NCBI RefSeq assembly: GCF_020740795.1
Contig: NC_067282.1
Span: 129,265,132-129,329,131 of the forward strand
Origin: Apus apus
Taxonomy: Eukaryota > Chordata > Aves > Apodiformes > Apodidae
Length of the DNA stretch: 64,000 nt
Direction of reading: 5' to 3'
Shown here: in pieces, positions 1 to 64,000 of the stretch
Numbering within the stretch: the stretch's first letter is position 1
Layout: each line of letters opens with the position of its first letter
The notes under the pieces: model-generated
What the model was told of the DNA's origin: nothing
What the model saw: the letters and a program-made list of their open reading frames with translations, nothing else
Database searches by the model: none
Program-made: the position numbers and the translations under genes

Positions 1-243
1 AAGAACTAGATCTGTACTCTGTGATGCCCATCTTCAGGATGAATAGTACCATTAAAATTCTGCCTGTGTTCACATTATAATCTCAATAGCTCCCAAAGAG
101 AAGACGGTACTTGAAAAATTAAGGCCTTTCAATCTGCACAAACTTTCAAGACCTTCCTGCACTAAATTCCAAATATAATTTATCCTGAAATTCAGGGAAC
201 ATAGTAAAATTATTATTTCTACATAATTGCATATGGGATTTAG

Positions 244-446
244 GGTGGGTACTGAGAGACTGGCACAGGTTGCCCAGGGAGGTTGTGGATGCCCCCTCCC
301 TGGAAGTGTTCACATCCAGGTTGGATGGGGCTCTGAGCAACCTGGTCTAGTGGGAGGTGTCCCTGCCCATGCAGGGGGTTTGGAACTATGTGATCTTCTA
401 GGTCCCTTCCAACCCAAACCATTCTATGATTCTATGACTCTGTGAT
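244..446 (+). mobile_element. CR1 LINE, 3' end fragment
   Basis: It matches the CR1 C-terminal/3' region (GGCACAGGTTGCCCAG, GTCCCTTCCAACCC) and ends in the diagnostic ATTCTATGATTCTATGA motif. It is 5' truncated at about 200 bp. Confidence 0.93.
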
Positions 447-1400
447 TTAGGATAAAGAATTCACATGCAGGCAGCTTAGTCCAATTCAGGTAGAAAAACT
501 ATGTTCTGCTTACCTAAAAATTCCCCCATAGTTTCAGCTGAATAACATGTTTCAGTTTCCTTAGCCTAGAGTTTTGCCAAGCATTGCTGAGTATTAGTTA
601 TCTTCGGTTACAGAGGCATACACATTTTGTGTTCTATTCCATTGTTTCATACTTTGGATTTTTTAAAATTGGAGTCGAAATTTATGTTTTATTTTCCAGG
701 TTTTAAAGACAAGAGAATGCACAACAGTTCTTTCTCCCTGCTTCACAAAGTAAGATTTGCAGAACTGTTCAACACTTTGAGGTGGTCATATTGTAACACA
801 GCAGGCTTTACTCATTAATTTATTATGCTGAGAAGAATGCATTTCTGATTTAATTCATTATTTAATTGTGCATATAATGTAGGGGAAGATGCTTAAGTTC
901 ATAATATATATTCATAATCCGTTGCTGAACTTGAAGCCACATAAGCAAAATCATGGCATGCCTAATGCAACACAGTTCTTCCAGCATCACCATGGGTAAC
1001 ATTCATATCAGGAAACAAAAGTAAACATGATTATGGGACATCTCCTCTCTCTTCTTCCTGTACAATTAAAGAGATTACTGTTCTTAGATTAAAATAATGC
1101 AATTCAGTTGAAACCCGACAGGTTGTAACATATTGCAATACCTTCATTATACAAGACTTGCACTGATACCATTGTATCATCCCCCGGTCCTTACTATCCA
1201 ATCTTATCCTGACTCTTCCTCCTATTGACGCTGGCCTGCTACCTAAATGTCCAACAAAACACCTGCTGACAGTCTGGAGTGCTGCAAAGTCAACAGTGGT
1301 ATGCCTCTTCCTGCTTGTTTAATAACTCTTGCTATGCTATAAATGATCCTCCATAGCATCTTACTTCAAGAACAAAGAAGAAAAGCTAGTCTTCAGTGAC
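447..1400. other. Intergenic, nothing recognised
   Basis: AT-rich single-copy-looking sequence between a CR1 end and the solo LTR. Short frames only. Confidence 0.6.
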
Positions 1401-2299
1401 TGTGGAGGTTTGGGCCTAACACAACAACAAAGAACCGGCCACGTGGCCACTCATTCAACTTCCCACACACACACACACACTGTGGGATGGGGAGGACAAA
1501 GGCCAACCAGAAGCTGATGGATTGAGACAAAGGACAAGGAGGGTTCTTCACCAATCAAGGTCCCAGGCAAAACAGACTCAGCTTGGGGAAAAATAACAAT
1601 TTAATTTCACACTAATCACACACACCCAGGACACAGACACACACAGAGCAGGGCTTGCAGATGTTACCCCACCCCTCCCTTCTTCCCAGGCCCAAATCCC
1701 TTTGTTCCCGGTTTCTCTCCCCCCTTCCCCCCAGCGGCACAGGGGGACAGGGGATGGGGTTTAGAGTCACTTCACAGGCTGGTGGGTCCTGCTGCTCCTT
1801 CCTCCTCAGGAAGAAGGATTCCTTACAGTCCTGCCCTGCTTCCTCATGGGGTCCCTCCCGTGGCAGGGAGTCCTCCCCCAACCTCTCCTTCATGAGTCCT
1901 TCCGACGAGGTCCAGAGCTGCTCCAGCCTCGGCTTCCCAGAGTCAGGGGCTGCTTCGGGAACAGCCACCTCTCCTCTTCAATCCTGCCTTCAGGGAATGC
2001 TCCACCACGTTCCTCCACAAGTGCAGGGGGACAGCTGCCATCTCGCCATGGGTTGCAGGGGAACTTCTGCTTGGGCACCTTCTTCCTCACCAGCCACAGG
2101 CACCGCTCTGCCTCTCCAGCTCAGCTCTTCTTCCACTGTTCCCTCCTCAGCTCTTTCACATGTTAACGGCAGAGGTGCATCTATTGTCCCTCTAATGGCT
2201 CCTTGGCTGGGTTTGGAGCTGGGGAAGCTTCTCAGCTTCTTCCAGGGGCCAGCCATGGGACCACTCACCCACTACCAAAAAACTCACCAAACCAGCACA
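1401..2299 (+). mobile_element. Solo LTR of an endogenous retrovirus, 899 bp, 5-bp target duplication
   Basis: It begins TGTGGAGGTTTGGG and ends CCAGCACA. It is flanked on both sides by GTGAC (1396-1400 and 2300-2304), i.e. TG...CA ends with a 5-bp duplication, as for ERVL-type integrations. The body has features I recognise from a widespread avian LTR: a CAAAACAGACTCAGCTTGGGG block, a C-rich stretch with repeated CTCCAGC/CTTCC motifs and a terminal CACTACCAAAA block. No internal retroviral genes adjoin it, so it is a solo LTR. A (CA)n run lies at 1464-1480. The 231-residue open frame across it is not a gene. Confidence 0.85.
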
Positions 2300-2304
2300 G
2301 TGAC

Positions 2305-5300
2305 AGATAGTAATATTATATGTTTTTTTAAAAAAGACATCAACTACTGAAAAAGGGAAAACTTGGTATTCTTACACCAGGGATGTTGTATACCTACCTA
2401 ACCAAATGCAAAGACCAGCAAAGTATTCCTTTCATTAGATGGGATACTCTCCAACATGCCAGAAAGACAAATTTCTGCAATAAGGCATCAGTTTTAACAG
2501 AAATTAAATCATAGGTAATGCACTATTTGCTTTAAAACTAGTGGTTTTTTTCACCTCCTTTTCCCTTCAGAAAATATAACTTCTGTCATTGATCAGTTGT
2601 GTGATCTGCAGCAAATCATAATCATTCCTGGTGTCCATGCTATCTTCAATCTGCACATTAGTGGCTGTAGAGTGCACTTAATAGCACCTAAAGCTCCTTT
2701 GATACCTACTTTCAGTATTTTCTTCTGTACAATCCTATAATGGAAATAGGACCTCAATACTCACCACAAAATGGGACAGAGTGAAAATCTGTATCTGTCC
2801 CAAGCACTAACAGTTCTGAGGCAGGATGGAATGACTAGAATAAACAAGATTATGTTCTGGAGAGTCTTCTCGGTTTATTGGCATACAGAGGAAAAAATAG
2901 GAGGAAAAGGGTTATATAAAAGCATAGTAGCAGGACTATTTCATTACAGACCAGGAGAAACCAAAGAAATAAATACATACATTTTTAGTAGGAGGGAAAA
3001 CAAGAAAATTATAGAAAGATGGTTTGTCCAGACAGCACATCCCTCTTTAGGCAATTTACTTGTGTTTGTAGTAGCAATGCTATATGCATGAAAACAGGAC
3101 GAAATGTGTCAGCTCCAGTTAGGAGTATGTAAATTAGTTCCCTCAAGACTATGAGATTATCTGTAGGGATTTATGAACTCTTCACACACAGCCAGTCACA
3201 TTCAGATCTTAGAGCCTGGTGAAGTTACAAGTATTGTTAACAGCTACTCTCCTTGCCAAAGACTGAACTGTGTCTCTGTACAGGCCTCCTTGTCTGACAG
3301 AAGTATAATAGAACATAGACAAACAACCTCAAGAAAGTATTTAGCGACACTTTGAACATTTCACTTCACAACTCTTAACACACTGTTCACTAAAGACATC
3401 TTTTGCCAGAGATTACAATAGTTTCTAGATGCAAAACTGTAGCCAGAATACTGACAAAGCAAGTTCTTTTCCAGCTTGACCAAGCACTAGATGTCAACCT
3501 TTCTTTGGAATGCTTAGAAGGGAGATAAAAGAAAGGTTAGCTTCTCAACAGCACCAGAGAAACTATGCATCACAGCTACTCCAGATGGCCAAGAAATTAA
3601 TTTGTGCAAGCTTTTTTTCCCCTGAGAGACAGCATATTTTTCCTTGCCATAAGAAACTGACTTTTCCAGTTTGTGGGGGCAAATGTTTGGATTTGAAATG
3701 AGACATCTGCTAGTCAGAGGTTAGAACAGTGACCACAAAGAAGCACATATAGAAGCCTTCCTGATCAAGTTTCCACTTGTGATGGACAGGGTTGCCTGAG
3801 GCCAGGGCTGTCATGAACTAGCTCCATGTTTGTCCTGGCCAGTAAATACTAGTAGAATTACCTGTGGAGAGAGACAATGCCTCTAGATATTATGTGTGGC
3901 TTTTACTAGCTTGTTCCTTTCAAATTTATGCACCAGGGGACCTAGCCTGCTTCTTGTGTTATCTACCTACCTTTCTGTTTAAAAGTAACATGAGCACTTC
4001 CATGTAATAAGAATGTTCATACACACAGGTATGTATAGAGGGATCCAAGCCTTAGAGTCATGCTTTACATATACACATTATTAAGCTACCATTGTAGAGG
4101 ATGTATTTATTACTTATGCTGTAGAGTTGCTTAACCTATTAAGTCTATTAGCCTTTAACTCTTCACAGTTTTGAGGTTTCCAGTCAGATGGTGTGCAAGA
4201 ATATTATATAATATAGGAAAGTAGGATGTGTAGCTCAGTCCATAAAAGCACATGCTATTTTATACATCATCAGAGCTGTGATGACTCCCACTGGCACTAA
4301 GATCCCAGCATTCAAGGAAGTCTACATAATCACAGAGAAATACTGCCACTCTCAAACACAGTTCAGGGGAGGAGCAGAAAAGCAGACAGGGAGACACCCA
4401 AGATGACAAACAACTCAAAGTACAATCCAGGCTACCTTTGATCCAGAGTCCACTGTATTACACGAGTTCTACACTGTAACATATAAACCCTTCGTAAAAA
4501 TCACTAGAATAACTGAATTTTATACTGCCTTTGATCTTAGCAGCTTGACTGAGCACTTACAGGATTATAAAGGTTTTTAATTTTGCTCACATGTTTCTTT
4601 GCAAGGAGAGGAAGTGAAGCTGACATGGAAAACCAAGGTTGGAGGGCAATTTTGCAGATGTCTAAGGCCAGCTGGCCAAGGGTTCTATACCCATAGAACC
4701 ATTAAGCCAGATAATACTGGGAAAAAAATGTATCTTTGATGATTTCTGATGGTATTGGATGTGGTTAGGAAACACAGTGAATTAATCCCAACACTGTTCA
4801 TGGCCAGCAGGTATAATGTATTGTTGGGAGAGATATTTGAGTGTCCTGGCATTCAGATTACAGCCACCTTTTATGTATTTCTTGAAACATTTACAGAATG
4901 TATATAAGACAGGCTTGAACACTTCAGAGAGAACTCTAGAAACCTGTGCCTTTTAGGTTTTCCATGAATTAGTTGTGAAGCTAATGAAATGCTAATACAA
5001 CCAAACAAAAAATTAATATGCCTTACTGTGCTGTTGTTTCTACCAGCCATTATTATTAGTCTAATTATTATTTAAATTACAGCTTTCATGGAGAGTTCTG
5101 TTTACGTCCATTTGAAGTCTTTGAAGAGTACAGGAAAACTAAATTGTCCTCTTGCACAGAGGAAGAGAAAAGCAAGCTTTTCAGGTTTGGGGTTTCTTAA
5201 AACATTTAAGGGCATTACTCATGACAGTCTGGTACAAGACATGTCACTGCAAAGTAATTTACAGATGCTTTTGAGTACACCAGTCCTTTTCAAGCACTGA

Positions 5301-6845
5301 CAAAGCTAATTAAGGAAACAAATTTCTCTTAGTACTAGAACCAAACCACCTTTGGAATCAAGCCAGGCAAAACACCACCATCTAGTTAATTCCTCAGTAA
5401 TTCTGGTTTCATGGCTGTTCAAAAGAGTAGGAATTACACAAACATACCATCTCAAATGAGAATTTTAAACATGACCCTCGTTTATCCCCAAATAAAGGGA
5501 CAACCTGGTAACAACTAAAACTTTCCTCATACTAACTTTCTGCTAAAACTTCACATTAATACAAATATAAAAGTAAGGACCACTAAATAACCAAGTTGAC
5601 AAGTGCAAAATTGGGCTTGCAGGCCAAGCATTTTCAACCTCTGGCAAATTCTCATAAGGGTTTCTTTAAAAAGCTGCATTAAACTCATTCTGCTGCCATT
5701 TGAAAACAATCTCTACCCAAGAAAAATCCTTCCAAAACTGACACTGTTTTGGAAATAGGAATACATACAGTCTGTGGCTGTGTGTAAACACAAAACAATG
5801 AGAAATCCTAACAGTGAGTCAAGTCACATAGAACATTCTGCAGAAACCAGTTTCCTTCAGTTTTCCATGTCCTCATTCTTACACTTGTTTCCTCTCAACA
5901 AGGTGGTTGGTGGCAGGGCCGCATGTTCTTGTATAGGTACACAGAATCCTTTAGTCTGATGAACAAGAACTCCCTCTGCCCTTTGAGAAAATGAAGGCTT
6001 CCTCTCAACACTGAAATATTAGTAAGCCAAGAAGGTACAATAAAAGCCAGAACAGTTATTTATGTCCTTTCTAGCAGATATTTTGAAGGTAGTTTTTTGG
6101 TTTGTTTTTCTGAAATGTGAAAGGGCAATAAAAGTTGCCTGTGATTCCTGTGTTTTCAAATCCATTTCCTTCAAATACAAATTACCAAATATAAGATAAA
6201 GATACATATAATTTTTTTCTCTGTGCTTCATAGCAGTAAACTGAGTGCTACAAATGTTTTTTTTACTTGAAGAACCTGGGTACACTGAAGAGAACTCAAC
6301 AGGCCTCAGGAAACCAAGACTGAGTCCCCTCCTGTTTAAGCTGTATACTCTCCTCACTAGTCATCAGCTCTCACTTTCAGCAACTCTCAGAATTCTTCCT
6401 CTCCCATGTACTTTGGTATCATGTCAGTAACTACTTGTTCACTTTCCCACTACAATCCCAGTTTCTATCTTATTTCATTCCGCCATTTTAGAGACAGGTA
6501 TTTTTACCTAGGATATTTGTTAGCCCTCAGGACAACTGTGACCCTCACACTGCTCAGTGTGCTTCAACACCTCTCCAGAAGTTAAACTACTTAAGCAATA
6601 TTATTTTACAGACAGGAGTACAGATAGAGAAAAATCTGAGTGACATTTGAAAAGCATTTAGAAAGTTTGGATCTCCTAGCTTTGAGACTCTCAATGGAAC
6701 ATGGACCCTAAGTAATTTCATTGGTTTTGACATTGTTGCTGTCATAGGCCAAAAGAAGTTGTGTGAGAAATCAGAACATGGTTAAGCAGAGGACTGAACC
6801 ACGATCTCCCAAGCTAAGAAAGCAAAAAGAATAGAATGCTCATCA
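2305..6845. other. Intergenic downstream of MRPS35, nothing recognised
   Basis: AT-rich. The 106-codon frame at 2771-3091 and the 112-codon minus frame at 6019-6357 have no recognisable product. A small perfect hairpin (arms GGTTCTAT/ATAGAACC) is at 4681-4700. MANSC4, the tail-to-tail neighbour of MRPS35 in human, was looked for and not seen. Confidence 0.55.
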
Positions 6846-6867
6846 CCAATATGACTCAAAACATAAC

Positions 6868-6873
6868 TTTATT
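6868..6873 (-). terminator. MRPS35: Distal polyadenylation signal AATAAA
   Basis: A second minus-strand AATAAA about 207 nt after the MRPS35 stop codon. It gives a compact 3' UTR of a size usual for mitoribosomal protein genes. Confidence 0.55.
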
Positions 6874-6975
6874 TAAAGAATAAGATTATGGAGAGGCAAA
6901 TAATGCTTACAATAAAATCCAGTTGTAAAGAAAAACTTCATTACTATTGAAATTAATTAATCATCAAGTTTCATA

Positions 6976-6981
6976 TTTATT
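6976..6981 (-). terminator. MRPS35: Proximal polyadenylation signal AATAAA
   Basis: Minus-strand AATAAA (TTTATT on plus) about 100 nt after the MRPS35 stop codon. It is canonical, but use relative to the distal copy cannot be told from sequence. Confidence 0.5.
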
Positions 6982-7079
6982 GTTATGGTTCTTAATAATT
7001 ATAATCTATATCATGTAGAAATATTGACACAGTAGTTTAATATTTCCAAAATAATCAGATGTACCTGCAGAGTCTGCTC

Positions 7080-7358
7080 TCATGGGCATGCCTGTACATT
7101 CAGTAGCTTCTTCACAGATTCCTTATACCGAGACATGTTACTTTCTGTTTCACCTTCATTTTTCAGTGCAATTACAGAGTTTCTGTAATCCTTAACCACT
7201 TCAGATGCAAGAAGCTCTTCCTCAGTTACATTACTGACATTCTCTGAGGCTTTTATTCGAAGTAGTGTATCCAAGGCATTTTTCTGAGAGCGGCTGTTTT
7301 CCCAAATATATTCTTCCATGTCTTCCTCAGCCTTCTCGCTCTCCCATGTCTCAGTTTT
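7080..7358 (-). CDS. MRPS35: MRPS35 coding exon 8 (C-terminus and stop)
   Basis: It encodes 92 residues and TGA, starting [20 protein letters not shown] after the acceptor TTTCTTTCAG|AAA. The rest is a charged segment with [12 protein letters not shown] near the end and a short tail NVQACP. The human protein stops soon after the same VKKLLN/VKRLLN motif, so the tail is a few residues longer here. Confidence 0.97.
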   Translation of the reverse strand, partial: KTETWESEKAEEDMEEYIWENSRSQKNALDTLLRIKASENVSNVTEEELLASEVVKDYRNSVIALKNEGETESNMSRYKESVKKLLNVQACP

Positions 7359-10300
7359 CTGAAAGAAAATGTACATCCTCTTAAAAACTACTCAAAACTG
7401 AAAAAAAGTTACAATAATCTCAAAAAACTTATCTCTCATACCGATTCACTATAACAATTGTTTCCCCTCCTCTCAAGTCCCAGGCTTGTAACTCAAGCCT
7501 CAGAGTTCAAAAGGTGCCCGCATGCTGAACATTTTATGTGTGGAATGAGGTTCTTCCCTCACACTGATCAAGTCCTTTATGTATCTGGCAGATAAAACTA
7601 GAGAAGTCAGAGTGGGAAGAAAAGTGTATGGACTATACATAGCGAATGACAAAAACTTGTAAAAGTAGTAATTTTAAATAACACCAAATGCTCAAGCTTT
7701 GTAAGCAGCCACCTAGCAATTAGTGTATGAGTTCTGGTATGTTTACACTGGCTGTGAGACATGAAGTGAGCTCATCCCAAATAACCTATGATGCAAGACA
7801 GTAATCCCTCACCATCTGGGAAAAGTGTAATTGTGACTCATAAGGAAAAGTGCCTCCAATTCATCCATTTCTTTTTCTTGAAAAACAAATTGATCCTCAA
7901 AAGAACCTCTATCCACAAGTTGCTAATTTTCGCCTAATTAATGTTGCATAATAAATCTGCCAGACACAGGAGTTTGGGAGGGGTTTTTTTGGTTTAGTGG
8001 GGGGGGTTTCGAGGGGTGGTGTTGCTTTGTTGCTTATTTTACAGTATTCTGTCCACTAGTCAACAAGGTTGCTGCAATCAAACCAAAATATTTAATAACC
8101 TTTTAATTAAGATCCAATGTTATTTCCCCTCTCCCTACAACTTGTGTGCTTAGAGTTATCTGAGTTTAAAAATACTTCAATAAATTCTGCATCCTGCACC
8201 TGGTAAATGGAATCTTTTGTCTTTTAAATCTCTGAGTCCAAATGTTTAGTCAGCAACACTGCTTTTAACTCTGCTAAAAGGCTCATATGACTGACATTAA
8301 AACCTGGACACAACAAAAAACAGAAGTAAAAGACCCTTATTCAAACTCTAGATTGGGGGGGAAGGATGTACTGTATTGCTAAAACAGTAGAGGAACAAGT
8401 AGGTATAGTAAGTATTCCTTACATCTTTGAAAAATACTGCAATTCAGTGTGGAAATTTACATAGTTTTAAATTAATGACTCCATCTTGTTTTACATACCT
8501 CTTGTTTATCTGCATAATGGCTATCCAAGACTTTTTTTTACCAAACCCCAAAAGAATTTTAAAGCAAAGGCTTCTCTCACAGGGCTAGAGTTTCTCAAGA
8601 GTAAGGGAATATGGGTATCACCCCTGGTCACTCCCTGGACAAAACTCATGTTTGAAGTTCAAACAAAAGATCACTGTGAGGCTTTTAAACACCTTTAAGT
8701 TACAGCAGAGACAACAAAAACTAATTACAGTTATTACTCTTTGGGAAAATCCTTCCCTGCACACATTAACTTACTGGATTTCAGAGATACACTCTGATAA
8801 ACAGATTAAGACTTCCCTCTCTCTTTTGAGCTATACAGAGCAGGAAGATTTTAAAGGAGGCCAAATAAACTGTTTAAGTATTTCATTCTTGGAATGCTTC
8901 CCAGCAGAATGGTGTGTCAAAATGGATTTTAAAATAAAATCTGACTTCTGGGGGCAAGAGAGGCAGGAAGTAATTTGACAGCAGGGGGAGATTTCAAAAT
9001 CCACTCTTCAGCCCTGCTACAAGAAGCCAGTCAGTATCCATTGCTGCAATGTTGGTGGCCAAGCCTCAAAATGATAAGTTATCCTGCTGTACACAGGCCC
9101 AGACATATATCACAAACAGGAAACTGAACAGAAACCAGATTTTTGCAACCTGACTATATTGAGTGAAACTTAAATACCTTTCCAACCACATTTACTTCAA
9201 GACAAAAAATGAATTTGGAATTATATTTTCAATTGAAATAGTACTCTGGGTAGTAGACAAGCACCCATGAACTCTGAATAGGAGAAATGTTACAAGTTGA
9301 AAGTGTTATGAAGAAAACTGAGACAATGAAAGAAACGTCATAAATGAGGTCTTTAACACTGTTTTTTTAGTTGATTATTTCTGTCCCCTGCCAATTTAAA
9401 ATATTAGTGTAAACTGGAGCAGAAGTCTCACAACTGAGAATTAAATCATGAAAACTAAAATAGAAGTGTGGCATTGTGTAACATTATTCTAGAACCCCCA
9501 CTTATTGAACGAGCTTAAAATCACGAATGTATGCTTCTTAATTAATTCACTACAAATGTAAATGATTGCTTCATTCTATCATACATAAGACAGAGTCTCA
9601 CTAAGTGTTAACCAGCCTGGCTGACGATGCACTCAGCTGATAATTTCAACTGTTTCTCTTACCAAAACTTGTAATAAGAACTGGAGGAAAAAAAACAAAA
9701 ACAAAAACCACACACACCAGAAAACAGCTTTTCACGTAAAGTCAAAGGATATAAACCTATTACCAAAGAAGAGGCACAAAAGAGTGATTGTTGTGGGGTT
9801 TTTTACACCTCTTAATGCCAATACACAGAATTATTTTTTAATGCTTTAAACAGAACAAGGATTAATTTCTAAGCAAGTATTTTATGTGACAGTTTAAGCC
9901 AGTATTTTGGGAGGTCTACATGGCTTTACAGTGCTTAATCAAAAGTGCTGACACAGTATAAACACTAAAACAGTACTCTGGCCAGTAAAATTGCTTTTTA
10001 CACAGAAGTCATTAACAAAAAGCTTCAATATATATGGTACCCCAAAGTACAGATAAAAGGAAAGCATTTCATCATAATTTTTCTTGAGTTTCTTGCCAGT
10101 TTAGCTTTCACAATTTTGCTGTCACAGTCAGGATTACAGTTGTCAGTTGTCTGGTGTTTACTTTTTAGGGGAAGAGATTTTAACTAAGATTTGTAGGTAG
10201 AACAAAGAAATCTTCAAGGCAATTCATGTTAGTCAATTTTCTTGTAAATGGCTTGAACAGTTAAAAATTTAATGCTGTTTAGCAAAGACCAAGTATTTTA

Positions 10301-13300
10301 GCAGGATTTTTTTTTTTAAGGGGAAGGAAAGTTCTTTAATTTGCAAGTCAAATTTCAAGCTCTGTATAGCCTACAATAAATACATGTATTTCTTTGCACT
10401 GCATTGAAGTAAAAAGATACTCTGTGTGGGACAACAAACACAAATTTTCAGGTTTTAAATGACAGCTATGCTAACATTTTCCAAATTTCTGGGTACCTTC
10501 AAGCTGAAGAGGAGTTGCCATAATAATTACATATTTATCTCTTTGAATATATTACACCTTCAAACTATTTAGTTAGCAATTTTAAAAGAATTATGATTTG
10601 TAAATATTTGCATCTGATGAGATCAGATAAAAAAAATTGCCTGGGGATGCTGAATACATTAAAATAGATTATTCTGAATGAACAGAACACTATTTTCTAG
10701 GACACAACAATAGTAGCACAGGGCAAGTAAGACCTCTAGAGCATCATGGAATACCAGGATAAAGACTGTGAGGACTAAACATTCCAGTGAGGTACAAACT
10801 TAAGAGAGAAAAGGAGAAGGTTGGATCACATGATCCTTGAGGTCCCTTCCAATCTGGCATTCTCTGATTCTATGAACAAGCAGAGAAGAAAGCATTGAAC
10901 TTTGCATCAGAAAATACTAGTGGATGTTAAGAGATGATCTCATACTTAATGATACTCACAGGCTTAATTAATCTCTGTCATGAACCTCCTCAGTAGTCAG
11001 CATCATCTAGATCCCCTCTTTCAAAACTGAGGACACCACTTTATTTATCTGGGCTGAAGTGGCTGCACTTATTTCCAGAGAACACATGCTTCTGAAAGGG
11101 TCATTTGAAAGATTTTTATCCAACTCAATTTGTTTTCTGAATGTCAATCAGATAAGATTCTGATCTCATCAAGAACGATTAGTGATATTAAGGGGTCCAA
11201 ATCTGTAATATTTTCTGTTCATTTTGTTAATATCTGTGCCTTATAAGAATTAATTTCTCTGCAATATTTAGACTGAAGATCAAACAGCTGTAAAAGTTAT
11301 ATTTATACATTAAAAAGGAGCCATGTTTCTCCAATTCCTAGAAACATAAGGGCTTAAAAACAAGGTATGGCAAAAAGCCTGCTACAGTCTGAAATAGTAC
11401 AAAGACAACTTTGAATTAAAACTTGTACTTGAATATTCACCCTCTGTGGTTCCAAGCAAGAGGTACAAAACAGTTTAACCTTCTTTCACTGCAATATGTA
11501 TGTTTCCTGTTGGCAAAATTCTTTCCTTTGATTTTAAATGTTTCAATTCATATCTTCAGAGAAAGTTTATTAAATTTAACATCTACTATGCCACTTAACC
11601 TTTATCTTTTCTGATTGACAGTAGTGATGAAGACTCTTTCAAGTTGTTAAGCTTCGAGCACTGGTGAGTGCACAATGAAATGTAATACATACTTCAAAAT
11701 CAAGTATATATTGCACCATTCAGAAACCACTTTTACTTCAGCCTCACTTTGCGTTACTTAAACCACATAAAATGACATAGTTAGACAGAATGCTATTGTA
11801 GGAAGGGCACAATTATACCACACTTCATTATTCTAAGATCTCAAAGTCAGAAGATTTACAGTAAGCAACCTTCAGTTATACCAAATAGCATCCAGACCTC
11901 TAAATCTCCCTCTCCCAGGAACATGCTGTAATCACTAAGCTATGGCACTCTTCTTCAGTTCAATAAATCTGGAATTTTGTTCTGGCCAGGGAGAGAGTTT
12001 CAGTAAGAGTGTCTCCCTCCACCTCCCATTTTAACCCTACAATCCATGTGTCATAACATCATGAGTGTTCATAACATGAAGTATACTTTTGAAACCTAAG
12101 TAGCCTGACACCTGCTTAGGTTTCAAAAGTGGACTCACATCCTTTCACATATTTTAGTCTGAATTACAGTGTAAACTCCTACAATGAAAACTACAAAATT
12201 CCATTCTTACTACATTCTACTGCCAGAACCTGAAGTGAAAAATATATGCTTACTTGTAATGACTTAAAATTACTCTAGATGAAAAAAAAAAACAAAACAA
12301 CAGTACAATTTAAGTGCTAACTGAAGCCTAGAAAAAAGCTATACAATGGATTTTAGGGTTATCACCAATGGTTATGTAAAAATAATTGAACTTCATGCAT
12401 ACACAGACTACTCCCCCCACAAGTGCCTTGCAGCTGAATGCTCTACTTAAAATGTAATGCAAAAGCTAAACAGGACCCTTTCCTCAAATTGAAGCTACAC
12501 AGCCTTGGAGTTCATAACCATTCTGCAGTTGTTTCCTTCCCTAACCTTTGTGCTTCAGCTTCTATGTCTTTTCATTTCAAGTAATCTTAGCACCTACAAT
12601 GCAAGCACAATCCAAAGAGATGCACCCAGAAGACCCTCTGGTTATTACTGTACATATTCAGTAGCCACTTTCCACTTATCCCTACTTCTATATTCCTTCT
12701 TTCTTACTGCTCTTTTTAAGTCTTGATTTTTTTATCAGACTCTTGTAGCTACACTACTAGAAAAGAACAAGAGGGAGTGGAAAAGTGTGTACAGCATTAG
12801 TCTACTGTCATTCTTAGCATGTCAGATTAGACCTTTTACTTAAAGCAATACACAGCAAAATAGAAAATACTTGGGCAACTTTCCCTAAGATCTCAGCTAT
12901 GTAATGTAGAATTGTATTGTCTGCTCCCCATCATCTTGTATGTTGAAAATCATGTGAAGCTGGACCAAGGAAAACTGCTATACTTTTTTGTAGTGTTGAC
13001 TAGTTTAAGTTATTTCCTTCTCACTTTATCTTTTCCAGACTCCACCTCTATAACGACTATGAATGTTCTTCCTTACTGGAAAATTAACTTCCTGCTGCAC
13101 TTCTTTCTCCTTTTTGCTTTCAACTGTAACACAACTTCACTTTTTAGTGATAAACTATTAATCCAAGCCAAGTGTGAAGGAATCAGTATATGATCTTTTC
13201 AACCACTTGAGGGCAGCAAACGCTTACTCTTTAAAAACATACCACCATAAAAATACATTCAAGTTTAGAAATTCTGCTAGAGCATTCAAGAAGTACAATC

Positions 13301-16300
13301 GTTTAAAGGTAGCAGAAATCCAACAGATTGTTTAACAGTCTACCTAGTATATATTACCCTTTCATTGATTAATTCAATCCAGGCACAGTCCTGGTGGATA
13401 ATTTGTAAGAAATAATAGAAAAAGTCCAAAGAAGGCAAGTTCAATTCTTGCCAGGTTTTGCAAGTCAGGTATCTACCGAACACATTCTAAAAGCACAATT
13501 TTTTTATTACTAACTTGAAAACTATTAAAAATTAAGCAAAATACGTCCAAGTAGTTCAAATTAAGAAAATAAGTGAACACTCTTAAGCTTTAAAATCTGA
13601 ATATTTTAAAAATACATAAACTCATGTGTCTGACATCTATCTTCATTCATCAAAACTCGGTTGCCAAATGCATCAGTCTGGGATATCAAGGTACACTTCT
13701 TGTTTCTTATGTGTCTCTAAGTAATTAAACTGAGCTCTCCATTAGATTTAAGCAGCCTCATTAGCCAACCTGTAATTCAAAGAGATTGAACCAAGAACAC
13801 AATATGCAGACCCCTAATTAATATTGCTCCCACTGTCCAGATTCATCAAGTAACAGCATGCTATCTTACCAAGCAACTACTATCAATCCACCAACATGCT
13901 GACAATATTCTAGACAGCTTCCTATATACAGTGTATCTCATTTGAACCTGTGATAACAGAGAATGAATTCACATTTTTCCTCCTCCCTTGCTTCACTTCC
14001 TCTATTAAAAAAAAAATAAAAACAATTTCTGCCAGAAAACACCAAGCATTATAGATTCCCTTTGCAAGAAGTAGAAGTAACATTATCTGCTACAGAAATG
14101 CACTCTAGAAGACTAAAGAAAATAATCACATTTCTTTCTTCAAAATAAAGGGAATTTACTTGTTTAAATACAGATCAAATACCAACTGGCAATACTGTAC
14201 TGTGCTTTGGTAAATTTTGACATAATCCTAAAACGTCCTGAGCACCCTCAACTTTTGCAGGATTTTGCATAGTCAAGCTCATTGATGGTATTTCTATGTG
14301 AATACAAGACATCAGAGACAGTACAGTTTCAAATGCAATACTACTTTTAAGTACCAATTGGTAGGGGTTACACAGCCCAGAAGGCTACACAGTAGTATTC
14401 CACTTCTACAAGAAATCAAACAGCTTCAACTACTTTCTCCATTCCCATGTGATCAATGTATCTGTTTGCACTCCTGCTCTTTTTGTGAGCTTCTTCATTC
14501 TAACTCTGTTCTGACCATCTATCAACAGTCTGATGATTCTTTTTGCCCATCCCTTCCTCCTACAGCATGGAAACTCTGTTTCTCCCTCCTACACTCACAA
14601 AACCAAACCAAAACAGACATTCATTTACTTCTTACACACAAATCAAGTAAAGTTGCTCCTACATTTCAGTTCCTTCCTTTCTTCTTATTTCCCCATGCAT
14701 TCAAAAAAAAGGAAGCTCTTCCAAACATGGCTAAAAAAAACCAAATCCACTTGAGCCCTCTAATTTCAACAGCAACAGAATTAGTGAGCTGTGGATGCCC
14801 TGGGTTTTTATTAAAGCTGAGACTGGAAAGCATAGAAGAAAATTAGTAATGCAGAGGCTACTTTTGAAACAGTGATTAATTTTGTTCTAAGCAGGCATCC
14901 AAAGAGACAGGGGAAACAGAATTGAAATCTATGAATAATTTTCTACTAGAAATGGATCTCCATACAATGGAGCCTCATAGCACACAGTTCAATATATACC
15001 CAACAAAAGCACAAAAACCAGTCATTCTTTTTAAAAAGTTTCAAATTCCTTAACTACTTGGATGTTCTAGGTCCTAACTGTATTCAGAGAATTACACATC
15101 ACTGGCAATTAATACAGAACTATATTTGAAATTACATTTCTGATGTATATCTGCATACAATTTTTCCTTTCATATATTCACATGCTTGCTGGTTCCAAAT
15201 ATTCAGTAACAGTAATTAACATAAATTATAGTTATGCCACGTTTAGAGAGATAGTAAACGTTTTCAGGATTGAGGGCAAAATTTACATGCAGCCAGCTTT
15301 CCCCTCACTTGGCAAAAATGGAATATTGCCCTCCTCTTTTCATTGAATTCCATCACACACATGCATGAAAAAACAATGTGACACTACTCTTGCCGGGAAA
15401 GTCATAAAATCTTGCCAATAGTTCTGTGAACAGGATTGATGTTACTGTCTACATGGAAGGCTAGTCCTCAACCACCTTCCTCCAATATTTAAAGTTTGTA
15501 CAAATTAAAATAAATCATACATTGTCTGATTATGGTTTACAAAACATAACCAAACTAACTTCCAGCAAGTTATTAAAAGACATTAGCACTGATCACGGAA
15601 AAAAAAAATGACACAAAACAAAACATGTCACACAAAATAAGAAACTATGTCTCAAGAGACCATTAATTTTTCATTGAAATCAAAGACAATTACAACTGAT
15701 TGATGAGCTCATAAAGTATTAAGATGGAAGCTGAAAGGTAATAAAAGGGCAAGAAACTTGTGCATATTCAATACACACTGAACACTTACATAGTGGTATC
15801 GTGTAGCCCTGCCTTCCATCACTAAGTAATGCTAGAGCAAAGGACAGATGTGGTTTTTCTGGAATTAATAAAGTGAGCATTGTCTAGCTCTCTTGTCATT
15901 GCTTAATACTGGAAACTGATCTGTCATTAATTTAAGACTTGTAATGCAATGTAATGCTGTCAGGGATAAAAATATTCATTAATTCAAAGCATTTGGAAGT
16001 AAATGTATCTTTTAAGATGTTAGCGTAAGCTGAATTTAATTTGATACACTCTACAATTACAAAACATCCTTCAAGGCAGCTTGCAGTGAAAGTGAAATAC
16101 AGTTCATCTTCCTTATGTTTTTTATGTCCTCACTGCAATGATCAAAATCAAGAACACTGAAACTCGTAAGAATGCTAAATGTGGAGATTTAAGTACTACA
16201 GAACAACTGAAAATAGTGTGAATTTTGGTAGCTAATCCGCTACAACTTTTAAAATTTAAAAGAGTACATCTGTGGAAATATGATGATGAAGGCTTTCACT

Positions 16301-19300
16301 GTCCATCTCCAACAGTGAGACTACCAATATATTAACTCTAAAAGTTATGTTATCCAAAAACATAGCTTTGGTTTTCAACAATAATTTTATTTCAGACTGC
16401 TAACTGGTTTTCTGTACAAAACAGCTGTAAAACTGTTGAAGCAATATTTAAACCCAACATGACTAACCACAAAAATACCAGTGACAAGCCTGAAGTTTTC
16501 ACTGTAAAACAAAAGATCTCTGCTCTAAAAATACCTTGTTGCATTGCGAGGACTACTTAAGAATTGCCATAAATTATCAGTAAGCTGAAATAATATCTTT
16601 AATAATTTTACATTGGTTATACATAAGAAATATCCATTTAATAAAATCAACTACTGGGAAAAATCCAAATATGCCATATCTTCAAAGATTATAGAGAAGT
16701 TTACAGTAGACTTGCTTTGGTACAAATGTTTATATAAAGAGTTGCAATTATTTTAGGTATTTTTCAGGAGAATAACTCTGATGCAACAAAACCCTACAAC
16801 CAAAGGTGGGGAGGCTGTCCTTTTTCCAAGCAACACGGAGCTCAGAAAGGCATTGTAAGTCCTCACTCTTTCCAGCTTGAGGCAAGATTTGTGTGAGAGC
16901 ATTTAAGAACCATAATACTTCCAAATTATAGCCATGGTTTACCAAAGCACAGGAAAAGACAAGTTAAGTAACAGCTAAGTGTTTGGAATCAGGCAAAATG
17001 TACTATGCTGTATGTTTTCATAGCTCTAAAGTCAGGAATGAACCTCTTCCCTTCTTTGAAATAACTTGTTTTCATCTTTAAACATGGTTACTGTTAAAAA
17101 CATATAAAGAGTACACTATTTCTCTGGATGCACTCAGTTCATATTTGAATGATGTCCACAGGCAGCCCACTATGCTTCCAAATCCTGAGAATCAAAGTGT
17201 TTTCTGCTAGGCTCAAGGTCAGATTTAAGGTCATTGTGAAAAACAAAGTATTGGTATAGAAGCTCTTACTAAGGTAAAAAAATAGAGAACTTCTGAGAAG
17301 AGGTGAACTATGTACACAAACAACAGAAAAATGCTTACGAAATTAAAGAAATGAACACGAAGTTTACTGGGGAATTAAGCTTCAAATGTAAACAACTTAT
17401 CCTGATTGAATTTGAAGAAAAGTAAGGTGGATTAAGTAAAGAATCTAAGATCATTTACTTTAAGCTGTGGACAGTCATGGAACTTAAGTTACAAGAGAGC
17501 TCATTAGCACAAGTTATTCACAATTGCTTACCCAAGATTCATGGTACAAAACTGTGAGGAGGTGTATGCCATAATCATAGTTCTGTCTTCTTAATGGACA
17601 CCTGAAAATTCATAACAAAGTTAGTCTTTTTGAAATCAAGGCACTTTAATATCCTTTTGAACAATATGTTAAACTTATCATCAAAATTTCTGATGTGTAA
17701 TGCAGGGAATCTTAGGGCAATGTGTGTTTGATTCACAGACATTTCTGAATTAGACATAATGAAGAATATAATAAAAACACAAGTATTAAGAAGAATGGGC
17801 ATCTATAAGTCAGTAGGAATACATACAAAATGGAAGAACTTGCAGATCTTCAGGAAACATTAAAAACTTCTTTGCCCTTTGTGCCAAAGTGAAAGCCAAC
17901 ATCCATTAATCTCAACTCCCTTAAATCCCAATTTATGGGTTTTTTCCCCAGGCCCAAAGGGAGGAGGATAAGCGGTGAGAACAGCCATGAAATACAGTTC
18001 AAAACAGACAATTTTCTACAAACTAGTCACTGAAATCTTCTGCTTGGAATGTGATGACATTAATTGCTTCCTCATGCTAGTTACCCATAAACTCCCGTCT
18101 CTTTTTCACACTGACCTCTTCCTGCAGGCTCCTTCATCCCCGTTTTTGATGCAGAACAAATTAAAACACGAGCGACTGCATCTGAGACACTCTAAAAACA
18201 TTAATCTGAATGACTGAACTACAACTATTCTAGCAAATAAAACTTTAAAAAGGAACTTTGACTTGTATTTCTTTCACAGGAAGAACCTCAGTCTGGAAAA
18301 TCTGGTATTAAAGAAATGGATACCATTTAGAGGTTTAGAATTTACTAAAACTGATGCAATTTCAACAAAGACATGGAATGTTCCTTTTGGAACACAGTAT
18401 GAAACCATTCACAGATGCTCTAGAGGGTAAACTCCTTTCAGCTAAGTTTTGCTAGGGAAATGAAAACTATTGGTAGCACAAGTGGTCCCAGAAAACTACC
18501 CAGGTTTCCAAGTCCACTCAAAAAAGACAAGAACAGTTTTATCCATTTTGTATTTATGTAGAAATAAAAAGATATTTACTACTGTAGGACAGGAAATTTA
18601 AAAAGGGAAAATGAATTCTAATAAAAATATGCACACAGAAAAGACTACCAATAATGTTTGTCCTACCACTGAAAGCAGCTGTGAATTGAAGTGTATTGTG
18701 AATTTTGGAATACATTTGTATTCTCTTAAACACTTTAGAATTCAACAGAGAAAATATGTTTCTCCCATGCAGAACTCTGAACACAACTGTAAATAACTAG
18801 CATGATTTGTTTGTATCTAGAACATCAAAACATTGAGAAATGTGTGATCATTCATGTCCCCATTTTTCTCACCTAAAACTCTTCAGATCAGCATCAAAAC
18901 TATCAGAACCCATTTGGGAAACATGACAACTACTTCACATTAAAAAATGAGACTTCTAAATACAGAGCTTCAATAACTAGCAATATTAAACACATACTAG
19001 GTTTCACCTTGTGTGACAATTTTAACAGTTAATAACTACTAGTAGTGTATTTTTCTTAAATTACATATTATCCTTCAAAATATAATCATTTACTAAGACA
19101 ATAATTGTTATTAATGGAAGACACACAGCCCTTTCTATACTGCAACAACTGCTAAAGGCTTTTTTTTTTTTTCTTCCTTCTTGTAACCATACCTGTCTGT
19201 TATAATTGTGAGTACATCTGTATCCTTACAGTACCGCTCTCCTACAAGTTTAATGAGCTTCTTCTTTGCATGGTCGTCCAAGTTCAGGTTGGAAAGCTTA

Positions 19301-22300
19301 ACCTTCAAGTACAAGAGAAAACACCTTTAATTACTTGAATAAAGGCAATCTCTGCACCCTGGAAATATTCTGAGATAGGGTTGTTTTGTTTTTTTATCAA
19401 GAATTAAAAGGACCTCTATTAAGAATGAATTTACAGAATTTCTTATGCTTGTATCACATCAGAAGACTTAAGGCAAGTAATCTGAATATTTAAAGAGTAA
19501 ATTTATTTTCATGCAAATAGCAGAGGAGCTGGGGGATAGTGTTTCTGCTTGAACTTTTTTTCAGAGGAAAAAAAGAGCTGTCAGTGTAGTTTGTAAGTGT
19601 AATTCGTATTCATGTGCATTTCATATGGGAAAATAAATCTTTTTTTAGACTTCTTTTTAAATGCAGATCAGTAAGGTTAATACGAAGATATAACAAATGT
19701 ATTTATGACAAGCATCACAAGATGAGGAAGAACATCACTTCAAGAGACATCAAATCAGAAACCTCAAATTCATTACTGGGAGATCAATGAAGTATCCAAA
19801 GATGCACACAGAAGATAATATAACGGACATAACTGATCAAACAATAACATGAATGGCTTGTCTTCTGTTTCAATACCAGAAAACCCCCAAACATAAGATA
19901 CACAACAAATAAATAGTCTGGGTTTTTTTAAATGCTGAGAAGTTAGTCTGAAGCTAGTTTATATACACACTAACAAGTATGAAAAGTAAAGCAAGATGGT
20001 TTTAGCTGTCTGTTTACACAATAGCAAATAAGAAGGCTATGAACTTAACATTCTAAAGATATATGGAGTTGGAAACACAAGTTTCTATTACTTGAGAGTT
20101 GTTAGGCAATATTAAAAATATGAAGACATATTAGTAGTCTCTTATTAATTAGTCCACTGTTTAGTTTTTTATCTATATCCTTTCTACTGTGTCATTGCTA
20201 TATTGAAGAGCTGTTAAAAAAATCAGGAAACTTCCATCAGAAAAACTAAAAAAAGTTGAAGGACTAAAATAAATTAGAAGCTCAAATAAATACCAGGAAA
20301 AATAAGTACTACCTGGAGATAAAGAACCCTACTACTACAAACAGAGAACTGAAGTACTAAACCTAAATATGACCAGGGAGGATACTACAGGGTTTCAATA
20401 TTGAAACTTAAAATCTTGGAAAAAAATACCTAACATTCACTACTCCACAGACTATATGAAAAAATGTCTCCTTTTTAAGGAATTACATCCTCCTTTGCAT
20501 GCATGCCTGTAGTACTGGTGAGCAGGACCCGACCCTAGCTTTGTTCCCTAGCTCACGTATTACCAAGTCTCATATACCCTATTAAATGCTCCCAGTCTTC
20601 AAGGAACTCCAATCTTTGTGTAGCCTAAGATGTCTATGAATGATCGCTTCTCATCATGATACTTCAAGATCCCTACACGCACACAACAACCCCTTCTAAA
20701 GGTCAAGGTTACCTTACACTCAGTGCTGCCAGGCAGCCTTTGAACAGTGGTGAAAAAAAAAAACAACAAAACCAAACCAGGAGCTATAAGAAGGTGGGCC
20801 TGCCCCAGCTTTACTGAGAAGCTGCATCTAATCTGAGGCACTCAGCCTTGGTCTCTGCCCAAGCCACGACACCTCCACAGCTGGCCCTACCCATGGCCCA
20901 CACTGACTAAACCCTGATGTACATCCTTGACTTCCTGGCTTGACATCACCTGCTGCATCACTAGGGATTGTCCATAACACAGTCAATGCTCTCTCATTCA
21001 CATAAACTTAACCACTATCTGACCCAGTGCTATCTGCTTTCACCTTTAAATCCTTTTCTCCCTCCCTAGGCAGCTTCTGTTGTCAGAGGATTAATCAGAG
21101 GATGAGAGAAAGAATGTATTAATTAAGTATTGGATCAGAACACCAGTAACTGGAAAAGCATATGGATAGTTGTTCCACTTCTGTTTCTCACTCCAGCTTC
21201 CCCTTTTTTTAATATACATTTAATACACATCCACATAATGCTTTACAAGTACCAAGAGCAGTTAACATTAAAGGACAGATTTAGACAGGGTAATACAGAC
21301 ATGATTATTTGAGTATAATTTTGAATTATCCTCTCCACAGAAACACAGCCAAGCCCTAGATCCAATATCTTGTTTCTCAACAGCCACATTTAACAAAGAC
21401 ATTTATACCTAGCCATGTTTTACACAACGTAGAAAGGAATAAATTCACATACACTCACCACCTGCTGGTTTTAATGGAAGGCAATTCAAATCTGTTTGAG
21501 CAGCTTTCTTCCCCCTGCCTGTGACACCATACACAGCACTGCCCTGCAAATGTCAGTATGACTCCCTTGGAGACAACTGAATATGGGAGCAAGTCCTATG
21601 TGTGCACCCTCCTGCACACATTCACAGCCCAGCATGAAGAGAGGGGTTTCTATTCTCCCAGACACACTGCATTGTTTGTTTTTTTCTCATGCACACAAAT
21701 CTGTGAAAACTTGCTCTTGGCGATGGATCTTAATTAGGAGACAAAAGGTTAAACTCTAGTATGTAATGACTACAAGGAGGTGGTGTAGTTATTCCTTCCT
21801 TAGCCATTTAAGTAAATGACAGACCAAATTAAATTTCAGCCCAAAAGGTTTGACAGCAAAAGGGGAAAGTGGAGACTCCTACAGCCAAAGTGAATTACTA
21901 CCATTCAAAGCTGCCATGATTAAATGTTGTAAAGGTGTTATGAGCATGTGGTATTGTGCAGTAGTTTAAATTCTATGCTGAAAAAACTAAGAACACAACT
22001 ATTAATGACCCCACTGCTGCTGCTCTTGAGAGGCTCACATGTCGTCTCAAAAGGCATGTTCCAAAGCCACAGCACAGTTCTAATTTACTACCATGAAGGT
22101 AGCACCAGTACCAGTACCAGTCTCCAGCCCTGAAGGTTTTCAAGGTCCAGCTGGATGAATCCCCAAGTAGCCTGGTCTGATCTCATACCCTGCTTACTTT
22201 GACCAGAAGGCTCAGCTGGAAAACTCCTGAACTCCCTTCCAACCTCAAGTATCGCATGACCCTCAGATCAGAAGGCTGCTGCTCCTACTGCACATGCACT

Positions 22301-25300
22301 GAATCCTGGAGGCCTGCCAACTCAATACTTATTAACAGTGCTGCATTCCTATGACCTAGCTTCAATACTTGTAAACTTCTAGGAGCTATAAAATAACAAT
22401 GAGTCTAAGCAAGACACTGAGTGCAAAGGCACTTACAACCTTCTCTGTAAGTAGATTCTTCAGAAGGTGCACTATTTTGTTTATATCAGAGCTTAATCTT
22501 CATTTATAAATACATATCCATAACCTTACCATGCTGCAATATACTTAAGGAAATCCACTGCTTTTTAGCCAGATATTCAGTAAACCATTTCCCTCATTTC
22601 CTTAGAACATATCATACTTGCATGTGTTTTTAAAAGAAGGCCAACCACTTGGGTTTTTGAAACAAAGGCTGCTTACCGTGAACACTACTTACTCTTAAAG
22701 TCACCACTCTTGCTTGGGGATTGCGAATAGATGTCCCTGAAGAAACATAATCTACTGTTTCAATTTCGATAGGAAAATGTCGCTCACATTTCTCATCGCT
22801 GTCCAAAGCACTTGGCCATTCTGTGCAAAAATCTGTGCCATGAAGGGAAAACACTGCAGTAGTATCTGTTAGTTTGGGATGGGTTGTTGTTCTGTTCTTT
22901 TTTTAATTTATTGCAATATCTTTTTAAGAGTACTATGTACAGAAACCATACTCCTTTAGATAACAGCAGTGTCTCTGCCAGAGCTGCTCCAGTATTTAAA
23001 TGTCTTTCTTTGTACTGGATTCTCCAAAACAGGATACACTACTCCAGAGGCAGTCTCACCACCATTCTCTTAGAATGGTTTGGGTAGGAAAGAACCTTCA
23101 AAGATAACCTAGTCCGCTCCCCTGCAGTGGGCAGAGACATCTTTCAGGCTGCTTAAACCCCCATCTGATATGACCTTGAATACTCCCATTGATGGGTCAT
23201 CCACAACTTCTCTGGGCAACCTGTTCCACTGTCTCACCCCTCTCATAATAAAAAATGTCTTCTTTATGTTCCATCTAAATATCTACCCTCTTCCCTGTTA
23301 AAACCATTGCCCCTTGTCCTGTCAATAAAGGCTTTGGGAAAAAGTCTATCCCTGTGTTTCTTACAAGCCCCCTTTATGTATTAGAAGATGAAAATAAGGT
23401 CCTCCTAGAGCCTTCTCTTCTCCAGGGTGAACAACCCTGATTGTCTCAGTCCTTACTCATAGAAGAAGTGTTCAAGCACTCTGGTGATTTGTGTGGCCCT
23501 CCCCGAAATAGATGCACATCCCCAGAACTGGATGCAATACTCAGTAGATGTGAAAGAATAAGTTTCCTGAATGTGCTGGCTACATTCTTGTTAATACAAC
23601 CCAGTATGCAGTTAACTTTCCCTGCCACAAGGGCACACTGCTGACTCACATTAAACCTTCAAATGCCCACCAGGTCACACTTGGCCCTTTCTGCAAAGCT
23701 TTTCTTCAAGCTGTTTGTCCACCCCACACCACCACCTGCCCGTACTGCTACACACATTATTCCACCCCAGATTCAAGACTTTTTAGTTTCCTTTGTTTAA
23801 CTTCACAAGGGTCCTTGTAACCAATATTTTCCTGCTTGTTGACATCCCTCTGAATGACAGCCCTACTCTCCAGTATATCACTTGTTCCACCCAATTTGTA
23901 ACTATGTGAAGATCTGCTAACGCTGTGCTCTCTACCACTATCCAGGTTGTTATAAAGCACATTTTAATGTGCTTGAAAAAGGTTCCAGGAAAAACTGTGG
24001 TGAGGGAATGTGGTGAGGCTGACTGAACTACAGTTCCCTGCATCATCTTTCTTGCCTTTGTGAAGATGGTCAGGCAAAAATCTCCTGTTCCTCCTGGGTA
24101 GTCTCTTAACTGCTTCTACTTTCTGTGTACTTCCTTTTTGCATATCAGGTTACTCAAGAGTTCCCTGTACACCCGTGCTGTCCTTCTACCATATTTGCTC
24201 TTTCTGCACACTGGAATGGATCATTCTTGCCCTTTTAAGGAGGCTGAATTTAAACATCCACCGGCTCTAGGGGGCCACTTTGTTCCCAAGGAAAGTCCCC
24301 CATGAGATCTGCCAAGTAGATTCCTGAATAAACCAAAAGCACTGTCCTGAAGCCCAGAATGTAGTTCCACTGTCTGTTTTGCTCACTTCTCAGGATTTTA
24401 AACACCAGTTTCATGACCACTGTGACCACATATGCCCCTAACCTCCACATACCTCACCAGTTCTTCCTTGTTCCTGAACAAATCCAACAGAGCATGTCTC
24501 CTAATTAATTCAGCTCTCAAATTATAATCAACCTGTTACTCATCTCATTGCAAAGCTCTGTATCTGAGCTGTTCCTTTTCCCTACAGGTCAGCTCCTCCT
24601 CCACATCATCCCTACCTGAACCTCCATCATATAAGCTTTTGCTCTGCATTTATGTGACTCCTCAGACTTTTAATTTGTCCCATTTCCTATGCTGCATACA
24701 TAGCATACAGGCAACTCAAGACAGGCCTCTTACGTCTGATCACACAGGCTGAGGGGAGACCTTACCACTCTCTCCAAGTACCTGAAAGGTCACTGTAACA
24801 AAGTAGGTGTCTCTGTTCCCAGATAGAAGATGAGGAAATGGCCTCAAGTTGCATCAGTGGAGGTTTAGATCAGATACTAGGAAAAATATCTTCACCAAAA
24901 GGGTTGTCAAGCATTGGAATGGGCTGCCCAGGGAAGTGGCTCAGTCACCATCCCTGTAGACATGGTGCTTAAGAATGTGCTTTAGTGGTGGACCTGGTAG
25001 TGGTTAGGTTAACGGTTGGACTCAATTTTCTTAAGGGTCTTTTCCAACCTAAATGATTCAATGGTTTTGTCTCCTCATGCCTCCTTTTCTTTGGGCTAAT
25101 CTCATTAGGTTCCCTTTATTGGCTTGCTGGCTTGAAAAGATGCTCTTGGTCTTCAGTAGATGCTGTATGTCTCCAGCAGACCTTGCTCTCACAGAGGGTT
25201 TAATTTACTAATAGCTTTTTTATTTAATTGCATGCTGGAATGGCTACTGATCTTACCCTGGTTTAATCAAGAGATAATCTGAGAACTGAGTCACATTCAT

Positions 25301-27678
25301 TACTCATCTTCCTTAAGACTCTAAATTCTCCAGTACAAGCAGGACCTAATGAAAAGGTAGAATTAAAGTCCTACTAGTGTGCTGAAAACCACCTAAGATG
25401 TATCTACCAACCCCTTGCATGACTCAACACAGCAACAAGAAAGCCTACAACACCAGCCAGTCTGACAAATAAGCAGCTTCAGAGGTGGGCCATGTCTCAA
25501 TTTCTGCTTCATCACACACAGTTGCTTTCTATATTGCCTTAAAACTTTGACATATATGTTTTTAAAAAACAGGGAAAAAACCCCAAGAAACTAAAACAAA
25601 AGACCTCACCTTTAAGAGCTGCACAGTGTTTCTTAATTGCAGGAGGAGTAAGATGCAAAAAATTGGGAATCTGAAACAGAGGTAGTAAGAGTTACCAAAA
25701 TAATAGCTTTTTGTCTGTTAAAAAAAAAAATGGGCATCACTAAAATCTGATTAGACTTTTAACATTTATTAAGGTAGTACAACATGCTTCATAAACTACT
25801 CAGATAGGATCCTTCTCAAGTCTGACTCAGCAAGACTTAAGTCCCATTACAAAAGTCACAAGCATGATAAAACTAAAAAAGCCTCCTGGTTTGGTTCATT
25901 TGTTACTTACACTTGCATTTGTTACCATTTAATTTAGAAATTAAATAGAATATTATCCTATTCAATAACAGAAAATAGTCTCCAATACAAATATTCCAAC
26001 CAAAGCAGTGCAGTCTTAGTGAATAACAATTTTCAAAGTTACCACATACCAACGGAAATGTGTCTTACCTTTATAAGTTCTAAGTTGCCTTCTTTTGGTG
26101 GAGGTACTCCTCTCTTCACTGGGTAACCCATTCGGACTGGGAGAGGCACTGAGGCAGGTTTAAAGGCAGCTGCTGTTGGATAAACACTGCTCCAGTCCTG
26201 ATCAACAGCCATCCTCTCAGTTCTGGGAGGTACATGCTAAAAAATTGAAAATCATCGTTTTGTGAGACAAAGCAGGAGTAACACAGACAACAAGGAAATT
26301 CAGGAATAAATTCCCACGTCTAGAAATTTAAAGCACACTTTACATCAAAAGTTAGTGCTCATTTGTAAAGGAATTTTTAAAAGATAGGCTCTCAAAGCTT
26401 GGGAAGCAGGCCTTTCCCAATCTGGATCTGCATTTTATTTCAGAAATGCTTAGAAATTAGAACTTAACATCTTCTTGTGTTGTGATAGCAAGGGAAGGAA
26501 GGGGAAACCAAGCAAGTATTTAATTACAAACTCTACTTCTTAAAGTACCTAAGCATTTCTGGGGGGCAAGAAAAAGAGCTTTAAAATTCTGGAATTCTGA
26601 AAGGCTGAACAAGTTCATATTAAAAGAAATAGATATTAATAACTCTGTAATTACTTGCCATATAAATTCCAGGAATTATGTATTACTATATTGCAGAAAT
26701 AGCTTATATAGTCCAACAAGTGACCAAGGTTTCAGTCAAACGCTCTTAAACAAAAAAAAAAACAAAAAAAACCTTAAAAAAATAAATAAAGTAACTGTTT
26801 CTTTCCCCAATACCTTAATTTTTAATTTGGAGGGTTAAGAGACAAATAAATACGTGCATTCAGCTGGTCTGAGTGCTTTGATGTATCACTAAATCTGCTC
26901 TTAGAAGTTAAACCAAAAATGTAATATATGCCAGGTCCACTTCTATTATTTGCCTTTTAAAATTGCAACACGCAGCTTATTAGTGTTGAAATTTATCTGT
27001 GGAATAAGTAAGAAAATTCTCAGTGGTTAAACACTCAGATATCACTTTTCATTCTACTGCACAAGAACACTTTCACTCATGCACAATACTGGATTTTTAA
27101 AGTACATCAGAAAACAACCACTACAAACTGAAAACATTAAAGGTCAGGTTTTATTTTAAATGCAACTTTAATTTGCTTTTAAGGCCTGCAGTACATGGTG
27201 GCAATCCAAGCTCATTTTTAGCTTGTTACTGTTCATGTTTTTGCCTTTATGAGAATACAGATGTAAAACAGCTGGGAGATGAAAGAATGATGCTGATTCT
27301 GGAATTTAGTCACAGTGGACTGTTTCATCAGGTTTTGACTGCAGAAGGGGCTCCTGTACAAAAGGCTAAGACATACAGTTTAGAAAACTTTTTCAAACAC
27401 CTCTGATTTACCTGCAAATAGTTTCAATACTTACTGGTCTTACAAACTGTGGTGTCTTGCCTCTTCTCCTTGTTGAAGCTGAAAGGAAAAGAAACATTTT
27501 TCAGTATGAACTATTTCTCTGGAGAAAAAAAACTGCAGCATAATCCTCTATGCTTTTTTTTTTTTCTTTTACAGAGATGATATATATACTAATATTTCCC
27601 AGTCTTTATGTGCAAGAACAGGAAGACCAAATACTTCTACTGCAGTTGCTCATTTTTGTTTTTTGAAACTTCAGATTA

Positions 27679-27718
<40 letters not shown>

Positions 27719-29522
27719 GTAATAAAAAGCTTGGAACCTGTTTCTTCTGGGTCTATCCTAGAAAAACATTAACAATAATTTAGTGGTTATACACCTAAAT
27801 GCATTCTGCTAGCATCATATATTCCAGCTTGACGCAGGAGGAAAGAAAAATTAGATGAGAGAAAGTACATTTCTGCCTTACTAACTGTTTTTCTCTTTCC
27901 CACACAACTGTTAAGTCACAAACCAAGTTCCACCAACAATATAAGGCAGCTAAACCTAACAGTTCACTACTATGAGGAGAACCCCATGGCTCCTTCCCTT
28001 CCTTCTGACAGTATCTCTTCACTGGCTCTTCTGGGACGCTCTTAAGCTCATCTAACATCCTGTATAAACAGCAGATCAAACCCCTTTTCTTCTTCATCTG
28101 TGGATGGGGAACAAACTAATGGATTTGTTTTCTGCCATTTTACCATGCTGATTTGGCTTACTGAGCAGTCCCAGAGAAGAGACAAAGCGAGGCATTACTC
28201 TCTTTAAGCAGGCCTGAGCCACCAGTTGCCTCAGCTTTTTTGCCAACTGACTTCAACTGGAGCTGTGGTAAAGGATGCACAAAGAAACCAAATGCCCCTA
28301 GATTTCCAATCTGAACAAAGACCTTCACTTTCTTGTCATCATTTCCTCCTTGAACTCTAATTCAACCACTTTCAATCCCTCCCCTTCAAAAAATACCACC
28401 AGAACGATGTGGTTTTTACAACAGTCAGACAAATAAAGGCAAATCTGACCACATCCATTTTCAAGTGTCCTGTCTGAGCTCCGTTTTTTCAAATTTATTT
28501 TTAATTGTTGCCACATTGCAATACAGTATATATTTAGCAAAACAAACAAACAAACAAAAAAAAACAAACACTGAATGGGATTTAGGAGTGAATGTTTGGC
28601 TTCTATTTGCTTCATTCCGTAGTCTTACAACCTTACTCCACACATGCCTTACAAAAACTTGTGCATTTCACAGTTCTTTTGTTTTCCCTTCCTAGAGTGT
28701 TTTATGGAACGAGTTCTGCTCTTCCTCTTCTTGCACTGTAACAATTTAAACTGAAGGACACACGTGGGGCCCTACATCAACTAATACACAGCACGCTTTT
28801 ACCCCCTGCCCCGTCACTCTGTGCTGCTTCACAAGCAGCCACACTTCATTCAGCCCGATCTTTACGACTTCTGATACAAACACCTACAACTTCAGGCCCG
28901 GATGCCTTTTACTCCCGCAATGCCGCAGGCCCCAACATCAAGCGCCACTTTAAACGCCACCATCCTCACCTGCTCCTGAATCTGCAGACGCCAACCGCAC
29001 ACCCAGCCTGCAGGAGGACGCTGGCGGAGCCCTGACAAACTGCTTCCCCTCGCCCTCGGAGCAGCCTGAGCAGCCCGGCTTGAGGCCGGGCACGGCCCCG
29101 CACCAAGACGCGCACCCCGAGCGCACACGCTCGCTGGCAAACAGCGGCATCCGCATTTCCACCACCCACACGCAGACAAGGCACCACAAACCCAGCCCAG
29201 CGCCGCAACCCCGAGCTGCAGGCGGGTCTCACGGGTTCGCTCACTCCTTCCCTCAGACCACCCGCAGCATCGACGCTCGCCAACCAAACGCCGTTTTCAG
29301 AGGCGTGCGCAGCCGGGACGGGAGGAAGGCCGCGGGCCTCAGCGCCCCACGCCGCACCCCGCAGCCCCCGCCACCGCGGCTGCCGCTCCTCTCACCTTCC
29401 CGCTGCGGGCCCTCCCTGCTGCTGACGGCAGGCCCGGAGGAGCAGGCCGCGCCGCGGCGGAGAAAGCCCCGCACGGCCCTGCCGCAGCCGCGGCACAGCG
29501 CGGCCCCGCCGCCCGCCGCCAT
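7080..29522 (-). CDS. MRPS35: MRPS35, mitochondrial small ribosomal subunit protein mS35 (complete, 8 coding exons)
   Basis: Joined coding exons, in transcript order: 29522-29396, 27478-27435, 26236-26069, 25670-25610, 22832-22693, 19302-19193, 17601-17532, 7358-7080. They sum to 999 nt, i.e. 332 residues plus TGA, near the 323 residues of the human protein. Every junction keeps frame and every intron is GT-AG. The product is a structural protein of the mitochondrial small ribosomal subunit (family knowledge). The first ~45 residues are rich in Ala, Gly and Arg with no acidic residue before about position 36, as in a matrix-targeting presequence. The conserved core reads [57 protein letters not shown] and [10 protein letters not shown], followed by a charged, probably helical C-terminus ending [12 protein letters not shown]. 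Introns 1-7 measure 1917, 1198, 398, 2777, 3390, 1591 and 10173 bp. Identity is very secure. Confidence 0.97.
10818..10877 (+). mobile_element. CR1 LINE, 60-bp 3' terminal fragment
   Basis: AGGTCCCTTCCAATCTGG followed by ATTCTCTGATTCTATGA is the CR1 3' end. It is the only clear transposon remnant seen in the 10-kb MRPS35 intron 7, antisense to the gene. Confidence 0.85.
12085..12130. repeat. Short near-perfect inverted repeat (hairpin)
   Basis: Two 19-nt arms (ACTTTTGAAACCTAAGTAG and CTGCTTAGGTTTCAAAAGT) pair with a single G-T wobble around the 8-nt loop CCTGACAC. It lies in MRPS35 intron 7. No transposon ends or known RNA were recognised around it. Confidence 0.8.
17532..17601 (-). CDS. MRPS35: MRPS35 coding exon 7
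   Basis: This 70-nt exon encodes the rest of Arg and then [20 protein letters not shown] and ESW. The acceptor is AATTTTCAG|G and the donor TGG|GTAAGC (phase 0). It was located by its protein motif. The family form is [17 protein letters not shown], so this copy carries GIH in place of AVY. Confidence 0.96.
17602..19192 (-). other. MRPS35: MRPS35 intron 6
   Basis: 1591 bp, AT-rich, no repeat or exon recognised apart from a T tract near 19161-19172. Confidence 0.85.
19193..19302 (-). CDS. MRPS35: MRPS35 coding exon 6
   Basis: It encodes [36 protein letters not shown] and two bases of the next Arg codon. The acceptor is TACTTGAAG|GTT and the donor ACAG|GTATGG (phase 2). The lysine-rich [12 protein letters not shown] segment is near-invariant in vertebrate mS35. 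A T-rich tract lies in the intron just past the donor. Confidence 0.97.
19303..22692 (-). other. MRPS35: MRPS35 intron 5
   Basis: 3390 bp, with a degraded CR1 at 22120-22266. The C-rich stretch around 20840-21000 looks like a decayed dispersed repeat that I cannot classify. Confidence 0.8.
22120..22266 (+). mobile_element. CR1 LINE, degraded 3' fragment
   Basis: It carries diverged CR1 3' text (CAGCTGGATGAATCCC, CTCCCTTCCAACCTCAAG) without a clean terminal repeat. It lies in MRPS35 intron 5, antisense to the gene. An ACCAGT triplet repeat sits directly before it. Confidence 0.75.
22693..22832 (-). CDS. MRPS35: MRPS35 coding exon 5
   Basis: It encodes (D)[19 protein letters not shown], then [20 protein letters not shown] and ARVVTLR, the most conserved part of the family. 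The acceptor is GGCACAG|ATT with a short, weak pyrimidine tract. The donor is AGA|GTAAGT (phase 0). Reading through the donor yields a few extra residues and a stop, so the exon must be spliced here. Confidence 0.98.
22973..23070 (-). mobile_element. CR1 LINE, short internal fragment
   Basis: It is diverged minus-strand CR1 matching the region where copies read TACTGG...CCAGAACTGGA...CTCCAG..GTCTCACC. It ends where a fresh CR1 3' end begins at 23071, so it is a separate, older remnant. Confidence 0.65.
23071..24075 (-). mobile_element. CR1 LINE, about 1 kb, RT and 3' region, degraded
   Basis: From left to right (3' to 5' of the element): AGAATGGTTTGGGT end, the CTGGGCAACCTGTTCCACTG block, CTCTTCTCCAGGGTGAACAA, the ACATCCCTCTGAATGACAGC block and a final GGCTGACTGAACTACAGTTCC block from the RT start. 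It has many indels and stops. It lies in MRPS35 intron 4 in the same orientation as the gene. The 5' limit is uncertain. Confidence 0.88.
24076..24747. other. Probable old repeat between two CR1 copies, unclassified
   Basis: It contains phrases such as TTGTTCCTGAACAAATCCAA and AAGTCCCCCATGAGATC that look like a dispersed bird repeat, perhaps a 5' extension of the flanking CR1. I cannot assign a family. No exon is seen. Confidence 0.35.
24748..25064 (+). mobile_element. CR1 LINE, 3' region
   Basis: It matches the CR1 3' ORF/UTR: TGAGGGGAGACC, TGGGCTGCCCAGGGAAGTGG, TTAGTGGTGGACCTGG and TCTTTTCCAACCTAAATGATTC. It lies in MRPS35 intron 4, convergent with the CR1 at 23071-24075. Confidence 0.9.
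25610..25670 (-). CDS. MRPS35: MRPS35 coding exon 4
   Basis: It encodes [20 protein letters not shown] plus one base (phase 1 exit), the direct continuation of the exon 3 block. The acceptor is CTGTTTCAG|ATT and the donor AAAG|GTGAGG. Human mS35 reads almost the same here. Confidence 0.97.
25671..26068 (-). other. MRPS35: MRPS35 intron 3
   Basis: 398 bp, the shortest intron of the gene; no repeat seen. Confidence 0.9.
26069..26236 (-). CDS. MRPS35: MRPS35 coding exon 3
   Basis: It encodes 56 residues beginning [15 protein letters not shown] and including [20 protein letters not shown] before GNLELIK. This block is highly recognisable in vertebrate mS35 ([32 protein letters not shown]). The acceptor is TTTTTTAG|CAT and the donor AAG|GTAAGA. 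Both ends are phase 0. Confidence 0.97.
26237..27434 (-). other. MRPS35: MRPS35 intron 2
   Basis: 1198 bp, AT-rich. An open plus-strand frame at 27173-27406 is chance. An A-rich tract lies near 26751-26790. Confidence 0.88.
27435..27478 (-). CDS. MRPS35: MRPS35 coding exon 2
   Basis: This 44-nt exon encodes (A)[14 protein letters not shown], a basic linker between the presequence and the mature region. The acceptor follows a pyrimidine tract (TTTTCCTTTCAG|C) and the donor is CCA|GTAAGT (phase 0). It is weakly conserved in the family, but the frame joins exactly to exons 1 and 3. Confidence 0.92.
27681..27718. repeat. (TAA)n microsatellite
   Basis: About 12.7 uninterrupted TAA units in MRPS35 intron 1. 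Confidence 0.95.
28538..28570. repeat. (AAAC)n low-complexity tract
   Basis: Imperfect AAAC repeats in MRPS35 intron 1. Confidence 0.85.
29396..29522 (-). CDS. MRPS35: MRPS35 coding exon 1 (mitochondrial presequence)
   Basis: It encodes 42 residues plus the first base of an Ala codon. It starts [20 protein letters not shown] and ends in GPQRE; the donor is GAAG|GTGAG (phase 1). The start was chosen because it is the first ATG after the GC-box stretch and sits in a perfect TISU motif. The composition (Ala, Gly, Arg, Cys; no early acids) fits a cleavable presequence. Continued reading past the donor gives a long open frame in the CpG island, which is not part of the protein. Confidence 0.93.
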
Positions 29523-29526
29523 CTTC
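29515..29526 (-). promoter_or_regulatory. MRPS35: TISU / YY1 element overlapping the MRPS35 start codon
   Basis: The minus strand reads GAAGATGGCGGC, an exact match to the TISU consensus SAASATGGCGGC, which is also a YY1 site. TISU marks genes with very short 5' leaders translated without scanning and is common among mitochondrial and housekeeping genes (established knowledge). It predicts a transcription start only tens of bases upstream. Confidence 0.85.
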
Positions 29527-29533
29527 TCCTTCT

Positions 29534-29551
29534 GCCCCCGCCCCCGCCCCG
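29534..29551 (-). promoter_or_regulatory. Overlapping GC boxes (Sp1/KLF-type)
   Basis: The plus strand has GCCCCCGCCCCCGCCCCG directly upstream of the MRPS35 start codon, giving overlapping GGGGCGGGG sites on the sense strand. This is typical of a TATA-less CpG-island promoter. Confidence 0.65.
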
Positions 29552-29756
29552 ACGGCAGCCGGCGGGGGCCGAGAGAGCCGCCAAGGCGAAGCGGGTTCTG
29601 CCTGTGACGAGGGGAAAGGCGGCTCTGAGCGCCCTCTGCGCCCGCCGTGTCCCCGCAGCAGGTCGCTTCCCCGAGCCCGGCTCGGGTTTTGCGGTGGCTG
29701 GAGGAAGCCGGGCGTACACCAGGCCGTGGGGGCGGAGGAGGCGCATCCCAGAGTCC

Positions 29757-30641
29757 GGGAGGAATGGGCTGATGCGGTTGCCGAGGCGCTCCTCGGGATC
29801 CTTGAGAAGGCACGGCAGTCAGCTTAAGTCCCTGCGGACTGGGAGGAAGGAAAGCTGCGGCCCGTTTTTGTACAAGGCTAGAAAGGAGGACCCTGGGAAC
29901 TACTGACCTGTCGGCCTCGCCTCTGTGCCTGGGGGGATCATGGAACAGATCCTCCTGGAAGACCTGCTGAGGCACGGGGGGGGGACAGGGAGGTGATCCA
30001 GGACAGCCAGCACGGCTTTATCAGGGGCAAATCCTGCCCGGCCAACACAGAGGCTTTCTACAACGGAGTGACTGCATCAGTGGACAAGGGAAAAGCAGTG
30101 GGTGTCATCCATGGGGACTTCTGCAAGGCCTTTGACACAGCCCCAAACATCCTTCTCTCTGTGTTGAAGAGATTTGGGGTTGATGGGTGGATAAGGAATT
30201 GGCTGGATGGTTGTTGCATCCAGAGGCGAGTGGTCAATGGCTCGATGTCCAGATGGAAAATGGTGATGTGGTGTCCCTCAGGAGTCAGTGCTGGGCCCAG
30301 TGTTGTTTAATACCTTCACTAATTATATTGACGGTGGCATTGAGGGCGCCCTCAGCAAGTTTGCCGATGACCCCAAGCTGGCTGGTGCAGTCCATGTGCC
30401 AGAGGGACAGGATGCCATCCAGAGGGACAGGATGCCATCCAGAGGGACCTGGAGGAGTGGGCCTGTGTGAACTTCATGAGGTGTTGGAGGTCCCATCTAT
30501 GGAGACATTCAAGGTCAGGCTTGATGGGGCACTGAGCAACCTCATCTAATTTTAAAAGTCCTTGCGCACTGCAGGGTGAGCTGGACTAGATGACCTTTAT
30601 AGGTCCCTTCCAACCCCACGCATTCTATGATCCTATGAAAA
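29757..30641 (+). mobile_element. CR1 LINE with RT core, inserted at the edge of the MRPS35 CpG island
   Basis: It starts in the RT-proximal block (GAATGGGCTGATGCGGTTGC), passes ACCCTGGGAACTACTGACC and GGGACTTCTGCAAGGCCTTT (palm motif A), then a GVPQGS-like block and the FADD catalytic motif near 30359-30370. It jumps at about 30480 to the 3' region and ends GTCCCTTCCAACCCCACGCA, ATTCTATGATCCTATGA. The RT is frameshifted and carries stops, so it is dead. The 5' third is unusually GC- and CpG-rich. Confidence 0.92.
30401..30440 (+). repeat. Perfect 20-bp tandem duplication inside a CR1
   Basis: The 20-mer AGAGGGACAGGATGCCATCC occurs twice in direct succession just after the FADD motif, followed by a third partial AGAGGGAC. 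Confidence 0.9.
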
Positions 30642-32129
30642 CAAGGGGGCTCAGCCCTGTGATGTGGAAACAAAACTATAACGCTACAATGTGCGTCAAT
30701 CTGTACATGATGGAGCAGCTTTTCTGTAATTTCAGCTTTTTTTCTGCTTCTCAACCAGTTAGCTCTAGGTGGTAGGTTCTTTTGTAGCAATATACTTGTA
30801 TCCCTGGCCATGCTCAAGAGTTCCTGGCTTTAATGTATTTGCTTCAAATTACAATACACCTGTAATGTATTTTACCCTTTCATTATTAATGTAGCGTCTC
30901 ACAATGACTTCATCTACTTTAACATAATTGTTGATCAGAATGCATCCTTATGAATTATGGATAGTGCTTAATTACTAGTTCCAATTACAACACAAAGATT
31001 TCAGTTACAGTTTTCCACAATAATTTTGTTAATATTACAAATTTGGAATTCTAGAATATCCATCCCATTGTTAGAAGCAGGTTGAAAAAGGATAAAACAA
31101 GATGTGTTGAAATTCATAATAGCTGTGTCTGATAATTGTTCCAAACTAAGACTAATTAATTGAATTGTATTAATGTTTTAACTCTCAGGAAGTTAATTCT
31201 GAAGCTAAACTGTCCAGGCATTAAAGAAAGCTGGACATCCAAGTGAGGATTTGACTTGAATGCCTGAAGAGGTTGAATTTATCCTGAAATAAAAAAATTG
31301 AATGTTTCAAGTAGTAAGTTGCCTGGACACACTTCTGGAGACAGAGAATACATATTCTTCATGCTTTATATATGGGATATATAAAATTGCATTGACTATC
31401 ATATTACATATTTAGAAATAGCCCTTATCAATATTAATTGCTTTTCCACTTTATAAAAATGTTATTTGATCTTCATTTTCAGAATATTTGTTAGGCACAC
31501 CCTGTTGTCCTGACAATGAAGTGTCATTGTCAAAGTTGAGAGAAACACTGTGTTTCTGTACACCTTCCCTCCTGTCAGTATCCTCCTGACAGAAACCTTG
31601 CAAGCCAATTTATGCACATGAAGACAAAATGGAGAATGGTGTGAATTTGTAAAGTTTGATAAATCTTAGTTTTATATTAATGCTTAATAAATATAGTGAA
31701 TTTTAGAAATACTAAGCTATGACTCAGGTGGCCTTACTGACCTTCTGAAGTGCTGCTGTATTCTTACTTGAATGTTCTTACTTAGAAGACTCTCTGAATG
31801 ATATCTTATTTTCCACATTAGGGTAACATAAGAAGAAGTCTTTTGTTGTTGAAAGCACGTAGTGCCAGTAACAGAACAAGATCCAGCTGCAGGTTTTTTG
31901 TGTTAACTAGGAGTTCCTGTTTCTTGACTTCAGCATGGATTGTTTTCACGTGTTGGGTTGCAGGATCAAAAGTTACTAATTTATTTTTAAATCCTCTTCA
32001 AATTGTTCATGCTTTTCCTGAAAAGAATCCAGTTAGTCACAATTATTGTTTATTCATCATGTTTCAGTACAATGGTCCAAGTTCAACACACTGCTGCTCA
32101 TGTTAGATTTTACTCAAGAACGTGAACAC
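30642..32129. other. Intergenic, nothing recognised
   Basis: AT-rich sequence between two CR1 copies; no exon or RNA gene identified. Confidence 0.6.
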
Positions 32130-32289
32130 CAAGTTGTCTATGATTCTAAAGCTGTGCTGGCTGTCCTGAATCACCTCCTTGTCCTCCATGTGCCTTAGCA
32201 TGTCTTCTGGGAGGGTCTGTTCCATGATCTTCCCAGGCACAGAGGTGGGGCTGACAGGTCAGTAGTTCCCAGGGTCCTCCTTTCTACCT
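32130..32289 (-). mobile_element. CR1 LINE, inverted 5' segment
   Basis: Minus-strand CR1 from the RT start region (AGGTGGGGCTGACAGGTC, AGTTCCCAGGGTCCTCCTT). It abuts a plus-strand CR1 segment from further downstream in the element. Confidence 0.82.
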
Positions 32290-32292
32290 GGG

Positions 32293-32765
32293 GGTTGATG
32301 GCAAACTGAGTATGAGCCAGCAGTGTGCCCTGGCAGCCAGGAGGGCCAACCATGTCCTGGGGTGCATCAAGCAGAGCGTTGCCAGCCGGTGAAGGGAGGT
32401 GATTGTCCTGTTCTACTCTGCACTGGTGAGGCCTCACCTTGAGCACTGCCTGCAGTTTTGGGCACCACAATATAAAAAACACACCAAGCTCTTGGAGAGA
32501 GTCCAAAGGAGAGACACAAGGATGGTGAATGGTCTGGAAGGGATGGCTTATGAGGAGCAGCTGAGGTCACTTGGATTGTTCAGCTTGGAGAAGAGGAGGC
32601 TGAGGGGTCACCTCACTGCAGTCTGTAGCTTCCTCACCTGGGGAAGAGATGGGGCAGGTCCTGATCCCTTCACTCCTGTGACCAATGACAGGACTTGGGG
32701 AAATGGCAGGAAGCTGAATCAGAGGGTCCCTTCCATCAGGACTCTTTCTCCATTCCATCTGGTCT
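32293..32765 (+). mobile_element. CR1 LINE, RT C-terminal region
   Basis: It reads ATGAGCCAGCAGTGTGCC, CTCACCTTGAGCACTGCCTG, CAGTTTTGGGCACC, then [10 protein letters not shown]-type coding. It lacks a proper CR1 3' end and runs into an A-rich tract. It pairs with the inverted segment at 32130-32289. Confidence 0.9.
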
Positions 32766-32828
32766 GGCTTCTCCAACAGATGTATACTTAAAAAAAATCC
32801 AGGACACACAGCCAGAGCTGTCTTCTTA

Positions 32829-32900
32829 CAAAAGAAAAGGAGAAAAAAAAAACAAACCAGCAACAAAACAAAAACAAAAAAGAAACAAACAAAAAGAAAT
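32829..32900 (+). repeat. A-rich low-complexity tract
   Basis: An irregular (A)nC/(A)nG stretch downstream of a CR1 fragment. Confidence 0.8.
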
Positions 32901-35900
32901 CCAAAGCCTGCCAGCACAGGTGCAAATAAAACTGTTTAAAATATGTATTTCTTATTCATTCCTGGATTTGGATTCTTTGGTGTTTGCATGACAAGACATT
33001 TTAGTAATTCAGTATCTCCTCTGCTCTGTGTGCTTATTTCTCTGTGAGAATGTAAGTCCATTTTTCTCATTAGCCCCATAACACTTGAGAAAATAGTGTT
33101 GGTTTTGAAATTGAAAAGAGTGAAAGAAAAAAAGGATAAATAGATGCATATAATAAAGATCAAGTTTTCTATGAGTGACCAAGAGACAAAACCATGAATG
33201 CAATAAAGTTACGGTATTTTTTCACTTTTTCATGCACCATCACTACTTATTATAAATTGCTACACAGATAAAATATTTTTTTGCTATTTATTTATAGCTG
33301 CTGCTTATAACTCTATTTTTGGCAGATGTCACTTGTTCAATTCATGTATGTCTCTGGTTATTTTTTTATTTAACCTTTTTTCATCCTAGCAAGCTTTTCC
33401 AAAAATCTTAAAAAAAAAAAAAAGTTTAATCTGTATTTTTATAATTAAACACTTACCTAAATGGCTTTTTCACATGCTCTAGCTTAATTCCATCACAGAG
33501 GAACTAGTTAAGATTAAACAGATATTCATAACGGTACTGCTGTAGTGATCCATTTAGAAGCACATAAAGTATAATTCAACGGACCTTCAGACGGGCCATA
33601 GATTTACCTCTCCATGCATTCTTGATCTCCTTCTTTAGCATACAAGTGTTCTTTACTTGTTTTGTTTTTCAAAAGCTCCAGTGCAACTTCATTTTTCATA
33701 TTAAAAACTATGATTTTGCATAAAAATGGTATCTTGGGAAGAAGAACAGATGTTATTTACAAAGGCAGATGAGCAGAAAGATATTGGAGATGTTAGATAA
33801 GTGTGTGTTCACTTTATATAGTTAAATCATAGATTATGTTACTACTATTTTCCTTTTGCCATCTTTTCCATCTTCTTGGTGAAAAAATAATAGCATTTTC
33901 AAGGGCTCTGTCTTCTCTCTCAATAAGACATTCTGGTTCCTCTTTAATTTTCCCAGTCAGATTCAATTTCACATTGATCTTTCAATAAACAAAAATATCT
34001 GTGAAAGAGAGAATTTGCTTCTATGATCAAATCCCACCCCTGAGTAACATGGAGTGCACAGAGCAGTGGCATGATAATTCCCAGGTAGCTATATCCCTTC
34101 TGCCTGTACTAAAGCTAAGTTAACCTGGGTTAATTTGATTGCTTGGTACACAGCATGCAAACACTTGGCCAGAATAGATTATAAATACTGAAGCCTGACT
34201 TTCTGGTCATGTCACATACGTGCACTACATGTTATATACTTTAGAATCAATAAAGAATTTAGATCTACCAAAGAGAATAACAAGCACTTGTCTTAAATTA
34301 CAGGAGATGGAAGTGAGAAACAGGAGATTTCTTGCTGAGAATAGTCTCTGTTTTGGGATTTGAGTTTATCATTTCAGAAGAATTGCAGCCTCAGACTCCA
34401 GATTAGTACAACAAGAGAAGGTAACATGGACCTGTTACTTAAAGAATTTTAAGTCTAATTTGCTTCTCTTCAGTATCAGCTGTGGTGATCCCATTGTTAA
34501 TCTATATTGCAGTTTCCTTAAGATTACTGGGGCCATGCTCATCAATTAAAGGTTGTATAAAAGAGCTTTCAGAAAAAAAAAGCTATATGGACATTTGTAA
34601 TTAAAATTAACAGAGTGTCTTAATTACTTTTTAACTCATACCTGTAAATGTTAAAATGTAACTGCACTTAACTGTCAAGGATCTTTGTTGTCTTTCCAAA
34701 CTCTCGTCAGTTATAACACACAGCTCCTACGCTAAAAGTCTCTCCTGAAGAAATAGTTAATATTTTGATCAGTCTTCTCAAATATACTTGTAATAAGCAC
34801 CCACTGTTAATGATATTCCATAACAACCTCAGTACCAATAAGAATATCCTTCTCCTCCAATGCATCACTAATGATTTAAACAAACCAAATAAAACAATGC
34901 TAGGACACTTAATATAATTGAAGGTAGGACTCGAGTAACAGTTGAGGTTCACTGTGCAAGAGTTTATATTGTCTCTTATTATTTGAAGCCTGCCCATGAC
35001 TGCTATGGGATACCTCCTCATCAATTAGAAAAAATACTCTATTTCAAGCTGTAATTTTGTCTTCCTTTTACACAGCATAAGCATATCAACAGATATTTTG
35101 CCCTGTATGGTAGCAGTTTCTTTTTGTTCATACAATGTATTTAGTGTTTTTATTTCTATTCATCCAGGTAGCAAAAATACTGTGAGTTTCTATTAAGATA
35201 TACTATGATTATAGTTTAAGAATTCTGATGACCTAGTTAAGAGCAGTAAACTTAAAGACCAAGTACACCTTACATTGCACACCAAGCTGTTCTCTAATGT
35301 CCAGGTAGAATAACGTAAGATCAGCAGAATTTGGCTTCAGCCTTCTAAAAAATACCTCTCATGGAATTCATTATAATTATTGCTTGATTTACAACAGTGC
35401 TTAAAATGGCAGACAAGATAAGGACCCTATGATGCTAGTTTTCAATAAACAGAATTTCCTTAGCATCATATAATGCCAGCTTATGATGTGTATTCTCCAT
35501 ATTCTCATGATTTCAATTTAACAATTTCCTTCTTTCCAAAAGCCTATAGAAGTGACCAAATAATTAGCAAGGCTGCATAGTTTTTTCAATTTGTTTCATC
35601 ACAGTACAGGATTATTGCTGTGCCCAGTGAGATCAAGAACAATGATGCCTGAAGCCAGGACATCCTAGAGCCTATGAACTCTTGAATATCAGATATCATT
35701 TGGATGGGCCCAACATTGTCTTTACCATACATCTATGAACTGAACCACTGGTCTGTGTATGAGAGGGAGGTACATTTCTGTAGCACACAGAGCCCACCAT
35801 GGCATTGGCACAGCATCTGTCTAATAGAAATTAGCACGCTTGAAACTTCACAAAACTATGGTGCAGAAGTCAAGGAACTGGATACTTTTCACAGTTCCTT

Positions 35901-37569
35901 CCTACAGAGGAATACCTGCTCCTTGGTCAACTCTTTCCACTGATTCTCCAGTTTATCTGCCCCTCCTTCTTGTAGGGGGAGACAATGTAAAACACCAACA
36001 GGATACCAAGCTAAGATACTGAGGCACAGAATATATATTCTTAATGGAAAAGTGAAATTAATCCTGAAAGACTGTGAAACAATAGTTAAACCACAGAGGC
36101 AGTTTGTTTATCTGAGATTTTTCACACAAAAAAATAAAAAGATAAGCTGAATGTATGACATCCTTGCTGAAAATATAGTAGAAAATTGAAAATGTGTTTA
36201 AGAGATGAGCACTGGACCACTGTTAACCCAGCAGAACTCAAAAAATGAGAGAAAAACTCAGAAATAAAGATTCTGAAAATTCTGCGGTTTTGTATGAGAA
36301 CAGATGTATGGATAGATTCATTGCCACCATCATGTTCCTCCTCCCAAGTGAAAGGAATATAAAATCTTGCCTACAAATAATTTGCTGGTCTGAGGGTGAT
36401 TAATTTATAAGGTCTTTAAGGTAGTTAATAACTAAGGTCTTTTGTGAAATAAGGACAGTATTGGATTAGAAATAGATGTTTTAACTGTTGACGTGTAAGA
36501 GAAATTACACAAAAGCAAAGGGTTAACAATGAATAAAAATAATTCTTTCTGTTGCTCATCACTTATCTTCCTGAACCATATTGCAATTATAAATTGGGCA
36601 AAAGAAAGAGGCAAAATACATAACTTTAAGAGGCATTCACTCTTATAGCTGCACAATGTAATGATTTATCAGCTGTTTATAACCAATGACCTCTAAAGTT
36701 TTTAAGTCTGCTTTGGAAATGTTCTTCCCTTCAAATAAAAGTTGTTCATACTACTGGTCCAGAGGGAGGTAGGTGACATTTTGTTCCTTGTTTTCATCTC
36801 AGTGAATGAAATGCATAACTCTTTGTATCTCTTCTTCCTGGACAGAGACCTTGCAAGGCATCAAGCACTGCAATCATAGGTGCCCCAGCTGGCCTTTGAA
36901 TAGATTTATATTGTTGCTAAACTTGGTTGAAAGCCAAGTGGAACAGGCAGCTGCCTGTTGTGGTGGGCTGTGAGGGACAGGGAGCAGGCTGTCTGACACT
37001 GCCTGAAGAGATGAGGGACTCCCCTGATCTGAATGGAGTGTGTCCATCTTCTGCCTGGTCACTCTAACAAAGTGATGATTTCTGATCATCGTGAATGTCC
37101 ATCAGGTAACAGCAATTTAAAGAACAAGTTTTTCAGAATTTCCATTTCAGTTTTTAGTATTTCTAAAGGGTGCCATCTTTGGAAATAAGAAATCACCCAA
37201 AACATGTAAGCATTTTACAGGGTCAACATTTGGAACCACTGTTCTCCTTCACTCACAGTGCTGCTAACTGTGCTGTGCTGTGCTGACTTGGTACCCCTTT
37301 CACGTGTGCATTTCTTTGCCTCAGAGGTGCTTCCCATAGTGACATTCAGCATCCCACGGATGTGCTTACCTTGGCTGAGGACACACTGGGTCATAGCTCT
37401 TTAATGATGTAAATCGCTGATTTGAGAGTAAACAGAAATAAGGACAGGAGCTCACAAGTGTTATCCCAGATGCTGGCCCAGTTTCGCCAGCAACCTCATC
37501 TGAAGAACCATTTTGAAAACAGAAATTCCCTTCTTTTCCCAGGACTGACTGAAGAAAACCTCCTGCCTG
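32901..37569. other. Intergenic, nothing recognised
   Basis: AT-rich. REP15, which lies next to MRPS35 in human as a single-exon gene, was looked for and not seen. The 105-codon minus frame at 34707-35024 is unrecognised. Confidence 0.55.
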
Positions 37570-37850
37570 CACCTTGCTCACCCGCGGGCGGTTCAGCAGC
37601 TAGGAGCGTGCTCTGGGGACTCTTCTGCATGTCAGCTACTTTCTGCCTTTCTGCGGGAGACGAAGATGCTTCAGGTTCCCCCTTAGTGAAGCGCGGGTGG
37701 TCGTGCGGGATGTGGGGGGGGCGCGGGGCGGGGTCCCGTGGCGCTCTCCAGGGTGCTGCCCTGCCCTGCCCTGCCGGGACACACCGACATCTCCCCCCTT
37801 GCCACCCCGACAGGCTGAGGACAGCCACAGGGACTGGGACGGTGGGCAAT
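37570..37850. promoter_or_regulatory. Isolated CpG-rich patch, possible promoter
   Basis: About 280 bp with dense CpG (CCCGCGGGCGG, AAGCGCGGG, GGGCGCGGGGCGGGG) and a CCCTG repeat near 37755-37776, in otherwise AT-rich DNA. Open frames exist on both strands but none is recognisable. It lies between MRPS35 and the KCNQ1-like exon, about 7 kb upstream of the latter, and could be a promoter for it or for a non-coding RNA. Confidence 0.45.
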
Positions 37851-38159
37851 GCCCCTGGGGTATATCTTGCTATTTCCTTAAATGTAGGTTAGTACTTACA
37901 GACAGAGAACTGCATCCTTCAAACGCAGGCACTCTTTTTTTTTTTTTTTGTCAACAAATAGGTTACACTGATACATCTTTCCCTTTGGGTCGTGTCTTTG
38001 CCATGGTGCCCAGAAGATTTAATAGCATTATTTTATGTGCCACTGCAGCCAGCACTTCTTCCCTTTTCATGGCATGAAGCAGCTGATTTTGCCTGGATAT
38101 GGTGAATGGTTGGGGAAACAGAAAAGCTGAATGCAACAGAAGAAGCAGAAGGTGAACTA

Positions 38160-38360
38160 TCATAGAGTGATAGAATGATTTGGGTTGGAAGGAACCTTTA
38201 ATGGTCATCTAGTCCAACCCCCCTGATTTGAGCAGGGACATCTAGAACAGGTTGCTCAAAGCTCTGTCCAACCCAACCTTGAGCGTTTCTAGGGATGGTT
38301 CTTCACCGCCTCTCTGGGAAACCTGTTCCCGTGTTTCACCACCCTCATAATTTCTTATCA
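38160..38360 (-). mobile_element. CR1 LINE, 3' end
   Basis: It begins with the reverse of the CR1 terminal motif (TCATAGAGTGATAGAATG) and TTTGGGTTGGAAGGAACC, then AGTCCAACCCCCCTG and GGGAAACCTGTTCCCGTG. It is 5' truncated. Confidence 0.92.
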
Positions 38361-40176
38361 TATAGCTGGTTTCAGCTTAAGATTGCTGTATGCCTGTTGC
38401 CAGTGTTTTGTATTTTAAAAGAGCTAGATAATTTTTTCAGTCTTCTTGGTCAAAGCTTGCCAAAACACTTTTTAACCAAACAGTCAAAACCAGAATTAGA
38501 CAGAGACTTCCAAAAGAACATTTCAGTCCACATGCTTGCAATTTTGATAAAATTTCAAGAAATGAAAAAGTGAGTTTGGTGTGGACAGACAAACTGATCT
38601 GAAAGTTGCTACTCGTTTCCCCTATAATGATCATGTGAATTAATTAGCATTTCCAATAGGTGGATAGAATTTGCTTAATTGGAGTCAGCATAACAGCCAG
38701 GTTTTTAAGTATAATATCTAGCTCAGTTTATAGGAGACTGAAATTTTCTTCCCATCACAGCTGAACTAATTTCAGACATTTCTTGAAGAACTTGCATTTT
38801 CTGTCCAGTAACATTTTATTTCCAATTTGCATGGATAAAAAAAAAAAATAAATCTTTATAACTGAAGGAATCAATCTTCAGTTCCTACAGCAATTCTGTC
38901 ATGGAAGTGAGAGATATAGAGAATTGTTAGATGCTATGCTAGGTGAAGCAGTCAGTCTTGTAGACTATCTATATTAGTAATAAAATAATGGAGCAGTGCC
39001 TACATCCATAAAAGGTGATTTAGCACTTCAGCTGATCTTTCATGTAATAAAATGCTCTAATATATTTTGTTTGTCAAGCTTTTGGGAGTGAAACAGTGTC
39101 ACAATCTACTATCTAATATCACAGTACATAAGTCCAGATAGTCTTAATTCATCTTCAGTATGTGCTTGTGAAGAAAAATAATGGTATTCATGGTGCACAT
39201 TACATGGGTTGCAAAATACTCTATAGACAACAAAACTATCTAACATACTGGCAAGAAAGGTATTATTATATCTTCAATCTGCAGTTAAGAAATGAAAAGC
39301 ATAGAGAATACTGTAAAATGAACTTGGGGTTCAGGCCTGTACTCCATTTCAAGATCCCTAATTACCCACATTAAGGTTTGGTTTACAGTCCAGAGTAAGA
39401 CTGTTGGCTCACCAGGCTGGAAAGATCAAGCAGAAAGCAAGGATGGCAGCCTGGGCACAACTAGTTCAAGCCACACAACATGAAGCATTTGGGCCTCATC
39501 ATGGTCATTGCTAGAAAAAGACCCTATAGCTAAACCAGAGTGGTACATGAGACTCAGCAGTGTCTAACCTTTAGGCACCCAGTTTTGAAAGTAAAATTCA
39601 CACATGTTTAAGAGCACGTATGAAGAAAGTATAGGTACTGAGAATGGAATTTGAAATAAACAGAGGAGCATGGGAATGTTTCTCAAATCTCATCTATTAT
39701 TTACCATTCAAAAATAATGTTTAGCATTCGCATTCCATCATCTTCCTTTATGTTTCTTGCATGGCTGATAAACGCTTTTCTTTTAAAACACAACCCCCAG
39801 AGGAGACAGTGATGGTGATACCAATGGAAAATGGGTTTGGTCTTGTGCTTAGGATAGTTTCCTGAGAAATGTCTCCTTTTCAGGAAGGGGTTCAAATCTG
39901 CATCTCAAGCCCAGACATTTCCCTGTGCCTCCCCATCCTGGTCTTTTGATTATAAGTTATTATGCTGGTCTGTTCTCAGTGCTAAATACATTGCTGTCAG
40001 TGTGGGGTAGAATCTCTGAGCATGTGGGCTGCATCAGGCACACAGAGATTAAATATGAGCAGTGAGGCCAGCCATAACAGCCACACTTTTGTATACGAGA
40101 AGTTGTAGGGCGTTATATGCTTATATGGTTTTACTGGTGACAACTTCAACAGTTAGACATTTCTGTCCATATGCTG
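38361..40176. other. Intergenic, nothing recognised
   Basis: AT-rich, short frames only; a poly-A stretch lies near 38837-38850. Confidence 0.6.
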
Positions 40177-40216
40177 GGTTCCACAGGGATCCATCTGGTT
40201 CCACAAGGATCCATCT
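40177..40216 (+). repeat. 20-bp tandem duplication at the CR1 5' junction
   Basis: GGTTCCACAGGGATCCATCT is followed at once by the same 20-mer with one mismatch (A for G). It lies at the 5' boundary of the CR1 copy. Confidence 0.85.
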
Positions 40217-41292
40217 TAGGACCAGTAGTCTTTAGTATATTCATAAATGACTTAGATGCAGGACTTGAAGGCCTCCTTATTAAGTTCACGGATGACACCA
40301 AACTGGGGGGAGCAGTTGACACTTCCAAGGGCAGAGAGGCCCTATGGAGGGCTCTGGACAAGACAGAGAGCTGGGCAACTGCCAACTGCATGAAGGTTAA
40401 CAAGGAGAAGTGCCGGATTTTGTACCTGGGACACTGTAACCCTGGATATACACACAGTCTGGGGAGCGAGAGGCTGGAGGGCAGCCCTGCAGAGAGAGAT
40501 CTGGGGGTTCTAGTTGACAGCAAGTTGAGCATGAGCCAAGTCTGTCCTGGCAGCCAGCAGGGCCATCTGAGTCCTGAGGTGCATCAAGCATGGCACAGCC
40601 AGCTGGTCCCACTTTACTCTGCACTGGTGCAGCCTCATCTTGAGTACTGTGTGCAGTTTTGGGTGCCACAGTATAGAGAAGATATAAAGCTACTGGAGAG
40701 TGTCCAGAGGAGGGCTGTGAGTTTGGTGAAGGGTTTAGAGGGGTTGCCATACAAGGAGCTGCTGAAGGCACTTGGTCTGTTCAGCCTGGAGAAGAGGAGA
40801 CTGAGGGGACACCTCATTGCAGGTTACTTCTTCCTCATTACGGAAGGAGGAGGAGCAGGCACTGACCTCTTCTCTCTGGTGAGCAATGATAGGACAGAGG
40901 GAATGGTAGAAAGATGTGCAGGGGGAGGTTTAGGTTGGACATTAGGAAGAGATTCTTCACCCAGAGGATGGTGGAGCACTGGAATAGGCTCCCCAGGGAA
41001 GCAGTAATGGCACTGAGCCCGACAATGCTCAAGAAACACTTGGACAACACCCTCAGGAACATGGTGTGAACTTTGGGGTCCTCCTGTTCTGGGACAGGAG
41101 CTGGACTCGGTGATCCAGGCTGTGCAAGGAGGTGGTTGAGCCACCACCCCTGGAGACATCTAAAGAGAGAGATGTGGTGCCAGGGGACAGGGTTTAGTGG
41201 TGGATGCAGCAGAGTTAGGGTAGTGGTTGGACTCGATGATCTTGAAGGTTTTTTTCAACCAGAATGATACAATGATACTATGACTATGATTC
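40177..41292 (+). mobile_element. CR1 LINE, 1.1 kb, RT C-terminal half and 3' region
   Basis: One frame stays open for 278 codons (40171-41007) and shows GSILGPVVFSIFINDLD, then KFTDDTKLGG (RT motif with Thr for Ala in FADD), LEYCVQFWVPQY and [12 protein letters not shown]. The 3' part runs to TTCAACCAGAATGATACAAT and decayed TATGATTCTGA repeats. Substitution at the catalytic motif and loss of the 5' half make it inactive. Confidence 0.93.
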
Positions 41293-44200
41293 TGAAATAA
41301 TGCATTTCCATTTCACATAAGTCATAAATTAGTTAGATCACTAATTGCCTTTTAAGAGGTTGACCCAAGGATGTGATATATTATATTTAGGGGGTTCAGG
41401 ATGGGTGAAGGAATGACTTAGTGTCTTTTACAGTTCAGTTTCATAAAATCTTAACACTAAATAATTATATTTTCCTTGCTCAAGAAATAGGAGTCAGATA
41501 TTTCTGTAGTGTTTTCAGACTGCTGCTACTATGTTGCAAAAAGTATTTGCAAAATACCTTTCCCTCAAAGTAAACTGATTTTTTTAAACCTTAAAATATC
41601 CAAGATAATTATTGTTTGGTTGTTGTTTTTTTTAATGCTTTTTCCCCCTACATTCTTGGGCTAGTTATTAAGAGCTTGAATGGTTATATTCATGAGAGGT
41701 CACAGGTGAGGACAAACAACAATTTTGCAGTTAGGAAATTACTGTCTGGAAAAGTTAATAGAGCAGAGAAAGTTTTAACTGATGCAGAAGGCAATTCAAG
41801 GAAGAAGAATGAGCAAGAACCTGGAGAAGGACTTTTATGGCTCCAGTCAGATATTAGTCCTTCTCCATGGTTCACCTACAGCACTATCTGGAATACTGTA
41901 TTCAATTTTATGCATAATGTAAACAGAGTGACACAGTATCCAAGGACAATGTTCTGGAGGGGCTGTTTTTTAGAGAAGTAAAAACATAACACTGATCAGA
42001 CTATATTTATAAGAAGAAAATATTGCCAAAACTAAAGATGAGATGATTACCTCCGTTTCATTCTCAGCTACACGACTGTGGAAAAGTGGGAAATAACCCT
42101 TGTCCAGAATGCTGGCATTTCAGCTGGAGACTATTACAAAAAGGAGAAAAAGAGAAATAGTGGTAATTCAATTTCTCCTTCCTGATTAGAAAGTTCAACA
42201 TTAAAATCAGGAATTTGATGCTGGTATGGATATGTTTGGGATTCTCTGTCTCCCCACATTACTAAAAAAAAAAGAGCAGTAGTTTAGTTCAGAAAGGCAA
42301 CAACAATAAAGAACTCTGATTTTTCCATTACTTTATGTAACATACTGAAGTGGTCCTGCTTTTTTATTATTAATTTTATTATTAATTTTTTTCCAAAACT
42401 TCAATATGAAAAAAACAAACTGAAGCTGCCTGTTGAGACTTACTCAATATGAAGCCTCCTGCAGAGCTGCCAGCTAGATGCAAGCAACACCTAATTCAAA
42501 TTTTTAAAATACAAGAATTAAGGAAATGCCACTCGTAAGCCATTGCACTTAAATGTAGAATATGTAAAGTGCAGATAAGAAACAGACCGGGAGGGAAGGG
42601 GGGGGATGATCTTCAGCAAAATTCAGCTGTTGCTTGTGATTGTTGATTTTGACAACAGGAAGAAGCAAAAGTAACTCCTCTCTGGAATCGTCAAAAGTGT
42701 TCACCAGTTTTTTCTCTGCCTTTCCCCAGGGCAGCCATATAAGGCAGATTAAAGGGAGGGACCGTGCATTACTCAGGGTGGGACTTGATAAGCTGGAGGC
42801 AGAGTCAGACAGTAACTCCTCTCCCTGCACCTATCCAGGGAGTCTGCTCTGTGGAGCTGAGGGCACAGCAAGGAGGAGAAGTAGGAGGGTATGCGACAAG
42901 AGCAAGTAGGTACTGTTTGCCAACTGGTTTCAGGTTTTTCTGTGCTTTATGTCTGACTCTGTGAGATCCCCTGGTTTGATTAAGCAGGCTAGCAATTGTG
43001 TTTCAGGTAGCTTTGTGGGCAACTGCTGGGTAGCCAGACTTTGCTGCAAGCACTTACCTAGGTAGCCTCAGCATCCTGAAATGAATGATATGGAAGGAGT
43101 GTACTTCTGATGGGTGTTCCTTATGTTTTTCTTGTAGATCGGCTTGGATGAAGGGCTTTGTGTTTTCACTTTAATGTCTGGTCCCTTCAGCTTTTCAGTG
43201 TTAGAGAAAAACAGATGAGGGAAAGGAGGTATTTATCTATCTGCTATAGGGCTAATGTAGAAACTATTCAGTCCACCTTACCATGATCAATGTTAAGAGC
43301 CCACTGTAATAAGTCCACTACTACATGTAAATATTTTGTGGACTAAATTAGAAAGGTTCAGATATACTATAATAGTAGCTCATCTGCTCCACATGAGGAT
43401 CTTTAAGCAACAACAAAAAATAAGCTTAATTTAAAAAGGGGGGGTGAAGGCTGAAATTCTCTAAATTACTAGATTCTGCTTAGGCTTAAGTAACTCAAAA
43501 TCTGTGAGTCTCTTCTGACAGAGAAGCAGTCAGCTGCAACTCCTAGGCATGTGGGCATTATATTGTGGATTACACAATACATTAAAAGATGACATTACAG
43601 ACATAATTTTGACATTAATATCAGCAGTGCTTTGAAGTTAGAGTCACCATTCATAATGCTTTGAGTATTCTCAGATTTTCATTTAGCTAAGCTTTTCATG
43701 ACAGTGTGTAAGAAATGAGAGTACAAAATATGACACTTCAGAAATATATCTGTTCTCAATCTCATAAAACTGCTAATATTGCTGCTAGTGTCTGTATCTT
43801 AGCAGCAATTTAAGTCTGCCCCATGAAATATATATTGATCTCTAAGAGCTGTAATTTCCATTCTGTTTTTTCTAGTTACTTGCTTGAGAGCAGCAAAGTT
43901 AGCAACAAACATTACATGGCTTGAAGAAAATAAGAAGTCAGGCCAGTAGTCTTTGATCTGCTCCCTTGTAATGCTATTAACCTCCTAGTTACTCTTAATG
44001 GCATCCTCCTTTTTGCACTTGAGAAAAACGTGCCTCAGTACCGTGGACTGCAAGACCAGTTCCCATGAGGTAACTGAAATAATTTATTCAAGTCTTAAAA
44101 TCTTCCTGTGACGTTGACACTCTAGTTGAGATCTCTTGAGGTGTAGGGGTTGAAGTTCAGAACCTCAATCAGGTGTTTTGGGCAACAGCAAGTACATAAA

Positions 44201-44663
44201 TTACAGGAAATTTTCACAGTTCCACACATAATCAGGGAACTTCAGGAACTGCTCAGCTTAAAATAATATCACAGGATCACCTCTCAAGGCAACTGTGCTG
44301 CTGTACTGTTGTTGCACTATTTAGTTTTAAACTTCCTTCATAACAAATGAAACTTTAAAATGTAACAATATTCTGTCTTCCTCCAGAAGTCTTAACCTCT
44401 TTCCTTTTCCAGCCTCCTGTTTCTTCTGGCATCTAGCATGTCTCAATGTCTAATATGTTCTTCTGATTGAATTGCAGAGGCTGTGAGTGACAGCAGGTGA
44501 CAGGCTGGCAGCTCACACTTGTGTCACAGAGAAGCTCCCTGATAACAGCAGGAAGTCATCCTATCAGCTGCTGGAGAACACCCTGGACAGGGAGGACATA
44601 CAATACCTTCTTTATGATTTTAAATATTGATCAGGCACAGTAATACCTGTGGGTTGTTACAGA
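41293..44663. other. Region upstream of the KCNQ1-like exon; possible leader
   Basis: No CpG island. A TATA-like CATATAAGGC near 42735, followed by moderately GC-rich sequence to about 42905, could be a promoter and leader exon, but nothing decisive is seen. The last 200 bp before the ATG are moderately GC-rich and may be 5' UTR. Confidence 0.35.
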
Positions 44664-45046
44664 ATGTCCTGTGATAGTGGAGAAATCGTTGGGCATCCAA
44701 TGCATAACCTCTGTGGACAGGTTCAAGGCTCCACTTCCCAGCTCAGCAGTCTAAATGGAAACAGGAAATCTGCAGCATGGCTGGAAGTCAGGGGGAGCTC
44801 AAGCAGTATGCAGTATTCTTCTGTGGCACTGGATCCAGAAACCCCAGTGAATGATGTAGCTGGGATTCCTTGCAATCCTGAGGAAGGCACAAAGGCTGCA
44901 GCCCTGGCAGACAGCAGAGTCCGCAGGGCCTGTACAACCGTGTTTTTCCACAGGCGCTATTTAACTAAAACTAGTACGCAGGGAGATGTCTACAACTTCC
45001 TGGAGAGGCCCAGTGGATGGAAGTGTTTCCTCTATCATTTTACTGT
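44664..45046 (+). CDS. KCNQ1-like voltage-gated K+ channel, first coding exon (partial gene)
   Basis: It encodes 127 residues plus two bases of a Val codon. The last 38 residues align with the end of KCNQ1 exon 1: the C-terminal part reads [20 protein letters not shown] then YHFTV, where KCNQ1 has [22 protein letters not shown]. This is the pre-S1 segment and the start of S1. The exon stops at ACT GT|GTAAGT, phase 2, with 383 coding nt against 386 nt in human exon 1. The ATG (44664) has A at -3 and is the first in frame after a TGA at 44628; an acceptor-like TTACAG ends just before it, so a 5' leader exon is possible. The preceding ~85 residues are not the Pro/Ala-rich N-terminus of KCNQ1 and match only loosely (an ALDP patch). 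KCNQ2-5 have a different motif (LERPRGWAFIYH). It is probably a KCNQ1 paralogue. Later exons were not found. Confidence 0.87.
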
Positions 45047-45052
45047 GTAAGT
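45047..45052 (+). other. Splice donor of the KCNQ1-like exon
   Basis: GTAAGT, a consensus donor, sits exactly where human KCNQ1 exon 1 is spliced (inside the Val codon that follows YHFA/YHFT). Reading through gives an immediate TAA, so translation requires splicing. Confidence 0.85.
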
Positions 45053-48000
45053 ACCTACATTTTTACTGATTATTTGGTGTAAGAAAAGTTGGAAGCTGTC
45101 TGCTTAATCGGCCAGAAATCATAGTACTGAAGCTCTCAGGCTGAAAATCGGTTGTGTTAGCAATCCCATTGAAAGCAATGGAAAAGCCAGTTTCCCAAAG
45201 GCTCAGCTGCTATATCCATTCACATTTTGAGAGGAGTACTTTTTATTCTTCACTTGATATTTGTCTTCAAAGACATACACTGCATATTTGATATTTCTGA
45301 GGTGAAGTCCTATATGCTTATGACAGTTTTTATTGCTGTCTTGGCTGCTTCACATTGTTCTACCTTCAGACACTACAGTTCTTAGCATGGGATGTGGAAA
45401 GTTCAGCTGTGCTCAGGTGTGTCACATGTTTTTTAAGTCTGTTTTGCTCATGCTGAAGTGCCAAAACAAGTAGTTTGTTGGACAAACATATAATAATAAC
45501 ATAACTGTTTTATATTAATTTACAGTCATGAACACATGAGTAATAACTTACAAAAAGTTTTTCATTATACCAGTATGTAGTACATGCAAGGAGGAAATTA
45601 AGGCTTCCATTTACACGTGTAAAACAGTGGTTAATATATTAATACAACTGTTACTGTTTTCTTTGAGCTGCTTATGGTATCTGTCAAGTTAAGCAAGACC
45701 TCTGATACTGTTTTGAATGCTGCTTAACAGAACTATAATTTGTCATCTTAGCTGTAGAAAGGGCCCAACTGTGCTCTCACTGAGGCAAAAAGAAGTTTTA
45801 CTGTCTGTAGTGAATGCAAACTGAGCCCTAAGTCCCTGCTTTTATTATAAAATTGGCATCTGTCCTGAAGAAATGCAATGTTGAAATATTCTGTTTGTCT
45901 CAGATGAACTTTTCTATGGCCTGGCTGCATTTTGGAAAAGCCATTATCAGTTACTGCAGTCAGAAACTGCCCAGAGAAACACATGGTGATTATAAATTGT
46001 TATACTTCTATTTGGCATAAAATAGGTGTTCTTATTAATGCTTGCCTCCTTTTGCCCCTCAAATCATATATGGGTTTTTAAAAATGGATTTCTGAATTAA
46101 TGACATTTTGCCAAGTAAAAGGATAAGGCCTCTTTCAAGGACTATGCTTATAGTATATAATAACTCCTAAGGCTTAAACAGATGGAATTTATGTAGATTT
46201 AAATATGTGGATAGTAATTATTTAAGCTTATTTGAGGTTAAGACTTTTTAATCTTGGTAAAACACATTCCATCATCTGTGTTGCTTTTATCTCAGACTAA
46301 GGTTGATCTTTGATACGTACTTATGCAATGGGCATGAAAATAAAATAAAAAAATAATCCATTTACACCCCCCCTCCTTCATGCTAGAAAACTGGAGAAAA
46401 TATTGGTATTACTAACAGATAATATATTTTTTTAAACAGTACAAGGATTCCTAACTTTTCATAACAAATCCAGTCTTCAAAGTATGAAGTTGATATTTGT
46501 GTAGCCTGGAGGAACTGGATGTGCAGCATCTCTTAATTGTCCTTTTGTCCTTCATGTGCCACAAACCCCATATAATTCACGTACAAACTTTTTGCATAGA
46601 AACTTCCCACAAGGGGCTGGAATCCTAATCTGGAGCCAGTCCTGCTGCAAAGAGCCTCACTTTCCAGAAACAGACAAGGTGAGGGAACAGTGAGTGCTCC
46701 AGGAGATGACCTTTCTCTTGTGTTCCAAAATTGCCAAGATCATCTCATCTCCTATAACATTTGCAGTGTGCCTGATACTTCAAGTTTCTTTGAAGGGGAT
46801 GAGCTCATGCTTCTTAAGGGACTTTATAATGCATGTTAGAAAAGGGAATTATTGTTGCCTAATTAAATCTGGAATTTGTGTTATTTTAGTGGAGTTATTC
46901 TAGGCTAAAATTATGGTTTCAAAGCAAACCATTTGAAGGTATGAGAGGGTTTTGCTTGAGAATTGCCCCTCCCAGTCCTGAAAATCTTCTCACTTAGGTA
47001 ATTTTCAGCTTCATTGGATGTACTATGAAATAATTAACTCCTGAAATCCTCAAGAATTGAGTAGAGGGTTTCACTGACAAGTTAGAAAGAGGAGAGGGCT
47101 TGAGAAACAGCTGTGACATGGAATAGCAATGCATTGATCCTAACCAACCAATTCTTGTGGCTACGTAAGAGCCTTGAGATATTGGATATCAACATACATT
47201 AGAGCCCAGCTGTTTGTCATGCTGTCCTCAGTCAAGAAAATGAAGCATGTGCCTGGCTTGAATTTGATTTCTGAACTCAGTTATGCGCTTGCTTAAATCA
47301 GATCCAAATGTCAAGATATTAGGGTATAACCCTCGTATTTTATTCTTTGAATGAAAAGCACAATATGTGTTGATGATGAGTTATGTATGGTAATGAAGTT
47401 ACTTGGCAAATGCATACATTTAAATAATTTAAGTGGAGCCTTGTTCCTCTGATTAATATATGCTTCTGAAACATAAATGCATTTAATTACAACTGGAATG
47501 CCTCAGTTATAGTCTAGAATATTATGTTCATTTGGCTAGAATATTGTGCTCACAGACCTACGAACTGAGTGGGGAGGGGTGAAGCCAGACAGTTTTATTG
47601 ATCATAAGACTATTGACCCGTTTAGACACCAGGTAGCAATGAACATAAACCAAAACCAGAAGCCACTGTAGGTGCTCAAAGTCCTCAAATGTATTTGTGG
47701 TGGGGAATGTAACATTGCCAAGTCCTTGCAGGACACCTTGGCCATAGACGAAAGGTGGAGAAGGTGGCATGCCTTTTCTACTGTGTTTATAGAGGCAGAG
47801 AACTAGAAGTAGGGAGGTGTGACTCAAGCCTAGTGAAAGAAGAGGATAGCTGTATGTGCACACACGTGCCTTCATGCACTGAAGTCGGGACTGACAATAG
47901 AACAATATGGTTTCACTTGTGTTCATGGAGAAGAGATAACTGCTTGCTGTCAGATTTTCTTTTGTTGTGTGAGTGATAGAGGCCACCTTGTGTCCATCTA

Positions 48001-51000
48001 AGGCTATTGAACTCCTCTGGCACAGGTCCCAGGGAAAAAGCAAGGGAGTATGCACAGGTTTGCCCTGAGGTTGAATGGCCTTTTATATCAGCAAGAACGG
48101 TGATAGTACCTTTTCTTCTCAGATACTCCCTGTTCTACTTACTCAGTGCAGTCTCTCTGCCTTTTCTAATCTTTTCCATTTCTCTGAAACACCCAGTGAC
48201 ATCTAATTTTTGGTCTTTTCAGCTGCTGTCAGCCTGAGTAGCTGACTTTTTTAGTTAAAAGTCAGAAGCTTAGAGGGAAGCTGAGTGGGTAACACTTGGA
48301 GAAGAGGAATAGGGACAGAGGAGAACCTAGGACTGAGAGACAAAAAGCTCACATGGATTGTCATAGACACTGAGACTCATGCTGGTGATGCTTAACTGGA
48401 GAAAAAATGATACAAGAGCAGGCTAGCTCAAGAACAAAGAAGCAGACTTTGGTAAGAAGGATAAAGGAAGAAGGATTAGCAGCTTTTGGAGATCAGAAGG
48501 CTGGATAGGCACAAGGAGCTGGAACAGCAGGACAGCTGAAAATGGTCAAGAATCTCTGAGAGCCACTGGGAGGAAGAAGGGGAAGGATATGACAGCTGGA
48601 AGCTAGGGAAAAGAGGCAGTGTGGAATTCATGATGGGAGAAGGAACCTTTCACCCCTAGGCAACTGGTTTGAATCTCATCCAAGTCAATAGTGAAGAAGA
48701 AGTAATGACTGCGGGGAGATACAAAAGGAGCTTTTGGTCTCAGTCCAGTTCTTAGTGAACGGATGTCAGCATCACCGCTGGAGTTAGCACAGCTGGAAGG
48801 CTTGCTGGCAGTCAGTAGAGAAACCACAGGCTGGTTGAAAAAGGGAGGCAAGTCTAAGGCAAGAGGGAGGCCCACGAGAGGGACTTTCAGGTTGTGTTCT
48901 CAGGCCTGCCACTTTCTTGTCGTGTAACACTGTGAAAGTTTAAGTGAGAACTTGCAGCTGTTCCAGGTAACTTGGTGCTGGTTTGGCCACTTGTTAAATG
49001 AGTGCTAGACCTTTTTTAAAAGTCACACTAATCTTTATATTCTATAAGTTCCCATGGGATGGGCTGAGCTAATCTAACAGCCCACTGCTAACAAACCACC
49101 TCCAGTTCTGCTCCCCCTCCCCTCATCTGCCTTAGCCATTCAGCTTGCTCTTGCCAGCTCTAGTTGTCCTTGGATATCCTAGAAACACTGAACCAATTCA
49201 ACGTATTATGCCAGCAAAAACTTAGCCAAGCAGGAAAAAGTGAATGGTCTTCTGTCAGGTTAGTAAAACACATTCAGAACCTTGAAGTACTGTCCTCTAT
49301 TGTTCTCTTGGTGCTCCTAGTGGATCATGTTAAACTTCACATAAAATTGTACAGAATAATTGCGAAATAACACTGCAAATCATCTGGCAAATACTGCAGA
49401 CCACCTGGTTTGACTGCAAAACATTTCACAAATGCAGAGTTCACCTAGCAACAAAGTTTGCTCTCGAGGCTCCCTTATGATTTATGGGGAAACAAGTCCT
49501 CCAAATGGTGACTCAGAGTGGATAATGGCCATTGCTCTGAACCATTCAAAGGATATGCTGTCAGTTTCTCTGTTGACCTCATGGGAAGGATAAGGAGAAT
49601 GTCCTCCTTAGAATATGGTTTCACAAGATTTGGCATAATAGTTTACTAGGACCTAAAGGGGAAGTTTGCCTCTCTCACCTTCCCATCTTCTCTCCTGGCC
49701 ACACGTTTCTTCTGTGTTCTGCTTCTGGCCCTCACTTCTAAGCAAAGTCAACTCATTGTAATGGCAGAAATCTAGCCCAGCAAGAGAGTGAGTATCTTTT
49801 GATACCTTAAGGAGGTAGAGCATCTCAGCAAATGGTCTGATGATGCTGGAAACCAGTTCTAACCAGTTGGCTAGGGCTAAAATGGACGGAGGAGAGCTTT
49901 CCTTTTTGCCACCAAAGAACTGTGGCATTGCTCATATGCTCAGTTGCATATGAAAAAAATGACCTGAGTTTGCTTTGTTTTGCTTTGCTTTGTGAGAAAT
50001 TACCATTGAGTAATTTAAAATTGTTTGATCCTTACAAAAATATGAGAATCAATATAACTTTGGGAGGAAAGTGCAGAAGATCAATAGCATGTTTCTAAAA
50101 TGGAGGCTGGACAGTTGAGGGTTTGATCTTTTAGAAAAAATTCCATGGACCAAAGTCTGTGTCGCCATGAGTAGTACAAAAAGAAGAGAGTTCAGATTAT
50201 TGGGACAAGTAAAAATAGCAGTTTTCTCTTATTATTCTTTCTCTTCAAACTTCATTTACTCAATTTTATTATTTTTTTTTACTTCGCTCAACTTCATGTA
50301 AGAAATGCTGTAGACGTGCTCTGGTAATGCAGCTGGAAAACTTAAGAGCCACCATTCTGGCTGATACTCCATTTCTGTTGGGCATACAACTGCTGCTGAT
50401 GTAAAGAACATTAAAAGGAAAAATTATAATGGTCTAGCCGTTCTTTTTAATAACTGTGGGGCATTTGCCTGCATATATTTTGTTTCTTTGAGTGTAGCAG
50501 CTCTCAGTTAGTGAAAATAAATATATACAGCAAGTAAGTTAGCATAGTGTTCTGCTTCTGTTTTTATCAGTAAATGCAGCCTATAGTCCGTTATAAATAA
50601 CTGTTTATCTCAAAGGGACTGTCAAATTCCTATTTCTGTCCTTTCCACAATTATTACTAGAATGCAAGCAGATATCTTGCTTTTTCCAATGATGTGACTG
50701 TAATATGACCAACACGAGCAACGACTAAAGTTCAGAGTAATTATAAGCATATGACTGCTTTTGAGATTTTGGGTTTGACCTTGATGTCACAGCTCAGATC
50801 TGGACATGATGTGCTTTCAAAAGGATAAGTTAGGGCTTATTATTATTATTATTATTGGGTTCAGGATGTTTCTTTCCAGCATAACAGTTAATTATTTTAT
50901 ACAGACATTTTATACAGAAAATGAACTGACAAATTTTCCATTTTAGAACTACAGCAGCTACTTTTTGTCTATACACTAACTACAGAGAGGTACTAAGCTA

Positions 51001-52124
51001 CAGTCTTGTCTATGGTTATAAACTTCAGGTACAAAAAGATGAGTGGTATTAAAGTGAAGAACCTGATTTTATTGAAATGGAATGTTCTGTTTACTGCTTA
51101 GTGTTTCATGTTCAACTGGCTGAAATGGTGAAATGGCTTAAGTTGCTGGTGGAGGTGCATTAGATTAAACAGAATTATCTTTAGGATTCAGTGAAATCCC
51201 AGGATTGGGCTGTTCTAAAAATACATGGGGCAGCTATAAATTTTTAGCCACTTTTCCTAAGGAAATGAGGTCTATGCAACCACACTGAATAAGTGCATCT
51301 GTCTGAAAGTGCCTTACAAAAACTGCTGCCAAGTTTCAGCTAATATTGACAGAGGATGAGACATGTCAGAGATATCAAGTTTCTTCATGTTTTAATAAAA
51401 TAAGCATTTGGGTAGGCGAAAGTTAAATTAATAACCCCAAAGATGAAAATGCTTCACTTTGAGGTCAATTAGATTGTTTGGCACCAAGAAGTCTTTTCAG
51501 GAGAGAGATGTCACAGAAGTTCCAAATGAAGATCTTTGATGTGAGAGTACTTCACTTTAGGAGCACAATAACCTAACCACAGGGCACAAAGCCACAGGCT
51601 ACGTAAGTTTTATTTTCTTTTTCTTTTTTTTTTAATTATTGATGACTTTTTCCATAATTTATATAAAAAATCCAATCCATCTTATTTTAGAAGCTCAGTT
51701 TTGTACCAGACTGTGCAATGAAAATGGCTTAATGTCCCCACAGGCTAATGTTGTTTCTATAGTGAAATCATTTGTTTCTCTAGTGAAAACAAATACTGTA
51801 GTGTGGTGTTGATATGGTGCTATTGATGGAATTTGGTTACACTTTTGTGGAAACATACAGTGTTCTTATAGAAACCAGCAAAATAAAAAGTTACTCCTTG
51901 ATGTTAACATTAGAATTGTTCATTAACTTGTGGACTCCACATGGTATCAAGTTCAAGAAGTGTTTAAGATGTCTCTGTGATAATCAAGCTGGCATTACCC
52001 TACTACTGGATGTACTTGTACAGAATCTTTCTTTCCCTTTTTTGATACTGAGCCTAAGAAACATTATTTAATGTCAGCACCACAAAGAGGTTGGCATTAC
52101 TTTGGAAATGGTTGTAGCAAGTTC
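45053..52124 (+). other. Presumed intron of the KCNQ1-like gene
   Basis: No KCNQ-type exon (S1 end, S2-S3, pore) was recognised. The 165-codon minus frame at 47558-48055 and others are unrecognised. Simple repeats occur at 49970-49993 (GCTTT-type) and 50837-50856. Confidence 0.5.
50837..50856. repeat. (TTA)n microsatellite
   Basis: Twenty bases of TTA repeat in the interval downstream of the KCNQ1-like exon. Confidence 0.85.
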
Positions 52125-52344
52125 CTGACCTGTTGCAGAATGGCTTGAGCAGCAGGGCCATGGGCCCCTGCTATCTCCTCGAGAGGCCTTGAGAGTGTGG
52201 CACAAACAGCAGCTGTACAAGCAATCTCTTTTTTTTAGCCTAACACAAGTATAAACAATCTCTGTTAGCTTAAACTAACTCAAGGACAAGGTAGAGAAGT
52301 AGAATGATAGAAAACAAGGAAGAACCCTGGAACTCAGATGTGTG

Positions 52345-52460
52345 TTATTATCCAGTAAAATCACTGCAAGTAGTTGCCGTCCAGTGAAATCACTACAAGT
52401 AGTTACTATCCAATGAATTCACTATGCGTGGTTACTATCCAATGAATTCACTACATGTAG
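52345..52460 (+). repeat. Four tandem 29-bp repeats in the LTR U3 region
   Basis: Units at 52345-52373, 52374-52402, 52403-52431 and 52432-52460, each with a TATCCAATGAATTCACTA-like core. The last two carry perfect CCAAT boxes; the first two have CCAGT. They lie just upstream of the LTR TATA box and so resemble a retroviral enhancer array. Confidence 0.9.
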
Positions 52461-52473
52461 GTTTGGAAAAGGG

Positions 52474-52502
52474 TATAAAAGTAACGCTGTGTATTCAATA
52501 AA
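52474..52502 (+). promoter_or_regulatory. LTR TATA box and polyadenylation signal
   Basis: TATAAAA (52474-52480) and AATAAA (52497-52502) lie 17 bp apart inside the solo LTR. The tight spacing implies a short R region, as in alpharetrovirus-like LTRs. Confidence 0.75.
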
Positions 52503-52568
52503 TCGAAGCTTGCTTTATCAATCACATTGATTCTGGACTGCTTGCTTCCCTCGCCACCGGCACTGACC

Positions 52569-54748
52569 CTGTGGAGATGTGTCACAGATTACATGCTGGG
52601 ACCTACTGATTTTTTTGTCTCACAGTCAAGGTTGATGGTAACTGTATTAGAATCATGAACACTGATCGTGTGATGATCAGTCATAATGATGAACTGTTTC
52701 TGTCAATGTGTAAAGAATTGATTAGGTCTCTTCTAGGAAGTCTTTGTGATAGAGAATCAAAGTGAAAGCTTGATTCCTGTGCCCAAGGAAGGAGAGGACA
52801 TCCGACATTCTGGTAATGAGACAAACATAGCACAGGTGATGGTGGAAAATACATGGACTAAATTGAATTGGGGAGCTTAAATCCTAGGAATGGCAGGGCA
52901 TTTGAAAAAATACGGTTTCTGTAAGATCAGTGTTCCTGGCAAGTGTAATGAATGCATGAATGTCATCTGTCAGTTCTGGGCTAGTGCCAGCTAGACTCAA
53001 AGAAATTGCAAAATCCAAATCTTCGTGGTCTTTGAAGAGCAGCAAATACATTAGGTTGTTAAATGCTTTGAAAATGTGAAGCGCTCATTACTAATAGAAG
53101 CTGTGGATGCTTTCAGAATAACATTGTTTTGGCAGTGGATTCAGAAAGCTGGTTTGAAGTGAGTAATCTTTTTGTATTACAGCTCATGCTGTGATGTGAA
53201 CAGCACTGGTGTTAGCTATTGACTGAAACAGGTTTGTGTTGTTATACACATGCAGGTGAAATGTCTCAAGAAAAATACAGAATAGCAGTGTGTCTGTAAA
53301 TTGCTTTTTACATTTTCTAGGTGTTTTAGAAATATTAGCTAGTTACTTCTGATTGGAGCCAGCTGGAGAACTTCATTTTATGTGCAATTGGGCTATCAGG
53401 CATTTCTGGATGCAACTCAGAATGAGCTGAAGAAAAAACTGAGAACAGATATATTCAGTATACTCATGTTATAGGTGGAATTTTCCTTTGGTTGAAGGCT
53501 TCAAATTCCTGAAAATGCTTTATTCTGAGGCAAAACAGGAAGTCAGATATGCCCAGACTGTCTGCCAGGCGGGCTGCTGGTTAGTAAGTGTCCAAAGCTA
53601 GGCAAGCTTTCATTAAAACCTGTCTAGTCTCCTCCATTTCTGCTGAAACCAACACATTCCCAGACTAGTTTCTAATTTTAATGTAATAGTATTTTCAACA
53701 GAAAAACTGTTCCTTTATGAAAATTTCCAACCAACTCCTACTTTGTGTATGATCACATACATGTAAGAGCAAGAACTTTTGACAAAAAATCAAGCTCCAG
53801 GGGTCTGGAAATACGTTGATGAGAGAACTGAGGGATGTCAAAATTTGCCTACAAAGGCATATGTGCAGCCTTCTCTTTATGACTTAGTCAGAAACTCCCT
53901 TGGATAATGAAAAATATGTAAGCACCAGGAATGAGATTTTATTCAGACTAGCAGGAATGCTTTATAGAATACATGTTTATTCAACATTAGATAGTAAAAT
54001 CCAATTTATAAGAAAGTTAAGTGCTTCATGCACTCAGGAATGAGAATATCTTGCGATTCCATGGCATGAAAAATGGAAATGCTCTCCTTAATTTTTCTGC
54101 CACAAAATAACCACTTAAAATAAAAAGCAGCCCACACCTCTGGAGCCCCTCAAATAACTTTCTGTTGGCTAAACACATTTATTCTCCCTAACAACAGGCT
54201 GTCTTGAAGCTATCAGTCTCCACTGGACAACTCTGTAGTCTATCATATAGAAAAAAGCTGAAGCTCCAATGATGCAATTGCATATAGATTTACTTCACTT
54301 TTACCCTCAATCCAATCTCTTTTTCTTGTAATGTCACTCCAGCTGAAGACACTGGATTTCTTATAGCCTAGTCTGTTAACAGTAGAGGTTTCTGACTTCA
54401 CATCTTGCTGGAGCAAGCAGTAGATAAGATAAAAAAACTATTTAAGACATTTAAAAAGATGTGTTTTGGATATAATTTGAACTGAAGACACTTAGAAGCC
54501 ATTTGTGATTATCGAGATGAAGGGCTTTCGTATAGCAAAGTAAGTCATGGCACCTCAGTTCGAGGAAGGGGCAGCAGGGGAAGGACACACCTCATTGTGT
54601 TGAAAACATCAGTGACTCATGATCCAAATACTACAGAGCATAGGTTTCAATAGCTTTTCTATAGTAACTTTTTGTTTATTTTCTTTCACTATAGAGCTCA
54701 CATTTTTCTAAAAATGTTTTTGTCTTTCAAAACACAATTTAGAGCTGT
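52569..54748 (+). other. Presumed intron of the KCNQ1-like gene
   Basis: AT-rich, between the solo LTR and a CR1; nothing recognised. Confidence 0.5.
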
Positions 54749-55312
54749 AGAATCATAGAATGGTTTGGGTTAGGAGGGACCTTAAAGATCATCTAGTTCC
54801 AACCCCCCTGCATGGGCAAGGACACCTCCCACTAGACCAGGTTGCTCAGAACCCCATCCAGCCTGGCCTTGAACACTTCCATGTGGCATGCCCCAAGGAT
54901 GGGGCATCCACAACTTCCCTGGGCAACCTGTGCCAGTGTCTCACCATCCTCACAGTGAAGAATTTCTTCCTCATGTCTAATCTGAAACTCCCCTCTTTCA
55001 GCTTAAAGCCAGTACCCCTCATCCTATCACTAAAAGCCCTTGTACAAACCCTTGTAAAAAAGTCCCTCCCCAGCTTTCCTATTGACCTTTCAGGTACTGG
55101 AAGGTGGCTGGCTATAAGGTCTCCCTGGAGCCTCCTCTTCTGCAGGCTGTTCAACCCCACCTCTCTCAGCCTGTCTTCATAGCAGAGGTGCTCCAGCCCT
55201 CTGATCACCTTCACGGCCCTCCTCTGAGCTCACTCCAGGAGCTCCATGTTCTTCTTATGTTGGGGACTCCAGAGCTGGACACTGTACTCTGGGTGGGGTC
55301 TCATAAGAGCAG
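54749..55312 (-). mobile_element. CR1 LINE, 3' region, well preserved
   Basis: It opens AGAATCATAGAATGGTTTGG, then CCTTGAACACTTCCATG, GGCAACCTGTGCCAGTG and CCTCCTCTTCTGCAGGCTG, and ends near TGGGTGGGGTCTCATAAG. A 122-residue minus frame (54846-55214) carries the RT C-terminal text. Confidence 0.94.
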
Positions 55313-58300
55313 AAACTTAGCGTAGTCAATTAAATTTGGCCAAAAGGCCAGAAAGCTACAATTTTGTGTTTTGTTGCCAAGGAGTATATCTCTTGTTATC
55401 CAGTTTATAAGTTTGTGCACTCCTCACCCATCCCTTTTTTGTTGGTCAAGAGATAACATTCCCACAAGCATCTCATATGTCAACACTTCAGATACACTTA
55501 TCTGCAGTAGATAAACACAAAAAACACATGCATGGATAGTCTTTGCTAGAAATGGCATTATTTGATGTAAAACTTAAAAGGAATTTTTAATACTTCTCCT
55601 TTAAGAGCTTTCATTAGGCTTTTATTCCATGGAAAACTAGATTGTTATAGCATGACCTTAAAAGAGTTCACCCTTGAAAAAGTACTTGACATAATTTTGC
55701 TTTCAGTTTTGTAGTTAACCTATTATTTCCAGGTTTTTTTGTAGGCATTAGTAGAACATGCTCATAGCTGATTAATCTATTAAACAGAATGTGTCCCTGG
55801 CAACAATAACTACAGAAACATGTTTACAGTTACATTATCTACTCTCCAAAATGAAGCAATATTTAGGAAGGTCAGGACACAGAGGCACTTATTTGTGACA
55901 TTTAACAACAGCTGATTGAGTGTCCAAATTGCCAGTAGAGCCTATTTAAATTTGTTAATATATGAAAGAGTTTTAAGATTAAACAGATTACATTTTAAAC
56001 ATTTAATAATGTTTAAAAACATTTATTAAAAAGAAGTTGTATTTTATTGTATGCATGAGGCTTAAGGAATTTAAAAGAAATCAAGAAATACTAACATTTA
56101 GTGTACATTAGCAAGATCTCTCTGAGGAAAGCATGGCACCTCCATCTTCTGTTGGTGTGATCTGCATTAGGTGAGAATTTGAACTCAAATGAGAAACTCT
56201 CAGATAATCCTATTTCCTCTGATAAGCACCACTTTTTAAATTTTCTTTTTAAAGAGAGACTGAGGAAAAGTCTGCGAAAATGTGACTGGGGGAAGGTTTC
56301 TGTCTTCAGAAAAGTAAAAAACTGAAGGAAAAGTAAGCCAGGTGTTTTGAGAGGAAATGTGTTTCTATTTTTAGCATCTATATGGTAGAAAAGGAAAACA
56401 GTATTTGCTGAAGTGCTAGCTCAAGCTATGGTTTGACATCCTGGGGAATCACAGAAAGACTCAGACAGGACTACATACCAGAAATCAGCACCTCAGTTCT
56501 TTGGGATACAAAAAGAGTAGACCAACTCTACTACTTGGTAACTATTAATAATCTCCTCCTTATCAGTTCCTTCAATTTAGGAACTGAGCAGCCACCAAGT
56601 AAGACTGTTCTCTGTTGCTGTAAATATTTACTTCCTTGCAAGTAGTTAATCGCAACCTGTTAGCACCCTCTTAAAGCACAGAGAACTGCCCATTGCAGGA
56701 GAGAGTATGGATAGCAGGGAACAAGAGAAAGCCAAACTGGCAGCTGGCAGGGAAAGGGAAATTGCCACTTAAAAAACTTTAATTTTGTTGGTTTAGGGTG
56801 AAAGTAGTTAAACTCACACCCATCCACTTATCCTTCCTATAAGTATCCCAGAAATCTAATCAGAAATATTTAGGGAGACCCAGGACCTGGAGTCACTTAC
56901 TGACAAGTTAACTCTAGTGGACTTTGCCAATGCATTGCTTGTCTCTAGAAACAAAACATGAAGTGAGACTTAAAGACAAACTAGTGGTATTAAGCAGTGA
57001 GTCTTGTCAAAGGTTTGTATGTGGTACCACACATTCAACTGTTGTCCTCTTCTTTATAGGGAATTTGGTGCTCACCCAAGCTTTGTTTGTTTTGGGGTTT
57101 TTTCCCCAGTATGTTTAAAAAGGTCATTGGTTAGAACTACATTTAGCATCTCTGAGGCCCTTAGGAGCAAACCACAAGGAGTTTTCCTGATTGCCTAAGG
57201 GGCAACAGAGCTGTAGCTTGTTGGATTCTGCAAATCAGTTGGCAACTAATTAAGAAATTTATCTTTAAATTTAGAGTTCTCAAAACTAACTGCATTCTGG
57301 TGCATTGCTCTATGTCAGAGGTAGAAAAATAAATCTTTTTTTTTTTTTAAATAAAAAATTAAGGCAGTATGGCACTGACTGCTGGTTTAAAGATACCAGA
57401 AGGAGAAGGAAATGCTCTTCTACTGTATTAGAGGAAAAGGTGCTAAAGAATTCTTGGTTTTATTGGAATGGATTTACTTGTTGGGCAGGGAGTACTTGAC
57501 CTTTGTTTCCGCTTCTTGTCTCCAGCACTTTTCTCATAACACAGATACCACTTGCTTACCCAGCTCAGCCCCGTGGCTTCCTTCCAACAGCCTGTGGTGG
57601 GCACTGAGAGTATAAACAGCTCCACTGCTGTGGCAGGCGTGTCACCAGCAACAGCTAAAACCTGTCTCTAGGCCTAGTCTGTAAACCATGGGTCATGAAA
57701 ACTACCTCTAGGATCTCGGCTCTGTCCTTTTCCTGCCTCTCCTTCCAGGACACATGTATCCACTGAGAGGGGAGAGGAGTGCCAGCTTCTTCACGCTGAG
57801 GTTGTGTCTGAACCATGAACAGCCACCTGTGTTAAGTGAAAGGGAAGTCATATATTGTAGGATCACTACCTGGAACAGTACAATTTTGGTTTTTGTGTAT
57901 GTTTTTGTACCTACCTTAAAATGCTCCAGTTACTTGTGCCATCTTCAGCCTATCTGACTCTGGCTGTTAATACCAGAAACTATTCCTTACCTGTTTCGAG
58001 TTCAATGCCTAAACACTTCAAGTACAGACTGGGAAAATCTTCTTTCCTATTGGTTGTGAGGGGCAGTGATTAGGTACTTGCTATTCCCACTTACTTCAGC
58101 AGGCTTTTCTGTCCTCATGGAGTTTACAGGCTGCTGCAGCCCATAGACTGTATGGCAAGATTATTAAAGCATCTCAGGTCTAGGCTCTCTGAGATTACTT
58201 AGAAGAAGGAAAAACAGCTGTGTTTTTGAAACATAAAGTTTCCCAATCTGTAGTGGGGGAGGTTTACAGCATTTTGGGGAGTTGTGGTCAAAAAAGGAGC

Positions 58301-61300
58301 CCTTAGTATTGGGAAGGCCTTTGTTTGAGGTACCTCTTGCACGCAGAGGAATTTGTCTTCTGAGCCACAAAACTACTGTATGGTCTCGGACTGTCAAAGA
58401 GGTTGGAGGAAGCCAGTAGAAAATTATTATGTTAAGTACATTGCCTGAGCAGTAGAACTGAGAGTCTCAGTTTGTTCATTACTTTCAGCTGATAGTACTG
58501 GAAAGACAGAGCTTTTTGTTGAGATTATACACGCTAGAAAAAAAAAAAGTTTCTGTATTCTGGATCTTGTGTGTCATAACTAATGCTGTATATGCTTATT
58601 GAACAATTTTTTTCACGTTATTCATGCAAATAATGAAATAAAGTTAATCTTGTCCAGGATTTCCCAGTGATCCTTGAAAAGTAATGGGCAGTAAAATACA
58701 TTTTTTTGTCAATGCAGAGTGGTTTGTTCCACATACAAAGGACTGTGGAACACAGCTGCAAAAATGGCACTGTTGCTGAAGCTAATATTTCCATACAGTT
58801 ATGGATTGTTTCTATATGGTTGTGTGGGATAGCACATGGAATATAGAGTGCAATAAATGTTCTGGTCAGGTGGTGGTAGGGAAGGTACAAAGCAGCACGC
58901 AGTTGCAGACAGGGAACAGCAGGAGACGTGGATGGAGATGCTGGCTGTAAAGTGAAACTTGAGAGCAGAAATGCTCCTTTGTTTAATATCTGCTAAGATT
59001 GCATAGCTGCAGGTTTCCTCAGCTGCTCCCTGCAGGTGTGTTGCTCCAGGACAAGGCAGCATACGTGTACTCACTTTAAATTAGCTAGATCAGGTACTGC
59101 TACCACAGCAGACTAGAAAGCACACACAGCGTTTTAGGCAGCTAACCTGTGCTGAAATACTCTGCCACTGGCAGTTCCCCGGCTAGCCAGTTCAAAGCTA
59201 ACTTGGGTGTACCTATTTCAGCTCCAGTAGCAGTTGTGTAGACACGCCCTGAGGTCAATATGGGAAGTAATCACAGACGTTGCCAGAGCACTGAGTGTAC
59301 CAAAAGGCTCACCAGAGCAGATGGTGTGCTGATGCTCCTAGAGCCTTGAGAGCAACCCTCTTCCTATCAAAGTGTGTCCCCACACCTTGCAAAGGTCTGG
59401 TTTTGGAGGAGGACTTCTAAAAACCCCTTGGTTGAGATTCATACATAGTGTCCACTCATTCTGATTGATTTATAACAAATTTGTCTGTCTCAAACTCCAT
59501 TAAACATTCTCCTTTGGAGTGAATAATCACATGTTAGTGGTCATTCAGCATGGGCAAAACTGGCTCAGATCATGGGATTTGTGCTTTCTCTCACTAATAC
59601 ATCAGGAAGCAAAATTCTCTTTAGCGGTCTGGGTGATCTGCTGGTTGATTATGTCCCCTAATTCAGCTCCAGAGGTAGATGTGCTGTAGGCACTCCATCA
59701 GGTTTTGCATGTGAAGGGAAACACATTCCTGCTGTGGGTTACAACCTAATTTAGAAATGCCTTAATCCAGTGGTAGCTAAACAAGCCGTGTTTTTATAAA
59801 GGCTTCCATAAGATTGCTAAGTTATTTTGTTAACCTTTTTATTTGTAGGGCTTTTCTCTCCTGTGTGTACATGGTAGTTTCTTCTTTGTTTGTCTCTTCT
59901 TTTTTTCTTTCTTTTCTTTTTTTCTCTTTTTAATAGTGTGCATTTACTCTTAAGATTTTTTTTCTAAATACTAAATCTTTAGGTACCAGGACAGTTGGTA
60001 TAGTCAGAATTAAACCAGCTGTTCTGAAAGGAAAACACTAGACTAACTTACGTTATGGTAAAATCATGGTTGTGAAAAGTGATTTCTTTGTGTGCGGCTC
60101 TTTTTTTGTGTTTTTTTTTTTGTTGTTGTTGTTACTGCTGTTCTTGGTGTTGGTACTTGTTGGGAACCCTGTCATTAATCTGCAGTTATTTTTGCCTTTA
60201 TCCTCACTGCAGCTTCATCTGCTCCCTCCTCATGTGAACTACCCTTGTGTTATAGTTCAGTTGCTTCTGCCACTGCTTATCCTGCCTTGCTCTGAATGTC
60301 AGTCTCAAGTGTGTCTTCAGTTCTATTTTCAACTTACATATGCTTTGTAGGTATCATTCTGTTTTGTTGTGCAGTTGACAGAAGTGATGAGCACAACATC
60401 AAAAAGACAAGCAGGTCAGCATGAGTGATGGAAGGGAGTGTTTTCTGAGCCTGTCTTGGGTGTGAAGAAGAGTTGAATGGAAGATGCCGGCTGCTAGTGT
60501 CTTTAGTGTTGAGCATTAAGTAAAACAAATAATAGGGAAAAAAAAAAACACAACTATCTAAACTTACTGTGAACTTATCTCACTAAAAACTAAGATGCCT
60601 TCCCTTAGGCTGGAAGGACCGTCTACTCAAAAACGCCCCTTACCCTCTGAGCATGTGTAATAAGAAGTAGAAGTGCTGCCACTTTTAAGGGGAAGCGAGG
60701 AACTAGTGAACTAATCATGTAGATGAATGATACTGCTATACGTAGAGATAAGGTCATTTTGCATTTTTTGGAGTATAAAAGAAACCCTGTGCTATGGGGA
60801 AGGGGTGCTAGCTTTGTGGATTTACCACCTAGCACTCTTTTCTGCACAGAACTGGAATAAAGAAATACCTTGACTTTGTGTGTGCGGATCAGATTATTGC
60901 ACACTAGGTAAATGGACCCCGTTTTGGGACAACAAACAGGGTCACTAGATGTGGGCACTTAAGTGCACGGAGTTGTTAATAGTGTGATGTACAAAGAGAA
61001 GAACTTCCTGCTTGACATTACCAGGTGGGTTTTATATTACAGTTTGGATTTGGGAAGGGAGACTGTTGAAACTGGAATATACCTAGGAGCTCTGAAGCTA
61101 ACTCTTCCCCTCTTGCAAAAATCAAGTCTTGATCTTTTATGGCCAAAAGTGATCAGCAGTGATTCTACATTTCAAATAAATACATTTTACACGAGAACAT
61201 GATGAATCTCTGCAGAATGTCCAGCCTATCGTGTACTAGCAAAATTATGCCTTTGTTATTCATTGGGAAGGAGCGACACTCACTGGCCAAAATATATAGT

Positions 61301-62738
61301 GACATAAATTAATTTAAAGGCTCCCTTTGAATGGTTTTAATGTGTGTTCTGGAAAATGAAAAAAAGAGAGACTCTCAACAAATAATTACAAGAGGAAAGC
61401 AACAATTAGCTGAAAGTTACAAAACTCGCAGGCTTTATTAGCAGCCTTTGGACAGTTCTGAGTCCCTTAGTAAATAAATGGCACCAACTGTCCTCTCTTA
61501 TACATCCTAATAAGCCTAACAGGAGATGTGGTGTGAACTCCTTATCAGCTTGCTGTTTTCCATTTGACAAATGCTGGCGTGTGTTTCATTCTCTCTTCTC
61601 AACCTTAACTTTTTGCTCTGGTTCTACTCTGCTTTTTGCTTTGGTTTTCTTTTTTTTTTGGGAGAACCACTCCCCGGAACGGTACCTACGGGAAGAAAGT
61701 GAGACTTTTGCCCCCTCTGCTGGCTGGTTTCTCTTTGCTCAGTATAGTGCCTCATTAAAACATCAGTACCGTTTTATTATGACTTGGACAGAACTCTATC
61801 CCCTACAACATACCACCGTTTTCAAAGAGATTAACGCTTGGGGATGGCAGTAAAACTACTGAATAATATGCCCAGCAACATGTGTATGTTGAAGTAGCAG
61901 GACTGGGTGATAGGCCAGTGTGTAACATGTAAATAATGAGCACGTGGCTAAGTTCTGTCCCACACTAAAAGCACTGCTAGCCCTGACTAGGATGTGGTAT
62001 CTGGATCTCTTTTCCCTTTCAGCCTTATTTGTTCTCAAGGCCTTTCAGCCCCAGTTATTTTCCATTAATGAAGAACTAGAAATCAGTAAGATGCCCACCA
62101 CAAACAATATTTTTCTTTGTTGACACAATTGAAAAGGGTAGAACAGATTCCTGAATATAAAAGACTCAGAGAAATCAGATTGTAATAATGCTTAAGCATG
62201 ATAAACACGTTTCCCCATTGGCTCCTTTCCTCCTGGCAGCACAGGTTTGTCTTGTTCTTCTATACAGTGTTGCTGAATCTTAGACCTTTACCAGCTGCCT
62301 CTTAGCTAAGACAAGGCCAATACTGGGCATACTCAGGAACAGAGTTCAAGAGAACCAGATAGTGCCTAGAAGTTTCCTGAAGGCCTCCAGAAGATTGCTG
62401 CCCTTTGAGGGGTTAGATAGAAACCTCAAAAAACCTGCTTCTTTTTGTGTCCTAGTCTCCCTTGAGCAGTTTTCAGAAAAAAATAGTCAACTATTTCAAG
62501 TTCCCCTTTGGTAAGAAATGCAGTATAATGATTATTTATTTATTTATTCTACAAAGAGATCAAGATATCAAACCCTTGGAATAGAACCAACAGCCCTAAA
62601 CTGTATGCCTAGTTAATACAATCTGAAGCTGGCTCTTTACGACTAGGTGCCTAAAATATTTCCCGTATGTCTGGCCCAGTATTTCTACTTGATGCTAATG
62701 AGTAGCTTCTGATTGGGCTTAGCACCTTTCTGTATTAC
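55313..62738 (+). other. Presumed intron of the KCNQ1-like gene
   Basis: 7.4 kb with T-rich tracts (59890-59935, 60101-60133) and no recognised exon. If the channel gene ends elsewhere or is dead, this is intergenic. Confidence 0.45.
60101..60133. repeat. T-rich / (GTT)n tract
   Basis: A run of T broken by GTG, followed by four GTT units. It underlies a spurious hydrophobic open frame. Confidence 0.8.
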
Positions 62739-64000
62739 GGAATCACAGAATAGTCATGAATGGAAAGGACCTCTGAAATCACCGAGTCCAACCATAAAAC
62801 CCAAAAAACCAAACAACAAAAACCAGACCACAAAACGCACCCCAAAAACCCCACACAACCTACAATCTCAGCTACTAGAGCATGCCCTGAGGCTAATAAT
62901 CTACACTTTTCTTGAATACATCCAAGGTTGGTGACTCCACCACCTCCCTGGGCAGGCTGTTCCAGTGGCTGATCACTCTTTCAGTAAAGAAATTCTTCCT
63001 AAAATCCAATCTGAACCTCCCCTGCTGCAACTTGAAGTGATTTCCTCTTGTCCTGTCATTATTCACTTTGGAGAAGAGGCCAACACCCACCTCCCTACAA
63101 CCTCCTTGCAGGTAGCTGAAGAGAGCAATGAGGTCTCCCCTGAGCCTCCTCTTCTCTAAACTAAACATCCCCAGTTCCCTCAGCCACTCTTTGTATGACT
63201 TGTTCTCTAGGCCCTTCACCATCCTTGTTGCTGTCCTCTGGACTCTCTCCAGCACCTCAATGTCCTTCTTGTAGTGAGGGGCCCAGAACTGAACACAGAA
63301 CTTGAGGTGCAGCCTCACCAGTGCTGAGCACAGGGGCACGATCACTTCCCTACTCTTTCAGGCCACGCTATTCCTGATGCAGGCCAGGATGCCATTGGCC
63401 TTCTTGGCCACCTGGGCACACTGCTGGCTCATGTTCAGCTGGCTGTCCACCAGCACCCCCAGGTCCTTTCCTGCTGAGCAGCTCTCCAGCCACACTTCCC
63501 CCAGCCTCTAGAGTTGTTGTGACTGAAATGCAGGACCCAGCACTTGGCCTTATTGAATCTCATGCAATTGGCCTTGGTCCATCAATCCAGCCTGCCCTCT
63601 AGCAGATCAACACTCCCACCCCATTTGGTATAATCTGCAGACTTACTGAGGGTGCACTCAATCCCCTCATCCAGATCACAGATAAAACTATTGAACAAGA
63701 CTGGCCCCAAACCTGAGCCCTGAGGGACACCACTGGTGACCAGCCACCAGCTAGCTTTGACCTCCTTTACCACAACTCTCTGGGCCCGGCCATCCAGCCG
63801 GTGTTTTACCCAGTGAAGAGTTCACTTGTCTATGCCACGATTCTCCAGCTTCTCCAGGAGAATGCTGTGGGAGATGGTGTCAAAGGCCTTACCAAAGTCC
63901 AGGTAGAAAATGTCCGCAGCATTGTCCTCATCCAAAAGGTGGGTCACATTGATCATAGAAAGAGATCAGGTTGGTCAAGGAAGTCCTGCCTTTCATAAAC
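62739..64000 (-). mobile_element. CR1 LINE, at least 1.26 kb, runs off the right edge
   Basis: The 3' end starts at GGAATCACAGAATAGTCATG with an A/C-rich insertion after it. It then continues through the GGCTGTTCCAGTGGCTGA block, [10 protein letters not shown] coding and the [16 protein letters not shown] block, up to the palm region at the window end. The catalytic motif is damaged (SADYTK where FADDTK is usual). Two long open pieces remain (62893-63345 and 63582-63773). Confidence 0.95.

Follow-up and report, generated by a model that had tools for sequence, protein, structure and literature searches.

A predicted KCNQ1-like potassium channel gene, KCNQ1L, begins beside MRPS35 in the common swift (Apus apus)

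The window analyzed here, a 64,000 nt stretch of the common swift genome (C1:129265132-129329131), contains on its plus strand the first coding exon of a KCNQ1-type channel gene, in the following called KCNQ1L. This exon (44664..45046; 383 nt) starts with an ATG, comprises 127 codons plus 2 nt in an open frame and ends at a phase-2 GTAAGT donor, as the earlier note had read it from the letters. The closest in-frame stop codon upstream lies at 44628. Neither end is truncated, and both the exon and the phase assigned to it hold up. A divergent N-terminus comes first, and the exon ends just before S1. A PDB search aligned the last ~32 residues to KCNQ1 chains with an E-value of ~1e-9. Over 127 amino acids, the best bird match is the KCNQ1-like protein P0002 of the loon Gavia stellata (84% identity); three gulls follow with 82–83% and two hummingbirds with 80–81%. 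This similarity to KCNQ1 and KCNQ1-like proteins is far above chance. The locus is the only full-length match for the exon 1 protein in the swift's own genome, and a Pfam search with exon 1 alone yielded no match. An acceptor-like TTACAG stops one base 5′ of the ATG, and a further 5′ UTR exon may therefore lie upstream. The exon together with 0.7 kb of upstream sequence (window 44000-45100) is poor in CpG, with an observed/expected ratio of 0.13–0.19.

The proximity to MRPS35 that had been proposed for this exon was borne out by an open reading frame on the opposite strand of the window (19135..19326), which exceeded the Pfam PF10213 (MRP-S28) cut-off of 22.3 with a score of 30.7 bits and which, from this family match, we take to be an MRPS35 exon. 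The open reading frame at 7080-7391 and the stretch at 29440-29820, both below all Pfam cut-offs, presumably also belong to MRPS35. The presumed MRPS35 promoter (window 28500-30000) is rich in CpG, with an observed/expected ratio of 0.81 and a GC content of 0.62. Open reading frames at 40141-41007 and ~62893-63357 resemble what we take to be fragments of CR1-type retroelements. Searching the window by tblastn with 120 KCNQ1-like proteins, and also with a human KCNQ1 sequence, revealed no further KCNQ1L exons. A GWKCF-like match at 8014-8049 reached a best E-value of 0.21 and was taken as chance.

From the donor to its end, the window is occupied by the first part of intron 1 (45047..64000, plus strand), which in the gene model is 24,241 nt long. 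Exon 2 follows at C1:129334419-129334509 on the same strand, ~5.3 kb beyond the window end. The model was obtained by searching the Apus apus genome (1.10 Gb, 110 contigs) with P0002, which found the exons in order on C1; the borders were then read and the small exon 14 was sought separately. It comprises 15 exons on the plus strand from C1:129309795 to 129612854, with lengths of 383, 91, 127, 79, 97, 141, 111, 96, 129, 163, 115, 76, 95, 41 and 62 nt. All 14 introns obey the GT-AG rule, exon 15 is followed by GTAAGT, and the 602 joined codons contain neither a stop nor a frameshift. Matches on C1 with 72–88% identity, several of them with stops inside, had early on raised the suspicion of a pseudogene, but the borders showed that these stops came from reading through into introns at the exon edges. 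The model is 92.0% identical to the proteins of two hummingbirds and of Calonectris and 91.7% to that of Gavia; the protein P0005 of a hummingbird shares with it 94% of the residues of the S4 exon and 100% of those of exon 7, from the pore to S6. The rest of the channel, whose absence the earlier note had considered, is represented by the intact exons 2–15. A scan of the 44 kb after exon 15 did not find the last coding exon, which in relatives encodes ~50 residues. Intron 11 spans 199.0 kb (C1:129400667-129599665) in this bird genome of 1.1 Gb.

The swift genome contains a second gene, KCNQ1, located on the minus strand of contig C6 from 16.050 to at least 15.801 Mb. The first-exon match of the Apus apus KCNQ1 protein P0234, in the region at C6:16050308, spans 133 residues and is 100% identical, so the swift is not a species without a separate KCNQ1, a case that the earlier note had set against its own reading. 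Judged from the end of this match, with a putative splice site, KCNQ1 exon 1 appears to have 132 codons plus 2 nt. The identity between P0234 and the KCNQ1L model is 67.9% over 539 columns.

Phylogenetic analysis assigned these two genes to different clades. With KCNQ2 and KCNQ4 as outgroup, a tree that did not include swift KCNQ1L separated KCNQ1L from KCNQ1 at 72/100, with the root not resolved and the bootstrap not settled, and we therefore rebuilt the trees without an outgroup. A maximum-likelihood tree of 50 rows then split KCNQ1L (29 rows) from KCNQ1 (21 rows) with a support of 100/100, a value also reached in another tree without outgroup. Swift KCNQ1L does not fall inside the KCNQ1 orthologues, a placement that the earlier note had set against its own reading. 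In the 50-row tree, the swift's two genes fall one into each clade, 12 species supply both genes, and swift KCNQ1L groups with the KCNQ1L proteins of two hummingbirds (100/97). The KCNQ1L proteins of sarcopterygians form a clade that excludes KCNQ1 (98/96), and the separating branch has a length of 0.41. Searched against the PDB, the loon protein P0002 of KCNQ1L scores ~790 bits with KCNQ1, 453 with KCNQ5, 437 with KCNQ4 and 435 with KCNQ2.

A further tree of 43 rows, from which a number of tetrapod rows of the 50-row tree, including those of the hummingbirds, were omitted, added nine fish proteins, five from sharks or rays and four from teleosts, all of which were placed on the KCNQ1L side. 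Seven of them belong to 18 new rows from a search with the coelacanth protein and two came from the search with the window exon; the other 11 new rows were assigned by BLAST. Compared by BLAST with seven reference proteins, all 120 rows of the window-exon search (best 120 of 4135) were nearer to KCNQ1L, as were 18 of 18 new rows from the coelacanth query, and the 120 listed rows of the KCNQ1 search were without exception nearer to KCNQ1. All seven cartilaginous-fish rows of the 43-row tree fall within KCNQ1L, a result favored by their having been fetched with KCNQ1L-like queries.

The KCNQ1L rows of the 50-row tree include shark, chimaera, ray-finned fishes, coelacanth, amphibians, squamates, turtles, alligator and birds; P0088, which is also one of the seven cartilaginous-fish rows of the 43-row tree, is presumably the chimaera Callorhinchus, judged from its accession. 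The KCNQ1L clade also takes in records from sharks and gar whose name is plain KCNQ1, with no “like” added (P0085, P0087, P0097 and P0105), and P0245, a turtle protein of the KCNQ1L type, is labeled as a 1,4-alpha-glucan-branching enzyme by one source. No fish KCNQ1 proper was recognized among the rows listed in the KCNQ1L-type and KCNQ1 searches. Mammals were not found among the rows with species shown when the query contained the window exon as its first half (best 120 of 4135), nor among the species-labeled rows when the N-terminal 140 residues of the coelacanth KCNQ1L protein were used (best 120 of 388). The proposed lack of this gene in mammals agrees with these results and with the available part of the 2013 study by Lovell, Carleton and Mello (PMC3711925), in which KCNQ1L was named and described as related to, yet distinct from, KCNQ1. 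The study reports that finch, chicken, lizard, frog and fish have KCNQ1L, that mouse and human do not, and that mammals have lost it. On zebra finch chromosome 1A, it is placed between MRPS35 (printed MSPR35) and CDKN1B. KCNQ1L has thus been known since 2013, and the present finding is a rediscovery, right in most details; database records also label members of the family as KCNQ1-like.

Residues within exon 1 distinguish the two clades. We compared 120 listed KCNQ1 rows with 118 KCNQ1L rows (best 120 of 4135, leaving out P0070 and P0120, in which the pattern was unmatched), with isoforms of one gene included in the counts. The residue before VYNF is R in 119 of 120 KCNQ1 rows, whereas KCNQ1L rows have D (83 of 118), N (17), Q (12), E (3), V (2) or R (1). 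In the motif ERP[x]G, T occupies the variable position in all 120 KCNQ1 rows versus S in 110 of 118 KCNQ1L rows, and in CF[x]YH, V (115/120) stands opposite I (97/118). The three departures from KCNQ1 that the earlier note had pointed out thus differ in kind. D and S are what most KCNQ1L rows carry, but L, the window's letter in CF[x]YH, is a minority state where I is usual, shared by 9 of 118 KCNQ1L rows from fish, shark and one frog row. At fifteen positions, none of them between human residues 215 and 377, the two clades differ, each having its own letter in at least 95% of its rows (27 for KCNQ1L, 21 for KCNQ1). A PKA-type motif, [RK][RK]x[ST], precedes VYNF in 90 of 103 KCNQ1 rows versus 24 of 118 KCNQ1L rows and is absent from the window exon; for this count, rows with fewer than 80 residues before VYNF were dropped (17 KCNQ1, 2 KCNQ1L). 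This contrast might point to phosphorylation being controlled differently in the two genes, but the motif occurs at different places and we make no claim on this point.

Two readings of the locus would make it something other than a second functional channel gene. If swift KCNQ1L were a decaying pseudogene, with exon 1 surviving in a gene no longer functional, this might account for the variation of exon 1 among birds (84% at best), for the last exon not being found in the 44 kb past exon 15, and for the absence of an Apus apus row among the best 120 of 4135 relatives. Fifteen exons with intact splice borders and an open frame of 602 codons make decay highly improbable, as does the near or full identity of the S4 exon and of exon 7 to the hummingbird protein P0005; moreover, the swift protein may be present but unlisted inside a 90% cluster, such as that of P0005 with its 129 members. 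The chance that KCNQ1L is instead the genome's sole KCNQ1, moved or misassembled beside MRPS35, is negligible, because the KCNQ1 gene on C6 and the tree refute it; the failure of Pfam to match the exon alone and the several family records named KCNQ1 without “like” would fit such a reading. We conclude that the exon is very probably the first coding exon of KCNQ1L, an ohnologue of KCNQ1, in the common swift, and that the gene is predicted to encode a KCNQ1-like K+ channel.

The origin of KCNQ1L is reflected in its neighborhood. In the swift genome, MRPS35 and CDKN1B flank the gene on its two sides. CDKN1B (C1:129875096, minus strand; 68% identity to human CDKN1B over 158 amino acids) lies beyond the 3′ end of KCNQ1L in convergent orientation. 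On C6, CDKN1C lies likewise beyond the 3′ end of KCNQ1 and convergent to it, at 15.654 Mb (60% identity over 97 amino acids to the N-terminus of human CDKN1C). Three genes of the PTH family were located, one each on C1 (129.160 Mb), C6 (9.304 Mb) and C24 (2.121 Mb); from place and score, we infer that the C1 gene is PTHLH and the C6 gene PTH. KCNA-type channel genes occur at 127.4–127.6 Mb on C1, at 6.74 Mb on C6 and within 1.83–1.99 Mb on C24 (one per contig was checked against the PDB). The presence of a KCNQ1–CDKN1 pair in the same orientation on two contigs, together with PTH-family genes on both, indicates a block duplication. These paired neighbors support the view that KCNQ1L is an ohnologue of KCNQ1, the second copy from the vertebrate genome duplications, as the earlier note had proposed.

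Two side observations concern the same gene families. On C24, KCNA-type, PTH-type and CDKN1A-type genes cluster at 1.83–2.15 Mb (loci L006, L015 and L060) as a third paralogous block, and no KCNQ1-like match on C24 was found among the genome matches listed. On C1, two CDKN1-type genes are located ~65 kb apart, CDKN1B itself (L059) and a second one at C1:129940100 (L061), whose 160-codon open frame gives nearly the same score against human CDKN1A (72 bits) as against human CDKN1B (69 bits).

A younger duplication, for instance in the stem of bony fishes or tetrapods, would be the main alternative to an origin in the vertebrate genome duplications. The root was not resolved with KCNQ2 and KCNQ4, so the date is based on synteny, on the presence of KCNQ1L in cartilaginous fish and on what the 2013 study reports for zebrafish. 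That root and the lack of a recognized fish KCNQ1 proper among the listed rows leave room for a later date, and the available part of the 2013 paper states that the duplication “likely occurred in fish” (PMC3711925). The same source has zebrafish carrying both KCNQ1 and KCNQ1L, however, and the position of KCNQ1 outside the sarcopterygian KCNQ1L clade, with its long separating branch, the matching orientation of the CDKN1B and CDKN1C pairs and the PTH-family genes on both contigs make a younger date improbable.

The evidence appears evenly balanced as to whether KCNQ1–CDKN1C and KCNQ1L–CDKN1B are the halves of one duplicated convergent pair and the shark and ray “KCNQ1” of the databases, perhaps including the one studied in the shark rectal gland, is KCNQ1L. 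If true, shark KCNQ1 data may describe a gene that mammals have lost. The KCNQ1–CDKN1C locus is imprinted in mammals, and the pairing of KCNQ1L with CDKN1B represents a duplicate of this well-known neighborhood that can be used for comparison.

At the protein level, the S4, S4-S5/S5, TIGYGD pore and S6 strings are identical in the KCNQ1L model, swift KCNQ1 and human KCNQ1. The identity of S6 continues into the calmodulin-binding stretch, and the helix C string matched once its first letter was dropped, while the full string failed. KCNQ1L would thus be predicted to form the alpha subunit of a tetrameric, voltage-gated K+ channel similar to KCNQ1, probably mediating a slow, voltage-opened K+ efflux that calmodulin, PIP2 and KCNE subunits may modulate. 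Its N-terminus and the control exerted there would be the part most unlike KCNQ1. Because the entry for clone FE721111 in the 2013 table on zebra finch brain reads “No signal Detected” (PMC3711925, available part), epithelia or another non-neural tissue appear more likely as its site of action.

These predictions matter for the interpretation of the better-known sister gene. A retained sister channel means that results on KCNQ1, which underlies long-QT syndrome and acts in gastric and inner-ear K+ transport, are not simply transferable between mammals and other vertebrates, and bird, frog and fish records named KCNQ1 need to be checked for which of the two genes they represent.

Compared with known systems, KCNQ1L shares with KCNQ1 (Kv7.1) the character of a six-transmembrane K+ channel alpha subunit, and HFT(V) is the motif at which the first-exon match stops in KCNQ1 as well, with a putative splice site there. 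The two differ in that KCNQ1 resides on another contig and the alignment between them begins only at about residue 100. KCNQ2-5 (Kv7.2-7.5) belong to the same superfamily and gave weaker matches in the swift's own genome. Compared with the finch KCNQ1L of 2013, which was a partial model in the available part of that report (PMC3711925), the swift gene has 15 exons joined into one intact model; this model, the cartilaginous-fish members and the mirrored CDKN1B and CDKN1C neighbors go beyond what that part describes. Whereas the 2013 paper placed the duplication in fish, the cartilaginous-fish members and the pairing of CDKN1B with CDKN1C point to an older block duplication.
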